DNA of 64,000 nt from Antedon mediterranea (Eukaryota > Echinodermata > Crinoidea > Comatulida > Antedonidae): positions 30,323,001 to 30,387,000 of the forward strand of contig NC_092673.1 in assembly GCF_964355755.1 (NCBI RefSeq), given 5' to 3'. This document shows positions 1 through 64,000 of the stretch, one piece after another. Position 1 is the first letter of the stretch, and the number at the start of each line of letters is the position of its first letter. The notes under the pieces are model-generated. The model made no database searches, was not told the origin of the DNA, and saw only the letters and a list, made by a program, of their open reading frames with translations. The translations under genes and the position numbers were made by a program.

Positions 1-201
1 CATGAAAAAAGGAATGATAAAAGTTTACAATAGTTTAGTATAGAAATCAATGGGTATGAGGTAGATATCATCAAACGAACAAACCAAAAGAGGTGTTGGC
101 CATCAGTACAGTTACCTTTCTGATTGTCCTAGCAAAACTCTGAAATTCAGGGAATAATTTCGCCAGTGTAGCATAGCAAAAAGCTATACAAAACAACCTT
201 C

Positions 202-231
202 TTGCTACACATTTCTACAATTGTGTAGCAA
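202..231. repeat. Perfect 10-bp hairpin
   Basis: TTGCTACACA at 202-211 is followed after a 10-nt loop by its exact reverse complement TGTGTAGCAA at 222-231. There is no adjacent gene, so it may be a foldback remnant of a small transposon. Confidence 0.7.
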
Positions 232-525
232 AAAATATGATAGAAAACTATGATTCTCGACTAAAAAATCAGTTTGATTCGCAATATTGCTAAACAAAAT
301 TTTAAAATGAAATTTTTCCCTGAAATTTACACACACCAGCGGGGAACATATCATACAAATACAAAGCACATGTGTTGATGTTTCCAGTTTTGTAAGGCGA
401 TGTGTACAGTAAAGGATTTATTTATTAATAACGGTTTACAGATGGTCACAGAAAACTAGGCACGAAATGTACTGAAGCTGTGTGTACACTAATAAAACTA
501 GTTTTACAAAAAGTGTGATGTGACC

Positions 526-669
526 AAATATAGTAGTGATATGCTCAAATATGGTAGTGATATGCTCAAATATGGTAGTGATATGCTCAAATATGGTAGT
601 GATATGCTCAAATATGGTAGTGATATGCTCAAATATGGTAGTGATATGCTCAAATATGGTAGTGATATG
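526..669. repeat. 21-bp tandem repeat, about 7 copies
   Basis: The unit AAATATGGTAGTGATATGCTC repeats head to tail from 526; the first and last copies diverge. Because 21 is a multiple of three, the minus strand reads as a repetitive open frame, but composition and lack of context argue against coding. Confidence 0.9.
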
Positions 670-3146
670 ACATCTATACAGTAAGTTTGACAGTGTGCAC
701 AGGGCTTTAATACAAGTAATATAATCAATTGTTTTAATCTTTTATCTTTTCATATTTTAATATACTGAATGTTTAAAAAAAAAGAGAAAAAAAAAAATGA
801 AATAAGAAAATTAACAAATTGTATGGAAAAAAAGATAGTTTAAACTGAAAATTTGGATTTTTAAAAATATTCCCAGTAATAATTACAATCACCTTTTCAG
901 CCTCTCTTTACAAATTTTGTTACGCATGAATAGCGTCGCCGTACTCTTAATTTTCTATAAATAATTTAAGAAATGTCAATGGGTGTTTACAGGACACCAG
1001 TGCTAAATTCCTACAGTATCTCTACACTTAGTTCATTGGCCTGATTCATATACTGAATAAAACTTATTTCAATTGTACACAGAAGCTCTACTGTAGATTT
1101 ACATTTTATTTAAACAGCCAATAGGAAACAATTTACAGGTAAAATAAAAAACCACAAACGTTAATAAATGGTGGCAGCCCTAATACAGTTACTGTTATTA
1201 GGAAATTATCAGTTTTAGATTTTCTATTCAACCGATCCTTTTAAAAAAACATTTTTTTAATATAAATTGTTAAATTCTCAACACATACATTACAAGAATT
1301 TAAAGAACGTGTCCTAAATCTAACCAAACATGCATGGTATTTTGGTCTATTGAAATAATTACTGTACAATTCTGTTACTCATTGAAAGAAATTGAATGAC
1401 CTGACCAATCATAGATACAGTAATTCTCAACCACAATCATGCTTTGAATTAAATACTTACAAAACGGTTTTAGTGTAAAAACTATTAAAAATAATTGCTT
1501 AATTAAGTCAAATCTTATCAGTAAAAAATAAAATTCTTCAAATAAAAAATAAATGTATGACTTAATAATAATACTGTACAGTACAGTATAATAAAAGGAA
1601 ACAGACGTAAAAATCGTCAAACGTAAACAAAGTACAATTTTTTAGCCAAAATGATTCATTTATAAATAAGTAATCAAATTGTTGAAAGAATGTAAAAACA
1701 ATAGCCGACAGGAAATAATGTCATTAATTAATTCAACAGAAAATTGAATACAGCAAATAAATAGTTAGTCAGTATCAGAAGTAAAAAGTCTAATCTATTA
1801 TTCGCTCTGAGTTCCATCACTCTTTCCTGGTCAGTATTTAGTACCATACAGTACACTACACCCAGTAAAGTAATTCAGCAGATCCCAGTCTGGTCCCCCT
1901 AAATTTTGAAGATAGGACCAGTTAATTAAGCTATGCACTGCATTTCTTTTAAACCATTTTTAGGACCTCTCCGCCCCCATTTTCAAGCTCCTGGTTCCGC
2001 CACTGTAAATGCTGGAAAGTTTTTGAAATTCAATTTATTTTATTATAAACATATTTTATCTAGTACAGGATTAAAAAAATCAGTTATAGATAGATGTAGC
2101 ACCTGTTTTATATATGGTTCTGTGTTAGGTAGCCTACCTGAGCAAGTACTATCTAAGTAAGTACAGTTAAAAGAGTTCATTATTACTGTGATTAGTGGAG
2201 TGTGGTAAACTGTATAGTTGGTTCAAGGTAGGAAAGGGTAGTCATGTTCAATGACAACTCTAAACAATGAATCTACTGGTACTTTCACTGTACAACAATG
2301 AGGTTTTTTTGTGTAGGTGCAATCTTGTTTGTCATGGTTATCATAGCAGTAACATTATTAAAATCTGTTTACTAATACCATTGTGTCGTCATGCAGCAAG
2401 TGCCTGTGGGCTTAATTGTTAAGTTACTGTACTGTATTGGGAAATACCTTTTGGAAACTTTGTATTTAACCATTTTTTTTGGACATATTTGTATATAAAC
2501 CGACCACATTTTTTAAAATGACACAATTGCAATCTAGACTACATTTCCTTTTTAAGGCAGTAGAGGAAAGATGGAGCAAAACATTTTGATAAAATTTATA
2601 AATATATTAATTACAGTGGCTACATCTACAGTACGCCTACAGTACAGTAGGCGTAAATGCAATCCACATGCTATATCTACGAAGATTGGGTCTCTGGCCT
2701 TCAAAAACCTAAAAAAAAAAAAACATCATCCCACTAGGCAAATTGTGAGAAAAGATGGTCAATAAAAGAGAATGGTAAGTCAAAAATAAAAATGATACAA
2801 TTGGTTTTGTGATATTGTGATACCTACTATGTACTGCCCATTCAGCCACTTTGACTGGCTTACAATGTACCAATATCACAAGACATTTGGCAATGACTGG
2901 TCTTCTATCAAAAAAGCCATAGCACCCCTGATATTACAGTCTGTAGATATTTTATTTACTCCAAAGCGTATATGCAGTGAGTTCGGTCCACATTACTCTT
3001 GTGTCAAAAAATTTGTTCCGTTTAGTTGAGTTCCATCTAGGCATAGGCCCTATATTTCTTTAATTTGAAAGTTGAGCCTCGAGTGATATTAAACTGTTTA
3101 ATTTAACGTAATTACATTTAATTTAAATAATTTCATTCATAACTTA

Positions 3147-3308
<162 letters not shown>

Positions 3309-4031
3309 TTATTATAAAAGATTTCATGAATATTTTAAATCTTTCAATCAGTCGTAAGTACAATCTATCTTTGGTTAATAAAATCCGTGCTAGGCACCGG
3401 TAAACTCAATATTTCCACTCAATAATACTGGGATGAACAAACACTGCCCCGCAAAAATCCTGCTGATGAGCCAGCTGACCACGTAGTATAGTAGACCGGC
3501 CCTAGCTAGCCTAGGCTGGCATCTGCTGGGCTGGGTGATATGAGCAATATAGCCTTACGTGCATATAAACCTTATAATCCTTCGCATTAAAATACACTTA
3601 TTAAACGGTTTTACATCTATAAAATACTTTAGAGTTACATACTGTCATATATTGTTAATATTCGGTGAACTTCAACAATAAATTTAAAGAAAATCGGTGA
3701 CGTTTTTATTGTTTTTGTGTGTGTTATAAAAACCGTCGCGAACTTTACCACACCACCAACGTACGTAGTGTGTCTTGACGCATGCGCACTTGCACGTGTG
3801 TGATGGGTCGCCAGTTTGATTATTTTATTTATTTTTAAAATTTATTTTATTGTTTCTCACTTGTGTAAAACAGTGAAACTTTAAACACTGTATTAAAATA
3901 AAAATACATTAAAAGCAAAAGTTAAAAAAAAAGTCCCAAATAAATAGATATAATAAATATCACCGTTAAAATCAAGTAAATATAGTTTTTGCGGTGTTTG
4001 CCTTTCTTACTTAAAGAGAAAGAGAAAAGAG

Positions 4032-4092
4032 AAAAGTCCCAAAGAGGGGGTAGTATATTTTAACATACTATTTTTGGGGGGACTTTTGGGAC
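4032..4092. repeat. Imperfect palindrome
   Basis: AAGTCCCAAA near 4034 is mirrored by TTTTGGGACTT near 4085. Between them lie a G-run on each side and the small inverted pair TAGTATATTTTAACATACTA. It could form a cruciform or be a small foldback element. Confidence 0.5.
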
Positions 4093-4528
4093 TTAAAATA
4101 AGTACAGTACAGAGTTTCAACGGCTCTGAAATAATACTCTGATAGCGTCGGAGAAGAACTTGTACCACCGATCCAAGTTAGCTGCGTTTTTCCCCGTAGG
4201 ATCACTTTGAAGGTAGAGTCACACGGAAAACAGCTAAAGGAATTAAGGAATTAATACATAATATGCATACGAAAACAAAATATATTTATTTTTGTCACTT
4301 CTGGAAATACAACAGTAGGCCTATAGCCCACGGTACATTCCTGATGTAATGAGTTTTGTTGAATATGTCATTTTAATGTCACATAATAGTTATTCACTTT
4401 GACAACAAATTGGATCGAAAAATACAAACCGTAATTTAAAGCAAAATATATTTATATTGACTAGAAGTCAATATGGGGTTTTGATTGAATTTACCGTTAT
4501 GTTGTCTTTTCAGTTTTTATTTCAACAG

Positions 4529-4656
4529 AAGTGATTGACTGCGAAAATGGGATATTCAAAGTCTTTTTTATTAATCTTCATTGTTCATGTTTTTGGAGGA
4601 CAAAGCATGAGGTATTGCACAAGGAATCGTCAAAGTTATAGCATAAAAAAACAAGT
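4529..4656 (+). CDS. Candidate alternative first exon with signal peptide
   Basis: An exon-like segment: a pyrimidine-rich acceptor ending TTTCAACAG, an ATG at 4547, then 36 codons plus two bases before the donor GTGAGT at 4657. It reads MGYSKSFLLIFIVHVFGGQS followed by a basic tail, which looks like a secretory signal peptide. It ends in phase 2, the same phase as exon 1 of ApoL-like gene A, so it can join exon 2 at 8062 in frame. If joined to exon 1 (5739), a stop follows at once, so the two would be mutually exclusive first exons. Some vertebrate ApoL proteins are secreted through a signal peptide. That this exon belongs to gene A is an inference from phase and position only; it could also be a chance open frame. 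Confidence 0.4.
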
Positions 4657-4662
4657 GTGAGT

Positions 4663-5738
4663 AAATTAATTTCTTAATCTATTTGTACTGCACTTTTTAG
4701 GGCGTAAATGGCATTTGAATATAGTAAAAATATTCTTATATTATACTTTTATTTCTTTCGGTTCCTCATAGTACATATTCAATTCAAGTTTACAACATTT
4801 ATTTTATTTCCAAAAATAATAATATAATTCTTTTCAGGGTTGTTATTGTTTTGATGATCTTTGACCCATGTCTCAGAACGCAACAGTTAAAACTAATTTG
4901 ACGTAAGATCCTATGATCTGGTTTTCCCCGGAAAGTTTAGAAAATAGTCATGTAAAACAGTTTCTCTTCTCATTGATTTCTTCAACACGGATCAAGAATG
5001 AAGAGTCCACAGCAGATTATTCTGACAAATGTAAATGTAAATACTATAGGCCTACAGCATATTCATGAATCAATTGAATCACACATGCGGTTGTTCTTGT
5101 TGGAAGTAAGTTCGATTTCTCACGAATTAGTTTTTGAAAAGAGAAATGCATGTTATAATGTATAATATTCAAAATGTTATTTATTTGAATATGCATTATT
5201 CAGTGTTTTTTTGTACCGACGTATTATTAAACAAAATGTTTTTTTAGTCTCACGTGGCTACCGTACTTCATGTTTTAGGTTGACCATAATTACGTTTATG
5301 ATGGTTATAATTACTCTATGGTTGTACTTTTCAAGTAAATGCAGCAGATCGTTATTTAAAAGGAAGTTATATAGCCAACGTAAAAAGTGGATAGGAGGCA
5401 GGCCTATCAATCGAGGGAAATTGATCGTGTTGATTTTCATCTTTCTAGTGATATGATTTTCTAAAATGACTGCATGTTGTATTGTTTAGTTTATTGCAGG
5501 TCTATAATTATACTATTTAGCTACGACATTAGTTTATTTATAATATTTACATTTAACGACGTGGTGTTTCCACATTAGTGAATTACGAATGTTTACAGAT
5601 TTTAACATTTGAGCGTTTCCTAGTAGAAGGCTTTGTGAAATTGACGTCGACAAACACGTGTCCTCTATTGTTAGTGTTCAATACCGTAACAATGTGCCAT
5701 GGGCTGTAGTTTCTGCATTTGTTTATATTCGCTTACAG
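4663..5738. other. Non-coding stretch upstream of gene A exon 1
   Basis: No gene was recognised. An 81-codon open frame at 5211-5453 has a hydrophobic start and basic tail, but no homologue or splice context that I can support. Two copies of the TAGGCCTA palindrome lie nearby (4316, 5047). Confidence 0.5.
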
Positions 5739-5956
5739 TTAAGATACAAAATGGCGAGTTCCAGACAGAACTTAGAATTGCACCTGAACTATACTGATGC
5801 GCCTACGACAGAAATTATTCAGACATTGATTACACGTTATGGCGACAATGAAGATTTTAATACTTGGTTAGATTTGCTGGAAGATAGTACATTACGTAAA
5901 TGTAAAATTACAGTGAAAATCTTTAAAGATACTAGAAACGGTCCTTCTTCTTGGAA
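5739..5956 (+). CDS. Gene A exon 1 (unknown N-terminal domain)
   Basis: Coding starts at ATG 5751, 12 nt after an acceptor (TTCGCTTACAG), and ends in phase 2 at donor GTAAGT (5957). It encodes 68 residues ending GPSSW plus a split Lys codon. Homologous exons begin genes B (11253) and C (24608). They share a central W-L, a basic strand-like stretch (V-x-I) and a terminal G-x-x-SW. I do not recognise this domain; it is not the usual vertebrate ApoL N-terminus. Confidence 0.75.
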
Positions 5957-7096
5957 GTAAGTTTTGCGTTTTAGATTACATAGCATATTGTCACAACACA
6001 TTTTGATATCGACTAACAACAGTATTTATTTCTATTTTTTCAAACAATTGTCGTTGGATGGATGTATTTTTTGTATTTTCGTCCCACTTTCATTCAATCA
6101 GCTATGTGTTTATATTGAAATTAAATTATATAAATCTAATACATTTCCCAATTGACGTCAACGGTGCAGATCCGTTTTTAATAGTGGGGGTGGGGGGGGG
6201 GGGGAAGTATGAAAATGAAACATTTTGCGAGCGAAGCGAGCAACCTTAGAAGGCCGCCAAGGGCGGTTCGTCCCTGGAAGGTCGGCTCTTTGAGTATACT
6301 TTATAGATGGTTTCAATTCATTTCTGAACACATACAAATTACGCCCAGAAGAATACAATTATTTTGGGTGACGCACTTTTTAGGCACTAGTCCTGATACC
6401 CCACTGGTTGTATTCACACAAAATATATACACTGTATTGGTATGTATTTTCTGAAATTACATACGATATGTCGATAGAAGTCTTACTTTCTATTTCATTT
6501 CAACAATTCAAATACTATTATGTCTATAACTCACGATCATGTATCTTAAAGATATTATTATATTGAGGATACTATGTAGGCCTAGAAAATCGTAAATCTT
6601 TCAAGGCTGCAATTGAGAAACGTTGGGCTGACCACCCACTAAAATTTCATCGAGGGGCCTATAAGCACTGTATGCTTGGCTTCTATACCCAGGATATCCT
6701 GGGAATCAAGTAAATAAGTAGAGAAAAGAGGAAACTGTAACGGTAGTATGCGTAAACGAGCTAGTGATTACGTAATTGTTGTAGAACGTATGCCTATCTG
6801 GGTTGATTTGCATAAATGCCAGGCGACGTCGACGTATAATAGAAATCTCACTGGAGTGTGGCTAGTTCAGACAATGCCAGCGTATAGAGCGGAGGTATGA
6901 GTTAGTATCAAGATATTACACTACTATGGAGAATTTACACAATAAAATATCTCGATTGTTATAAGCCTTACGTGTTCTTTCTTACGTGTTATCTCAACTC
7001 AAAGAAGTGGCCAGTGAGGCCGCAGTTACAGAAACACATTAAGAAAAACAAATATATATATATTGCTATGACGTTATCCAAATTCCTTCACTAGCA

Positions 7097-7138
7097 CTGA
7101 TGAAGGGCTATAGTGTTAGTTGCCCGAAAGCTCTGCTA
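7097..7138 (+). ncRNA. Hammerhead-ribozyme-like motif, copy 1
   Basis: CTGATGA, then a GGGC/GCCC stem with a longer loop, then GAAA and a short AGC-TCT-GCT hairpin ending in TA. Hammerhead motifs are known in the terminal repeats of Penelope-like elements. There is one extra A after CTGATGA and no clear stem I, so activity is uncertain. Confidence 0.45.
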
Positions 7139-7177
7139 ACTTTTCTGGCTGTTTTACTTTATATGTATATAGGCCTA

Positions 7178-7444
7178 CAGTACGTCGGAGAAACAAAAAA
7201 CACTCTCCGTATGAGAATGACACAACATAGATCAGCTATCAAAACATTAAAGCTTGATCAACCTGTAGCCGAACATTTTAATTCAGCTGGTCACTCGATT
7301 GCAAATTTCAGAGTTATTGCAATAGACCACGATGTCAAATGGAGCTACAAAACTCGCAAAGACAAAGAAAACCACTGGGAATTACTACTTAAAACCACAA
7401 AACCTTTTGGACTTAACATTAGGAACATACTCCCAGATCGGTAA
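7178..7444 (+). pseudogene. GIY-YIG endonuclease C-terminal fragment
   Basis: Starts at YVGETKNTLRMRMTQHRSAI, the catalytic Y and following helix of the GIY-YIG nuclease of Penelope-like elements. It ends NIRNILPDR and a TAA stop at 7442. The zinc-knuckle-like cysteines seen in the copy at 27045 are absent because the fragment begins after them. It is not a functional gene. Confidence 0.85.
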
Positions 7445-7673
7445 AATTATTCCATTGACTACCAAAATTTAAGTTTCAATATTAACCACCATTTAAGCTG
7501 TTTTTTAGTCTCATTCCAAAATTGTTTATATCTCTACCAAGCTACCTTCTTTGTTTTCCACTCTTATTCAGACTCCACCCTGGCTCCCTTTGTTATATTT
7601 CTTTTATTCCTGTCCACCCAGGCAGCACTTGCCAGCTTTATACTCTGACGCTATCCAAATTCCTTCACTTGCA

Positions 7674-7709
7674 CTGATGAAGGGCTAGTGTTGCCCGAAA
7701 GCTCTGCTA
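7674..7709 (+). ncRNA. Hammerhead-ribozyme-like motif, copy 2
   Basis: Same arrangement as at 7097 with a shorter stem-II loop (TAGTGTT). The CTGATGA and GAAA core boxes are unchanged. It sits in the 3' terminal repeat of the deleted Penelope copy. Confidence 0.45.
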
Positions 7710-8061
7710 ACTTTTCTGGCTGTACTTTATCGTTTTGATTTAGATTTTCGCTTTTTATTTTTGTATCTCCATTGAGATCCAGCCACTGATACCCACAGCA
7801 TTGTCATTTTTTTCAGTAATTTGCCTTTGGATTTATATATTTATATATATATATATAATTTTCGTTACTTTTTACAATTTTTAATTTATATAAGAGGTAA
7901 CCGGAAATAGAACATACTAATGTAAATTCGAATATTGTTACCTCCTTTTATCTCCTGCTTGACAGGTAATAACATTTTTAGGGCATCTTCATCAATTGAT
8001 AAGTTTACAAACATTCCAGAAGACGGGTGTAATTCATTATTTTTGTTATATTATTATCCAG

Positions 8062-8658
8062 AATGATGTTTGGAAATATGAAGCTTGTTATTCCTGCTAT
8101 CCCAGTAATTACAGTTTTATTCAGGGATACAGATTCAGAAATCAACAAGCCTATAGCGTCGTACCTAGAAAGCTTACAAGAGAACGAGGATGGCGACCGA
8201 CAACGCGCACTTGAAGACGCATCAACAAAGTGGAAGATGGCTCGCGACAGATTGGTACAACAACTACAGGTGGTTGCCATAGAAGTTGCGATCGAATGCG
8301 ACAAAAGTAACTGGTGCTGTAGTGTCGGTGGGTGGTACAATTTTGGGTATTGTTGGATTGGGCTTATCAATCGCAACTTTTGGAGTTGCAGCACCAATAA
8401 TGATAGCTGGAGGTGCCATTGCGGGTGCAGGTGGAGCTATGGTAATTGGTTCCTCAATTGCAGCTGAAGTATTATCAAGCCGAGGAGCCAAAGAAGCTGA
8501 TAAATTGATAAACGAGTGTAACGTCACGTTTGCTAATCTGCAAGAAGTTCGTAAGAAATACCAGGATGATCTGAGAGTTCACATGAAGGTTGCACAAATG
8601 ATTGACAAAGTTCGTATCGTTTTTGAAAAGGTTAAAGATTCCATCAGAATTATTATAA
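8062..8658 (+). pseudogene. Gene A exon 2 (ApoL membrane hairpin), frameshifted
   Basis: The acceptor is TATTATCCAG. The first base completes a Lys codon, followed by ATG ATG at 8063. The exon reads MKLVIPAIPVITVLF, a helical stretch with W-K-M-A-R, then breaks frame at about 8287-8293. It continues in the next frame as SNATKVTGAVVSVGGTILG and the glycine-rich hairpin, to donor GTAAGT at 8659. The ATG at the exon start is shared by all three genes and could act as an internal start. Confidence 0.8.
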
Positions 8659-8924
8659 GTAAGTTATTATAATACCGTACATTGATCGAGAGTAATTGTA
8701 TTCTCTTAAATATTATCATTAATAACTTAGACTCCTTCTATAAATAACATCTTTTCTTGCTCTTTACCATTATACCATACTTCAACAATTAATTACAATT
8801 AGGGTCGTTTGACAACTGGACAGACTAACGAAGATCTGCTGCTATTAATGGACCTTATTTTACAAAAATCTTTCTTCTTTATAACGTGTATCAATCATAA
8901 TAACTTTGTATAAAAACCTTTCAG

Positions 8925-8984
8925 CTATTGGAAACAAGATCACGCAATTTATTGGTACCATTAAAAAGGAAATTGTTTGTAAAG
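8925..8984 (+). CDS. Gene A exon 3
   Basis: A 60-nt exon between TTTCAG and GTAATA. It reads IGNKITQFIGTIKKEIVCK, matching exon 3 of gene C (IGQKIMQFIGTIKSITSK). It is too short to find without the paralogues. Confidence 0.8.
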
Positions 8985-9078
8985 GTAATACGTTTTAATT
9001 TTAAAAGTTTTTATTTTGTAGATAAAACATTGACATGCCTAATATACATTGTATTTAAAGAAAACATGAACACGAATT

Positions 9079-9137
9079 GCAACGCAAGCGACAGTTTGAA
9101 TATCCTTCGCTTGTGATTGGTTAAAAAAGGTTGCGTC
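9079..9137. mobile_element. MITE fragment
   Basis: GCAACGCAAG and CGCTTGTGATTGGTTAAA recur in the longer element at 10775-10922. It is a truncated copy in intron 3 of gene A. Confidence 0.5.
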
Positions 9138-9485
9138 CTTGTGGAAACTTTAGTCTTTCCATCAATTTGTGTTTTAATTTATGAAGGTTAAAATGTAACG
9201 CAGAGTATTAGCACTTTTTCGTAATAATATTTAAGATATGTTGGATAAACTTCCCTTTCAGTCACTTTAGCATTTTGATATAATGTGGCTACTGTTTTGC
9301 AAAACATAACACTTCTTAATTATGTATAATCCCTAGGCTTTAGCTTATTTTCTGTGAAGTCATGAATGTTTGTATTATCTTTAATTTTGAATTGCCATGT
9401 TACCAAGTAATCTGTTGTTTTTTTAAAATTGTTTTTGCTAGTCGATAATTTACATAAATACATTTAAATATTAACTTTATTCTAG

Positions 9486-9572
9486 TCTTTGGATCTGGTG
9501 CTAAAAATGGTTTTAAAATCGTTGATGCTGGTAAGGCCGTCAATGGAGTTGTGAGGTTAACGGTATCAACAG
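9486..9572 (+). CDS. Gene A exon 4 (variable)
   Basis: An 87-nt exon, from acceptor TTTATTCTAG to donor GTAAGA. It reads V-FGSGAKNGFKIVDAGKAV and onward to LTVST. Genes B and C have an exon here in the same phase, starting V-(V)G and rich in T/S/V, but with little residue identity. Confidence 0.75.
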
Positions 9573-9901
9573 GTAAGATCCACATGAACACGGTTTTTAC
9601 AGAATCTTACACTTTTAGAGTACTTTATTGCATACATATTGACCCTCGTCCTTTGGATTTGACGTAAAGCTGTTGGTCCTGTGTTTGTACAGCTCAGGTT
9701 TCTCCCGGTGTCTTGATCTTGGTAGGCACTGTAAAAACTTTTGGCCGTGGGTCCGTAGTTAAATTTCCTCAGTTTCATGTTAAGATTGAGGGTATAGGAA
9801 AGAAAAGAGAAATAAATGTTCTGAAATGAAAAATGAAAAAAAAGAATAAATACATTTAGATTTAGCTTACCTTTTCTCTATAACATTTTCAATTTGTTTA
9901 G

Positions 9902-10200
9902 TCGGAAGAACTCTTGATGAAATTGGTGGAGCTACATTTCGGGTAGCTGGTATGTCGCTTAAAATAGCTGGAATTGCCCTTGCTGGAGTGGCCATTGCAT
10001 TTGATATGTACACACTCATCACAACATCAATCGATATACATAAGGGTAATCTCGACAAAGCTGCTGATGAAATCGAAAAGATTGCAGAAGATTTAAAAAA
10101 TATGACACCACCAACGACTGAAGATACAATGATTGAATCATTAAAATCAGTTGCAGATGAACTTGAAATACCATGTGACGTCTTAGACATCGATAACTAG
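9902..10200 (+). CDS. Gene A exon 5 (ApoL C-terminal helices)
   Basis: The acceptor is TTGTTTAG and the stop is TAG at 10198. The exon encodes about 99 residues: VGRTLDEIGG, a hydrophobic helix (MSLKIAGIALAGVAIAFDMY), then HKGNLDKAADEIEKIAEDL and an acidic tail. The D-x-Y-T-x-x-x-x-S-x-x-x-x-x-G-N-L-D-x-A-A pattern is shared with genes B and C and resembles the C-terminus of vertebrate ApoL. Confidence 0.85.
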
Positions 10201-11252
10201 GGAAGAATTAGTAACCATGATAATTATCATCGATGATTACGACCAATAGGCTTTATGTTTTTTTTTCATTGATCTTTTATATTTGATATAGGCCTAAGCA
10301 TAGTATATAATAATATTTCTAGGATTGGCTGTAATTTTTGTTTTCTCTAACTTATTCTAGCCGCAAATATTGCCCTGGTTCAATAAGAACTTCAAACTAC
10401 GATCGAACAGGTTATTTTTTATATATTTAGATATATTAAAATGTTGAATCAAAGTTTTTGAATTGACAAATATCAGTCCATCAGTTGGTCCAGGATGATT
10501 AAAAACCAAATAAGTTGTTTCTTTATGCAACGCAAGTATAAAAATATGATGTAATAAGAATGGTCTTTAAAACAGTAATGATATGCAAGTATACATGCAA
10601 ACCGTAACTACATTATAGAATTACGAAAATCAAACTTTAGAAGTAATAGAAATGTGATAATACTGTAAGAAACATTGTATATAATACAATGTAATCAATT
10701 GAATAAAATATTTTCAATTCTGTTTTTTCATGTGCTTACAAAACAATAATAGCATAGCGTCAAATGTATTTATAAAGCTTTGTTCCCACTGGGAGATGCA
10801 ACGCAAGGACGTAGACGCAACGCAAACGAGTTGACCAATGACAAGGACATTCGAACAAATCCATCGCTTGTGATTGGTCAAATCCTTTATGTTGCGTTAC
10901 GTCGTTGTGTTAGGTCTCAAGCATTAATTCAACTCTGATGATGTTTTTTGATCGAAACACAAACGTGCACAAGGCAATTCACTGTCTGTTTGTAGAAAAT
11001 AACCTAAACCTGACGAGACACTGATCATCAACATCACCCAGAACCACCATGTTTAATTCGTTCTCTATCTATAAATATCAGAACTGGCTTTCACAGCAAG
11101 GCTAAAAATAAACACGTACCCTCTTTTGTTCATTTCCCGTAACGTATTATTTTCATGCATGGGTTTGTCGATTGTTCCGTATTGATACAAAGGAATGAAC
11201 CCTAGTTTATCTACATTACTACTATGCTTGCTGTCTAAAAACAAAATTACAA
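10201..11252. other. Intergenic region between genes A and B
   Basis: Contains the gene A poly-A signal (10702) and the MITE at 10775-10922. No clear TATA box or splice acceptor was found directly before the gene B start codon. Confidence 0.5.
10775..10922. mobile_element. MITE with internal inverted repeat
   Basis: TTGACCAATGACAAG (10831-10845) faces CTTGTGATTGGTCAA (10867-10881) with one mismatch. Outer arms are rich in GCAACGCAA and TTGCGTTACG. It lies between genes A and B and has no coding capacity. Confidence 0.6.
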
Positions 11253-11463
11253 ATGGCGAGCCGTAGACAGGGAATAGAATTGTACCTGACCAATATTGAT
11301 GGGCCTACCTCAGAAATTATTCAAACATTAATCAGACGTCATGGCAATGATGAAGATTTTATCACATGGTTAACCATTGCAGAAGAGATCACTTCACGTG
11401 AATGTGAACTTAGGCTATAGTGAAAATATTTCAAGAAAATAGGGATGGTTCGATTTCTTGGAG
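11253..11463 (+). pseudogene. Gene B exon 1 with 5-nt insertion
   Basis: Starts MASRRQGIELYLTNIDGPTS, parallel to gene A exon 1. After codon 54 the alignment with A needs a 5-nt insertion, and frame 0 meets TAG. In the shifted frame the exon ends with GSISW and a split Arg codon at donor GTAAGT (11464), so the splice site and phase are intact. Confidence 0.75.
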
Positions 11464-12517
11464 GTAAGTTAATTCGCTGCCCTGAATGGCTGCAGTGGAA
11501 AGTACCATTTGGTAATGGAAATGATTATAAAAAAACTGATTTTATATTTATTATTAGAGAGGTTTCAAAATCAAACTATACTCGTTTTGTAGTTACGAAT
11601 ATGACTGGTGATATTCGTCAACGCGAATACGCTTTACGAATATGAAATGGGGATCAGCTTAAAAGTTTCACAAATGTGTGACGTATCCGTTTTCGTTATC
11701 GTATTCGTAAGGTTGCGAAACCTCCCTAATATTACGCAATTGCAATATAAGTAGGCCTACATTGTTTTAGACATTCTGAACAGGCTAAAAATGACTTAAC
11801 ACCTCCATGGCTGATATTGACTTTTCACGATCGTCACAATTCAATTGATTAGCTCAGTCCCCCGTAAATACTTTACAATTTTTCGACTGCCCTTGGCTTT
11901 CCGATATTATCATTTTAGTCCCATTGTGTTTCTAAATTCAGAACGAATGACTTGTTTATTTGCTTACATACGTGTCGAAATCTATCTCACCTTTATAATT
12001 ATGTAGGCTAATTTCATTGACGTGAAAGTGGTTTTGTTGCTCTTGTTTTGGCCATAAAAGTGTTAGGAAAGGAAGGAAAGCCATGCCAAAGCGTCGGTTA
12101 AATGTGTTATATATACGATTCACATCATATTACTCCTTTTACTTCTTGCTTCATCAAAAAGTTTCCACTTTTAAGATGTACTGCACATAAAATGAAAACC
12201 AATCGCAGCTCAGGAGAAAATGCTTTGGCCTATTTACACCATAAGACATGAAATAAAGTCACGGTATACGGCACCTATTCACTCTTGCAAAGAAAACAAG
12301 GCCATATACATAGCTGCAGTCGCGTGCTCAAATTTGAGTTAGTGTTTACCGAACGACCAACCGACCGACCGACCATCCGACCGACACAAATAGCTGTAGA
12401 GTCGCGTTGCACGCGACTAAAAATGATGACATTTTTGTATTCACCCGAATGAATTCGCCCAGTGGAAAAAGTATTAGTATTATTAATCTTTATCTTTTAA
12501 GCAAACTTATTTTGCAG
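11464..12517. other. Gene B intron 1
   Basis: Non-coding. Contains the tetranucleotide MITE at 12294-12423 and one TAGGCCTA palindrome (11752). Confidence 0.7.
12294..12423 (+). mobile_element. GACC-repeat MITE, copy 1
   Basis: Runs from AACAAGGCCATATACA to ACGCGACTAAAA. AGTCGCGTGC near the left end and GCACGCGACT at the right end are inverted. The middle is a (CGAC)n tetranucleotide tract. Five more copies occur in the window. Confidence 0.7.
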
Positions 12518-13131
12518 AATGGGGTTTGACATCATGAATGTTGTTATTCCTGCCATACCAGTGATTGAAACGTTTCTTAGTGGCATGGGCCGAACCAACA
12601 GATTTAAAAGAAATTGGGCGTTAGACTACCTAAACAGTTTACAACGGATGGAGAATGACCGACTCGTGATTGACGGTGCGTTAACTCAATGGAAGATGGC
12701 TCGGCAAACATTACTGGAACGACTACGTGTAATAGCTTTGGAGATAGGAAATCACAGAAAGAACTCAAGTTATGCTAAGATAATCAGTGCTACAACGTCA
12801 CTGGGTGGAACACTGGCAGTTGTGGTTGCATTAGCCACAGTTACTGTAACTGCTGGTGCGGCTACGCCTTTTCTGGTGGGTGGAGGTGTTGCCGGAGTTC
12901 TAGGTGGAGTCACGGCTGGTGGTGCGTCGATTGCGGCTGATGTATTGTCGAAGAAAGGAGCCGAAGAAGCCAACAGACTGGTTGATGAGCATAATACGGC
13001 ATTCTCTAAACTATGTCAAGCTCAAATAACATACCAAGATGGCATAAGAACCCACATTAAAATTATAGAGACGGCTGGCAGAGCAGTGCTATTTGTCAAG
13101 AGAGTTAGAAATGCAACTACGGTTTCTCTAT
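12518..13131 (+). CDS. Gene B exon 2 (ApoL membrane hairpin)
   Basis: The acceptor is TTTTGCAG. One base completes a codon, then MGFDIMNVVIPAIPVIETFL. A charged helical part with Q-W-K-M-A-R precedes a 50-residue hydrophobic Gly/Ala/Val hairpin, then a helical stalk (HNTAFSKLCQAQITYQDGIR). The donor GTAAAT is at 13132. The exon is open throughout, 204 codons. Confidence 0.85.
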
Positions 13132-13544
13132 GTAAATATATAATTTTTAAATAACATTTTTATCTAAAAAATCACATGGTATTTTATATTTTCATAGTAC
13201 TTCTTATCTGAATAAAACAGATAACGTATACATTCTTTTCTCCTTTTAGAATCAAACTTAACAAAGCAGTGCTACAGCAATGACCCGAATAAATCGATAT
13301 AAAACTGATAAACATAAACATTGATCATTGATATTGGTGTATTGCAATAAAACGTTCCAATACTCCCTTTTTTTGGTAATTAATTTGTTTATGGATTCGC
13401 CTTGCCATATGCAGTTGGTATTTGGAATCGAGGGAAATGCATCCTAGGATAATACCCACTATTGAATACCTCCATGATCGAATGCGACAAGCACCTCATC
13501 TCATCGCCTTCATTAAAATCTTTTTTCTTTATCTTGTTCAAAAG

Positions 13545-13598
13545 GTATGGGACGAAAAAGCAGAAAGTACATTGGTACAATTAGAAGCATTGCACAAG
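13545..13598 (+). CDS. Gene B exon 3
   Basis: A 54-nt exon between TTCAAAAG and GTAATA. It reads MGRKSRKYIGTIRSIAQ, aligned with FIGTIKSITSK in gene C and FIGTIKKEIVCK in gene A. Phases are 1 in and 1 out. Confidence 0.75.
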
Positions 13599-13884
13599 GT
13601 AATACTTACTGTATTTTTATAATATTACAGAGGTACAAATCCGTATTATACTTAATCACAAAGATGATATTTGGTCAATTGTGTGCGAACCGGTGTCCTT
13701 TGGACGATGCTGACCATGTTGTACCATTTGAAATATTGGACGAGGCGAGTCGACGTGAAAGTGTTTCACGTTGCGGCTTACGTCCTAATGGGAACCAAGA
13801 TAGATGTTCACGTATATAAATATATATTGAACACTTAAATACTTTTAAGTATTAAACATTAACATGTTTTGAAATATACTGTAG

Positions 13885-13980
13885 TTGGAAATGTTCCTGG
13901 TACGTTACTAGCTGTTTTCCGGGTCGAGACCGATAGTGGTACTGCCATCACTGTGACAATAGAAAACGTAGCTCAACCAG
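13885..13980 (+). CDS. Gene B exon 4a (variable)
   Basis: A 96-nt exon from acceptor TACTGTAG to donor GTAAGA. It reads V-GNVPGTLLAVFRVETDSG and ends VAQP. It has the same start (VGNV) and phase as exon 4b about 100 bp downstream, consistent with exon duplication. Confidence 0.75.
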
Positions 13981-14078
13981 GTAAGATGAACGGATGTATT
14001 CTTTCTTCATTCATACATGCATTTGCTTACAATACAAATAAATAAGTGAAATAAACACAACACTATTTTATATTGTAG

Positions 14079-14168
14079 TTGGAAATGTACAAGTCACGTC
14101 ACCACCGAGTGTCAACAAGCTGGAGACGAATAGCGGAGCCGGGGTAATGCAAACAGCTGTATCGGCAG
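14079..14168 (+). CDS. Gene B exon 4b (duplicated variable exon)
   Basis: A 90-nt exon, from acceptor ATATTGTAG to donor GTATGG. It reads V-GNVQVTSPPSVNKLETNSG and ends AVSA. Genes A and C have only one exon in this place. Both copies are symmetrical (phase 1 in and out), so either can be included or skipped without changing frame. Confidence 0.75.
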
Positions 14169-14465
14169 GTATGGCTTAAGTGGATGATATTTTTATTTTA
14201 TTTATTTTATTTTTTATTTTAACGATATTTAATGAGGGTGATCCATCCAGCAGCTGATGATCATTTGGGACCCTCAGAACAGATACAATACACAAAATAC
14301 AACAAAAATAGAAAAGTTAAAGAAAAACAAAAACCAAACAAAATTAAATAAATTACATGAGAATAAAAATCTGAAAAAGAAAATTTGGAATATAGAAATA
14401 ACTGATATGTTAAATTAAGCAAAAATATATAGTATATTAGAATTAATGTTCTTTGCCTGATTTTG

Positions 14466-14963
<498 letters not shown>

Positions 14964-15004
14964 TATATATATAAATATATATATAAATATTTAGATCTAA
15001 TATT

Positions 15005-15405
15005 TTACAATTTAAAACCTGGAAAAGGAATACATAGTTTGGAGAAAAGTCATAAGTCTAGTTTTTAAAGATAGATAGAGGAAGATCATTGTAGAAATGA
15101 GGTGCATTGTAGCTGAAGGAGAGTTTGAAAATTTCAAGAGAGGGTTTAGGAATGTGAAGATTTCCTTTGGAGATTTGACGAGTAGCCATCCTCCCATTGG
15201 CAATAATGTTCGTTAGGAGATGGCATAAGCATTGAGGAGCAAGGAAGAAGATTTAGGGTTTTGAAAGTAAGAAAACCAAGTTGGTAGTGGAGTCTTTTCT
15301 GAAGAGGAATGGTATGGGCTAGTCCAAAGTGATCATCAGAGAGGTATGACATAGGATGAAGTTTGAGAATAATGCGTAAAGCTCTGCTTTGGATTGTTTT
15401 TGTTT
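15005..15405 (-). mobile_element. LINE 3' end remnant
   Basis: The minus strand reads fragments such as IPLQKRLHYQLGFLTFK and SFSYNAPHFYNDLPLSI, typical of the C-terminal region after the reverse transcriptase in CR1/L2-type LINEs. Stops and frameshifts show it is dead. It lies in the last intron of gene B. Confidence 0.6.
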
Positions 15406-15565
15406 ACTAGAGAGGTTAACTCGCGAGAGAGTGAAACTCGCGATGCTTTATCACTTCTTCAAATTTTCTATAGTAGGCCTAGTATTACATAATGTTTCCC
15501 AATATTTCAAAATTGGTGAAGAATAAACACTTATTTCATTTCTGGTATTTTTTCTGTTTATAAAG

Positions 15566-15927
15566 TCGCCAGGGCGTCTATAGGGCTTACGGATAACTTC
15601 GCCGAAGCAACCATGACGATAGCTGCCGGTAGTTTGATTCGATCGCTAGGAATGGTGGCTGAATCAATTGCCATTGGATTCGATGTATACACAATCATTT
15701 CAACAGCACTAGATATGAACGCGGGGAATCTTGATGAAGCTGCTGCTAAAATTGATCAACTTGTACAGACATTGGGAAACGTTACGCCACCAACGTTAAA
15801 TGATGTCATCATTGAATCAGTCATCCCAGTTGCGGGTAATCTTGGTATCCCATTTGAGGGGGACTATGTAGTCACCCGCACCGCACATGTGTTCTACTAT
15901 AAAGAAGAATGGGTGGTCACTTCGTAG
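15566..15927 (+). CDS. Gene B exon 5 (ApoL C-terminal helices)
   Basis: The acceptor is TTTATAAAG and the stop is TAG at 15925. It has the conserved hydrophobic helix, the N-L-D-E-A-A-A-K-I segment and the T-P-P-T turn. Compared with A and C, its C-terminal tail is longer and ends in an aromatic stretch (HVFYYKEEWVVTS). Confidence 0.85.
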
Positions 15928-17944
15928 AATAAACATGTCTGATCATTATAACGTTGCAAACGTGTGTGGTTATTACCTTCAAAGTAATCGAAGACAATTC
16001 AAAATACTATAAATTATTTCCTAGGTACATCAATAACGTATAACCGGAAATAGTTTTTGTTGTATATAGGCCTAACATTTTCAATTCAATGTCCATTTAA
16101 TGAAAAGCTCCGGTCTCAAATCAAATTGAGAGGATCCGATACAAAAAAAACTTATTTCTGCAATGATTAGTAGCGCTAGCCTACTTAAGTTGTTTCAAAA
16201 TAAAAGTGGTTGGAAGGAGACCAGTATATTCAATTTCTAATTATTAATAACATCGTGTGTATATTTGTGTTTAGTGAGTTAACTCAAAATAGATAAACTG
16301 ACTTACCATTAATGTGACAGAACAAAAGTTGATTCCATTAAATGCTTCATTTATATTACAATGCGTTTATGATATTCTTCGTAATGAATACTCTCGCATG
16401 ACATATAAAACACAACTACCATGTAAGTAATAAATGGTATACTCCACGCTCATCGGAGTGAATGAAGTGATTTACAATTACACCTGTAATAAACCTGCTA
16501 ATAATGCATCAGGTTGTTCATGTGTCGAAAAGCCGAAATTTTAAATATGCATGAAAACGATTAAATGTGGATTCCAAACATTGAATGAATGACTAAACAA
16601 ATTGACAACTACACCTGTAATACACCTGCTAATTATGCATCAGGATGTTATGTCCCGAAAACCCGAATTTTATATATGCAGGAGCAAAATTATATTTTGC
16701 CAAGTAAAAATTAAACAAACAAGGCCAACAGCCATAAAGTCGCGTGCTACAATGCATAGTGATACCGGACCGACAGACAAACAGACCAACCGACAGACAG
16801 ACAGACCGACAGACAGACGGACCGACCGACATAGTGAACTATACTGACCGAAATTACTGAACATGTTTAAAAATGTTGAAATGTTTAAAAACATTTATAT
16901 TTTTTTAATTTACACGTGCGTAGCCTGTCACTTTTGACGTGCTCGTATAACGTAATTTCGAGTTGAAAAGTAAGTCAACAAAACAGAAATCGGGCAAAAA
17001 GAGTGCGCAATAACATTTAACGCGCAGTGCGCACGCAAAAATCTGCGCACTCATGGCAATTTTGTAAACGCTTAAAATTGCCTGAAACGTACTCTTATTT
17101 CATCGAAAATAAATTTTTAAAATTTTAAGCGCGCGTACGCATGCGTTACATGCGCTACGCACGTAATTGTATTGCCATATGATGATTTATGCCCTGAAAT
17201 TTATGAGTACCAAATTTTATTTAATTGTGATTCATGGTTGTTAAGATAATGATTACAAACGTGATTTCGTTAAATCGTGCGTAGACCGCGTAATTTTTTA
17301 TTGCGCACCGTGAAAACATAACCACATCGATTCCTGGCCATAAGGAATATTCTGTGAAAAATTGACTTAGCTAGAGTAAACTGATATCAAGATAAGGTCA
17401 TAAAGCGATAAAACGCATAGTGATACCGGACCGACAGACAGACAGACAGACCGACAAACAGACCGACAGACAGACCGACAGACAGACCGACCGACCGACA
17501 TAGTGAACTATAGAGTCGCTTTCACGCGACTAAAAATGCCATGCACAACCATTATTGCTCTCATTCGATTCGATACAGTACGGTACTCAATATTAACTGA
17601 ACGGTAAAAATATGTGTGTACCGGTATGTCTCATCAAGAGACGGCATCATTTGTTTTTAACACGGAGAGCTGTTGTTAAATGTTGTACTCGGCAAATAGA
17701 ATCTCATAGGCCCTCGCACGACGCATTATTGATATTGGTTATTGTTGACTCTCTGATGTAGACACTTGCCTTGCAAAATTGTGTTTTAGTTTAGATGCAA
17801 GAAAAATTAAATCAGGTTACATCCCTTTAGGTTTGAGGGAAAACAATTTTAAATGCAAGGAAAAATCAACTAAACCTAAATTTCTATAGTAAAAGTCTCA
17901 TTGAAGTACAGTATATATTGATATATAAATTGTTTTACATTAAA
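15928..17944. other. Intergenic region 3' of gene B
   Basis: No gene was recognised. Two diverged tandem copies of about 130 bp start near 16476 and 16605 (CACCTGTAATA, ATGCATCAGG). The long MITE at 16717-17535 follows. Confidence 0.6.
16717..17535 (+). mobile_element. GACC-repeat MITE, long copy
   Basis: Starts ACAAGGCCAACAGCCATAAA and ends CACGCGACTAAAAA. (GACA/GACC)n tracts lie at 16764-16830 and 17425-17503, flanking a 590-bp unique interior shared with the minus-strand copy at 25058-25844. It has no coding capacity, and terminal AGTCGCGTG/CACGCGACT inverted repeats. Confidence 0.75.
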
Positions 17945-18101
17945 CTAACAGCAGCCCTCAATCACCATTACATGGTCATGGTATTGTAAGTTCACTCACA
18001 ATATCGACATTAACGATTCAATCACTGTATTTTTAGCCGTTGGTGGCTCCATGTTTTGTCAAATCTTCTACAACTGTTTGTGTTTGATCAGAAGCTTTGT
18101 C
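17945..18101 (-). pseudogene. ApoL-like gene D, truncated last exon
   Basis: About 157 bp match the 3' half of the last exon of gene C (21715-21870) on the same strand, from the stop codon back to GCTTTGTC. Homology ends abruptly where the foldback transposon at 18102 begins. No other exon of this copy was found, so the transposon or a deletion removed the rest. Internal stops are present. Confidence 0.7.
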
Positions 18102-19985
18102 TTTAAATATCGCCCCCTCTAGGAAGTGTAGACGATGGTTCTCGGAATGATAATGACTCGTGTAACAAGGTTTTAGAAGGACTTTCTGGCTCGGACGTTT
18201 TCGGTCGGTTACCATTATTGAAATGCTTGCTTTCGTAAAACTAAACCTACTCTCTTTCACAGTGTCTTAGGTGATTAATTTAGCTTTTAAAGTATGGTGT
18301 TTACTGTTCTGTTTTTAGGGCGGAGATGGGGAGGCGGAGTTCATTTGAGGGAGGTGCTTATTCGAGGAGTACGTTAAATTGTTTTGTTTTAATAATACTA
18401 TGAACATTTATAATAAATATAATAAATCCTCAAATAGATATGAAAAGTGGTAAAAAGAATAACAAACGCTTGGTATTGTAGATGAGTCCAAATACAAATA
18501 GTATAATTGTGTTGGGCGGTGGACTGGGCGGCGATTATTATTCAGTTCTTCCGATGTAATTTTATACACTATTCCCCACAATATACTCCGATGTTTTATG
18601 AATCTATATATAAATTATGGTTAATTCTGACATAGTCGAGCACAATGCAAAAACTTCGGTACAAATCTCCGCCTTGGATACCTACCTTATCTATCTGAAA
18701 TGTACCTCGAAACGTAGATTTGATAACATTAGTGTTCACATCGACGCTATTGTTCCATATTTCTATCTTAGGAAGATATTATAAAGAGTTTTTTAACAAA
18801 ATTTATGATTTCAACATTAGATTTTCATCTCAATTTCAATTCTTCCCGGTCAAAGTTATTTCCTGGTTTAAGATAAGTTCACCTTGCAACAACCTGGTTT
18901 CAAATATTTTCTCTCTTTTATGCAAAAGGGAGCAGTTAAAATAATAGATTTGACCCTAAAGGTGACTGGAAACAGGCACTTTCCATCAATCAATACAGTG
19001 TCCCTTTGGAAGACGAAAAAAAAAATCAGATAGTAGGACTGGAGCTTAACTGGAGCCATTAGTCATAGGCATTTCAGTTTTTTGTTTATTTTAAAACATA
19101 CCGCGCGTGTGTGAAGGTACAGTAGTTAAATAATAGAAATTATATGCAAATTAATAAAGATCAAATTAAATATACGCCATAAAGAATCAGAATATATTGT
19201 GGGGAATAGTATTATAAAATTACATAGGGAGATTTGATGATAAGAAATTTTTCGAGCGAAATCCTGAGTTTTATTGAGTAAGCTGGCAGGAATAACTGAG
19301 GCTATCCGTGTCCCGTTAGGACCGAGATGTCTGCCCATGTTGCAAGCCGTAATGTCTTCTTTCTGGGGCCCACTCTGTCACGGCAGTTAGTTTCAAAAGA
19401 TGATTAAATTAAATAATGTATTAATAATTATTAGGATGGTATTCATTTGAATAAACGCCTCTCCAATAAAATATTACTTTGAATAAAAATCCCCTCCCCC
19501 CCCCCCAACAACCCAACTATCTAATAAACGTACATCCACATATTTATAATAACACAATTATACTATTTGTAGTAAAATTCATCGCACTGTTATCTACAAT
19601 TTACCAAGCATTTGTTATTCTTTTTACCACTTTTCATATCTATTAGAGGATTTCATTTGATTATAAATGTTACCATATTATTAAAACTAAACAATTTAAC
19701 ATATATCCCTCGAATAAGCACCTCCATCAAATGAACTCCGCCTCCCCAAAGGGCCCTACCAAACAATAAAAAACTATACTTTAAAATGTTATTAATCATC
19801 TAAAACACTGTGAAACAGAGTATAGTTTAGTTTTACGATTATGTCAAGCATTTTCAATAATGATAACCGACAGAAAACGTATAAGGAGAACATTATCATT
19901 CCGAGAACCATCGTCTACACTTCCTAGAGGGGGAGCGAGCGAAGCGAGCTCACCCTCTAGTATATTTAATTGATCTTTATTAATT
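18102..19985. mobile_element. Non-coding foldback DNA transposon, copy 1
   Basis: The left part (about 18110-18560) is an imperfect inverted copy of the right part (about 19530-19935). Examples are TCTAGGAAGTGTAGACGATG near 18120 and its complement near 19915, and GTGGTAAAAAGAATAACAAA against TTTGTTATTCTTTTTACCAC. The core (18560-19380) recurs around 37000-37690 and 58260-58870. No transposase frame was found, so the element is non-autonomous. The right end carries the GCGAGCGAAGCGAGC motif. Confidence 0.7.
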
Positions 19986-21714
19986 TGCAGTATAAATTAT
20001 ATATTTTGTTTTTATATTTTGTCAGAATTAAGCATAATTTATATATAGATGCTACCTTACAACTTGCGCATAAAATCAAAATAAATATAGCAACCAAACT
20101 CGTATTATATAAAGCCAAGCTCGTACACGGGTAGGCTTACGTCCCGGGATGAATTGTGACGCTCTGTATTCCGCATTATTTATCCGGGGTGGTTCAGCAA
20201 CCCGGGTAACTCTTTACATCGTTTACGCCGACATATCTGCAGATACGACTCGGATTGCACTATTCCAGATTATTTTCGGAATTGCGATTGCCTGCGATGT
20301 AAAAGGGTATAATTTATATTTATAGTTAAAACAAAGTTATTTATCGTTGTTGTTTTATTTTTCAGATCTATTTTAATATTGACTTCCTACACAAGATCAA
20401 CGCGATACAAATAATTATTATATATGTGAACACAGGAGAAATAACAGTCAGAGAGATGGTGTAAAATATCAATGACAAATGTTTTATTCAAATAGGAACT
20501 AGAACTAAAAACCAAGCTGAAAACCAAACTGGACAACCCCAGATTGACCGGACAATAATGCCAGCATACGTCAACTAGAAAATGTAGTAAATTAAAACAA
20601 TAATTTGATCGTAATTGATAATATAACCTATCTATTTAATAAGCATAAAAACCATTATATAAAAGTGCGAGGTGCAACTACAACTGAACAATACGTAAAA
20701 TACCGTTATTAACTAATAGTTATAAAAAGAAATCATATGTAAAAGAAATCCGATCACTAAACTTCAATACAAATCGTTCGATTTGTATTTTAAAGTAGCA
20801 TTTCTACATGTACACAAGTATATGTATACATTATTACATTCTATAGGCCTATCATTAAAGAGACTGACTGCCTTACTTTATACTAAAATATTATTAACTT
20901 AAAAAGGACACAAAGTAACTGGTCATCATCACAATCTTAAATAACACAATTATAGTTATACAATGTAGTAGAAAACAAAACAGAATGGACATATTTGGTA
21001 GGGTATTGATTGAAACTGTTTTTCAGTGGATTTGATAAAAAGGTAATCATAATCATTAACAACAATTGTTAATTTATAAAGCATAAAAATAGAATAACAA
21101 CAAAGGAACTCGAATCCCACCTTGCATTTATACTTTATGCTATGTTTACCTCGGTTACATCTGAACCCGTTCTCTCATCTACTTATTGCAATTCCTTGCC
21201 GTACATAGGCAATACAGTATTATGCTTGTCGATAACTTTACTCTTCGACTTCTAACTTCTTTATAACAAAGTTTCTGTTAATGATCGTTATTAATTTTCC
21301 TTTATTAAGACGCTAATCCTAATAACAGTAATGTACAAAATAACGCTCCGCATCATTATATGTTACATATTATAAGTGAACTATTTGTTACCACGTAGCG
21401 ACATCGGGCCGGCTACACTGAAATTTGGCACTTGGCATCAGAGCGTCTGCGGAAATGGTTACGTAACATTAGTTAGAATCGTTCATTCACGCTTAGTTTG
21501 ATAGAATCAGTAAAAGTATTCTTTCCACTTTTTAAACAAGACAACGAGCATTACTTATATATTAAAATTAAGAATTAAAACAAAATGTATATAGCAATAA
21601 TAATAATCAGGAACATGAATTCAATATAATAAAAAATAAAAAAGCATGTTCTTTGTAATCGACTTTCTAAAGGCAAAAACAGTTACATATTTTGATTGAT
21701 GTTTACTTTTACAA
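19986..21714. other. Intergenic region 3' of gene C
   Basis: Nothing recognisable: AT-rich, stops in all frames, one TAGGCCTA palindrome (20844). It probably includes the gene C 3' UTR. Confidence 0.5.
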
Positions 21715-22016
21715 CTAACAGCCATCTTCAATATCTCCTTCACATGGTATTTCAAGTTCACTCACAACTGACATGAACGATTCAATCATTGTATCTTCAG
21801 CCGTTGGTGACTCTGTGTTTTTCAATTCATCTACAATCTTTTGTATTTCATCAGCAGCTTTGTCAAGATTACCTTTATGCATCTCAATTGATGTTTTGAC
21901 GATTGTGTATATATCCAATCCAATGGCCAATGCACGAAACGCCGCTGCACCTACTGTAGTTATTTTTAACGACATGCCAGCTATTTTGATTCCAATATCA
22001 TCAAGATTTTTTCCGA
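21715..22016 (-). CDS. Gene C exon 5 (ApoL C-terminal helices)
   Basis: The acceptor is TTTATTTAG. It reads VGKNLDDIGIKIAGMSLKIT, then a hydrophobic helix with GLDIYTIVKTSIEMHKGNLD, and the acidic end EIPCEGDIEDGC and stop. Confidence 0.85.
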
Positions 22017-24608
22017 CTAAATAAATTGAATAAGAATGAAATTATTGCATTATAATAATGCTTTTTCTGGAAAAGAATATAGGCCTAATTGACCAAAACA
22101 TACATAACCAATGTTAAAATATTCACACTCGTAAAAATGTGAAATATTATGAAGTTTAATTAAAAATACATATTTTCTGCTTAAATGAGCGATGGCAGTC
22201 TTACCAGTTAATGCGGTGGATTTCAGTATTCCAGTGAAGACCTTTCCACTTTTGGTTACTATCTCGATATCTTTTTGATTGCTAGATCCAACTACTAAAA
22301 TAAAAATAGATATCTGAATATAAGGCATACCTTTAGTTAGTGTAGCACTAACCCAGAATGACATTAGAAAACACAAGAAATCTACAACAAGTACAGTTTG
22401 ATCAGGGAAGACTGAACACTCTTCACTGGTCTGATACTGCTTCTGAATACAATCCACCGACGTCGGTATCCTTTCCGGAGTTTTGAAAAAATATTCAAAA
22501 CCTTCTTATCAGTATTGCATGAGAAAACTTACTATCTCAATTAGATATACTGTTAGGAGCCTGCCACACAGGCAAACGCACTTCAAATGATCACCTCAAC
22601 ATTATTCTTCTACAGTTACTGCAGTAACGTATGATATCAGTTTGCTTCAATGTTGAAATGTACTAATAATTGCATAAACAGACAACCAAAAAAAACGTTA
22701 TTGCAAAAACTACAGTAGATTAATTCTAACATGGTCTCTTACCTTTAGAGGTGATGCTTTTGATTGTACCGATGAACTGCATAATCTTCTGTCCGATAAC
22801 TAAATGATTAAAAAATGATTACCTGTTAGATAGACAATATTTAATAGAAATTAACCCACCCACATAAAAAATACCTTTTGATTGTTTAAGCGTCCTCACA
22901 TGTTCAGAGTATTTTTAATAATAGCATCACAGTGTACGATTTATTATGAGAAATATTAGAATTCTTAATTTTGCTGACAGCTAAAATAAAAGAATTTCAA
23001 TGTTAATTTCTGGAAACTAAAATCGGTATGCGTTAAAACTATACTTCGGGCAACATGTATTTATAGTTATAACCTTTCTGGTAGGAAATTAACAGAAAAT
23101 GTTCAGTGTGCGTACTATGTACAATTTCAATTTAACTGGCTTACATAAAGTAACCTTGACTGTCTTTCCATCTTTCTTGAAAAAGGTCACGACTTTACCA
23201 ATCTTCTGTGCAGTTTGTATGTAGATTTTAAGATCATTTTGATATCTCCCTTGAACTTCTTGCATATTATCACACATGGCATTATACCCTTCCATTAGTT
23301 GATTTGCTTCTTTAGTTCCTTTACTTGATAATATGTCAGCTGTAATTGAGGCACCAATTGACGTAGCTGCACCCGCACCCGCAATGGCACCTCCAAGTAA
23401 CATTAAAGGCGATGCAAGACCAAAGGTTAGAAAACTAAGTCCAAATCCGACCGCGCTCGTAACACCACCAACGACCGCTACTGAGGAACCGGTTACCTTG
23501 GCAATATTCGACGAGGATCTATGATTTCTGACTCTCTCAACAATCGCCTGAAGATTTTCTATCAATGTATTCCGAGCAATCTTCCATTGAGTTGATGCTT
23601 CTTCTAGTGCCAGTCGGTCCTCGTTCACTTTTAGACTATCTAGATAGCGCATTAATAGCTCGGTTGTCTTAAATTCTATTGCCAAACTACCAAACAAGTT
23701 TTCAATCACTGGTATTGCAGGAATAACAGCATTCGTCAATACAAACCTCATCCTTAAAAAAATTCAAACAACAAGAAATTTAATTCAACTTTCAAATCAT
23801 TTAAACATACACTCATTTTAGTTAAGCAGGTTAGGGCCTAAATAAAAATATCATTAATTCCACAATCTTTTACATACACGCATTTTGCGTACCTGTATCA
23901 CCAAATTAATTTGCTGGTTTTTGATAAATTATAATTTTAACCTAGTGCTTTCTACACATTATTCATAGGGTACGGTTTTTAGTCGCGTGGAAGCGACTCT
24001 ATAGTTCACTATGTCGGTCGGTCGGTCTGTCGGTCTGTCGGTCTGTCGGTCTGTCTGTCTGTCGGTCCGGTATCACTATGCATTTTATCGCTTTCTGATC
24101 TTATCTTGATATCAGTTTAATCTAGCTAAGTCAATTTTTCACAGTATATTCCTTATGGCCAGGAATCGATGTGGTTATGTTTTCACGGTGCGCAATAAAA
24201 AACATTTCAACATTTTTAAGCATGTTCAGTAATTTCGGTCAGTTGGTAGGTCGGTAAACACTAAGCACGTGACTGCAGCCATCTATATGGCCTTGTTTTC
24301 TGCAGGCCTACTTGACGTTGATATTTGTACAATATTCGACACACATGGAAAATATTAAATCATAGTAAAAAGTTAGGCCTATTTATTAGAAATATATTAT
24401 GATCTTACTTCCAAGAAAATGAGCCTTTTCCTGTTTTTCTTTTGACTATTGCAACCGTAAGCTCTCGTCCAATTGATTGTTTGATTTTTTTGGCGATGCT
24501 TAACCATAATTTGTTATCCTTTTCATCACCATTCAGTTTAATTGATTGCTGAATACGCTCTATGTCAGAATCAGTAATATTTTTAAGAATTATCTGTGAA
24601 TTCTCCAT
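21715..24608 (-). CDS. Apolipoprotein-L-like gene C (intact)
   Basis: Five coding exons on the minus strand: 24608-24409, 23752-23145, 22799-22743, 22294-22205 and 22016-21715. Spliced length is 1257 nt, 418 residues and a stop, with no break. Residues 1-67 are the unknown N-terminal domain. A helical part follows, then at about 155-205 a Gly/Ala-rich hydrophobic hairpin (SSVAVVGGVTSAVGFGLSFL), the signature of the ApoL family, then SSKGTKEANQL and a helical stalk. The last 100 residues carry a second hydrophobic helix and the amphipathic HKGNLDKAADEIQKIVDEL. By family analogy the product inserts in membranes or forms channels; its target is unknown. The start at 24608 is chosen to match A and B and lies after a possible acceptor (TTCATTTTTAG, exon from 24637); an upstream in-frame ATG at 24653 would add 15 residues. 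No signal peptide is seen. Confidence 0.85.
22205..22294 (-). CDS. Gene C exon 4 (variable)
   Basis: A 90-nt exon, V-VGSSNQKDIEIVTKSGKV to STALT, between TTATTTTAG and GTAAGA. It occupies the same place and phase as A exon 4 and B exons 4a/4b. Confidence 0.8.
22743..22799 (-). CDS. Gene C exon 3
   Basis: A 57-nt exon reading IGQKIMQFIGTIKSITSK, between ATCATTTAG and GTAAGA. Confidence 0.8.
23145..23752 (-). CDS. Gene C exon 2 (ApoL membrane hairpin)
   Basis: The acceptor is TTTTTTAAG and the donor is GTAAGC. It reads MRFVLTNAVIPAIPVIENLF through QWKIARNTLIENLQAI and RNHRSSSNIAKVTG, into the hairpin. It provides the unbroken reference that shows the 14-nt loss in gene A. Confidence 0.85.
23976..24298 (-). 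mobile_element. GACC-repeat MITE, copy 3
   Basis: Lies inside gene C intron 1. It starts TTTTTAGTCGCGTGGAAGCG and ends GCCTTGTTTTC, with a (CGGT/CTGT)n tract at about 24012-24070. It is in reverse orientation to copies 1 and 2. Confidence 0.7.
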
Positions 24609-24637
24609 ACTTGATTTGTGTAGCGTTGAAGAGGTGA
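24409..24637 (-). CDS. Gene C exon 1 (unknown N-terminal domain)
   Basis: Coding runs from 24608 to 24409, MENSQIILKNITDSDIERIQ to GKGSFSW plus a split Lys codon, before donor GTAAGA. It aligns end to end with exon 1 of genes A and B despite low identity, keeping W-L, the basic V-x-I strand and the terminal G-S-x-SW. Confidence 0.8.
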
Positions 24638-24889
24638 CTAAAAATGAATCCATTTACAGCGGGTTAAATTACAAAAAGCAACGACAATGCACATTTTAAA
24701 ATAAAATCATAAACATTTGATCCAAATGAATTTTTTGCAGCTTTGATGCTTCAAGACATTTAGGTTTTATTGCCATTTACCCTTAATTGCAACAGGATTT
24801 TTTTTTTTCATAACGTGGCTGAATAGATACCTAATCACAAAAATGTGAAGACCAAAGTTTGCTTCAATAAATTTGTTATCGCGCGCACC

Positions 24890-25057
24890 AGTGTTGTATT
24901 TCTTTTATTCTTGTCAACCCAGACAGCATTTGCCAGTTCTTATGCTATGACTTTATCCAAATTCCTTCACTTGCACTGATGAAGGGCTAGTGTTGCCCGA
25001 AAGCTCTGCTAACTTTTCTAGCTGTTTTATTTTTTTTGTTTTGATTTAGCTTTTCAC
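24890..25057 (+). mobile_element. Penelope-like 3' end fragment
   Basis: Same 3' UTR and terminal sequence as 7540-7740 (TTTATCCAAATTCCTTCACTTGC). It is interrupted by the MITE at 25058. A piece of the opposite-strand terminal sequence (AAACAGCCAGAAAAGTTAGC) appears at 25886-25910. Confidence 0.7.
24976..25011 (+). ncRNA. Hammerhead-ribozyme-like motif, copy 3
   Basis: Identical to the motif at 7674-7709, with CTGATGA, a GGGC/GCCC stem, GAAA and an AGC-TCT-GCT-A hairpin. Stem I is not evident. Confidence 0.45.
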
Positions 25058-25844
25058 TTTTTAGTCGCGTGGAAGCAACTCTATAGTTCACTATGTCGGT
25101 CGGTTGGTCGGTCTGTCTGTCGGTCTGTCTGTCGGTCTGTCTGTCTGTCTGTCGGTCCGGTATCACTATGCGTTTTATCGCTTTCTGACCTTATCTTGAT
25201 ATCAGTTTAATCTAGCTAGGTCAATTTTTCACAGTATATTCCTTATGGCCAGGAATCAATATGGTTATGTTTTCACGGTGCGCAATAAAAAATTACGCGG
25301 TCTACGCACGATTTAACGAAATCACGTTTGTAATCATATCTTCACAACCATGAATCACAATTAAATACAATTTGGTACTCATAAATTTCAGGGCATAAAT
25401 CATCATATGGCAATACAATTACGTGCGTAGCGCATGTAACGCATGCGTACGCGCGCTTAAAATTTTAAAAATTTATTTTCGATGAAATAAGAGTACATTT
25501 CAGGCAATTTTAAGCGTTTACAAAATTGCCATGAGTGCGCATATTTTTGCGCGCGCACTGCGCGTTAAATGTTATTGCGCACTCTTTTTGCCTGATTTCT
25601 GTTTTCTTGACTTACTTTTCAACTCGAAATTACGTTATACGAGCACGTCGAAAGTGACAGGCTACGTACGTGTAAATTAAAAAAATATAAATGTTTTTAA
25701 ACATTTCAACATTTTTAAACATGTTCAGTAATTTCGGTCAGTATAGTTCACTATGTCGGTCGGTCGGTCTGTCTGTCGGTCTGTCTGTCGGTCCGGTATC
25801 ACTATGCATTGTAGCACGCGACTTAATGGCTGTTGGCCTTGTTT
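25058..25844 (-). mobile_element. GACC-repeat MITE, long copy in reverse
   Basis: Reverse-orientation counterpart of 16717-17535. (CGGT/CTGT)n tracts at 25097-25157 and 25757-25795 flank the same interior. It is inserted in a Penelope 3' end. Confidence 0.75.
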
Positions 25845-25943
25845 GTATGCGAACTGAAATAGCGAAAATCTAAATCAAAACGATAATGTAAAACAGCCAG
25901 AAAAGTTAGCAAATAATATGATAATTATATATATATATATATA

Positions 25944-26347
25944 TACCGGGCGGTTTAGAATTAATGTTCTTTGCCTCTTGTGTTTATATATATAAAAGTA
26001 TCTCTTCGGAGATCCCGCCTCGTGAATAAAAATACTGAAAGATGAGGGCGTATCAATTTGATCTCTGTTGCGCGTGCGTACAACTGAGGACTAGTGCTGT
26101 TCCGCCGTACCACGCCGAGAATGTTAAAGAGTCGTTATCCAATCGAGTTCGAACAATACCATGAAAGTCCCAGTGGTCTAATGGTTAGGACATCTGCATA
26201 TCAAGCAGGCGGTCCGAGTTCGAGTCTCGGTTGGGGTGACTTATTCTCATTCTCACAGATTTCCTCATCTTTATCGTTTCAAATTAATTAATTAAATTTC
26301 AGTATATCACCGGGTGGTTTAGAATTAATGTTCTTTGCCTCTTGTGT
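25944..26347 (+). repeat. tRNA-containing repeat unit, copy 2
   Basis: Flanked on both sides by the direct repeat GGTTTAGAATTAATGTTC (near 25952 and 26318), so it may be one unit of a tandem array. Otherwise it matches copy 1 at 14622-14963. Confidence 0.65.
26167..26237 (+). tRNA. tRNA-like gene or SINE head, anticodon AUC (Asp)
   Basis: A 71-nt cloverleaf can be drawn: acceptor GTCCCAG/TTGGGGT (with G-U pairs), D stem GTCT/GGAC, anticodon stem TCTGC/GCAGG with loop ATATCAA (anticodon ATC at 26200-26202), and a perfect T stem CCGAG/CTCGG with loop TTCGAGT. Box A and box B are good. An unmodified AUC anticodon is unusual for Asp, and the sequence lies inside a dispersed repeat. It is therefore more likely the RNA polymerase III head of a SINE than a working tRNA. 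Confidence 0.5.
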
Positions 26348-26485
26348 TAATATATATATATATATATATAATAAATCCAAAGGCAAATTACTGAAAAAAT
26401 GACAATGCTGTGGGTAACAGTGGCTGGATCTCAATGGAGATACAAAAATAAAAAGCGAAAAAAAAAAAAAAACAGCCAGAAAACT

Positions 26486-26521
26486 TAGCAGAGCTTTCGG
26501 GCAACACTAGCCCTTCATCGG
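26486..26521 (-). ncRNA. Hammerhead-like motif, mutated
   Basis: Minus-strand copy in the 3' terminal segment. The first core box reads CCGATGA instead of CTGATGA, which should abolish cleavage. Confidence 0.35.
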
Positions 26522-26751
26522 TGCAAGTGAAGGAATTTGGATAACGTCATAGTATAAAGCTGGCAAGTGCTGCCTGGGTGGACAGGAATAAAAGAAATAT
26601 AACAAAGGGAGCCAGGGTGGAGTCTGGATAAGAGTAGAAAACAAAGAAGGTAGCTTGGTAGAGATATAAACAATTTTGGAATGAGACTAAAAAACAGCTT
26701 AAATGGTGGTTAATATTTAAACTTAAATTTTGGTAGTCAATGGAATAATTT

Positions 26752-27835
26752 TACCGATCTGGGAGTATGTTCCTAATGTTAAGTCCAAAAGGTTTTGTGG
26801 TTTTAAGTAGTAATTCCCAGTGGTTTTCTTTGTCTTTGCGAGTTTTGTCGCTCCATTTGACATCGTGGTCTATTGCAATAACTCTGAAATTTGCAATCGA
26901 GTGACCAGCTGAATTAAAATGTTCGGCTACAGGTTGATCAAGCTTTAATGTTTTGATAGCTGATCTATCTTGTGTCATTCTCATACGGAGAGCGTTTTTT
27001 GTTTCTCCGACGTACTGTTTGCCACAAATATTACAGTATATGAGATAAATGACGTTTTTGGTTAGACAATTAATTGATTGTCTTATCCGAAAAATGCGGC
27101 CAGTTTGGTTACTCTAAAATTTTTCAGTAGAATCAACCAATGAACAAGTTTTGCAAGATTTGCCGCAAAGGTGACTGCCCAAATTTTGGCTGTCATGAGA
27201 GTTAATTTCACTCTTAAATTTGGATCTGACTTATATATCACGAAGGTTGGGAGGTCTACGAAATGCAATAATGGGTGGTTCCGGAAAAACAGTCCTGAGA
27301 CGTTCTGTGGACTGTAGAATGGGCATATGTTTCTCAATAATAGCCCGTAATGGAGGCAACCTAGGGTGGTAGGTTGTGACCAATGGCACTCTGGTCGATT
27401 TTTTTGGCTGACGTGGTTTGTACGTCAGTGTTTGACATCGAGGAATATCTTTTGCTTTCTTTATAGCAGTTTCGATTTATTCCTTCTTGTAATTTCTATT
27501 CCGGAGATGTCCTTCGGTACGATTCTGAAAATCTAAATCTGAAGAACAGATACGTCTGATATGTAATGCTTTACTGTACGGTATGTTTTTAGTACAGTGT
27601 CGGGGGTGACAACTGCTAGGGAGCAGGTACATATTTTTATCCGTGGGTTTACGGAATAGGTCAGTTTTGAGTTTACCATTTTCTATGGTCACTATAGTGT
27701 CCAAAAAAATCAACGCTACTAGTGGATTTGGTAGCTGTAAATTTGATAGTTGGGTGGGCTGAATTAATATTGAGAAGAAAAGATTCCAAATTATCTTCAC
27801 CATGGGTCCAGATCATGAAGTTGTCGTCAATGTAT
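26752..27835 (-). pseudogene. Penelope-like RT 3' part and GIY-YIG endonuclease
   Basis: Resumes the RT at Y-I-D-D-N-F-M-I-W. After SSVDFLDT and FRKPTDKNMYLLPSSCHPRH a stop interrupts at about 27475. The linker region has further frame breaks. The endonuclease part keeps IYCNICGKQYVGETKNALRM and ends NIRNILPDR at 26752. Confidence 0.85.
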
Positions 27836-28476
27836 TGTAATATAACGATATACTTTTATATTTAAGAAATTGACCTTTGTATCGGAATTCAAATAGGTTC
27901 ACAAACTTGACCCAGAAAGTCCAGAGGAGAGTTTGTCTAGATGTTTTAATGACCATTTAGTTTATAATAGAATCCCTAAAGAATAACTTTGTGACTGTCC
28001 CCATCGTAAAACAATTAGATATTGACAGTTTTTAAGCAGAGATTCGACAGGGCCAATTCATCATTGTAACTTCCCCAGATAAGATCAATCACTCCCACTT
28101 AAACACCCCTGGATCAACTTAGGACCAATCGTTACCCTCACAGATTACGTAGTGACATATGCAAATGAACCGGAGCTAATAATACTCCCAAGTTTCAGAA
28201 GGGCCCAGACACACCTCACAGCCACTTCTTCAGAAGAATATCTACACCTCACAGCCACTTCTTCAGAAGAACATCTACACCTCACAGCCACTTCTTCAGA
28301 AGCAGACCTACACACTTCACACCTCACCGACAGCATCATTGATCCTCCGTTCTTTATCTATACTTATAGTTGTATATTGTACTGAAGTATTATACTGAAT
28401 AAACAATATATGTGTTACGACAGTCAAGCGAGTAAGAGTCTTCATTAGTACCTCAACAACGCAACACTATATTACA
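27836..28476 (+). repeat. 5' LTR
   Basis: 641 bp. Contains a 33-bp tandem repeat (about 28220-28315, CACCTCACAGCCACTTCTTC) and a poly-A signal AATAAA at 28398. Confidence 0.9.
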
Positions 28477-29106
28477 TGGTGGAAGACCCAAATTTCATAA
28501 GGAACAGAGTGAGAAAACAGAATAACAAGAAAACAAGAAATAAACACTTAACAAGACATGAAGACGAAGACAAAAATAACCATATTTGTTTGAAAGGAAA
28601 AAACCAGAAATTTACTTTTACACAAAAGACAAGCTGAAATTATATTTGAATGAGATCGAGACAAGCAGAAATTTTATCAAATTATGACCATTGGATGAAG
28701 ACAAAGAAGATAATCGAGGAAGACACAAGAAGAATCAAAACAGAAGCAAGCGGACAAGAACTGTTTCGTTTGGACACTTTCAACTTCACGCCGTTTTTTT
28801 CGATCGTTTTTTTTAACATTTACTTTTTTTTGACCATTTTGAACATTGATGAACACCTTTCGCATTTTTTTGAATTCGTTGTTTGAAAATTTGAACATTG
28901 ATGAGCACTTTAACATTTCTTAAATTCGTTGTTTGAACATTTAAACATTTTTGAACACTTTTTGCATTCCTTTAATTCATTTTTAATTGGATCCGAAGCA
29001 TTTGGGGTAAGTCAAAACCATTTTGATTTTTGATTTGTAACCTTGATTGAAAAGTGAGAATTTACATATATACACACTAAAATTGTTTTTTAAATTGTTA
29101 AAATAA

Positions 29107-29640
29107 TTGTTGAATAAACCCGCCGATAATAATAATGAGAAAACTCAGAACACTGTTAACGTAGTAAATGACGAAACCAATGTTGAATTTGTAGACGAAC
29201 ATGATATGACACCCACCCAATTGCAATCTGATACCTTTACACATCCAACTAAAGTAGAACTCCTTAACTTGCAACCTTACATTGACTGTGTAGAGAATAA
29301 CATGGGATTAGCAGCCCAATTCCAAATGAAAGAAGAACAAATTAAGGAACAAACTAATCTAATTATGACAGCACCTAATGATTCAAATATGAAATTAAAC
29401 CGAGGTAGATTTAAAGCAGGACATTTCCAAGTTTTAGTTTCATATTCTAAACCGACTTCAGCCAAACGCAACACCGATAAAACAAAACAAGAATCTAATG
29501 ATCGCAAATTTTGGTGGAATATTGACAGATATAACGATACAGATAAATTAATTAAAGAGATTATTAATGATAAACAGATACCGATAAGTGGATCGCCAAA
29601 ACGATTCATAAAACGTTTGTATAATGCAACGAGTTACTGA
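29107..29640 (+). CDS. Unknown protein of the LTR element
   Basis: A 177-codon open frame; the first ATG is at 29206 (144 codons). The product is hydrophilic, rich in N, K, D and T, with W-W-N-I-D-R-Y-N-D near the C-terminus and a basic end (PKRFIKRLYNATSY). No zinc knuckle, protease or RT motif is visible. It may be a degenerate or specialised Gag-like protein, but I cannot recognise it. Confidence 0.4.
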   Translation: MLNKPADNNNEKTQNTVNVVNDETNVEFVDEHDMTPTQLQSDTFTHPTKVELLNLQPYIDCVENNMGLAAQFQMKEEQIKEQTNLIMTAPNDSNMKLNRGRFKAGHFQVLVSYSKPTSAKRNTDKTKQESNDRKFWWNIDRYNDTDKLIKEIINDKQIPISGSPKRFIKRLYNATSY

Positions 29641-29705
29641 TTTAATTTTTTTTTGCAAGATTATTTTTAAATTACAACATTTGCTAAATTAATAATAGCA
29701 TAGTC

Positions 29706-30431
29706 GGCGCTACTGCAGTTTCGCACCACACCGTTATATCTTCGATTTCTCACCTAAACTTTCGTTTTTTACACTCACAACATAATATTATGTAACATTT
29801 TTATACGATTCGACCACTTACGAAGTAATTTTTTAAAAATAACAATACTTTTCAAAACATTTTAAACAATACTGAACTCGCTGTCAACACACTGCGAAAT
29901 GTTCGCCATCTTATATTTATCACTTAATTGCCTGAATTTATGCTTCATTTTACGCCAAAAATTGTAGAAACTATAGAAGGCAGTGTTATAAAATCCGATT
30001 ACACATATAGGCCTACCACTATTTAGTTTTGAAAAGCAAGAAATGTTTTCAGCTGGCGAAATAAAGGTTAAATTAATATTTAAGTTTTAGTATTACTATT
30101 ATTATTCTCATATCGTCGCCGTTTTGATATGTACAGCTGGTTCTTTATAAAACCACTCTAATTTGCAGTTTAAAAATAAAAACAGAAAATAAAACATACA
30201 TTGATTTCTGGCAATTTTCTGAATCTAAAATGGCCACAGTTCAATCGAAGTTTTCGCCAAAAAAGGAGCTGTTTTGAAAGGCATTTTTTATTGTGATAAA
30301 GGTAATATAACGGTGGCTAAATCATGGGAACATGTTACATAATGGCCCAAAATTGTATGATGTGAGTGCGAGAAAAAAATGAAGCAAGAAATCGAAGATA
30401 TAACAGTGTGGTGCGAAACTGCAGTAGCGCC
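29706..30431. mobile_element. hAT-like MITE, 726 bp
   Basis: The ends are inverted repeats of about 50 bp (GGCGCTACTGCAGTTTCGCA at 29706 and its complement ending at 30431). They are flanked by the 8-bp target duplication GCATAGTC (29698-29705 and 30432-30439), as expected for hAT transposases. It has no coding capacity and is nested in the LTR element. Confidence 0.9.
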
Positions 30432-31275
30432 GCATAGTCTACGTATTTGATGAGATTTGTTTAGTAATGATGTGATTTCAGTTAAAAGAGAATTTAATTT
30501 ATGTTTAAGTATTGATTTTGTAACGAGTTTTTTGATAAAGATTAAATTTGAATTTTGATGATCGATATATTGAGATATTGAAAAGAACGACAATCATTTT
30601 GTAACAAATATTTTGTTTAACCTTTGAGTCGTTAATCTCAAGCATTAATACAAAAACAGGAGATTTTCTTAGTACTTTTAATTGTAATTTTTTTTGACAT
30701 TGAGTACAAAAGTCGAATTTGTCGATCGATTGAAATCGTAATTACCTGTAAATATAAATGCTTAAATCGATAAAGTTGTGACGATAACGATATATTGTGG
30801 ATAAGTTTGTGTCAACGGGACACACAAATTTGTTTCTTTAAAGTTTTAAGTGATTAAGTTTGATATTTTGATTTTAGGCTAATCAGCCACAGTTTCTTGA
30901 GTTTTATGTTTAATTTGATGATTTATTTTTGAAGACCATTAGAACGCGATGAGTTGTCGCACGATTTGATTGATGTATTTTCAATGTAACATACTATTTT
31001 TAAGTTTTGTATTTTTATTTTCAACTGATTTATGTTTGATTTACGCGAATTTTTATACCAAATTTATTTTTAATTTCAATTTTTTAAGAGAGAGAAGAGA
31101 GAGAGTGAAAGTGATAAGGTTACACTTCAGAGTCAATGGTTTTGGCTAACTCAATTTTGCTTATATGTATAATAATGTTTTTTTTCTTTTATATAACTTT
31201 AATTTTGCATGCCACTATTATAACCATTTTATATTTTAAATAGATTAGAAGAAAAAAAAAAGGGAAACAGAGGGA

Positions 31276-31915
31276 TGTAATATAACGATATACTTTTATA
31301 TTTAAGAAATTGACCTTTGTATCGGAATTCAAATAGGTTCACAAAATTGACCCAGAAAGTCCAGAGGAGAGTTTGTCCAGATGTTTTAATGACCATTTAG
31401 TTTATAATAGAATCCCTAAAGAATAACTTTGTGACTGTTCCCATCGTAAAACAATTAGATATTGACAGTTTTTAAGCAGAGATTCGACAGGGCCAATTCA
31501 TCATTGTAACCTCCCCAGATAAGATCAATCACTCCCACTTAAACACTCCTGGATCAAATAAGGACCAATCGTTATCCTCACAGATTACGTAGTGACATAT
31601 GCAAATGAACCGGAGCTAATATACTCCCAAGTTTCAGAAGGGCCCAGACACACCTCACAGCCACTTCTTCAGAAGAACATCTACACCTCACAGCCACTTC
31701 TTCAGAAGAACATCTACACCTCACAGCCACTTCTTCAGAAGCAGACCTACACACTTCACACCTCACCGACAGCATCATTGATCCTCCGTTCCTTATCTAT
31801 ACTTATAGTTGTATATTGTACTGAAGTATTATACTGAATAAACAATATATGTGTTACGACAGTCAAGCGAGTAAGAGTCTTCATTAGTACCTCAACAACG
31901 CAACACTATATTAAA
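31276..31915 (+). repeat. 3' LTR
   Basis: 640 bp, nearly identical to 27836-28476 including the 33-bp tandem repeats. The last bases are AAA instead of ACA. Confidence 0.9.
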
Positions 31916-31919
31916 GTAT

Positions 31920-33177
31920 CTAAACCAAAAGAGTGGTTTATTTGGTTGGAGGGACAGAAAATTGGCCTCAAATTGTCCCATAAATAAATTTGCAAAAGAT
32001 GGCGCCATTTTTGTGCCCATCGCTGTGCCATGAATTTGAAGGTAATGGTCATTTCCAAAAATAAAATTGTTGTTGGTTAAAATCAACATGACCAGTTCTC
32101 GTAAATGAGCTTTAGTAGGCGTTTTGCCTGGAATTTGTATGTAATTTAAAATACATGCGTCGGCTCCTTCTTCGTGAGGGATATTAGTATACAATGATGA
32201 AACATCTAATGTAGCCAGAACAGAATAATTTTGAATTTGGTTAATTTTGCGGATAAAGTCCGTGGAGTCCTGAATGTATGAAGGGAGATCAGTCACATAT
32301 GGTCTTAGTAAATCATCCACATATTCAGATATTTTCTCTGTAGCAGTGCCATTGCCCCAAATAATGGGTCTACCAGGATTGCCTGCTTTGTGGATTTTAG
32401 GTAGGAAATAAAATCTGCCTGGAACTGGATTGACCTGTGCCAAATGAGGTCCAATCTTCGGATCGATGGAGTGTTTTTTACCATCACAGAAACAGATTTG
32501 GCCACCTTATCCGCAATTTCCGGGGTGGGATCCGTTGTAAGTTTACGATAATGAAGAGGATTGTTTAGCTGTCTTAAGGACTCCTCTTCATAAAATTTGA
32601 TGTCCATGGCAACAGTGGCAGAACCTTTATCAGCGGGTTTAATGATAATATCATTACGCTGACGCAATTTTGCAATGACCTGCCTCTCTTGTTTTGAGAG
32701 ATTGTCACGTTTATCTGGACTCGAGACGTAGTTTTGTACATCCTCCTCAATAGCCTGAATAAATGTTTCTAAAGCTGGACAACGATTTTTAGGTGGATTC
32801 CAGGAACTTTTTGGTTTAAATTTGTTAGCGTTGCCTTCGTTTTGCGTGGTGCTGCTGTCTGAATCAGCAAAATGTTCACGTAATCGTAATCTTCTGGAAA
32901 AAGACTCCATATCCAAAGATAGTTGTTGTGCGCCGACCTGCCTTGGTTTTGGGCAGAATTTAAGTCCTCGGGAAAGAAGTTTTTTCTCTCCTTCGGAAAG
33001 TCGGCAATTAATTTCAACAACTGAATCAGAGGTGTTGCTCCGATTCTTGTTATAAGTCCGAACGAACCTTCTGCAGGGTTTCCTAAAAGCCCTAAAATCA
33101 TCCGAAGGTAGAGTCATTTGTGTTGAAATGACCAAGTCTGCAGGTAGACCAAATTTGTGATGTCCCCTTCGGCCCAT
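31920..33177 (-). pseudogene. Penelope-like reverse transcriptase, 5' part
   Basis: The frame starting at 33177 carries the N-terminal region and the conserved D-I-I-I-K-P-A-D-K-G motif, then shifts near 32455. The second frame has FYFLPKIHKAGNPGRPII, SSLYTNIPHEEG and GTAMGTKMAPSFANL, all typical of Penelope RT. It ends at F-W-F-R-Y, where the LTR element is inserted just before the catalytic I-D-D. Confidence 0.9.
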
Positions 33178-33307
33178 TGCCGTTGATTGCTTACGGCAAT
33201 CATTGGCGATAATTCTGAGTTTGTTTTGAAACTCGGATGCAGGAAAAAAAAAAAAAAAAAAAAGCGAAAAGCTAAATCAAAACGATAAAGTAAACAGCCA
33301 GAAAAGT

Positions 33308-33343
33308 TAGCAGAGCATTTGGGCAACACTAGCCCTTCATCAG
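33308..33343 (-). ncRNA. Hammerhead-like motif, mutated
   Basis: Minus-strand copy in the 5' terminal segment. CTGATGA is intact, but the second box reads AAAT instead of GAAA, so it is probably inactive. Confidence 0.35.
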
Positions 33344-34336
33344 TGCATATATATATATATACATATATAGACCTACTATAATTTGCACTTTGAAAAACAA
33401 AAGTATCAACAGAAATTTGTAACTTACGGATTATTTTTAAAGTTGTAGATGTGCCTTCTGTTGCAAATGTAATTTCAATGAAGTAAGTTATAATAGTTTC
33501 CGATATATATGAGAAGGTTGGTGCTGTATGTAAATTACATTTTGGGAGGCTTTCCGGAGATAAACACAAAGTTACCGGAACAAATAATCTAGATTGTGAT
33601 TGGTGCATTATATCACGTGACCGTTCTTTCTAATATTTTGTTAGTTGCCTTTGAGCTTTTAAGAAAAGATATCATTCATATATCTATCCAATCATTCTTT
33701 ATTAAAAAAATATACGTATGAATGTCACATACATCCCATGTCACAGATTTGACCAAGCATAATATTCAGGGCAGAATGAAGAAAGATAAATAAATAAATA
33801 CATTAAAGAAAATAGTAAATAAGCCTACACATAAAAAAGCCATACGATTTAGTTTGTTGCAATATACAATTTTCTCTATTAAGTTAATTCATATTGTTAG
33901 GAAGCAGTTTTTTTTTTTATACCAATTCATATTCGCTTAATGTTGTATTTATTCGTTTCATTTATCTTTATTTATACAAAACACATCTTGAAAGTGGCTT
34001 AAGTTGTCTGTTTATTAACAATCCACAGCTTCTGAACGCTACACATATTAGTCTACATGGTAGCCCTTTAGTGTCAAGTCATTATCAATGCTGCATAATT
34101 AGGTAATTGTTTGTGGGCTTTCCTTATATTATTTTCAAATGTGATAGTCAATTTCTATGTATATTAAGAGGGGTGGAATTATGCCTCCAGCTATTGAATG
34201 ACCGGGTAGCGATATCTGCATAGATGTTGTCAAAGTTCCTTGTATTTATTCTGTAGCCCATGGAGTCGTGTCTGCAAGTGTATTGCTCTTTTTGTTCTGT
34301 TTAAGTGAAACAAGACATTTTTATGAGTATAAATCC

Positions 34337-34510
34337 AATTTACACAGACAAGCGGTAATGTTAAGCGGAAAACCGCGTAGCTTGTCCCACGTAGAATCTG
34401 TATCTATCCTGAGCGGAAACCGCCCGTCCGCTCCGCGTTGTGTGTAAATTGTCATAAGGAATTACTTGATTCTGTAGTTTTATTACAATTACCGCTCGTC
34501 TGTGTAAATT
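34337..34510. mobile_element. MITE, 174 bp
   Basis: AATTTACACAGACAAGCGGT at the left end is inverted at the right end (ACCGCTCGTCTGTGTAAATT). It has no coding capacity. Confidence 0.65.
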
Positions 34511-34603
34511 TTTCTTTAGTTGTTAAAACGTTTGTCCAAATTTTAAATAAAATTTATGGATAATGTTTATATCTAGTATTTTGAAAGTAATCAATTGTCT
34601 GAA

Positions 34604-34719
34604 AACAAGGCCATATACATGGCTGCAGTCGCGTGCTCAAATGTGAGTTAGTGTTTACAAACTGACCGACCAACCGACCGACATAGTGAGCTGTAGAGTC
34701 GAGTTGCACGCGACTAAAA
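34604..34719 (+). mobile_element. GACC-repeat MITE, short copy
   Basis: AACAAGGCCATATACATGGC to GCACGCGACTAAAA with a short (GACC)n core, closely resembling 12294-12423. Confidence 0.7.
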
Positions 34720-35960
34720 TGGGTTATTCTGTGTACTAACACTACAGATCTGTATTGACAATGATGATGATTAAGTCGGGATTGTATTGTATCAACAGTG
34801 TTGTAAACGATTCTATATACACATTGTATTTTTAGTAAGTTCCACGAAGAACCTGTTAGCAAGAACCTGGTTCCTTTGTAACTAACGACAATATCCTGTA
34901 TTGAGAATACCTACACAATTTTAACAAATCCATCTCTATTAAATTTTTTTGTAAATACATACTTTCAATTTGAAAAATAATCCTAAAGATATTCGAGTCA
35001 GTACCGTTATTCTAATTTTGTTATAACAAGATTAATATCTTAGCGTATCCGGGTTTAGAACGTCGCCTAACGGGTCGAATACAACGTTCGTCATATATTA
35101 TTGAACAGCTAAAAACTATAATTTTATCGTATTTTCACTGGCAAGTTTTGTAAAATGTTACTTACCAAAATAAAATAAAACTTTTAAAAATTAAATCGTT
35201 GATAGACAATTTGGTACAAACGTTATAATTGTCTGATCTTTAATAAACGTAATTGTGTTTTACGTTTTAACCCACACTAAACTATAACGTTTTAAAAAGT
35301 AAATGGTCTCAAAATTTCGCCTCCAGTCAGTTAGTCAATTAAAAAAAATGATTGTGTTGGCCACGTTTTGGATATATCCTAAAAATATGTAGGTCAGTAG
35401 GAATTTCTTTTCCAGACCAAAATGGTGTTACCGGGAAAAAAAAAATATACACACAAATGATAAAAAAAAGAGTACATATTTAAACAAAAATTGTCATGTT
35501 TCTTTTCATAGCACCTAGGCTCACGCTAGCTATAAATACTGTTTCGCAACAAGTAAAAAAAAGTGTATTAAATAAACATAGGCCTAGGTTGTTTAGGAAA
35601 ATGTTACATAGGGCTGCTGGTAGCTATACCTAGTTAGCCATTTTCAAAAGCCAAAAACGATCAAGATCAAATTAAAACTATTTCCGTGTTATGCTATATT
35701 AAGCAAATTTACATATTATTTCAGATAAAAAATACTGAGTTTCATATTGTTTTATCTATACGTAATTACACTGGCATTAAAGATATAACATTAAAATGTA
35801 GGCCGTAATGAGTCAGCGCCTCACCCACAGTACGATTCTCATCGCGAGGAAATTCCCCAGATATCGATCAAAACTACTACTACAACTACTACTAGCCGGG
35901 CGTAGTTTGCGTGCTGGGACGGCTGGATTGCCGCTAAATAAATAAAAGTTCGAATTGAAA

Positions 35961-37850
35961 ACAAAAAATACTAGATGGTTCTCGAATACACAGTAATTTC
36001 AGCGTAAAAAACTGGAGATTTCAAATGTACGTACTGCAGGATTATAGTACATTGTAGTTTACAGAAACGAATAAATAGACACGATGATTTATGTACTCAA
36101 CTAAGTCAACTCATTTAAAGAAACCCAATTTGTGTGTTGTGTGTAACATTAGGGTTGAGGGATAGGGAAGAAGATATGGGTACAAAGGAGAACAATTTTT
36201 CAATATTTTCTTTATCTACTCAGTAACAAAATATATTTTTCATTTTTATAGGCTTATAAATAATATACCACTTGATACAGTAACACATTTGCGATTTAAT
36301 AATTTGTTAAAACTGTCACTGTCATAGTCGATTGAAATAGTAAAATACATGTAACGACACTACGACGTCTATAGGTAAATGCGAAGCATCCCCGTATTTT
36401 TGTGTGCGGGTATTTTTCAAGATGGAAATCAATTAGACAGTGTATTCCACTATCGGAAAACACCCCTATTTGGGGCAAATCGTTGAACCTAAATTTGTTT
36501 TAACTTGAGGGTGACCTCGCTTCGCTCCCTCCCCCTCTAGGAAGTGTAAACGATGGTTCTCGGAATGATAATGACTCGGCTAAAAAGGTTTAGAAAGACA
36601 TTCTGGCCCTGACGATTTCGGTCGGTTACCATTATTTAAATGCTTTTGATATTCGTAAAACTAAACCTACTCACTAACCTGTTTCACAGTGTCTTAGATG
36701 ATTAATAGCGTTTTACGTATAGTGTTTATTGTAGATATGAAAAGTGGTAAAAAAGAATAACAAATGCTTGGTAAATTGTAGATAACAGTTAGATGAAATC
36801 TACTAAAAATAGTATAATTGTGTTAAAAATATAATACAATATTGTGTGTATAAATGTGGATGGGCGTTTATTAGATGGTATTTGTTGGGGGTGGCGATAA
36901 TTATTTTAATTGACGTTTTATTGTGGAAGTGTTCCGGGCGTTTATTCAAATAAATACCATCCTAATTGGTATACTAAATACATTATTCCGCGACACAGTG
37001 AGCCTTTTTGGCCTAAGAAGGAAGACGCTTTAGACGGCTTGCAACATGGGCAGAAGTATCCCAGGGTCCTGACGGGACACAGATAGCGCACAGTATACAT
37101 AAAGTCCCGGCAGCTTACTCAACAACTCGGCTATCGGGGTTTCATTCGATTTCAAACAAAAGCTCTTATCATCAATTCTCTCGATGTCATTTTATATAAT
37201 TATTTCTCACAATTTACTCCTATGTTTTATGAATATATTAAATTTGATCTTCATGTACTACTATACCTTCACACGCGTGGTCCAAAAATAAACCAAAAAC
37301 CAAATTTGCTATCGCCACCAAGCCCAACGGCCAACTTAGTTAAAACAGGGAGTTGTTTTACAACTCCCTGGACGAAACCAACCGCAGCGAACTTGCAAGG
37401 TAATAGGCACACCTTACCATGAACCCGGAAATTACTTCTACCGTGCGTAGAGTTAAAATTTACTGATTGAAATCAGAAAATTTCTTATAAAACCATTTAT
37501 AATTTCTTCCTAAGAAAGAAATATGGAACAATAGCGTAGTACTGAAAACTAATGTTATCAAATCTACGTTTCTCGGTACATCTGAGATACATAAGGTAGG
37601 TAGCCAAGGCGGAGATTAGTACCGAAGTTTTTCCATTGTGCTCGCCTATGTCAGAATTAACCATAATTTATATATAGATTGTCAATAACTAATTATCTAA
37701 CTCAACTTATTTAGTAAACAGGATTATGTTAGGTGGTTAAAATCAGTACCGAACGTATGAAGCAACTTTATATACCATCGAGTAAAAATACTATAAGTAA
37801 CGCGCGATTTACCGAATTTTACGTATATATATAGATGTATGTAATGGGAT
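35961..37850. mobile_element. Foldback DNA transposon family, composite copy 2
   Basis: 35975-36490 and 37676-37850 match 56965-57450 and 58010-58250. Between them (about 36490-37676) lies a copy of the 18102-19985 type, starting at the CGCTTCGCTCCCTCCCCCTC end. No transposase frame is seen. Confidence 0.6.
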
Positions 37851-37857
37851 CGTAGTA

Positions 37858-38232
37858 CTGAACACTGTGGTTTTTAGTTAGACCAATCGTTAAAACAAGT
37901 TGTCTTCAGTTAGAGCAATCGTTAAAACGAGTGAACTTTAGTTAGACCAATCGTTAAAACAAGTTGTCTTCAGTTAGACCAATCGTTAAAACAAATTGTC
38001 TTCAGTTTGACTAATCGTTAAAACAAGTTGTCTTCAGTTAGACCAATCGTTAAAACGAGTGAACTTCAGTTAGACCAATCGTTAAAACAAGTTTTCATCA
38101 GTTAGAACACTCGTTAAAACGAGTGAACTTTAGTTAGATCAACCGTTAAAACAATTTGTCTTCAACTAGACTAATCGTTAAAACAAGTTTTCTTCAGTTA
38201 GACCAATCGTTAAAACAAGTGAACTTTAGTTA
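37858..38232. repeat. 32-bp minisatellite
   Basis: About 11-12 units with a 32-bp period (unit starts at 37953, 37985 and 38017). The consensus contains GTTAGACCAATCGTTAAAAC followed by a variable AAGTTGTCTTCA or GAGTGAACTTTA. The array continues at 39800 after the LINE. Confidence 0.9.
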
Positions 38233-38731
38233 AGATAAGATAAGATAAGATAAGACAAACCTTTATTGTCATGAACACAACCAGGCGAACATGGAATTGG
38301 TTTTCCTTAGATGCTTAAAAACACATACAATATATAAAACATTAAAAATAACAATATAATACATTAAAACTATATACATTAGTAAACAAACTATCTTTGA
38401 AATGTTGAGTTGGAAACATGAATAGAGTTGTGGACAAATGATTTACAACATATTTATCATTCAATGGGTGTGAGTTATCTTCCATTGTTTTCTTAACTTG
38501 GCTAATAACATCGCGCCTGTAAACTTCGTCGATAACATTGACATTCTTTCCTATTATTTTACTAGCAGTTTTCATTATACGGTCAAGTTTCTTTTTATCA
38601 TTAGAACTCAGACTATTCAGCACAGTTGAAAGTTACAACACTAAGAATAACACTCTGGTGAAACAAAAAAGTATATCATTATTCACCTTGAAAGAGTTCA
38701 GCTTTTTGAGTATTTGCATTCCAATGTAAAT
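38233..38731 (-). mobile_element. L2-like LINE, 3' end
   Basis: On the minus strand the C-terminal coding part reads LSSNDKKKLDRIMKTASKII and continues to SHPLNDKYVV. A 3' UTR follows, then a (TTATC)n tail at 38233-38260. The tail abuts the 32-bp array, so the LINE inserted into it. The rest of the element continues at 39011 after a 280-bp insertion of repeat R. Confidence 0.75.
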
Positions 38732-39010
38732 CATTATGTGGCAGTCTGTGTACTGACACTACGGATCTGTATTGACAATGATGATTAATTCGTGATTGTA
38801 TTGTATCAACAGTGTTGTGAACGATTCTATATACACATTGTATTTTTAGTATGTTCCACGAAAAACCTGTTAGCAATTTTAACACAATCTTAACAAATCC
38901 ATCTCTATTCAACTTTTTTGTAAATACATACTTTCAATTTTGAAAAGTAATCCCCAAAGATATGCGAGTCAGTACCGTTATTCTAGTATCTGGGTTTAGA
39001 ACGATACAGT
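38732..39010. repeat. Repeat R inserted in the LINE
   Basis: Starts at GTGGCAGTCTGTGTACTGAC and ends GTTTAGAACGATACAG. The LINE sequence AGTATTTGCATTCCAAT(G/T)T is present on both sides (38708 and 39008). This could be a target duplication of about 24 bp or the scar of a local duplication. Confidence 0.6.
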
Positions 39011-39799
39011 ATTTGCATTCCAATTTAAATCACAATCTACCGTTGGTCCTAAATATTTATGTTCTTTTACAGTATCTATCTTTTGGTCGTTTAATACAAT
39101 ATTATCAATAACACCTTTCTTCTTTCTGAAATCAACAATTAATTCTTTGGTCTTATCCGCGTTTAATATAATTTTTTTTTTCATACACCACGACTCAAAC
39201 AACTTAAGTGTATTTCTATACTCATCTTCACAGTTATGTTGAATTATACCCGTAACAACAGAATCATCTGCATACTTAACTATACTAACATTATTACTTT
39301 CAATTTTGAAGTCATTTGTGTAAAGAGAGAAAAGAACAAGAGAAAGAACACACCCCTGAAGGACACCAGTGTTAGTGAAAGAGTACTAGAAGAATGTCCA
39401 CATATCCTAACCACCTGTGGTCTGTTTGATAGAAAATCACCAATCCACAATATTATATGTGAATTAACATTTATATCACAGAGTTTCCGGAGCAGAATAT
39501 GTGATTTGATAGTATTAAAGGCTGAAGAGAAATCGAAGATCATAGAGCGAACATATGGTCGCGGTTTCTCAAGAAGAGTTACTTGACTGCATCACTTACC
39601 CCTTTCTTACTCTTATACACAAACTGACACGATCACGTAACTCATTACATTCATTTAGAAATTCAGAAAATGTTTAACAATGGATTCTAGACACTTCATA
39701 ATGATCGATGTCAAGGCAACGGGTCTATAGTCGTTGTTAATACTTGGTTTAGGTTTTTTAGGGAGTGGTGTTATTGAGGACTTTTTCCATATCACAGGT
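39011..39799 (-). pseudogene. L2-like reverse transcriptase, block 1
   Basis: The minus strand carries DFSSAFNTIKSHILLRKLCD and the end FESWCMKKKIILNADKTKEL; the region between is frame-broken near 39340. Upstream RT residues (N-D-Y-R-P-V-A-L-T-S) lie near 39740. It is the 5' continuation of the LINE at 38233-38731. Confidence 0.8.
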
Positions 39800-40228
39800 A
39801 TCGTTAAAACAATTTGTCTTCAGTTAGACCAATCGTTAAAACAAGTTTTCTTCAGTTAGAATAATCGTTAAAACGAGTGAAGTTTAGTTAGACCGATCGA
39901 TAGAATAAGTGGTCTTTATAGTTAGACCAATCGTTAGAGCGAGTGTTTTTTAGTTAGACCAACCGTTAGAGCGAGTGGATTTTAGTTGACCAACAAGTAG
40001 ATTTAGTGGTCTTTAGTTAGACCAACCATGAGAGCGAGTGTTTTATAGTTAGACCAACCGTTAGAGCGAGTGATTTTTAGTTGACCAACCAATAGAGTTA
40101 GTGGTCTTTAGTTAGACCAATCGTTAGATCGAGAATTTTTAGTTAGAACAACCGTTAGAGCGAGTGGTTTTTAGTTGATCAACCAATAGAGTTAGTGGTC
40201 TGTAGTTAGACCAATAATTAAAACGAGT
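39800..40228. repeat. Minisatellite array, block 1
   Basis: Variants of the 32-bp unit (GTTAGACCAATCGTTAGAGC) mixed with a related GTTGACCAACCAGTAGAGTT unit. It resumes directly after the truncated 5' end of the LINE. Confidence 0.85.
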
Positions 40229-41019
40229 GGAATATTACTTTCGGGAACTAGTTTACTAAGACGGAAATAAACACAGGTACCGTCGTATAACGTAACCTTT
40301 CTTTCTAATATTGTGTCAGTTGCCTTTGAGTTGTAAACAATGATCCCAATATTTGCCCCCAAAATAGTGCTAAATCTTATAAAATATCACTTTTGTTTTT
40401 ATTGATATGCCTAATACAATAATGTTTAAAATAAAAAAACCTTAAAGAAATGTAGCAATAAAACAATACCCAGCAGTATTATCAAGAAGTGGGTGACAAG
40501 GAATTATTCAGTGTTTGTAGTATATACAATGCTTGTTCATGACGTAATTACATTATTTTTTAGTATACTTACTTATTATTTACTCTTCCCTGTTGTAATT
40601 GTTAAAACGTTTACAGGTCTATATTTTAAATAGAAGTTATAAACAATGCGTTAGCAATAGTGTTTTGAAAGTAATTTATTTTCTAAAAAAATGGCTTATG
40701 TAGCAGTCTGTGTACTGACACTACGGATCTGTATTGACAATGAGGATTAAGTCGTGATTGTATTGTATCAACAATGTTGTGAACGATGCTATATATACAT
40801 TGTATTTTTAGTAAGTTCCCCGAAGAACCTGTTAGCAAGAACACTGGTTCCTTTGTAACTAACGACAATATCCTGTGTTCAGAATACCTACACAATTTTA
40901 ACAAATCCATCTCTATTCAACTTTTTTGTAAATACATACTTTCAATTTTGAAAAATAATCCCCAAAGATATGCGAGTCAGTACCGTTATTCTAGTATCTG
41001 GGTTTGGAACGATACAGTA
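40229..41019. repeat. Spacer plus repeat R, block 1
   Basis: From GAATATTACTTTCGGGAACT to GTTTGGAACGATACAG. Copies lie at 43159, 45316 and, truncated, 52739. A 75-codon minus-strand frame (KEPVFLLTGSSGNLLKIQC) recurs in copies but is disrupted in older ones. Confidence 0.75.
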
Positions 41020-41606
41020 TTTGCACTTCAATTTAAATCACAATCTACCGTTGGTCCTAAATATTTATGTTCTTTTACAGTATCTATCTTTTGGTCGTTT
41101 AATACAATATTATCAATAACACTTTTCTTCTTTCTGAAATCAAAAATTAATTCTTTGGTCTTATCCGCGTTTAATATAAAACATTTTTTCATACACCACG
41201 ACTCAAACAACTTAAGTGTATTTCTATACTCATCTTCACAGTTATGTTGAATTATACCCGTAACAACAGAATCATCTGCATACTTAACTATACTAACATT
41301 ATTACTTTCAATTTTGAAGTCATTTGTGTAAAGAGAGAAAAGAACAGGAGAAAGAACACATCCCTGAGGGACACCAGTGTTAGTGCAAAGAGTACTAGAA
41401 TAATGTCCACCTATCCTAATCACCTGTGGTCTGTTTGATAGAAAATCACCAATCCACAAGATTATATGTGAATTAATATTTATATCACAGAGTTTCCGGA
41501 GCAGAATATGTGATTGGATAGTATTAAAGGCTGAAGAGAAATCGAAGAACATAGAGCGAACATATGATCGCAGTCTCTCAAGAAGAGTTAAGACTGCATC
41601 ACTTAT
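41020..41606 (-). pseudogene. L2-like reverse transcriptase, block 2
   Basis: A 174-codon open frame (41552-41028) with DFSSAFNTIQSHILLRKL, TGVPQGCVLSPVLFSLYTND and the catalytic K-Y-A-D-D-S, then FDFRKKKSVIDN and YLGPTVD. It lacks the N-terminal RT part because an inner LINE is inserted at 41607. Confidence 0.85.
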
Positions 41607-42633
41607 TTCATTTCATTTTCATTTCATTTTCATTTCTTTATTCGACAACAAGCGGTCCAGGGGTTGCAACAGCAACAGAGCGCCATAACACATTTGTGTC
41701 CGCAACCCCTGTAACATACAACTTAATACAAGTTAAAAATGAATATAAAATATACAGAATATATAAAAAATTTAATTAATTTGTATTACTGTGTTACACA
41801 ATTTAAAATACACCTATACAATTAAAATAAATTTAGCATTGATCAAGCAGATATTTTTTCAATTTCGACAGGAAATTTTTCAAAGGAAGCGTAACTGCTT
41901 GATCTTTGATTATGGAGGGTAGTGATGACCATATAACAGGAAAATTGTTGATAGACGAATATTTTAAAGTATCGGTACGTGCAAAAGGGTGGACAAATGT
42001 GAATAATTCAGGATGGCGTTGATTGATATGGATATTATTATTTACAGTACTACAAAAAGTTACATTATAAAAACAACAAAATATAAAGGAAATTAAAATC
42101 ATTAAACGTCTATCACGTAAGGATAACCAACCCAAAGTTATTAAACGTTCGTCGTATGATATAGGTCCGTAGTGGGGTCCCAGAATACGTCTAGAGGCCC
42201 ATCGCTGAACCTGTTCGAGGCGTTTTATGTGTCCTCCATTTCTGGGGCCCCACGCCGGCAAACCATACTCTAGAATAGGTAGCACCAAAGTTTTGTACAG
42301 ACACGAAATCGCGTCTGGAGAACAATTTCCGGCTACAGAAAAAATAAAGCCTAACATTCGATTAGCTTTAGATATTAGAATATCGATTTGAACATTCCAA
42401 TTCAGTTTAGAATCGATACTCCTAAATGTTTATGGCTATCAACCACCGCAATTGTCTCACCATTAAGAAAGTACAACGGCTTAACAAAGTTACGCTTTCT
42501 GGTGATATGCATTAATTTAGTTTTATTGACATTGAATTTCATTTGATTCTTATCAGCCCAATTAGATAAAATATTTATATCATTTTGCAAATTAACAATA
42601 TCGTTGGCATTTTGTCTGTGTCTATAGAGTATT
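41607..42633 (-). mobile_element. Second LINE inserted in the first
   Basis: A 5'-truncated LINE with frames 42650-42402 (NILSNWADKNQMKFNVNKTK) and 42357-41833 (LYKTLVLPILEYGLPAWGP, RRILGPHYGPISYDER), the post-RT region of a CR1/L2-type element. Its 3' UTR has a perfect 10-bp hairpin (41658-41667 with 41702-41711) and a (GAAAT)n-like tail. Block 1 is the empty site. Confidence 0.8.
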
Positions 42634-43158
42634 TTCTTACTCTTATACACAAACTTGCACGGATCACGTAACTTATTACATTCATTTAGAAATTCAGAAA
42701 ATGCTTAACAATGGATTCTAGACACTTCATAATGATCGATGTCAAGGCAACGGGTCTATAGTTTTTGTTAATACTTGGTTTAGGTTTTTTAGGGAGTGGC
42801 GTTATTGAGGACTTTTTCCATATCACAGGTATCGTTAAAACAATTTGTTTTCAGTTAGACCAATCGCTAAAACAAGTTTTCCTCAGTTAGGATAATCGTT
42901 AAAAGTTTAGTTAGACCGATCGATAGAATAAGTGATTTTAAGTTAGACCAATCCTTAGAGCGAGTGTTTTTTAGTTAGATCAATCGTTAGAGCGAGTGGT
43001 TTTTAGTTGACCAACCAGTAGAGTTAGTGGTACTTAATTAGACCAATCGTTAGAACGAGAATTTTTTAGTTAGAACAACCGTTAGAGCGAGTGGTTTTTA
43101 GTTGACCAACCAGTAGAGTTAGTGGTCTGTAGTTAGACCAATAATTAGAAAGAGTGGA
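42634..43158. repeat. LINE upstream part and minisatellite, block 2
   Basis: 42634-42830 is the RT segment with N-K-N-Y-R-P-V-A-L-T-S on the minus strand. 42832-43158 is the minisatellite. Confidence 0.7.
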
Positions 43159-43934
43159 ATATTACTTTCGGGAACTAGTTTGCTAAGACGGAAATAAACA
43201 CAGGTACCGTCGTATAACGTGACCTTTCTTTCTAATATTGTGTCAGTTGCCATTGAGTTGTAAACAATGATCCCAATATTTGCCCCAAAATAGTGCTAAA
43301 TCTTATAAAATATCACTTTTGTTTTTATTGATATGCCTAATACAATAATGTTTAAAATAAAAAAACCTTAAAGAAATGTAGCAATAAAACAATACCCAGC
43401 AGTATTATCAAGAAGTGGGTGACAAGGAATTATTCAGTGTTTGTAGTATATACAATGCGTTCATGACGTAATTACATTATTTTTTAGTATACTTACTTAT
43501 TATTTACTCTTCCCTGTTGTTAAAACGTTTACAGGTCTATATTTTAAATAGAAGTTATAAACAATGCGTTAGCAATAGTGTTTTGAAAGTAATTTATTTT
43601 CTAAAAAAATGGCTTATGTAGCAGTCTGTGTACTGACACTACGGATCTGTGATTGACAATGATGATTAAGTCGTGATTGTATTGTATCAACAATGTTGTG
43701 AACGATTCTATATATACATTGTATTTTTAGTAAGTTCCCCGAAGAACCTGTTAGCAAGAACACTGGTTCCTTTGTAACTAATGACAATATCCTGTGTTGA
43801 GAATACCTACACAATTTTAACAAATCCATCTCTATTCAACTTTTTTGTAAATACACACTTTCAATTTTGAAAAATAATCCCCAAAGATATGCGAGTCAGT
43901 ACCGTTATTCTAGTATCTGGGTTTAGAACGATAC
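43159..43934. repeat. Spacer plus repeat R, block 2
   Basis: Near-identical to 40229-41019; small indels only. Confidence 0.75.
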
Positions 43935-44727
43935 AGTATTTGCACTCCAATTTAAATCACAATCTACCGTTGGTCCTAAATATTTATGTTCTTTTACAGT
44001 ATCTATCTTTTGGTCGTTTAATACAATATTATCAATAACACTTTTCTTCTTTCTGAAATCAAAAATTAATTCTTTGGTCTTATCCGCGTTTAATATAAAA
44101 CATTTTTTCATACACCACGACTCAAACAACTTAAGTGTATTTCTATACTCATCTTCACAGTTATGTTGAATTATACCCGTAACAACAGAATCATCTGCAT
44201 ACTTAACTATACTAACATTATTACTTTCAATTTTGAAGTCATTTGTGTAAAGAGAGAAAAGAACAGGAGAAAGAACACACCCCTGAGGGACACCAGTGTT
44301 AGTGAAAGAGTACTAGAAGAATGTCCACATATACTAACCACCTGTGGTCTGTTTGATAGAAAATCACCAATCCACAATATTATATGTGAATTAACATTTA
44401 TATCACAGAGTTTCCGGAGCAGAATATGTGATTTGATAGTATTAAAGGCTGAAGCGAAATCGAAGATCATAGAGCGAACATATGGTCGCGGTTTCTCAAG
44501 AAGAGTTACTTGACTGCATCACTTACCCCTTTCTTACTCTTATACACAAACTGACACGATCACGTAACTCATTACATTCATTTAGAAATTCAGAAAATGT
44601 TTAACAATGGATTCTAGACACTTCATAATGATCGATGTCAAGGCAACGGGTCTATAGTCGTTGTTAATACTTGGTTTAGGTTTTTTAGGGAGTGGTGTTA
44701 TTGAAGACTTTTTCCATAGCACAGGTA
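43935..44727 (-). pseudogene. L2-like reverse transcriptase, block 3
   Basis: Matches block 1 (39011-39799) closely, including the same frame break. The period to block 1 is about 4926 bp. Confidence 0.8.
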
Positions 44728-45315
44728 TCGTTAAAACAATTTGTCTTCAGTTAGACCAATCGTTAAAACAAGTTTTCTTCAGTTAGAATAATCGTTAAAA
44801 CGAGTGAAGTTTAGTTAGACCGATCGATAGAATAAGTGGTCTTTATAGTTAGACCAATCGTTAGAGCGAGTGTTTTTTAGTTAGACCAACCGTTAGAGCG
44901 AGTGGTTTTTAGTTGACCAACCAGTAGATTTAGTGGTCTTTAGTTAGACCAACCATGAGAGCGAGTGTTTTATAGTTAGACCAACCGTTAGAGCGAGTGA
45001 TTTTTAGTTGACCAACCAATAGAGTTAGTGGACTTTAGTTAGACCAACCGTTAGAGCGAGTGGATTTTAGTTGACCAACAAGTAGATTTAGTGGTCTTTA
45101 GTTAGACCAACCATGAGAGCGAGTGTTTTATAGTTAGACCAACCGTTAGAGCGAGTGATTTTTAGTTGACCAACCAATAGAGTTAGTGGTCTTTAGTTAG
45201 ACCAATCGTTAGATCGAGAATTTTTTAGTTAGAACAACCGTTAGAGCGAGTGGTTTTTAGTTGACCAACCAGTAGAGTTAGTGGTCTGTAGTTAGACCAA
45301 TAATTAGAAAGAGTG
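44728..45315. repeat. Minisatellite array, block 3
   Basis: Same array as 39800-40228 with about 150 bp of extra units: an internal stretch (about 44940-45060) is repeated at 45060-45190. Confidence 0.8.
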
Positions 45316-46087
45316 GAATATTACTTTCGGGAACTAGTTTGCTAAGACGGAAATAAACACTGGTACCGTCGTATAACGTGACCTTTCTTTCTAATATTGT
45401 GTCAGTTGCCATTGAGTTGTAAACAATGATCCCAATATTTGCCCAGAAATAGTGCTAAATCTTATAAAATATCACTTTTGTTTTTATTGATATGCCTAAT
45501 ACAATAATGTTTAAAATAAAAAAACCTTAAAGAAATGTAGCAATAAAACAATACCCAGCAGTATTATCAAGAAGTGGGTGACAAGGAATTAGTCAGTGTT
45601 TGTAGTATATACAATGCTTGTTCATGACGTAATTACATTATTTTTTAGTATACTTACTTATTATTTACTCTTCCCTGTTGTAATTGTTAAAACGTTTACA
45701 GGTCTATATTTTAAATAGAAGTTATAAACAATGCGTTAGCAATAGTGTTTTGAAAGTAATTTATTTTCAAATAAATGGCTTATGTAGCAGTCTGTGTACT
45801 GACACTACGGATCTGTATTGACAATGATGATTAAGTCGTGATTGTATTGTATCAACAATGTTGTGAACGATTCTATATATACATTGTATTTTTAGTAAGT
45901 TCCCCGAAGAACCTGTTAGCAAGAACACTGGTTCCTTTGTAACTAACGACAATATCCTGTGTTGAGAATACCTACACAATTTTAACAAATCCATCTCTAT
46001 TCAACTTTTTTGTAAATACATACTTTCAATTTTGAAAAATAATCCCCAAAGATATGCGAGTCAGTACCGTTATTCTAGTATCTGGCT
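45316..46087. repeat. Spacer plus repeat R, block 3
   Basis: Near-identical to 40229-41019. Confidence 0.75.
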
Positions 46088-46691
46088 TTAGAACGATACA
46101 GTATTTGCACTCCAATTTAAATCACAATCTACCGTTGGTCCTAAATATTTATGTTCTTTTACAGTATCTATCTTTTGGTCGTTTAATACAATATTATCAA
46201 TAACACTTTTCTTCTTTCTGAAATCAAAAATTAATTCTTTGGTCTTATCCGCGTTTAATATAAAACATTTTTTCATACACCACGACTCAAACAACTTAAG
46301 TGTATTTCTATACTCATCTTCACAGTTATGTTGAATTATACCCGTAACAACAGAATCATCTGCATACTTAACTATACTAACATTATTACTTTCAATTTTG
46401 AAGTCATTTGTGTAAAGAGAGAAAAGAACAGGAGAAAGAACACATCCCTGAGGGACACCAGTGTTAGTGCAAAGAGTACTAGAATAATGTCCACCTATCC
46501 TAATCACCTGTGGTCTGTTTGATAGAAAATCACCAATCCACAAGATTATATGTGAATTAATATTTATATCACAGAGTTTCCGGAGCAGAATATGTGATTG
46601 GATAGTATTAAAGGCTGAAGAGAAATCGAAAAACATAGAGCGAACAAATGATCGCAGTCTCTCAAGAAGAGTTAAGACTGCATCACTTATT
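46088..46691 (-). pseudogene. L2-like reverse transcriptase, block 4
   Basis: A 182-codon open frame (46636-46088); over the shared length its product is the same as block 2. It carries PQGCVLSPVLFSLYTND and Y-A-D-D. Confidence 0.85.
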
Positions 46692-47717
46692 TCATTTCAT
46701 TTTCATTTCATTTTCATTTCTTTATTCGACAACAAGCGGTCCAGGGGTTGCGACAGCAACAGAGCGCCATAACACATTTGTGTCCGCAACCCCTGTAACA
46801 TACAACTTAATACAAGTTAAAAATGAATATAAAATATACAGAATATATAAAAAATTTAATTAATTTGTATTACTGTGTTACACAATTTAAAATACACCTA
46901 TACAATTAAAATAATTTAGCATTGATCAAGCAGATATTTTTTCAATTTCGACAGGAAATTTTTCAAAGGAAGAGTAACTGCTTGATCTTTGATTATGGAG
47001 GGTAGTGATGACCATATAACAGGAAAATTGTTGATAGACGAATATTTTAAAGTATCGGTACGTGCAAAAGGGTGGACAAATGTGAGTAATTCAGGATGGC
47101 GTTGATTGATATGGATATTATTATTTACAGTACTACAAAAAGTTACATTATAAAAACAACGAAATATAAAGGAAATTAAAATCATTAAACGTCTATCACG
47201 TAAGGATAACCAACCCAACGTTATTAAACGTTCGTCGTATGATATAGGTCCGTAGTGGGGTCCCAGAATACGTCTAGAGGCCCATCGCTGAACCTGTTCG
47301 AGGCGTTTTATGTGTCCTCCATTTCTGGGGCCCCACGCCGGCAAACCATACTCTAGAATAGGTAGCACCAAAGTTTTGTACAGACACGAAATCGCGTCTG
47401 GAGAACAATTTCCGGCTACAGAAAAAATAAAGCCTAACATTCGATTAGTTTTAGATATTAGATTATCGATTTGAACATTCCAATTCAGTTTAGAATCGAT
47501 ACTCCTAAATGTTTATGGCTATCAACCACCGCAATTGTCTCACCATTAAGAAAGTACAACGGCTTAACAAAGTTACGCTTTCTGGTGATATGCATTAATT
47601 TAGTTTTGTTGACATTGAATTTCATTTGATTCTTATCAGCCCAATTAGATAAAATATTTATATCATTTTGCAAATTAACAATATCGTTGGCATTTTGTCT
47701 GTGTCTATAGAGTATTT
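46692..47717 (-). mobile_element. Second inner LINE copy
   Basis: Duplicate of 41607-42633 with a handful of substitutions. The 3' UTR hairpin is at 46742-46751 and 46786-46795. The inner LINE therefore predates the 5-kb duplication. Confidence 0.8.
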
Positions 47718-48003
47718 TCTTACTCTTATACACAAACTTACACGGATCACGTAACTTATTACATTCATTTAGAAATTCAGAAAATGCTTAACAATGGATT
47801 CTAGACACTTCATAATGATCGATGTCAAGGCAACGGGTCTATATTCTTTGTTAATACTTGGTTTAGGTTTTTTAGGGAGTGGTGTTATTGAGGACTTTTT
47901 CCATATCACAGGTATCGTTAAAACAATTTGTCTTCAGTTAGACCAATCGCTAAAACAAGTTTTCCTCAGTTAGAATAATTGTTAAAACGAGTGAAGTTTA
48001 GTT
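47718..48003. repeat. LINE upstream part and minisatellite, block 4, cut by LINE
   Basis: The array runs 47918-48003 and is cut by the LINE at 48004. TTAGTT at 47998-48003 is repeated at 52496-52501. Confidence 0.8.
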
Positions 48004-48361
48004 CAATTCAATTCAATTCAAAGTAACATTTATTTTCTTCAAAATAAAACAGTCAACAAAATGGTGTAAAGAAAGGTAATATGATTGAAGAAGGCATGAT
48101 CAAAAAAGCAAAAATCTTGTGACAGACATGCCTAAACAAAGATTAGATAAAAACAACACGGAAAAAGAAAATAAATAAATAAATAAATAAATTAAAATAA
48201 TAAAGAAATAACAATATAAAAAATTTACATAACATGGGTTAAACTAAATAAGTAAAATAACAACAAAAAAGAACCAATTTTGGTATAAATAAAGAATTGA
48301 TTCGTCTTCTTCTTGTTACTCATCATTAAAATTATTATCATAAAATGTAATATAATAAAAA

Positions 48362-51300
48362 TTAATACTTGGATGTGATATATCTTTTAAGTTTAAATGA
48401 AAAGCTTTTCTTAGATACAGCAACTTTAATATTTGAAGGTAGTTTATTCCATAGTTTAGGTCCACTAAATCTTATGTTATATTGAAATGAAGTTTTTTTA
48501 TGAAGAGGGATATGCATATCCTGTACAGTTCGAGTTCTATAATTGTGAAAAGATGCGTTTGGTTGGAATAAATTTGTAAATTGAGGTGGGTTTAGGGAGT
48601 TAATCGATGAGTAGAGAAAAGTATACTGTTGATGATAGTTAAGATCTTTCAACTTTAAAAGGTTTAGGGAGGAAAATAAGGGATCTGAGTGAGCTAGTGG
48701 TGGTGCACCTGATATTATTCGAACTACTTTCTTCTGTTTGATAAATAATATGCTAGTGTTGGACTCATACGTGTTGCACCAGACTACATTGCAATAGTTT
48801 AAATATGGTAAAATAAGAGTACAATACAAGGTATGAAGAATGTTTTTGGGAAGAAAAAAAGACAGTCTAAAAATGATACCAGTATTTTTGGATATTTTAT
48901 TTTCAATTTCTTTCATATGTTGCTTCCAAGTGAGACCTTAATCAATGGTAACACCAAGAAATTTTGTATTTTCAACGAGTGGAACAATATGTTCATTAAT
49001 TTTAATATGTCTATCATCAAGATTTACAGGTTTGCGAGTGTTTCGAAACAAAATAGAACAGCATTTCTTAACGTTTACGGAAAGTTTGTTTGCTCGGAAA
49101 TATTCACACACTTTAGTCAGTTTCTGGTTGACAACCGCAAAAAGTGACTGAATATTTGGATTTGTATAAAGGAGGGTAGTATCGTCAGCATAGAGGCAGA
49201 AAGAAAATAATTTCGAGGATGAACAAATGTCATTTATATATAAAGAAAATAAAAGTGGGCCAAGCAGTGAACCTTGGGGGACTCCACATGATATAGGTGT
49301 AAAATGAGAGGTAACATTGCTATATTTAGTACATTGAAATCTATTTGACAGATAACTTTAAATAGATCATGTGCAGGTCCACGGATTCCATAAATGAAAA
49401 GTTTGGATAAGAGAATGTTATGATTGATAGTATCAAAAGCTTTTGAGAGATCAATGAATGTTCCAATAGCAAAATGGTTTTTTTCAAATGCATCCACAAT
49501 ACTATTAGTAAGTTGTAAAAGAGCCATCGAAGTATCATATCCTTTTCGAAAGGTGTTTTAAAATAAATTTGTATGTCCGATCATAAATGATGCGTTCAAA
49601 CATTTTGGAGAAAATTGACAGAATGGAGATGGGACGATAATTGCTAACATCAGACTTGACTCCAGATTTGTAGATGGGGATTACTTTTGCAAGTTTTAAT
49701 TTGTTTGGAAACACTCCTTTAGACATAGACAGGTTAAAAATATAGCAAAGTGGGTGAGAGATAAGGCTACATGTTTGCTTAACTATATTAGTACTAATAT
49801 CGTCAAAACCTGGAGCCTTATTATTCTTGAAATATTTGACTGTGTTGAGTATTTCATTATCGTCAACAGGGATAAGAAATAGGGAATTGAGAGTAGGGTT
49901 CGGTAAGTAGTCTTTATAATTTGTTGCATGTGATGGTATTTGACTTGCAAGGGTAGGTCCAATCTGTCCAAAAAACTGATTAAAAGAATTTGAAATTTTA
50001 ATTGGATCATTTGATAATTCGCCATCACATTCGATTTGTAAGTCGGGCTGATTATTCTTAAGTTTATTCAATAAAGAATTGATAATTTTCCAAGTTCCTT
50101 TGATATCATTTTTATGCTGTGAGAAGGTGTTGTTAAAGTGATCAATTTTAACTTGTCTAATCAATGTGTTAAGTTTGTTACGGAAACGTTTATATTCATT
50201 TTTGTTTTTTTCAGATGGGTTGTGCAAGAATTTAGCATATAATTTGTGTTTATGTTTTGTGGATTTTAATAAGCCATCAGTCATCCAAGTTTTAAGTTTG
50301 CGTTTCTTATTTGTTCTTTGTTCAAGGGGGAAGTTTTTATCGTACATATGTTTAAATGTGGTGTCAAATAAATTATATGCCTCATTTGGATCTTGTGAAT
50401 TAAAAACATGGTCCCACGAGGTTGCTTGCAAATCTAACTTAAAACTTTCAATATTGCGCTCGTTAATTTTCCTAGTATACAACATTGAAAGTTCAGATCT
50501 CGAATTATGGACAATGTTGGTTAAAGAAGATATGTTAAAAATAGGTAAATGGTCAGTGGCATCACTATAAATTATTCCATTGTGGTTGGGAAATTCCGTT
50601 TGGTTGGTAATTATATTGTCTAACAATGAGGCAGTAGTAGCAGTAATTCTAGTGGGGCGGTGAATAAGAGGAAGAAAAAAGTTGCTAAACATGGTATTTA
50701 TAAAATTGAAAGAATGATTACTTGATTCGTATTTTAAAATATCAATGTTAAAATCACCTAGTTAGAAAACAGTCTTGTTCTCATTGGAAAGGTTACTAAG
50801 TAATAGCTCTATTTTATCTAGGAATGCATTCGTATCCAGTGAAGGGGCCCTATATATAGTGCCAACAATAATGTTTTTGGCTGATTTTTGTTCAATTTCA
50901 ATAAATAGGGAATCACAAATAGATTGGTCAATTGACAGATCTTCTCTTTCTTTAAATGAAAGTTCATTTCGAACAAACATTGCTACACCACCGCCAACTT
51001 TCAGATGTCTATGTTTAGAAATAAAAGAGTAGTTTGGAATATGCAGTAAAGGGCTGTCATGCTTCAACCAACTTTCCGTAATAGAAATTATATCAAAGTT
51101 GAAATTTAAGGAATTTAAAAGAATATTAATCGAATCAAAATTACGACTAAGGCTTCTGGAATTGAAGTGTATGGTGGAAAAGCTTTTCTTAATATCAATT
51201 TCGTTAGTATATTTAGAAAAATCACTTGGATGAAAATAATTAGATATATTCATAGAATCAGTAAAAAATTGAAGATCTGGATCAATATTAGAATTATGAT

Positions 51301-51430
51301 TATCATTAAATGAGAATGGATTAAAAACTAAATTAGAAAGACGATCAGTTTCATTTTTGTCAGAATAAACATTGGACATAACAAAGAACAATAAATACAA
51401 GTAACGGTATAAGATAGTATACAAGTTCAA
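48362..51430 (-). pseudogene. LINE ORF2: endonuclease and reverse transcriptase
   Basis: The likely start is MSNVYSDKNE, inside the frame opening at 51430. The endonuclease shows HFNSRSL, SITESWLK, GGGVAMFVRN and IVGTIYRAPS. A single TAA at 50762 falls just before L-G-D-F-N. The next frame (50692-49535) holds the end of the endonuclease and RT start (VIPIYKSGVKSDVSNYRPIS). A shift near 49530 leads to IDLSKAFDTINHNILL. YADDTTLLYTN lies near 49185, and the C-terminal part runs 48916-48362. Few lesions suggest a fairly recent insertion. Confidence 0.85.
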
Positions 51431-51744
51431 AAACAGTCTCTGAGTTTAAGTAAGTTACAGAGGAAAGAACAAGCAAATGTTCATGGAAAAAGTAAGAACA
51501 GGAGTCAAACAACTTTGCAGTGAAAACAAAATTAATAAAAGTAATAACGCAAGCATGAGGTGAAGCAAAACAGGAAAAAGTGTCCGCAGTGTCATAAATG
51601 TCAATAAATTAGCATGCAGTTATTATTCATGATGATAAAAGAAAGGGATGCATGCAATTTATGTAAGTGGTAATATAGAGTTCAAATGTTGAATAAGAAA
51701 AAGAAACAGTTAATTGTTTACTTCCCTTCGTTTGCTGATCTTCT

Positions 51745-52470
51745 TTATGAGATGTTATCTAGGTCCAGAAAAGTACGAATATGGTGTCTAATTTCCTTTC
51801 CGTTAGAAACAGAGCTAGCATAGATTCGTCCGTCAATGGACCATGCACTCTTCACCTGCTCGTGCCTACTTGCTCTGTATAACAGCTCCCTTCTACGACT
51901 GGTGAGGTCTTCCTGTATAGAAATGCCAGAACCCTTTAATTTTCTTCTCTGTACAATCACTTTCTTTCGGTATTGATATGAAGTAAATTTAACAATAATG
52001 GGTCTGGGTTTTGATTTCTTCTCGTTACGTTTGCCTGTGCGATGGGATCGATCTATGTGATCGGAGGATAGATCAATAGCCAGCTTATCCTTCACCATCT
52101 TAATTATTAGATCATTAGTATTTTCTCCTTCTTTCTCCGACATTCCAAATACCCTGATGCAATTCCGTCGACTATATTGCTGCAATGAATCTAATTCAGC
52201 ATCCTGTGCTTGGATTTTTTGCTCAAGATCATTGATTTTATCAAGATGATTTGAGGTTTCGCCCATTGCGAGCTCAATGTCGAAAAGCCGACTTTCGATT
52301 TTATCAAACCGATCTAAAAGTGGCGTGAGTTTGGACTCAATTACATCTGATATTACGCATCCTAAGATATCCTTGATTTCCTTACTTTTAAAGGCAATAG
52401 CAATGCCGTGGTTGATCATGGCTGCCAGCTCATCGCATTGTAGAATCTCGGTCTTCGTGGCCTGTACCAC
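51745..52470 (-). CDS. LINE ORF1 protein
   Basis: An open frame of 241 codons; it remains open to the element edge at 52495 with no ATG, so the true start is lost. A coiled coil (about residues 50-100, LDKINDLEQKIQAQDAELDS) is followed by an RRM-like region (RRNCIRVFGMSEKEGENT, DHIDRSHRTGK, RPIIVKFTSY) and a C-terminal domain. This is the layout of L1-type ORF1 RNA-binding chaperones (transposase-22 family), here in a non-L1 LINE. Confidence 0.75.
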   Translation of the reverse strand: MVQATKTEILQCDELAAMINHGIAIAFKSKEIKDILGCVISDVIESKLTPLLDRFDKIESRLFDIELAMGETSNHLDKINDLEQKIQAQDAELDSLQQYSRRNCIRVFGMSEKEGENTNDLIIKMVKDKLAIDLSSDHIDRSHRTGKRNEKKSKPRPIIVKFTSYQYRKKVIVQRRKLKGSGISIQEDLTSRRRELLYRASRHEQVKSAWSIDGRIYASSVSNGKEIRHHIRTFLDLDNIS

Positions 52471-52501
52471 CTGTGTGGAATGCCTAGTAGATTGCTTAGT
52501 T

Positions 52502-52975
52502 AGACCGATCGATAGAATAAGTGATTTTAAGTTAGACCAATCCTTAGAGCGAGTGTTTTTTAGTTAGACCAACCGTTAGAGCGAGTGGTTTTTAGTTGAC
52601 CAACCAGTAGAGTTAGTGGTCTTTAATTAGACCAATCGTTAGAACGAGAATTTTTTAGTTAGAACAACCGTTAGAGCGAGAGAGTTGACCAACCAGTAGA
52701 GTTAGTGGTCTGTCGTTAGACCAATAATTAGAAAGAGTGGAATATTACTTTCGGGAACTAGTTTACTAAGACGGAAATAAACACAGGTACCGTCGTATAA
52801 CGTGACCTTTCTTTCTAATATTGTGTCAGTTGCCATTGAGTTGTAAACAATGATCCCAATATTTGCCCCAAAATAGTGCTAAATCTTATAAAATATCACT
52901 TTTTATTGATATGCCTAATACAATAATGTTTAAAATAAAAAAACCTTAAAGAAATGTAGCAATAAAACAATACCC
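52502..52975. repeat. Minisatellite and spacer, end of block 4
   Basis: Resumes the array after the LINE at AGACCGATCGATAGAATAAG. The spacer from 52739 is truncated at about 52975, where an unrelated repeat begins. Confidence 0.8.
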
Positions 52976-53049
52976 AAAAAATTGACGTCATTTTAATTCA
53001 TAAACCGAACTTCAACTAAATCACCGACTAAATCAGGCCAACCTCGACT

Positions 53050-53856
53050 AAATCGAGACGGATTTTGATCGATTTTTTTAGTCCTGGAGGGGCCAGACTA
53101 AATGGTCGACTAAATGTTTTTTAAACGATGTTTATAAAAAACGTAACAGTCATTGAGTTGTTATATTGGCCAGATATTGAAGAATGAAATATCTATATTT
53201 ATATTAGCTTAATTAAATATACATTGGTATAAATTATAATAATGAAAATCATCTTTATTTACAACTGTATACAAATTACATTATTTTCTTCACGCAAGTC
53301 CGACTTGAGCTACGTCACGCCATAGCGACAATGGGAGATGCGGCAATTCACCACGCGATGGAATGTTTAGGGGGCCTAGCGCTTTCTTGTCACGCTATGA
53401 AGTGCGTGGTTCGTCGCGATCATACTTTGTTGGGGGCCTAGAAAATATAAAAGTTACCGTACCGCCATGGTTCCTAAATATATTTTTAAGATTTTATTTG
53501 TTGTTAATCAAATATACTTCACTGTTAAATTAATACTGATATTGTTCTAATAATTAACGATTAAAATTATTTTTCATGTATATAGTCCTGATGCGTAAAA
53601 AGTGTTGTAAGAAATGGAAAGTGATATCAATGCGCAAAATTTTGTCTGCTCCTCAAATACTCTCTTGTCATTGGCCAATGTATAGCCTTTGTTACCCAGA
53701 CGGGTGCAACTCGACTAAAAGCTTGACTTCATTAAGTCGAACTGCAAACTTCGACTACTTCGTTTTTTAATCGAATTTGAAGTAATAGCTCGAACTACGA
53801 CTTTTCCAAGTCGAACTTCGAACTACGACTAAAGTCCGGTTTAAGAATACGGGCGT
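53050..53856. repeat. 807-bp tandem unit 1
   Basis: Begins ATCGAGACGGATTTTGATCG and ends in a stretch rich in TCGAACTACGACT. The flanking 52980-53050 (AACCGAACTTCAACTAAATC) is roughly the inverse of the unit's end, so this is probably a DNA transposon with terminal inverted repeats. No credible ORF is present. Confidence 0.75.
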
Positions 53857-54662
53857 AAATCGAGACGGATTTTGATCGATTTTTTTAGTCCTGGAGGGGG
53901 CAGACTAAATGGTCGACTAAAGGGTTTTTAAACGATGTTTACAAAAAACGTAACAGTCATTGAGTTGTTATATTGGCCAGATATTGAAGAATGAAATATC
54001 TATATTTATATTAGCTTAATTAAATATACATTGGTATAAATTATAATAATGAAAATCATCTTTATTTACAACTGTATACAAATTACATTATTTTCTTCGC
54101 GCAAGTCCGACTTGAGCTACGTCACGCCATAGCGACAATGGGAGATGCGGCAATTCACCACGCGATGGAATGTTTAGGGGGCCTAGCGCTTTCTTGTCAC
54201 GCTATGAAGTGCGTGGTTCGTGGCGATCATACTTTGTTGGGGGTCTAGAAAATATAAAAGTTACCGTACCGCCATGGTTCCTAAATATATTTTTAAGATT
54301 TTATTTGTTGTTAATCAAATATACTTCACTGATAAATTAATACTGATATTGTTCTAATAATTAACGATTAAAATTATTTTTCATGTATATAGTCCTGATG
54401 CGTAAAAAGTGTTGTAAGAAATGGAAAGTGATATCAATGCGCAAAATTTCGTCTGCTCCTCAAATACTCTCTTGTCATTGGCCAATGTATAGCCTTTGTT
54501 ACCCAGACGTGTGCAACTCGACTAAAAGCTCGACTTCATTAAGTCGAACTGCAAACTTCGACTACTTCGTTTTTTAATCGAATTTGAAGTAATAGCTCGA
54601 ACTACGACTTTTCCAAGTCGAACTTCGAACTACGACTAAAGTCCGGTTTAAGAATACGGGCG
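53857..54662. repeat. 807-bp tandem unit 2
   Basis: A near-identical second copy directly adjoining unit 1. Only scattered substitutions are seen, so the duplication is recent. Confidence 0.85.
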
Positions 54663-55960
54663 TTAGTATCTGTATTGACAATGATGATTAAGTCGTGATT
54701 GTATTGTATCAACAATGTTGTGAACGATTCTATATATACATTGTATTTTTAGTAAGTTCCACGAAGAACCTGTTAGCAAGAACACTGGTTCCTTTGTAAC
54801 TAACGACAATATCCTGTTTTGAGAATACCTACACAATTTTAACAAATCCATGTCTATTCAATTTTTTTGTAAATACCTACTTTCAATTTTGAAAAATAAT
54901 CCCCAAAGATATGAGAGTCAGTACCGTTATTCTAGTATCTGGGTTTAGAACGGCGCTTAACGGGTCGAATACAAGGCTTGTCATATATTATTGAAAAGCT
55001 AATCATGATAATTTTATCGTATTTTCACTGCCACGGTTTGTAAAATGTAACTTACCAAAATTAAAGAAACTTTATAAATTAAATCGTTGATAGACCATTT
55101 GGTACAAACGTTATAATTGTCTGATCTTCAATAAACGTAATTGTGTTTTACGTTTTAACCCACACCAAACTATAACGTTTTAAAAAGTATAGGCCTATCG
55201 TGTAAATATTTTGCTTCCAGTCAGTTAGTCAATTAAATGATTTTGTTTGCCACGTTTTGGGTATTTCCTAACAATGGGTAGGTTAGTAGGAATTTCTTTT
55301 CCAGACCAAAGTGGTGTTACCGGCAAAAAAAAATATACACACAAATGATGCAAAAAGTCTATATTTTATTTAAAAAACACTTTTCATGTTTTCTTTTTAT
55401 ACCACCTAGGCCCACGCTAGCTATAAATACCTTGTTTCGCAAAAAAGTGTATTAAATAAAGATAGGCCTAGGTTGTTTAGGCATATGCTAATAGGGCTGC
55501 TAGTAGCTAGGCCTAGTGTAGCGAGTGTTTTGTTAGTTAGACCAATCTTTATAGCGAATGGCTTATGTAACACTACGGATCTGTATTGGCAATAGTGATG
55601 ATTAAGTCGTGATTGTATTGTATCAACAATGTTGTGAACGATTCTATATAGGCCTACACATTTTATTTTTAGTAAGTACCACGAAGAACCTGTTAGCAAG
55701 GACACTGGTTCCTTTGTAACTAACGATAATATCCTGTATTGAGAATACCTACGAAATGTTAACAAATCCATCTCTATTCAATTTTTTTTTTATAAATACA
55801 TACAGTACTGAAAAATAATCCTAAAGATATGCGAGTCAGTACCGTTATTCTAATTTTGGTATAACAAGATTAATATCTTAGCGTATCTGGGTTTAGAACG
55901 GCGCTTAACGGGTAGAATACAATGCTCGTCATATATTATTGAACAGCTAAAACGATAATT
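54663..55960. repeat. Repeat R, two further copies
   Basis: 54663-55515 is a long R copy like 34720-35640. A second partial copy starts at about 55560, after a minisatellite remnant (55520-55556). It contains four TAGGCCTA palindromes. Confidence 0.65.
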
Positions 55961-56279
55961 TTATTGCCCATGATACCCAGCCATCAAACACGTCAAAAGT
56001 AAAAGTAAAACTTTGATGTTAAATCATAATAATTTAATACATTACACACATGAAAGCATGTTATCAAAAACCTGACTTTCGTCTAAATGATCCAGTTATT
56101 GTGAACAAAAAATGTATTAGTACGTATTAATAAACAATTAAATGTGCCGTATTTTTAAATCAGAAATATGTTTTTTTCTCTTTCTTCTGAAAACGAAATA
56201 TTGATTTTAACGGAAATATGTTGGGAGGATTAGTGTCGATTAGGTCACATACCCTTACATTTAACCAATCAACAGGTGA
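55961..56279. other. Upstream flank of the 138-residue gene
   Basis: AT-rich non-coding sequence with CCAAT-type motifs toward its 3' end. Nothing else is recognised. Confidence 0.5.
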
Positions 56280-56341
56280 GAAATGATTCAAATGATCAAC
56301 CAATTAGAAAACTAAGGGAGGGGCTATTTGATGTATATAAG
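56266..56341 (+). promoter_or_regulatory. CCAAT/TATA promoter
   Basis: AACCAATCAA and CAACCAATTAG lie 45-65 bp upstream of TATATAAG (56334-56341). About 110 bp further on is a clean splice donor (ACAG-GTGAGT at 56452), so transcription should start near 56365. Confidence 0.65.
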
Positions 56342-56364
56342 CTCCGTTTTGCCATAGTTGTTGC

Positions 56365-56451
56365 TAACACTTACTAAGTTCCTGACCACCAGTGAAAGCA
56401 AGACCTGACGATTTTATTCAATCATCTCTATCTTTATACAGGTGAGTACAT
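56365..56451 (+). other. Non-coding first exon (5' UTR)
   Basis: The 5' end is inferred from TATA spacing and the 3' end from donor GTGAGT. No ATG-led frame continues across it. It would splice over 3.1 kb to the acceptor at 59524. Confidence 0.5.
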
Positions 56452-56503
56452 GTAGCAGAATTAAAGGTGCCAGCGACTACGAGCAAGTAACTACGATAAA
56501 GAC

Positions 56504-56620
56504 TTTTTAGTCGTGTGGACGCGACTCTATTGTTCACTATGTCGGTCGGTCTGTCGGTCTGTCTGTCGGTCCGGTATCACTATGCATTTTAGCACGCGAC
56601 TTATGGCTGTTGGCCTTGTT
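56504..56620 (-). mobile_element. GACC-repeat MITE, short reverse copy
   Basis: TTTTTAGTCGTGTGGACGCG to GGCCTTGTT with a short (CGGT/CTGT)n core. It lies in intron 1 of the 138-residue gene, about 50 bp from the donor. Confidence 0.7.
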
Positions 56621-56889
56621 ATTTTATATTTCTACGTGCAGTAAGCCTATAGGCATATTGATTGTTTATTGAATCTTCTCTTCAAAAGTTGTCATCGTCG
56701 TATAGTAATGTACTTATTATTAATTTCTATTTGGAAAAGTTACAGTTCTTTATACATGTACATGAATAAGGCCGAGTTTATATTAATTTTTATTAATCTG
56801 TATATAAATTTACGTAGGGGCAAAATTCGGTAAATCGCGCGTTCCTTCCTAACATATGAGCCCTTGGGGAATAAACCTAAAACCTTTAG

Positions 56890-59260
56890 ATATAGTATTG
56901 CAATCTATATATAAATTATGGTTAACTAGATGGTACGCTCGCTTCGCTCGCGTACCATCGAGGTCGTGCCCACAGATGGTTCTCGAATACACAGTAATTT
57001 CAGCGTGACAAAACTGGCGATTTCAAATGTACGTACCGCAGGACTACAATACATTGTCGTTTACAGAAACGAATAAATAGACACGATGATTTATGTAGTC
57101 AACTAAAATTAGCACCCTGGGAATTACTTCCGAAGGAGAAACTTATCACAAAATGAAGTCCAAATTTTTGATTTGGACTCATTTATTAAAGAAACCCAAT
57201 TTGTGTTTTGTATGTAACATTAGGGTTGAGGGATGGGAAAGCGGATAGGTACAAAGAGGAACCATTTTTAAATATATTCTTTATCCACTCAGTAACGAAA
57301 TATTTTGTTCATGTTTTATAGGCCTATAAATAATATACCTCTAAATACAGTAAATCATTTGCGATTTAATACTTTGTTAAAACTGTCACTGTCATAATCG
57401 ATTGAAATATTAAAGTACATGTCACGATACACCACTACGATGCTTATATTATTGGTAATTATTAATTAATACAAACGTTGAGAAGGAACTGTCACCCGAA
57501 CTGTCAGTATAAAGTTTATTTGTATATAATAATGTGTTTATATATCTAACAGTAGAGCCTAACCACAATCTCAGTAATAAAGTTTATTTGTATATATTTT
57601 TATATTACATCTAACAGTACGAACATTCACAGTAAGAAATGTTCGATTCAAATGAGGACCAAAAATAGTTAATAGGTATTTACAGTATTGTCAAAGTATT
57701 GCAAGTTTATTCTCAAAGGGCCCATATATTTAACTACCGTATGTGTTAAACCAAGGGCTCATAAATTTACCTACTTGTGTTAAACCAAACTCTGGCAGAC
57801 TGAGAGATTGGGATGTTCCATTCATCGCAAATCAATACATTTGTATAATCGTTTATTAAATCTATCAAAATAGTATTTTTTTAAGAAAATCGGACTGTCT
57901 TCAACATTATGATGCTGTACTCTAGCTGTTCAACCAGTTTTCAGCTATTAAAAACAATTATCGTAGGAGGAGATAGGAAAATGCGAAGCCTCCTCGCATT
58001 TTTGTGGCGGGTATTTTTCAAGATGGACATCCATTAGACAGTGTATACCACGATCGGAAAACACCCCTATTTGGGGCAAATCGTTGAACCTAAATTCGTT
58101 TTAATCGTCAATAACTAATTATCTAACTTAATTTAATTAGTAAACAGGGTTACATCAGGTGGTTAAAATCAGTACCCAATGTACGAACCAACTTTATATA
58201 CCATCGAGTAAAAATTCTAGAAGTAAGGCGCGATTTACCGAATTTTGCCCTTACGTAAATTTATATATAGATTCTGACATAGGCGAGCACAATGGAAAAA
58301 CTTCGGTACTAATCTCCGCCTTGGATACCTACCTTATGTATCTCAGATGTACCGAGAAACGTAGATTTGATAACATTAGTTTTCAGTACTACGCTATTGT
58401 TCCATATTTCTTTTTTTAGGAAGATATTATAAAGGGTTTTATGAGAAATTTTCTGATTTCAATCGGTAAATTTTAACTCTACGCGCGGTAGCAGTAATTT
58501 CCGGGTTTATGGTAAGGTGTGTCATTACCTTGCAAGTTCGTTGCATGGTTGGTTTCCACCAGGGAGTTGTAAAACAACTCCCTGTTTCAACTAAGCTGGC
58601 CGTTGGGCTTGGTGGCGAAAGCAATTTTGGTTTTTGGTTTATTTTCGGACCGCGCGTGTGAAGGTATAGTACGGTAGTAAATAAAGATCAAATTAAATAT
58701 ATTCATAAAACATAGGAGTAAATTGTGGGAGTAAGCTGCCAGGACTTTATGTACACTGCGCGCTATCTGTGCCCCGTGAGGACCCTGGGATACTTCTGCT
58801 TATGTTGCAAGCCGTCTATAGCGTCTTCCATCTTAGGCCAAAACGGCTAACTGTGTCGCGGAATAATGTATTAAGTATACCAATTAGAATGGTATTTATT
58901 TGAATAAACGCCCGGAACACCTCCACAATAAAACGGCAATTAAAATGATTATCGCCACTCCCGACAGTTGCTTCTCAACGTTTGTTTTAATTAATAATTA
59001 CAAAAAATATAAACGTCACAGTGGTGTATCGTTACATGTACTATTCCAATCGACTATGACAGTTTTAACAAAGTATTAAATCGCAAATGTTTTACTGTAT
59101 TTAGTGGTATATTATTTATAGGCTTATAAAACATGAAAAAAAACCCCGTAATTTCGTTACTGAGGGGATAGAGAATATATTTAAAAACTGTGTACCCATC
59201 CGCTTCACCATCCCTCAATCTTAATGTTACATACAAAACACAAATTGGACTTACTGTGCT
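56890..59260. mobile_element. Foldback DNA transposon family, composite copy 3
   Basis: Inverted arms 57193-57488 and 58963-59245 match over about 290 bp, for example CAATTTGTGTTTTGTATGTA and its complement. The interior (58265-58870) contains a core shared with 18560-19380. A hairpin GGTACGC-11 nt-GCGTACC marks the left edge (56932-56956). No coding frame is seen. The element fills intron 1 of the 138-residue gene. Confidence 0.7.
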
Positions 59261-59524
59261 TTGCGCAAGAACTCTTCATATAGTGTATAATTATGCTCAT
59301 CCTGTTTACACACATGCCGGTGTAATAAAACTGAAAGTCTGCCATAACTGAGCGTCCGCCTGGGCATGGATACCTTTTGTAATGGAATGAACGATGACCT
59401 TGTGGAAGAGCAACAATATTGTTCATGTCGTACATTACACCTTTTGTGGTGTCAGATAGGCAGGCGGACAATTAGTTACATTTATAACAGATAATAATCA
59501 CATACATTTATTTCATATTTTCAG

Positions 59525-60503
59525 AGCACCATGGCTGCCATATCAGCTGCTTTTTCAGGGCAAACTGCTCAGTTTGATAGTGTTGTAGTTACCAAGACAA
59601 TCCATTGGAAACAGGGTTCCGTGTTTGGGTTTGGGGGAGATCGCTCCCAAACATACAGGGAGTGTCACTACAAGATGAGCAATGGAAAAATCATAGTTGT
59701 TTTCGTCCAATCGGATTGGGATATTCCGAAGCCTCTCCAGCTTGACAGCAAGCTCCAGGTAAGGACATCTGTGTATTTCTCATCTCTTTCGTCTATACCT
59801 GTTCCTATGGTTCAATCTTAGCCAGTCATAATTATTTTCATCCAGCCTTTCCAACCTACATCGCGTGACCATAACAGGCCGTTCTCTTCGTACAAAAAAT
59901 TTGAAATCTAAATCTGTTTAATTTCAAACTAATTGGAGACCACTAACCTTAAAACTAGCAATGCCTGGCCGACTTGACTGCAATAATGCGATAGCTATCG
60001 TGGCTATGGCCATTTTTGTTCAACTCTCTTGCAATACGTGCAATTCATTTGGAGGACTGAAAAACTGTAAAAACTACCAAGTTAAAATATATCCTTCTTG
60101 AAATGCTGCTCCGGTTTTCAAAGAATTGCCGTGGTGTATTCACAAGACGAAGAGATGACTCGTATATACAGTTTTAATAGAACGTTGGCTAGCCATCATA
60201 AAACAATATTTACCATTGTGTATAATTTGCGGATAGTGTCGTGGCACAATAGAGCAATGGGGGACATTCTGTAGCCTAAAAATCATGCATTTATTTTCGT
60301 TTTAAATTTTTCAGTACGGATTGAACAATGGGAACATTTTCTTTGTACTCCACGGCAAAGAACAGACGCCCTACCAGCATCGTTTCGAGATGAATCCTAT
60401 GCAGACTGGACTGTTCTATGCCAACGAAATTCTCAAACAAATCAAGGGTTACGACGCGTCATGGATTGCCGGCGACTACCTCCACAACTTGTTAAGCAGC
60501 TAA
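59525..60503 (+). CDS. Unrecognised 138-residue protein, two coding exons
   Basis: The acceptor is CATATTTTCAG (59524), the ATG is at 59531, and coding exon 1 ends at 59758 (donor GTAAGG, phase 0, 76 codons). Coding exon 2 runs 60315-60503 (acceptor TTTTTCAG, 62 codons and TAA). Poly-A signals AATAAA lie at 60723 and 60731. The protein starts MAAISAAFSGQTAQFDSVVV and has no signal peptide or membrane segment, so it is probably cytosolic. It alternates short beta-strand-like stretches (KIIVVFVQSDWD, NIFFVLHGKEQTPYQHRFEM) and ends with a helix and WIAGDYLHNLLSS. I do not recognise the family. The clean promoter, splice sites and poly-A signals support a real, expressed gene. Confidence 0.75.
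59531..59758 (+). CDS. Coding exon 1 of the 138-residue protein
   Basis: 76 codons ending LQLDSKLQ at donor GTAAGG. Notable residues are W-K-Q-G-S-V-F-G-F-G-G-D and a central S-D-W-D. Confidence 0.75.
59759..60314 (+). other. Intron 2 of the 138-residue gene
   Basis: 556 bp, GTAAGG to TTTTTCAG; nothing else recognised. Confidence 0.75.
60315..60503 (+). CDS. Coding exon 2 of the 138-residue protein
   Basis: 62 codons starting YGLNNGNIFFVLHGKEQTPY, with stop TAA at 60501. Its GC content is higher than the surrounding sequence. Confidence 0.75.
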   Translation, partial: YGLNNGNIFFVLHGKEQTPYQHRFEMNPMQTGLFYANEILKQIKGYDASWIAGDYLHNLLSS

Positions 60504-61039
60504 ATCACGGTTCGGCCGCGGTATCCTGCTCATTTTTCACCCTTAATTTGAACTTTAGATAAAAACAATGTTTTAGCCTTATCACTTTTTAAATTTAATT
60601 TTTAAAATTTTTTGTGTTTTACTCTTTTAGCACTTGTTTTACGGATTTTCTTTTTTTACTATATTTTAGCATTTTTATACTGTTTAAATATTTTGAACTG
60701 TATACAATAATGTCTTTGACTAAATAAATGAATAAATAATGTGAAGGCCTTAGACAATTAACAGTTTGAATTTATGGCACAATCTTAAAATGATTTGACA
60801 TTCTCAAACTTTTAAATCTTTTAATTGAATGTTCGATTATCCATCACATTACATTTATTTTCATATCAGACACTTTAGAGATATATTTAGATAAAATACA
60901 TTTTAAAAATACTTTATCGAATAAAAAAAAACAAAAATCGATGTGTACTGGTTTATGACCTGATAAATAATAGAAAACATATTTTGCAATAGTTCTCACC
61001 ATTATTACACTCGGCAAAAATGTTCCTGCACAGTGAGTC
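60504..61039. other. 3' UTR and flank
   Basis: Contains the poly-A signals of the 138-residue gene (60723, 60731). The rest is AT-rich non-coding. Confidence 0.6.
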
Positions 61040-61053
61040 AAGTATCTACTATC

Positions 61054-63215
61054 TGGATTATAAAATATTGGCTCACATTCTAGCTAATAGGTTACACAAC
61101 GTTATAGGTTCCATTATAAATGAAGATCAAAAAGGTTATATTAAGAAAAGGTTTGGAGGAGAAAATGTAAGACTGGTAAACGACATACTAGACTACACAA
61201 AAGCAAAAAGTATGACAGGTGCTATTGTTTTTCTTGATTATGCGAAAGCTTTCGACTCAATAGACAGAATACTGCTGTTTAAGGTTTTAAAACTCTTTGG
61301 TTTTGGAAATTCATTTATCAAATGGATAAAGGTTATGTATAAAGAAACAGAATGTGTCATAGTAAACAACGGATGGTTGTCAGAAAAGTTTAAAATGGAG
61401 TGTGGTGTGAGGCAAGGCTGCCCATTATCTGCTTTGCTATTTATTCTGGTATCAGAAATAATGGCAGTAAATATCAGAAATAATTCTAAATGTATAGGAA
61501 TTACGTTACCTAATAGCAATGACGATGATGATAATATCGTTAAAATTGCTCAATTAGCGGATGACACCGTAATTTTTTCACATGACGAAGGTAGTTTAAA
61601 ATATTTCTTTAATGAGATTGAGTCTTTTTGTAGTGTTTCAGGGTTAACATTAAATAGAAAAAAGACAAATGGTATGTGGATTGGTGTAAACGAAAATAGT
61701 GTTTCAAAACCATTAGATATTACATGGACTAGTGAACCTGTTAAATTTTTAGGAATCCATATAGGTTACAATAAGCATTTATGTGAAAAGAGAAACTGGG
61801 ACAAAAAAATTACCAACCTAGAAAACGTATTAAATTTATGGAAAAGAAGGAATCTTACCTTTTTTGGTAAAATAACTATTATTAAAACACTTGCATTGTC
61901 TAAGTTTATATATAACGCAAGTATAATTGATGTTCCCAAAGATATAGTTAAACAAATAGAAAAACTATTATATACGTTCCTATGGGGAACCAGAAGGGAA
62001 AAGATAAAGAGAATAACCTTAATTAAAAATATTAAGGAAGGTGGTTTAAACATGCCAGATATTAGCTCTGTGGTTGAATCACTTAAACTGAATTGGGTCA
62101 AGCGACTGTTAAGTCCAGATCCAGGTAAATGGAAATGCATACCAAAATATTTCCTTCACCCAATTGAATATACAATAAAAAGTACTAAACTTAATGTACA
62201 TGATCATGCTAACTTGAGAGATATGCCTACATTCTACAAGAACATGATTAATGCTGTTGTAAAATTTAATAATATTGTGTATTCAGAACCAACAACTTTA
62301 ATAGAAATAAAAAATCAACAACTATGGGAAAATAAGTTTATACTATCTAACAATAAATCATTGTACTTCAAATCATGGTTATATTCTGATTATAAAGTAA
62401 TTGGTGACATATTTATAAATGATAGAGTATGTACCGCAGGTGAAATAATCTCAAATTTATATAAAAAACATAATGGTTTAATCGAATATTTACAGCTTAT
62501 GAATGCCATACCAAATGGGTGGAAAGAAATTATTAGAAAAGACAATACAAATAATCAAGATGTAGGTAATAATGACTCATTGTTGCATAAGAACATTAAA
62601 GGATCTATCTACTATAAATATTTTATAAACAAACGTTCCACGGAACCAGGTTCACAAAGAAAATGGGAATGTGAGCTAAATAACGTAGAAATAGATTGGA
62701 ATAAAGTATGGTATTATAAGGTATACAAGATGAAACATATAGTTAAAGTTGCTCAATTCAACTTTAAACTCTTACATCGAATATTACCGTGTAAAAAAAG
62801 ATTAAAATTATGGAATTTGGCAGAAAATAATTTATGTGACAATTGTATAAATCAGATAGAAAGTGAACAGCACATGCTGTTTGAATGCAATGCCATTCAA
62901 TGGACATGGCACAAATTTAAAGGTGTGCTGGCTAATTGCTTTCCAGCTGAAGATAATATTACATGGTTTAAAATTGTTACAGGAACAAAAAACAATATTG
63001 TAAATGAATTGATTTCTATGTTTTTATTCTGTATATACAAGGTACACATAATATCCAATGGTGGAAGAAAAGATAAAGATGATAAAAAAAAGATCTGGAT
63101 TCTTTTCACTGCTGAAGTTAAAAATCTAATAGAAAATGAACATATGTGTAACTTCATTAAGGCACAACGTAAATGGGGTGCAAAAAAGGAAACTCTGTTA
63201 CAATTGATAGCATGA
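61054..63215 (+). pseudogene. LINE reverse transcriptase, 3' part of ORF2
   Basis: About 720 codons without a stop, ending TGA at 63213. The RT shows LDYKILAHILANRL, DQKGYIKKRFGGENVRL, IVFLDYAKAFDSIDR, CGVRQGCPLSALLFIL and the catalytic L-A-D-D-T. KTNGMWIG and VKFLGIHIGY follow. Near the end a zinc-binding-type stretch (ENNLCDNCINQIESEQHMLF) matches the region after the RT in L1/Tx1-type LINEs. The endonuclease and ORF1 are missing by truncation. The intact frame suggests a young insertion. Confidence 0.9.
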
Positions 63216-63890
63216 ATATAGTCTGTATGAAGTGTTTTTTTTTTTCATGTTTTCTAAAATGCAATATGTTTTGTTTATTTCCCAATTACAAATTGTATAC
63301 AGAAGTAGAAGTAGTATTATAATAAGATGTCATCGGGTATGAAGCGTCTCACATACACACAGAGCCAAAATGGCATCTTGGACTTGCACGGTGTATGGAC
63401 TCTAACCTTACGGTTTTCATTTAAATATTTCATTCCACTCTATCATCCTTATCTAGTTTTCAAACTTTTGCATTCCTTTTTTTTCATCTCATCCTTTTTG
63501 TCTTGGTGAAAAGGGAGGATATTTTATATTCCTCCTCTGAGTTTATAGCCTCTCTACCAGAACATGAACAAGATTTTATAAGTACGTTTTTAATGACAGT
63601 TCATAGACTTTTATTACCATCTTTTATCTTTATATTTTAATTAACATCTTTTTAAAATTGTAAATGAAAGCATGGTTATTATATTGAAATTAATCATCTT
63701 TTTATGTAAATATGCCTACTTTTTAACTACTTGTTAACTTGTAACAATCTTAGTAATATACAACAGAAATAGAAATATTCATACAAATAATTATTGCTAC
63801 AATGTACCTTTATTTTATATATAATATATATACATATAAATCTGAGAATTATAATAAAAGTGGGAAGACCCCACACAAGACAAAAAAAAA
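61054..63890 (+). mobile_element. 5'-truncated L1/Tx1-like LINE with target duplication
   Basis: The 14-bp target duplication AAGTATCTACTATC lies at 61040-61053 and 63891-63904. The element begins inside the RT domain and ends in an A-run (63882-63892). It is a textbook product of target-primed reverse transcription. The residues before codon L-D-Y-K-I-L are host sequence, so the ATG at 61020 is not a real start. Confidence 0.92.
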
Positions 63891-63904
63891 AAGTATCTAC
63901 TATC

Positions 63905-64000
63905 CAAAAACTACTCAACCGAATCGCTTAGTTTAAAAATTCAGAACATACCATGACATACTAAATACATTTAATAATAATGTAGTTATTGTTTTATGAT
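63905..64000. other. Non-coding window end
   Basis: Host sequence downstream of the LINE; nothing recognised. Confidence 0.5.

Follow-up and report, generated by a model that had tools for sequence, protein, structure and literature searches.

A tandem ApoL-like gene cluster in the crinoid Antedon mediterranea carries an N-terminal exon absent from the domain libraries searched

The 64,000-nucleotide stretch of the Antedon mediterranea genome analysed here, hereafter the window (C4:30323001-30387000), raises the question of whether a tandem array of hairpin-bearing genes represents a new defence system or a variant of a known membrane-active family. The home genome comprises 354,431,138 bases (~354 Mb) on 18 contigs. 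A sequence-only reading of the window had proposed three genes and one fragment with common exon order and intron phases, had likened their Gly-rich hairpin and C-terminal helices to those of ApoL, and had seen in the first exon an undescribed domain and in the whole its main candidate for a new system.

On re-reading, the exons were found at the positions and in the order and phases proposed. Genes A, B and C and a scrap of exon 5 lie in tandem and share exon order and intron phases, the latter being 2,1,1,1 in genes A and C and 2,1,1,1,1 in gene B, where two exon-4-like exons add an extra phase 1. Gene C, on the minus strand, is the only one of the three that is uninterrupted in this assembly; its five exons, every intron being GT-AG, form one frame of 417 aa. 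Exon 1 (24409..24608) encodes an N-terminal domain without known family, ends in phase 2 at TGGAA followed by GTAAGA, has a further in-frame ATG 15 codons upstream, and has relatives in its own genome at 77% and 72% identity. Exon 2 (23145..23752) encodes an IPAIPVI segment, helices, the Gly-rich hydrophobic hairpin (residues 150-208) and more helices. Exon 3 (22743..22799, 19 codons) and exon 4 (22205..22291) are phase 1-1 modules, and exon 4 carries a T-x-[ST]-G-x-x-x-x-G motif common to gene D and to copies a and b of the C7 cluster described below. Exon 5 (21715..22016) encodes a hydrophobic helix with a conserved Asp, then an amphipathic helix and the stop.

Genes A and B lie on the plus strand, and both are interrupted. 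Gene A consists of exon 1 (5751..5956), exon 2 (8062..8658), inside which the frame changes at ~8282-8297, exon 3 (8925..8984), exon 4 (9486..9572) and exon 5 (9902..10200). In gene B the frame changes inside exon 1 (11253..11463) at ~11405-11420; exon 2 (12518..13131) is open with its own in-frame ATG at the start, from which the gene could be read, and is followed by exon 3 (13545..13598), exon 4 (13885..13980), the second exon-4-like exon (14079..14168) and the last exon (15566..15927). The scrap (17999..18101, minus strand) holds ~35 exon-5 codons, split between two frames. The proposal of three genes and a fragment thus stands for exon order and phases and has to be amended for integrity, gene C alone being open. 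The exon-1 endings are as originally read, GPSSWK in A, GSISWR in B and GSFSWK in C. By pairwise score, the likeness among the exons of the three genes is beyond chance: E 2.5e-37 for exon 2 of B vs C (36% identity), 3e-32 for exon 5 of A vs C and 1e-17 for exon 1 of A vs B, with exon 1 of C vs A weak by itself (blastp E 0.001).

The profile search that had been proposed as a check places gene C in the ApoL family. Its residues 128-383 align to positions 65-290 of the 298-position Pfam ApoL profile (PF05461) with E 6e-11 and 42.7 bits, above the gathering cut-off of 25.9. The cut-off is also passed by gene D exons 1-2 (31.2 bits) and C7 copy a exon 2 (28.2 bits) by themselves. Other pieces score below it alone, namely gene A exon 5 (25.4 bits), gene B exon 2 (17.6 bits) and the 3' piece of gene A exon 2 (14.9 bits), and C7 copy b exon 2 has no ApoL match in Pfam at E <= 0.1. 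A PF05461 search of the whole genome gave at least seven matches, at least five of them above the cut-off (gene C in its exon 2 region, gene D, one C7 copy and two on contig C1). Hydropathy analysis of gene C showed hydrophobic stretches at residues 70-94, 150-208 and 333-357; the protein presents first the hairpin, then an HC2-like helix and finally an amphipathic tail. The ApoL traits of a hydrophobic hairpin and, further on, a hydrophobic helix bearing an acidic residue are both present. An Asp lies inside the last hydrophobic stretch in all seven exon 5s examined, those of genes A to E and of C7 copies a and b. As for the non-classical four-helix bundle at the N-terminus of ApoL, the profile match starts at 65 of 298, and an AlphaFold2 model of exon 2 (four rows) reached a pLDDT of only 35.4; this model was unusable and was kept out of the fold searches. 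A match of SM-ATX to exon 4 (E 0.0034) was rejected, its 18.0 bits lying under the cut-off of 29.8. Taken as sequence evidence, these scores support membership of the genes in the ApoL family.

The array extends beyond the window. Pieces of genes A to E, C7 a and the C1 group were searched against 224 kb (the window plus 160 kb of genome), and the copy counts given here are lower bounds. The cluster on C4 spans ~79 kb and continues to C4:30407611, with seven copies or pieces in the order A, B, scrap, C, fragment, E and D. Gene D is an intact sister of C with 421 aa and the same five exons; both genes keep all exons, splice sites and frame. Gene E has its exon 2 in two frames, so that three of the five exon-1-bearing C4 copies (A, B and E) are frame-broken, and the two further C4 items are the exon-5 scrap and an ApoL fragment without exon 1 just outside the window (C4:30388733-30387540). 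A second cluster holds three copies at 19.43-19.46 Mb on C7, and a more distant exon-2-like piece was seen at C7:638335. On C1, a further ApoL group (C1:3905079-3918634) comprises three open copies of ~330 codons and two broken ones. With seven copies or pieces on C4, three of them frame-broken and two reduced, and three copies on C7, the description of the family as tandem and fast-diverging is borne out.

Whole-genome protein searches started from the first exon of gene C (E <= 0.001) and from those of A and C7 b (E <= 1) together located the ~67-residue exon 1 at eight loci, A to E and the three C7 copies. The C7 exons first came to light through a profile built on the five copies from C4 (C7 b at E 1.5e-4 and C7 a at 0.011, among 5,170 frames), and leave-one-out profiles recover all eight, the E values running from 3e-30 for D to 9.4e-9 for C7 c. 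Each of them precedes an ApoL exon 2 in the same orientation, in two clusters on two contigs, and a phase-2 donor directly after the Trp codon plus one pair of bases was read in seven of the eight (A to D and the three C7 copies). The exon was not found at the fragment near 30388 kb or at the exon-5 scrap, and the best match to it on C1 had E 11. One more candidate, C4:30318128-30318391, was attributed to chance, as it scored E 0.029 with the first profile and 0.96 with a fuller one, and has no GxSW end.

That exon 1 is not a described domain holds for Pfam, NCBIfam, PDB and Foldseek as searched. Seven of the eight copies (A to E, C7 a and C7 b) showed no consistent family in Pfam at E <= 10; the weak matches, to the three unrelated families Class_2_docking_dom (one copy, E 0.0075), CagY_M (two copies, 0.16 at best) and STAS (one copy, 0.19), were discarded. 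Two copies had no match in NCBIfam, and in a PDB profile search with seven copies the best full-sequence E was 0.0015, to a designed repeat protein, with no stretch passing alone. The structure prediction suggested for the exon was obtained and proved weak: an AlphaFold2 model from three rows shows strand-helix-helix-strand with pLDDT 65.2 and pTM 0.39. Foldseek returned 67 matches to this model at E <= 10, none at 0.001 and the best at 1.2; ferredoxin-like entries among them were not taken as evidence. In the alignment, the C7 copies have less sequence separating helix 1 from the final strand, so that helix 2 may not be a general feature. A literature search of partial coverage gave, among the matches listed, no ApoL genes with such an N-terminal domain. 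The ApoL family itself is known, and the fused N-terminal domain is absent from the libraries searched.

Genes C and D are under purifying selection as a whole (dN/dS 0.61 over 414 codons, bootstrap 95% 0.45-0.83). Exon 1 alone (0.67, 0.24-2.47) is indistinguishable from neutral; the values are 0.90 (0.57-1.48) for exon 2, 0.20 (0.07-0.49) for exons 3-4 and 0.55 (0.29-1.16) for exon 5. Between C7 a and b the values are 0.57 for exon 1 and 0.41 for exon 2. A dN/dS of 4.5 in the C-D hairpin (bootstrap 1.7-16.4, Fisher p 0.009) was set aside as evidence of positive selection and is a lead only, since it comes from a single row out of 53 and was not repeated over the whole hairpin in C-A (0.76), D-A (0.68) or C7 a-b (0.29).

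The best reading of these results is a lineage-expanded ApoL subfamily with an N-terminal domain absent from the libraries searched, and the claim of a new system is not upheld, the genes being a variant within a known family. As to function, we lean, with somewhat better than an even chance, towards an ApoL-like subfamily that is intracellular and membrane-inserting, uses exon 1 for docking or control, and serves most likely in defence. The gene C product has no obvious signal peptide, which suggests that it stays and works inside the cell. The proteins are probably membrane-inserting as well: the Gly-rich hairpin and the C-terminal hydrophobic helix would enter a target membrane, be it an organelle, a vacuole or an intracellular microbe, as in vertebrate APOL1 and APOL3, and the exon-1 domain might position the protein or keep it inactive. 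Defence would be the likeliest use by analogy with vertebrate APOLs, of which APOL3 acts like a detergent on intracellular Salmonella according to the available parts of PMC13177371 and PMC10937811. A bolder version, possible and distinctly less probable, takes exon 1 as a new small alpha-beta control domain on an ApoL effector, together forming a two-part executioner of intracellular innate defence, in which the N-terminus would sense or dock and its release would drive hairpin insertion, with a logic like that of gasdermin or MLKL.

Several other explanations compete with the defence reading. The genes may instead be housekeeping ApoLs that remodel membranes in vesicle traffic or mitochondrial dynamics, with an expansion unrelated to pathogens and exon 1 as a partner-binding domain; we consider this unlikely, although of the rivals it deserves the most serious attention. 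The reviews, in the portions consulted, hold the control of membrane dynamics to be the basic APOL function (PMC10937811, PMC13177371), and the constraint in C-D and in C7 a-b exon 2 agrees with such a role, whereas the copy loss, the frame breaks and the low identity between copies, as in exon 2 of B and C, are unlike a single-copy housekeeping gene. The interrupted frames of A, B and E also fit relaxed selection, and together with the two fragments and the near-neutral dN/dS of C-D exon 2 they might indicate that the C4 cluster is fading, with only C and D open and little present function. This we regard as improbable, given that C and D have lost none of their five exons or splice sites and remain in frame, that their whole-protein dN/dS is below 1, and that the second cluster retains the same exon 1.

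It is still less probable that exon 1 is a divergent known adaptor, TRADD-N or a death fold, which would make the genes a known kind of adaptor-effector. TRADD-N was tested because this adaptor domain is widely expanded in marine invertebrates (PMC8195603, as excerpted), and the beta-alpha-alpha-beta order of the weak model would suit it. However, the seven copies scanned gave neither TRADD-N (PF13820, PF09034) nor death-fold matches in Pfam at E <= 10, and the PDB profile search yielded none either. Aligned by hhalign to the NCOA6 TRADD-N piece present in this genome, a weak test with a single short template, exon 1 obtained a score that was equalled by 19 of 200 shuffles and by 19 of 200 random frames, the latter control including the family's own frames, hence its maximum of 125.6. 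Regarding the six-helix bundle that marks a death fold, the model shows strands, at low confidence.

If the lineage-expanded ApoL subfamily is real, a non-mammalian branch whose proteins have an N-terminal domain of their own would provide a comparative handle on the control of ApoL membrane insertion, and exon 1 would be a domain to be defined. APOL work centres on mammals, and the word 'invertebrate' does not occur in the searched portions of the APOL reviews and structure papers.

Among known systems, a profile of five exon 2s matches, over the hydrophobic, Gly-rich hairpin, the B components of alpha-pore-forming tripartite toxins, namely SmhB at E 2.2e-4 and AhlB at 8.5e-4 in two sequences, a likeness that counts towards the favoured reading; the other 13 of the 16 matches listed had E 0.1 or worse. 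These toxins differ in being bacterial, and the match covers ~55 low-complexity Gly-rich residues with none elsewhere. TRADD-N and NCOA6_TRADD-N would resemble exon 1 as small alpha-beta adaptor domains fused to varied partners, with neither a sequence nor a profile match to it in the scans above. The C1 group of the same genome has an ApoL match like that of gene C (46.7 bits) and differs in its single open frame and in having no exon-1 match within the 30 kb read. Vertebrate APOLs, to our knowledge, have no such N-terminal domain. The domain plan given in the accessible parts of PMC13177371 and PMC10937811 agrees, containing no exon-1-like domain: an N-terminal helical bundle is followed by a flexible, membrane-insertable hairpin rich in Gly and beta-branched residues, a membrane-addressing hairpin (MAD), and HC2 and LZ2 with acidic residues. 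According to PMC8316464, in the portion consulted, the APOL N-terminal domain is not colicin-like and the pore-lining residues are C-terminal; PF05461 has also been named in connection with an algal virus, which carries a gene resembling ApoL (PMC4517135, in part). With vertebrate APOL1-APOL6 the crinoid genes share a profile match that spans most of the family model, the Gly-rich hydrophobic hairpin, a hydrophobic helix further on that bears an acidic residue, the amphipathic C-terminal helix and the organization as a tandem multigene family. They differ in adding the ~67-residue N-terminal exon, in dividing the coding sequence among five or six exons (phases 2,1,1,1), and in that exons 3 and 4, both short and of phase 1-1, precede the last one.

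The bare palindrome TAGGCCTA occurs at 18 sites in the window (for example at 5047, 10289, 20844 and 57319), a strong excess over the 0.40 expected, and across 224 kb of the same genome it was counted 93 times against an expectation of 1.64. Apart from weak preferences adjoining the palindrome, no common flanks were found among the sites in the 224 kb, and none of the 18 window sites falls inside an exon of the ApoL-like genes A, B and C. Additional bases similar to TAGGCCTA are present in the broken exon 1 of gene B.

A tRNA-Asp-like unit on the plus strand (26167-26238) was recognized by Rfam (50.8 bits) and ARAGORN, and an intron of gene B carries a stretch that resembles it, by by-eye comparison only, at about 14793-14855. 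Because repeated flanks surround both, the two are probably a tRNA-derived SINE. Elsewhere in the genome, exon 1 was not detected in L039, a distant ApoL-like gene in two parts (C7:638335-638778), nor in a group of single-frame ApoL-like genes at C1:3905079-3918634.

The window also holds a tandem repeat at 525-669 (21-bp unit, 6.9 copies, 99% alike) and retrotransposon remains at 39-52 kb (minus strand; RVT_1 at 41031-41612, 80.8 bits) and 60993-63215 (plus strand; RVT_1 at 60993-63212, 101.9 bits). Two near-identical ORFs lie at 7043-7444 (plus strand, within intron 1 of gene A) and 26751-27113 (minus strand); the latter gave a GIY-YIG match below threshold (E 0.0014; 19.4 bits, cut-off 22.6), and the pair may be Penelope-like.
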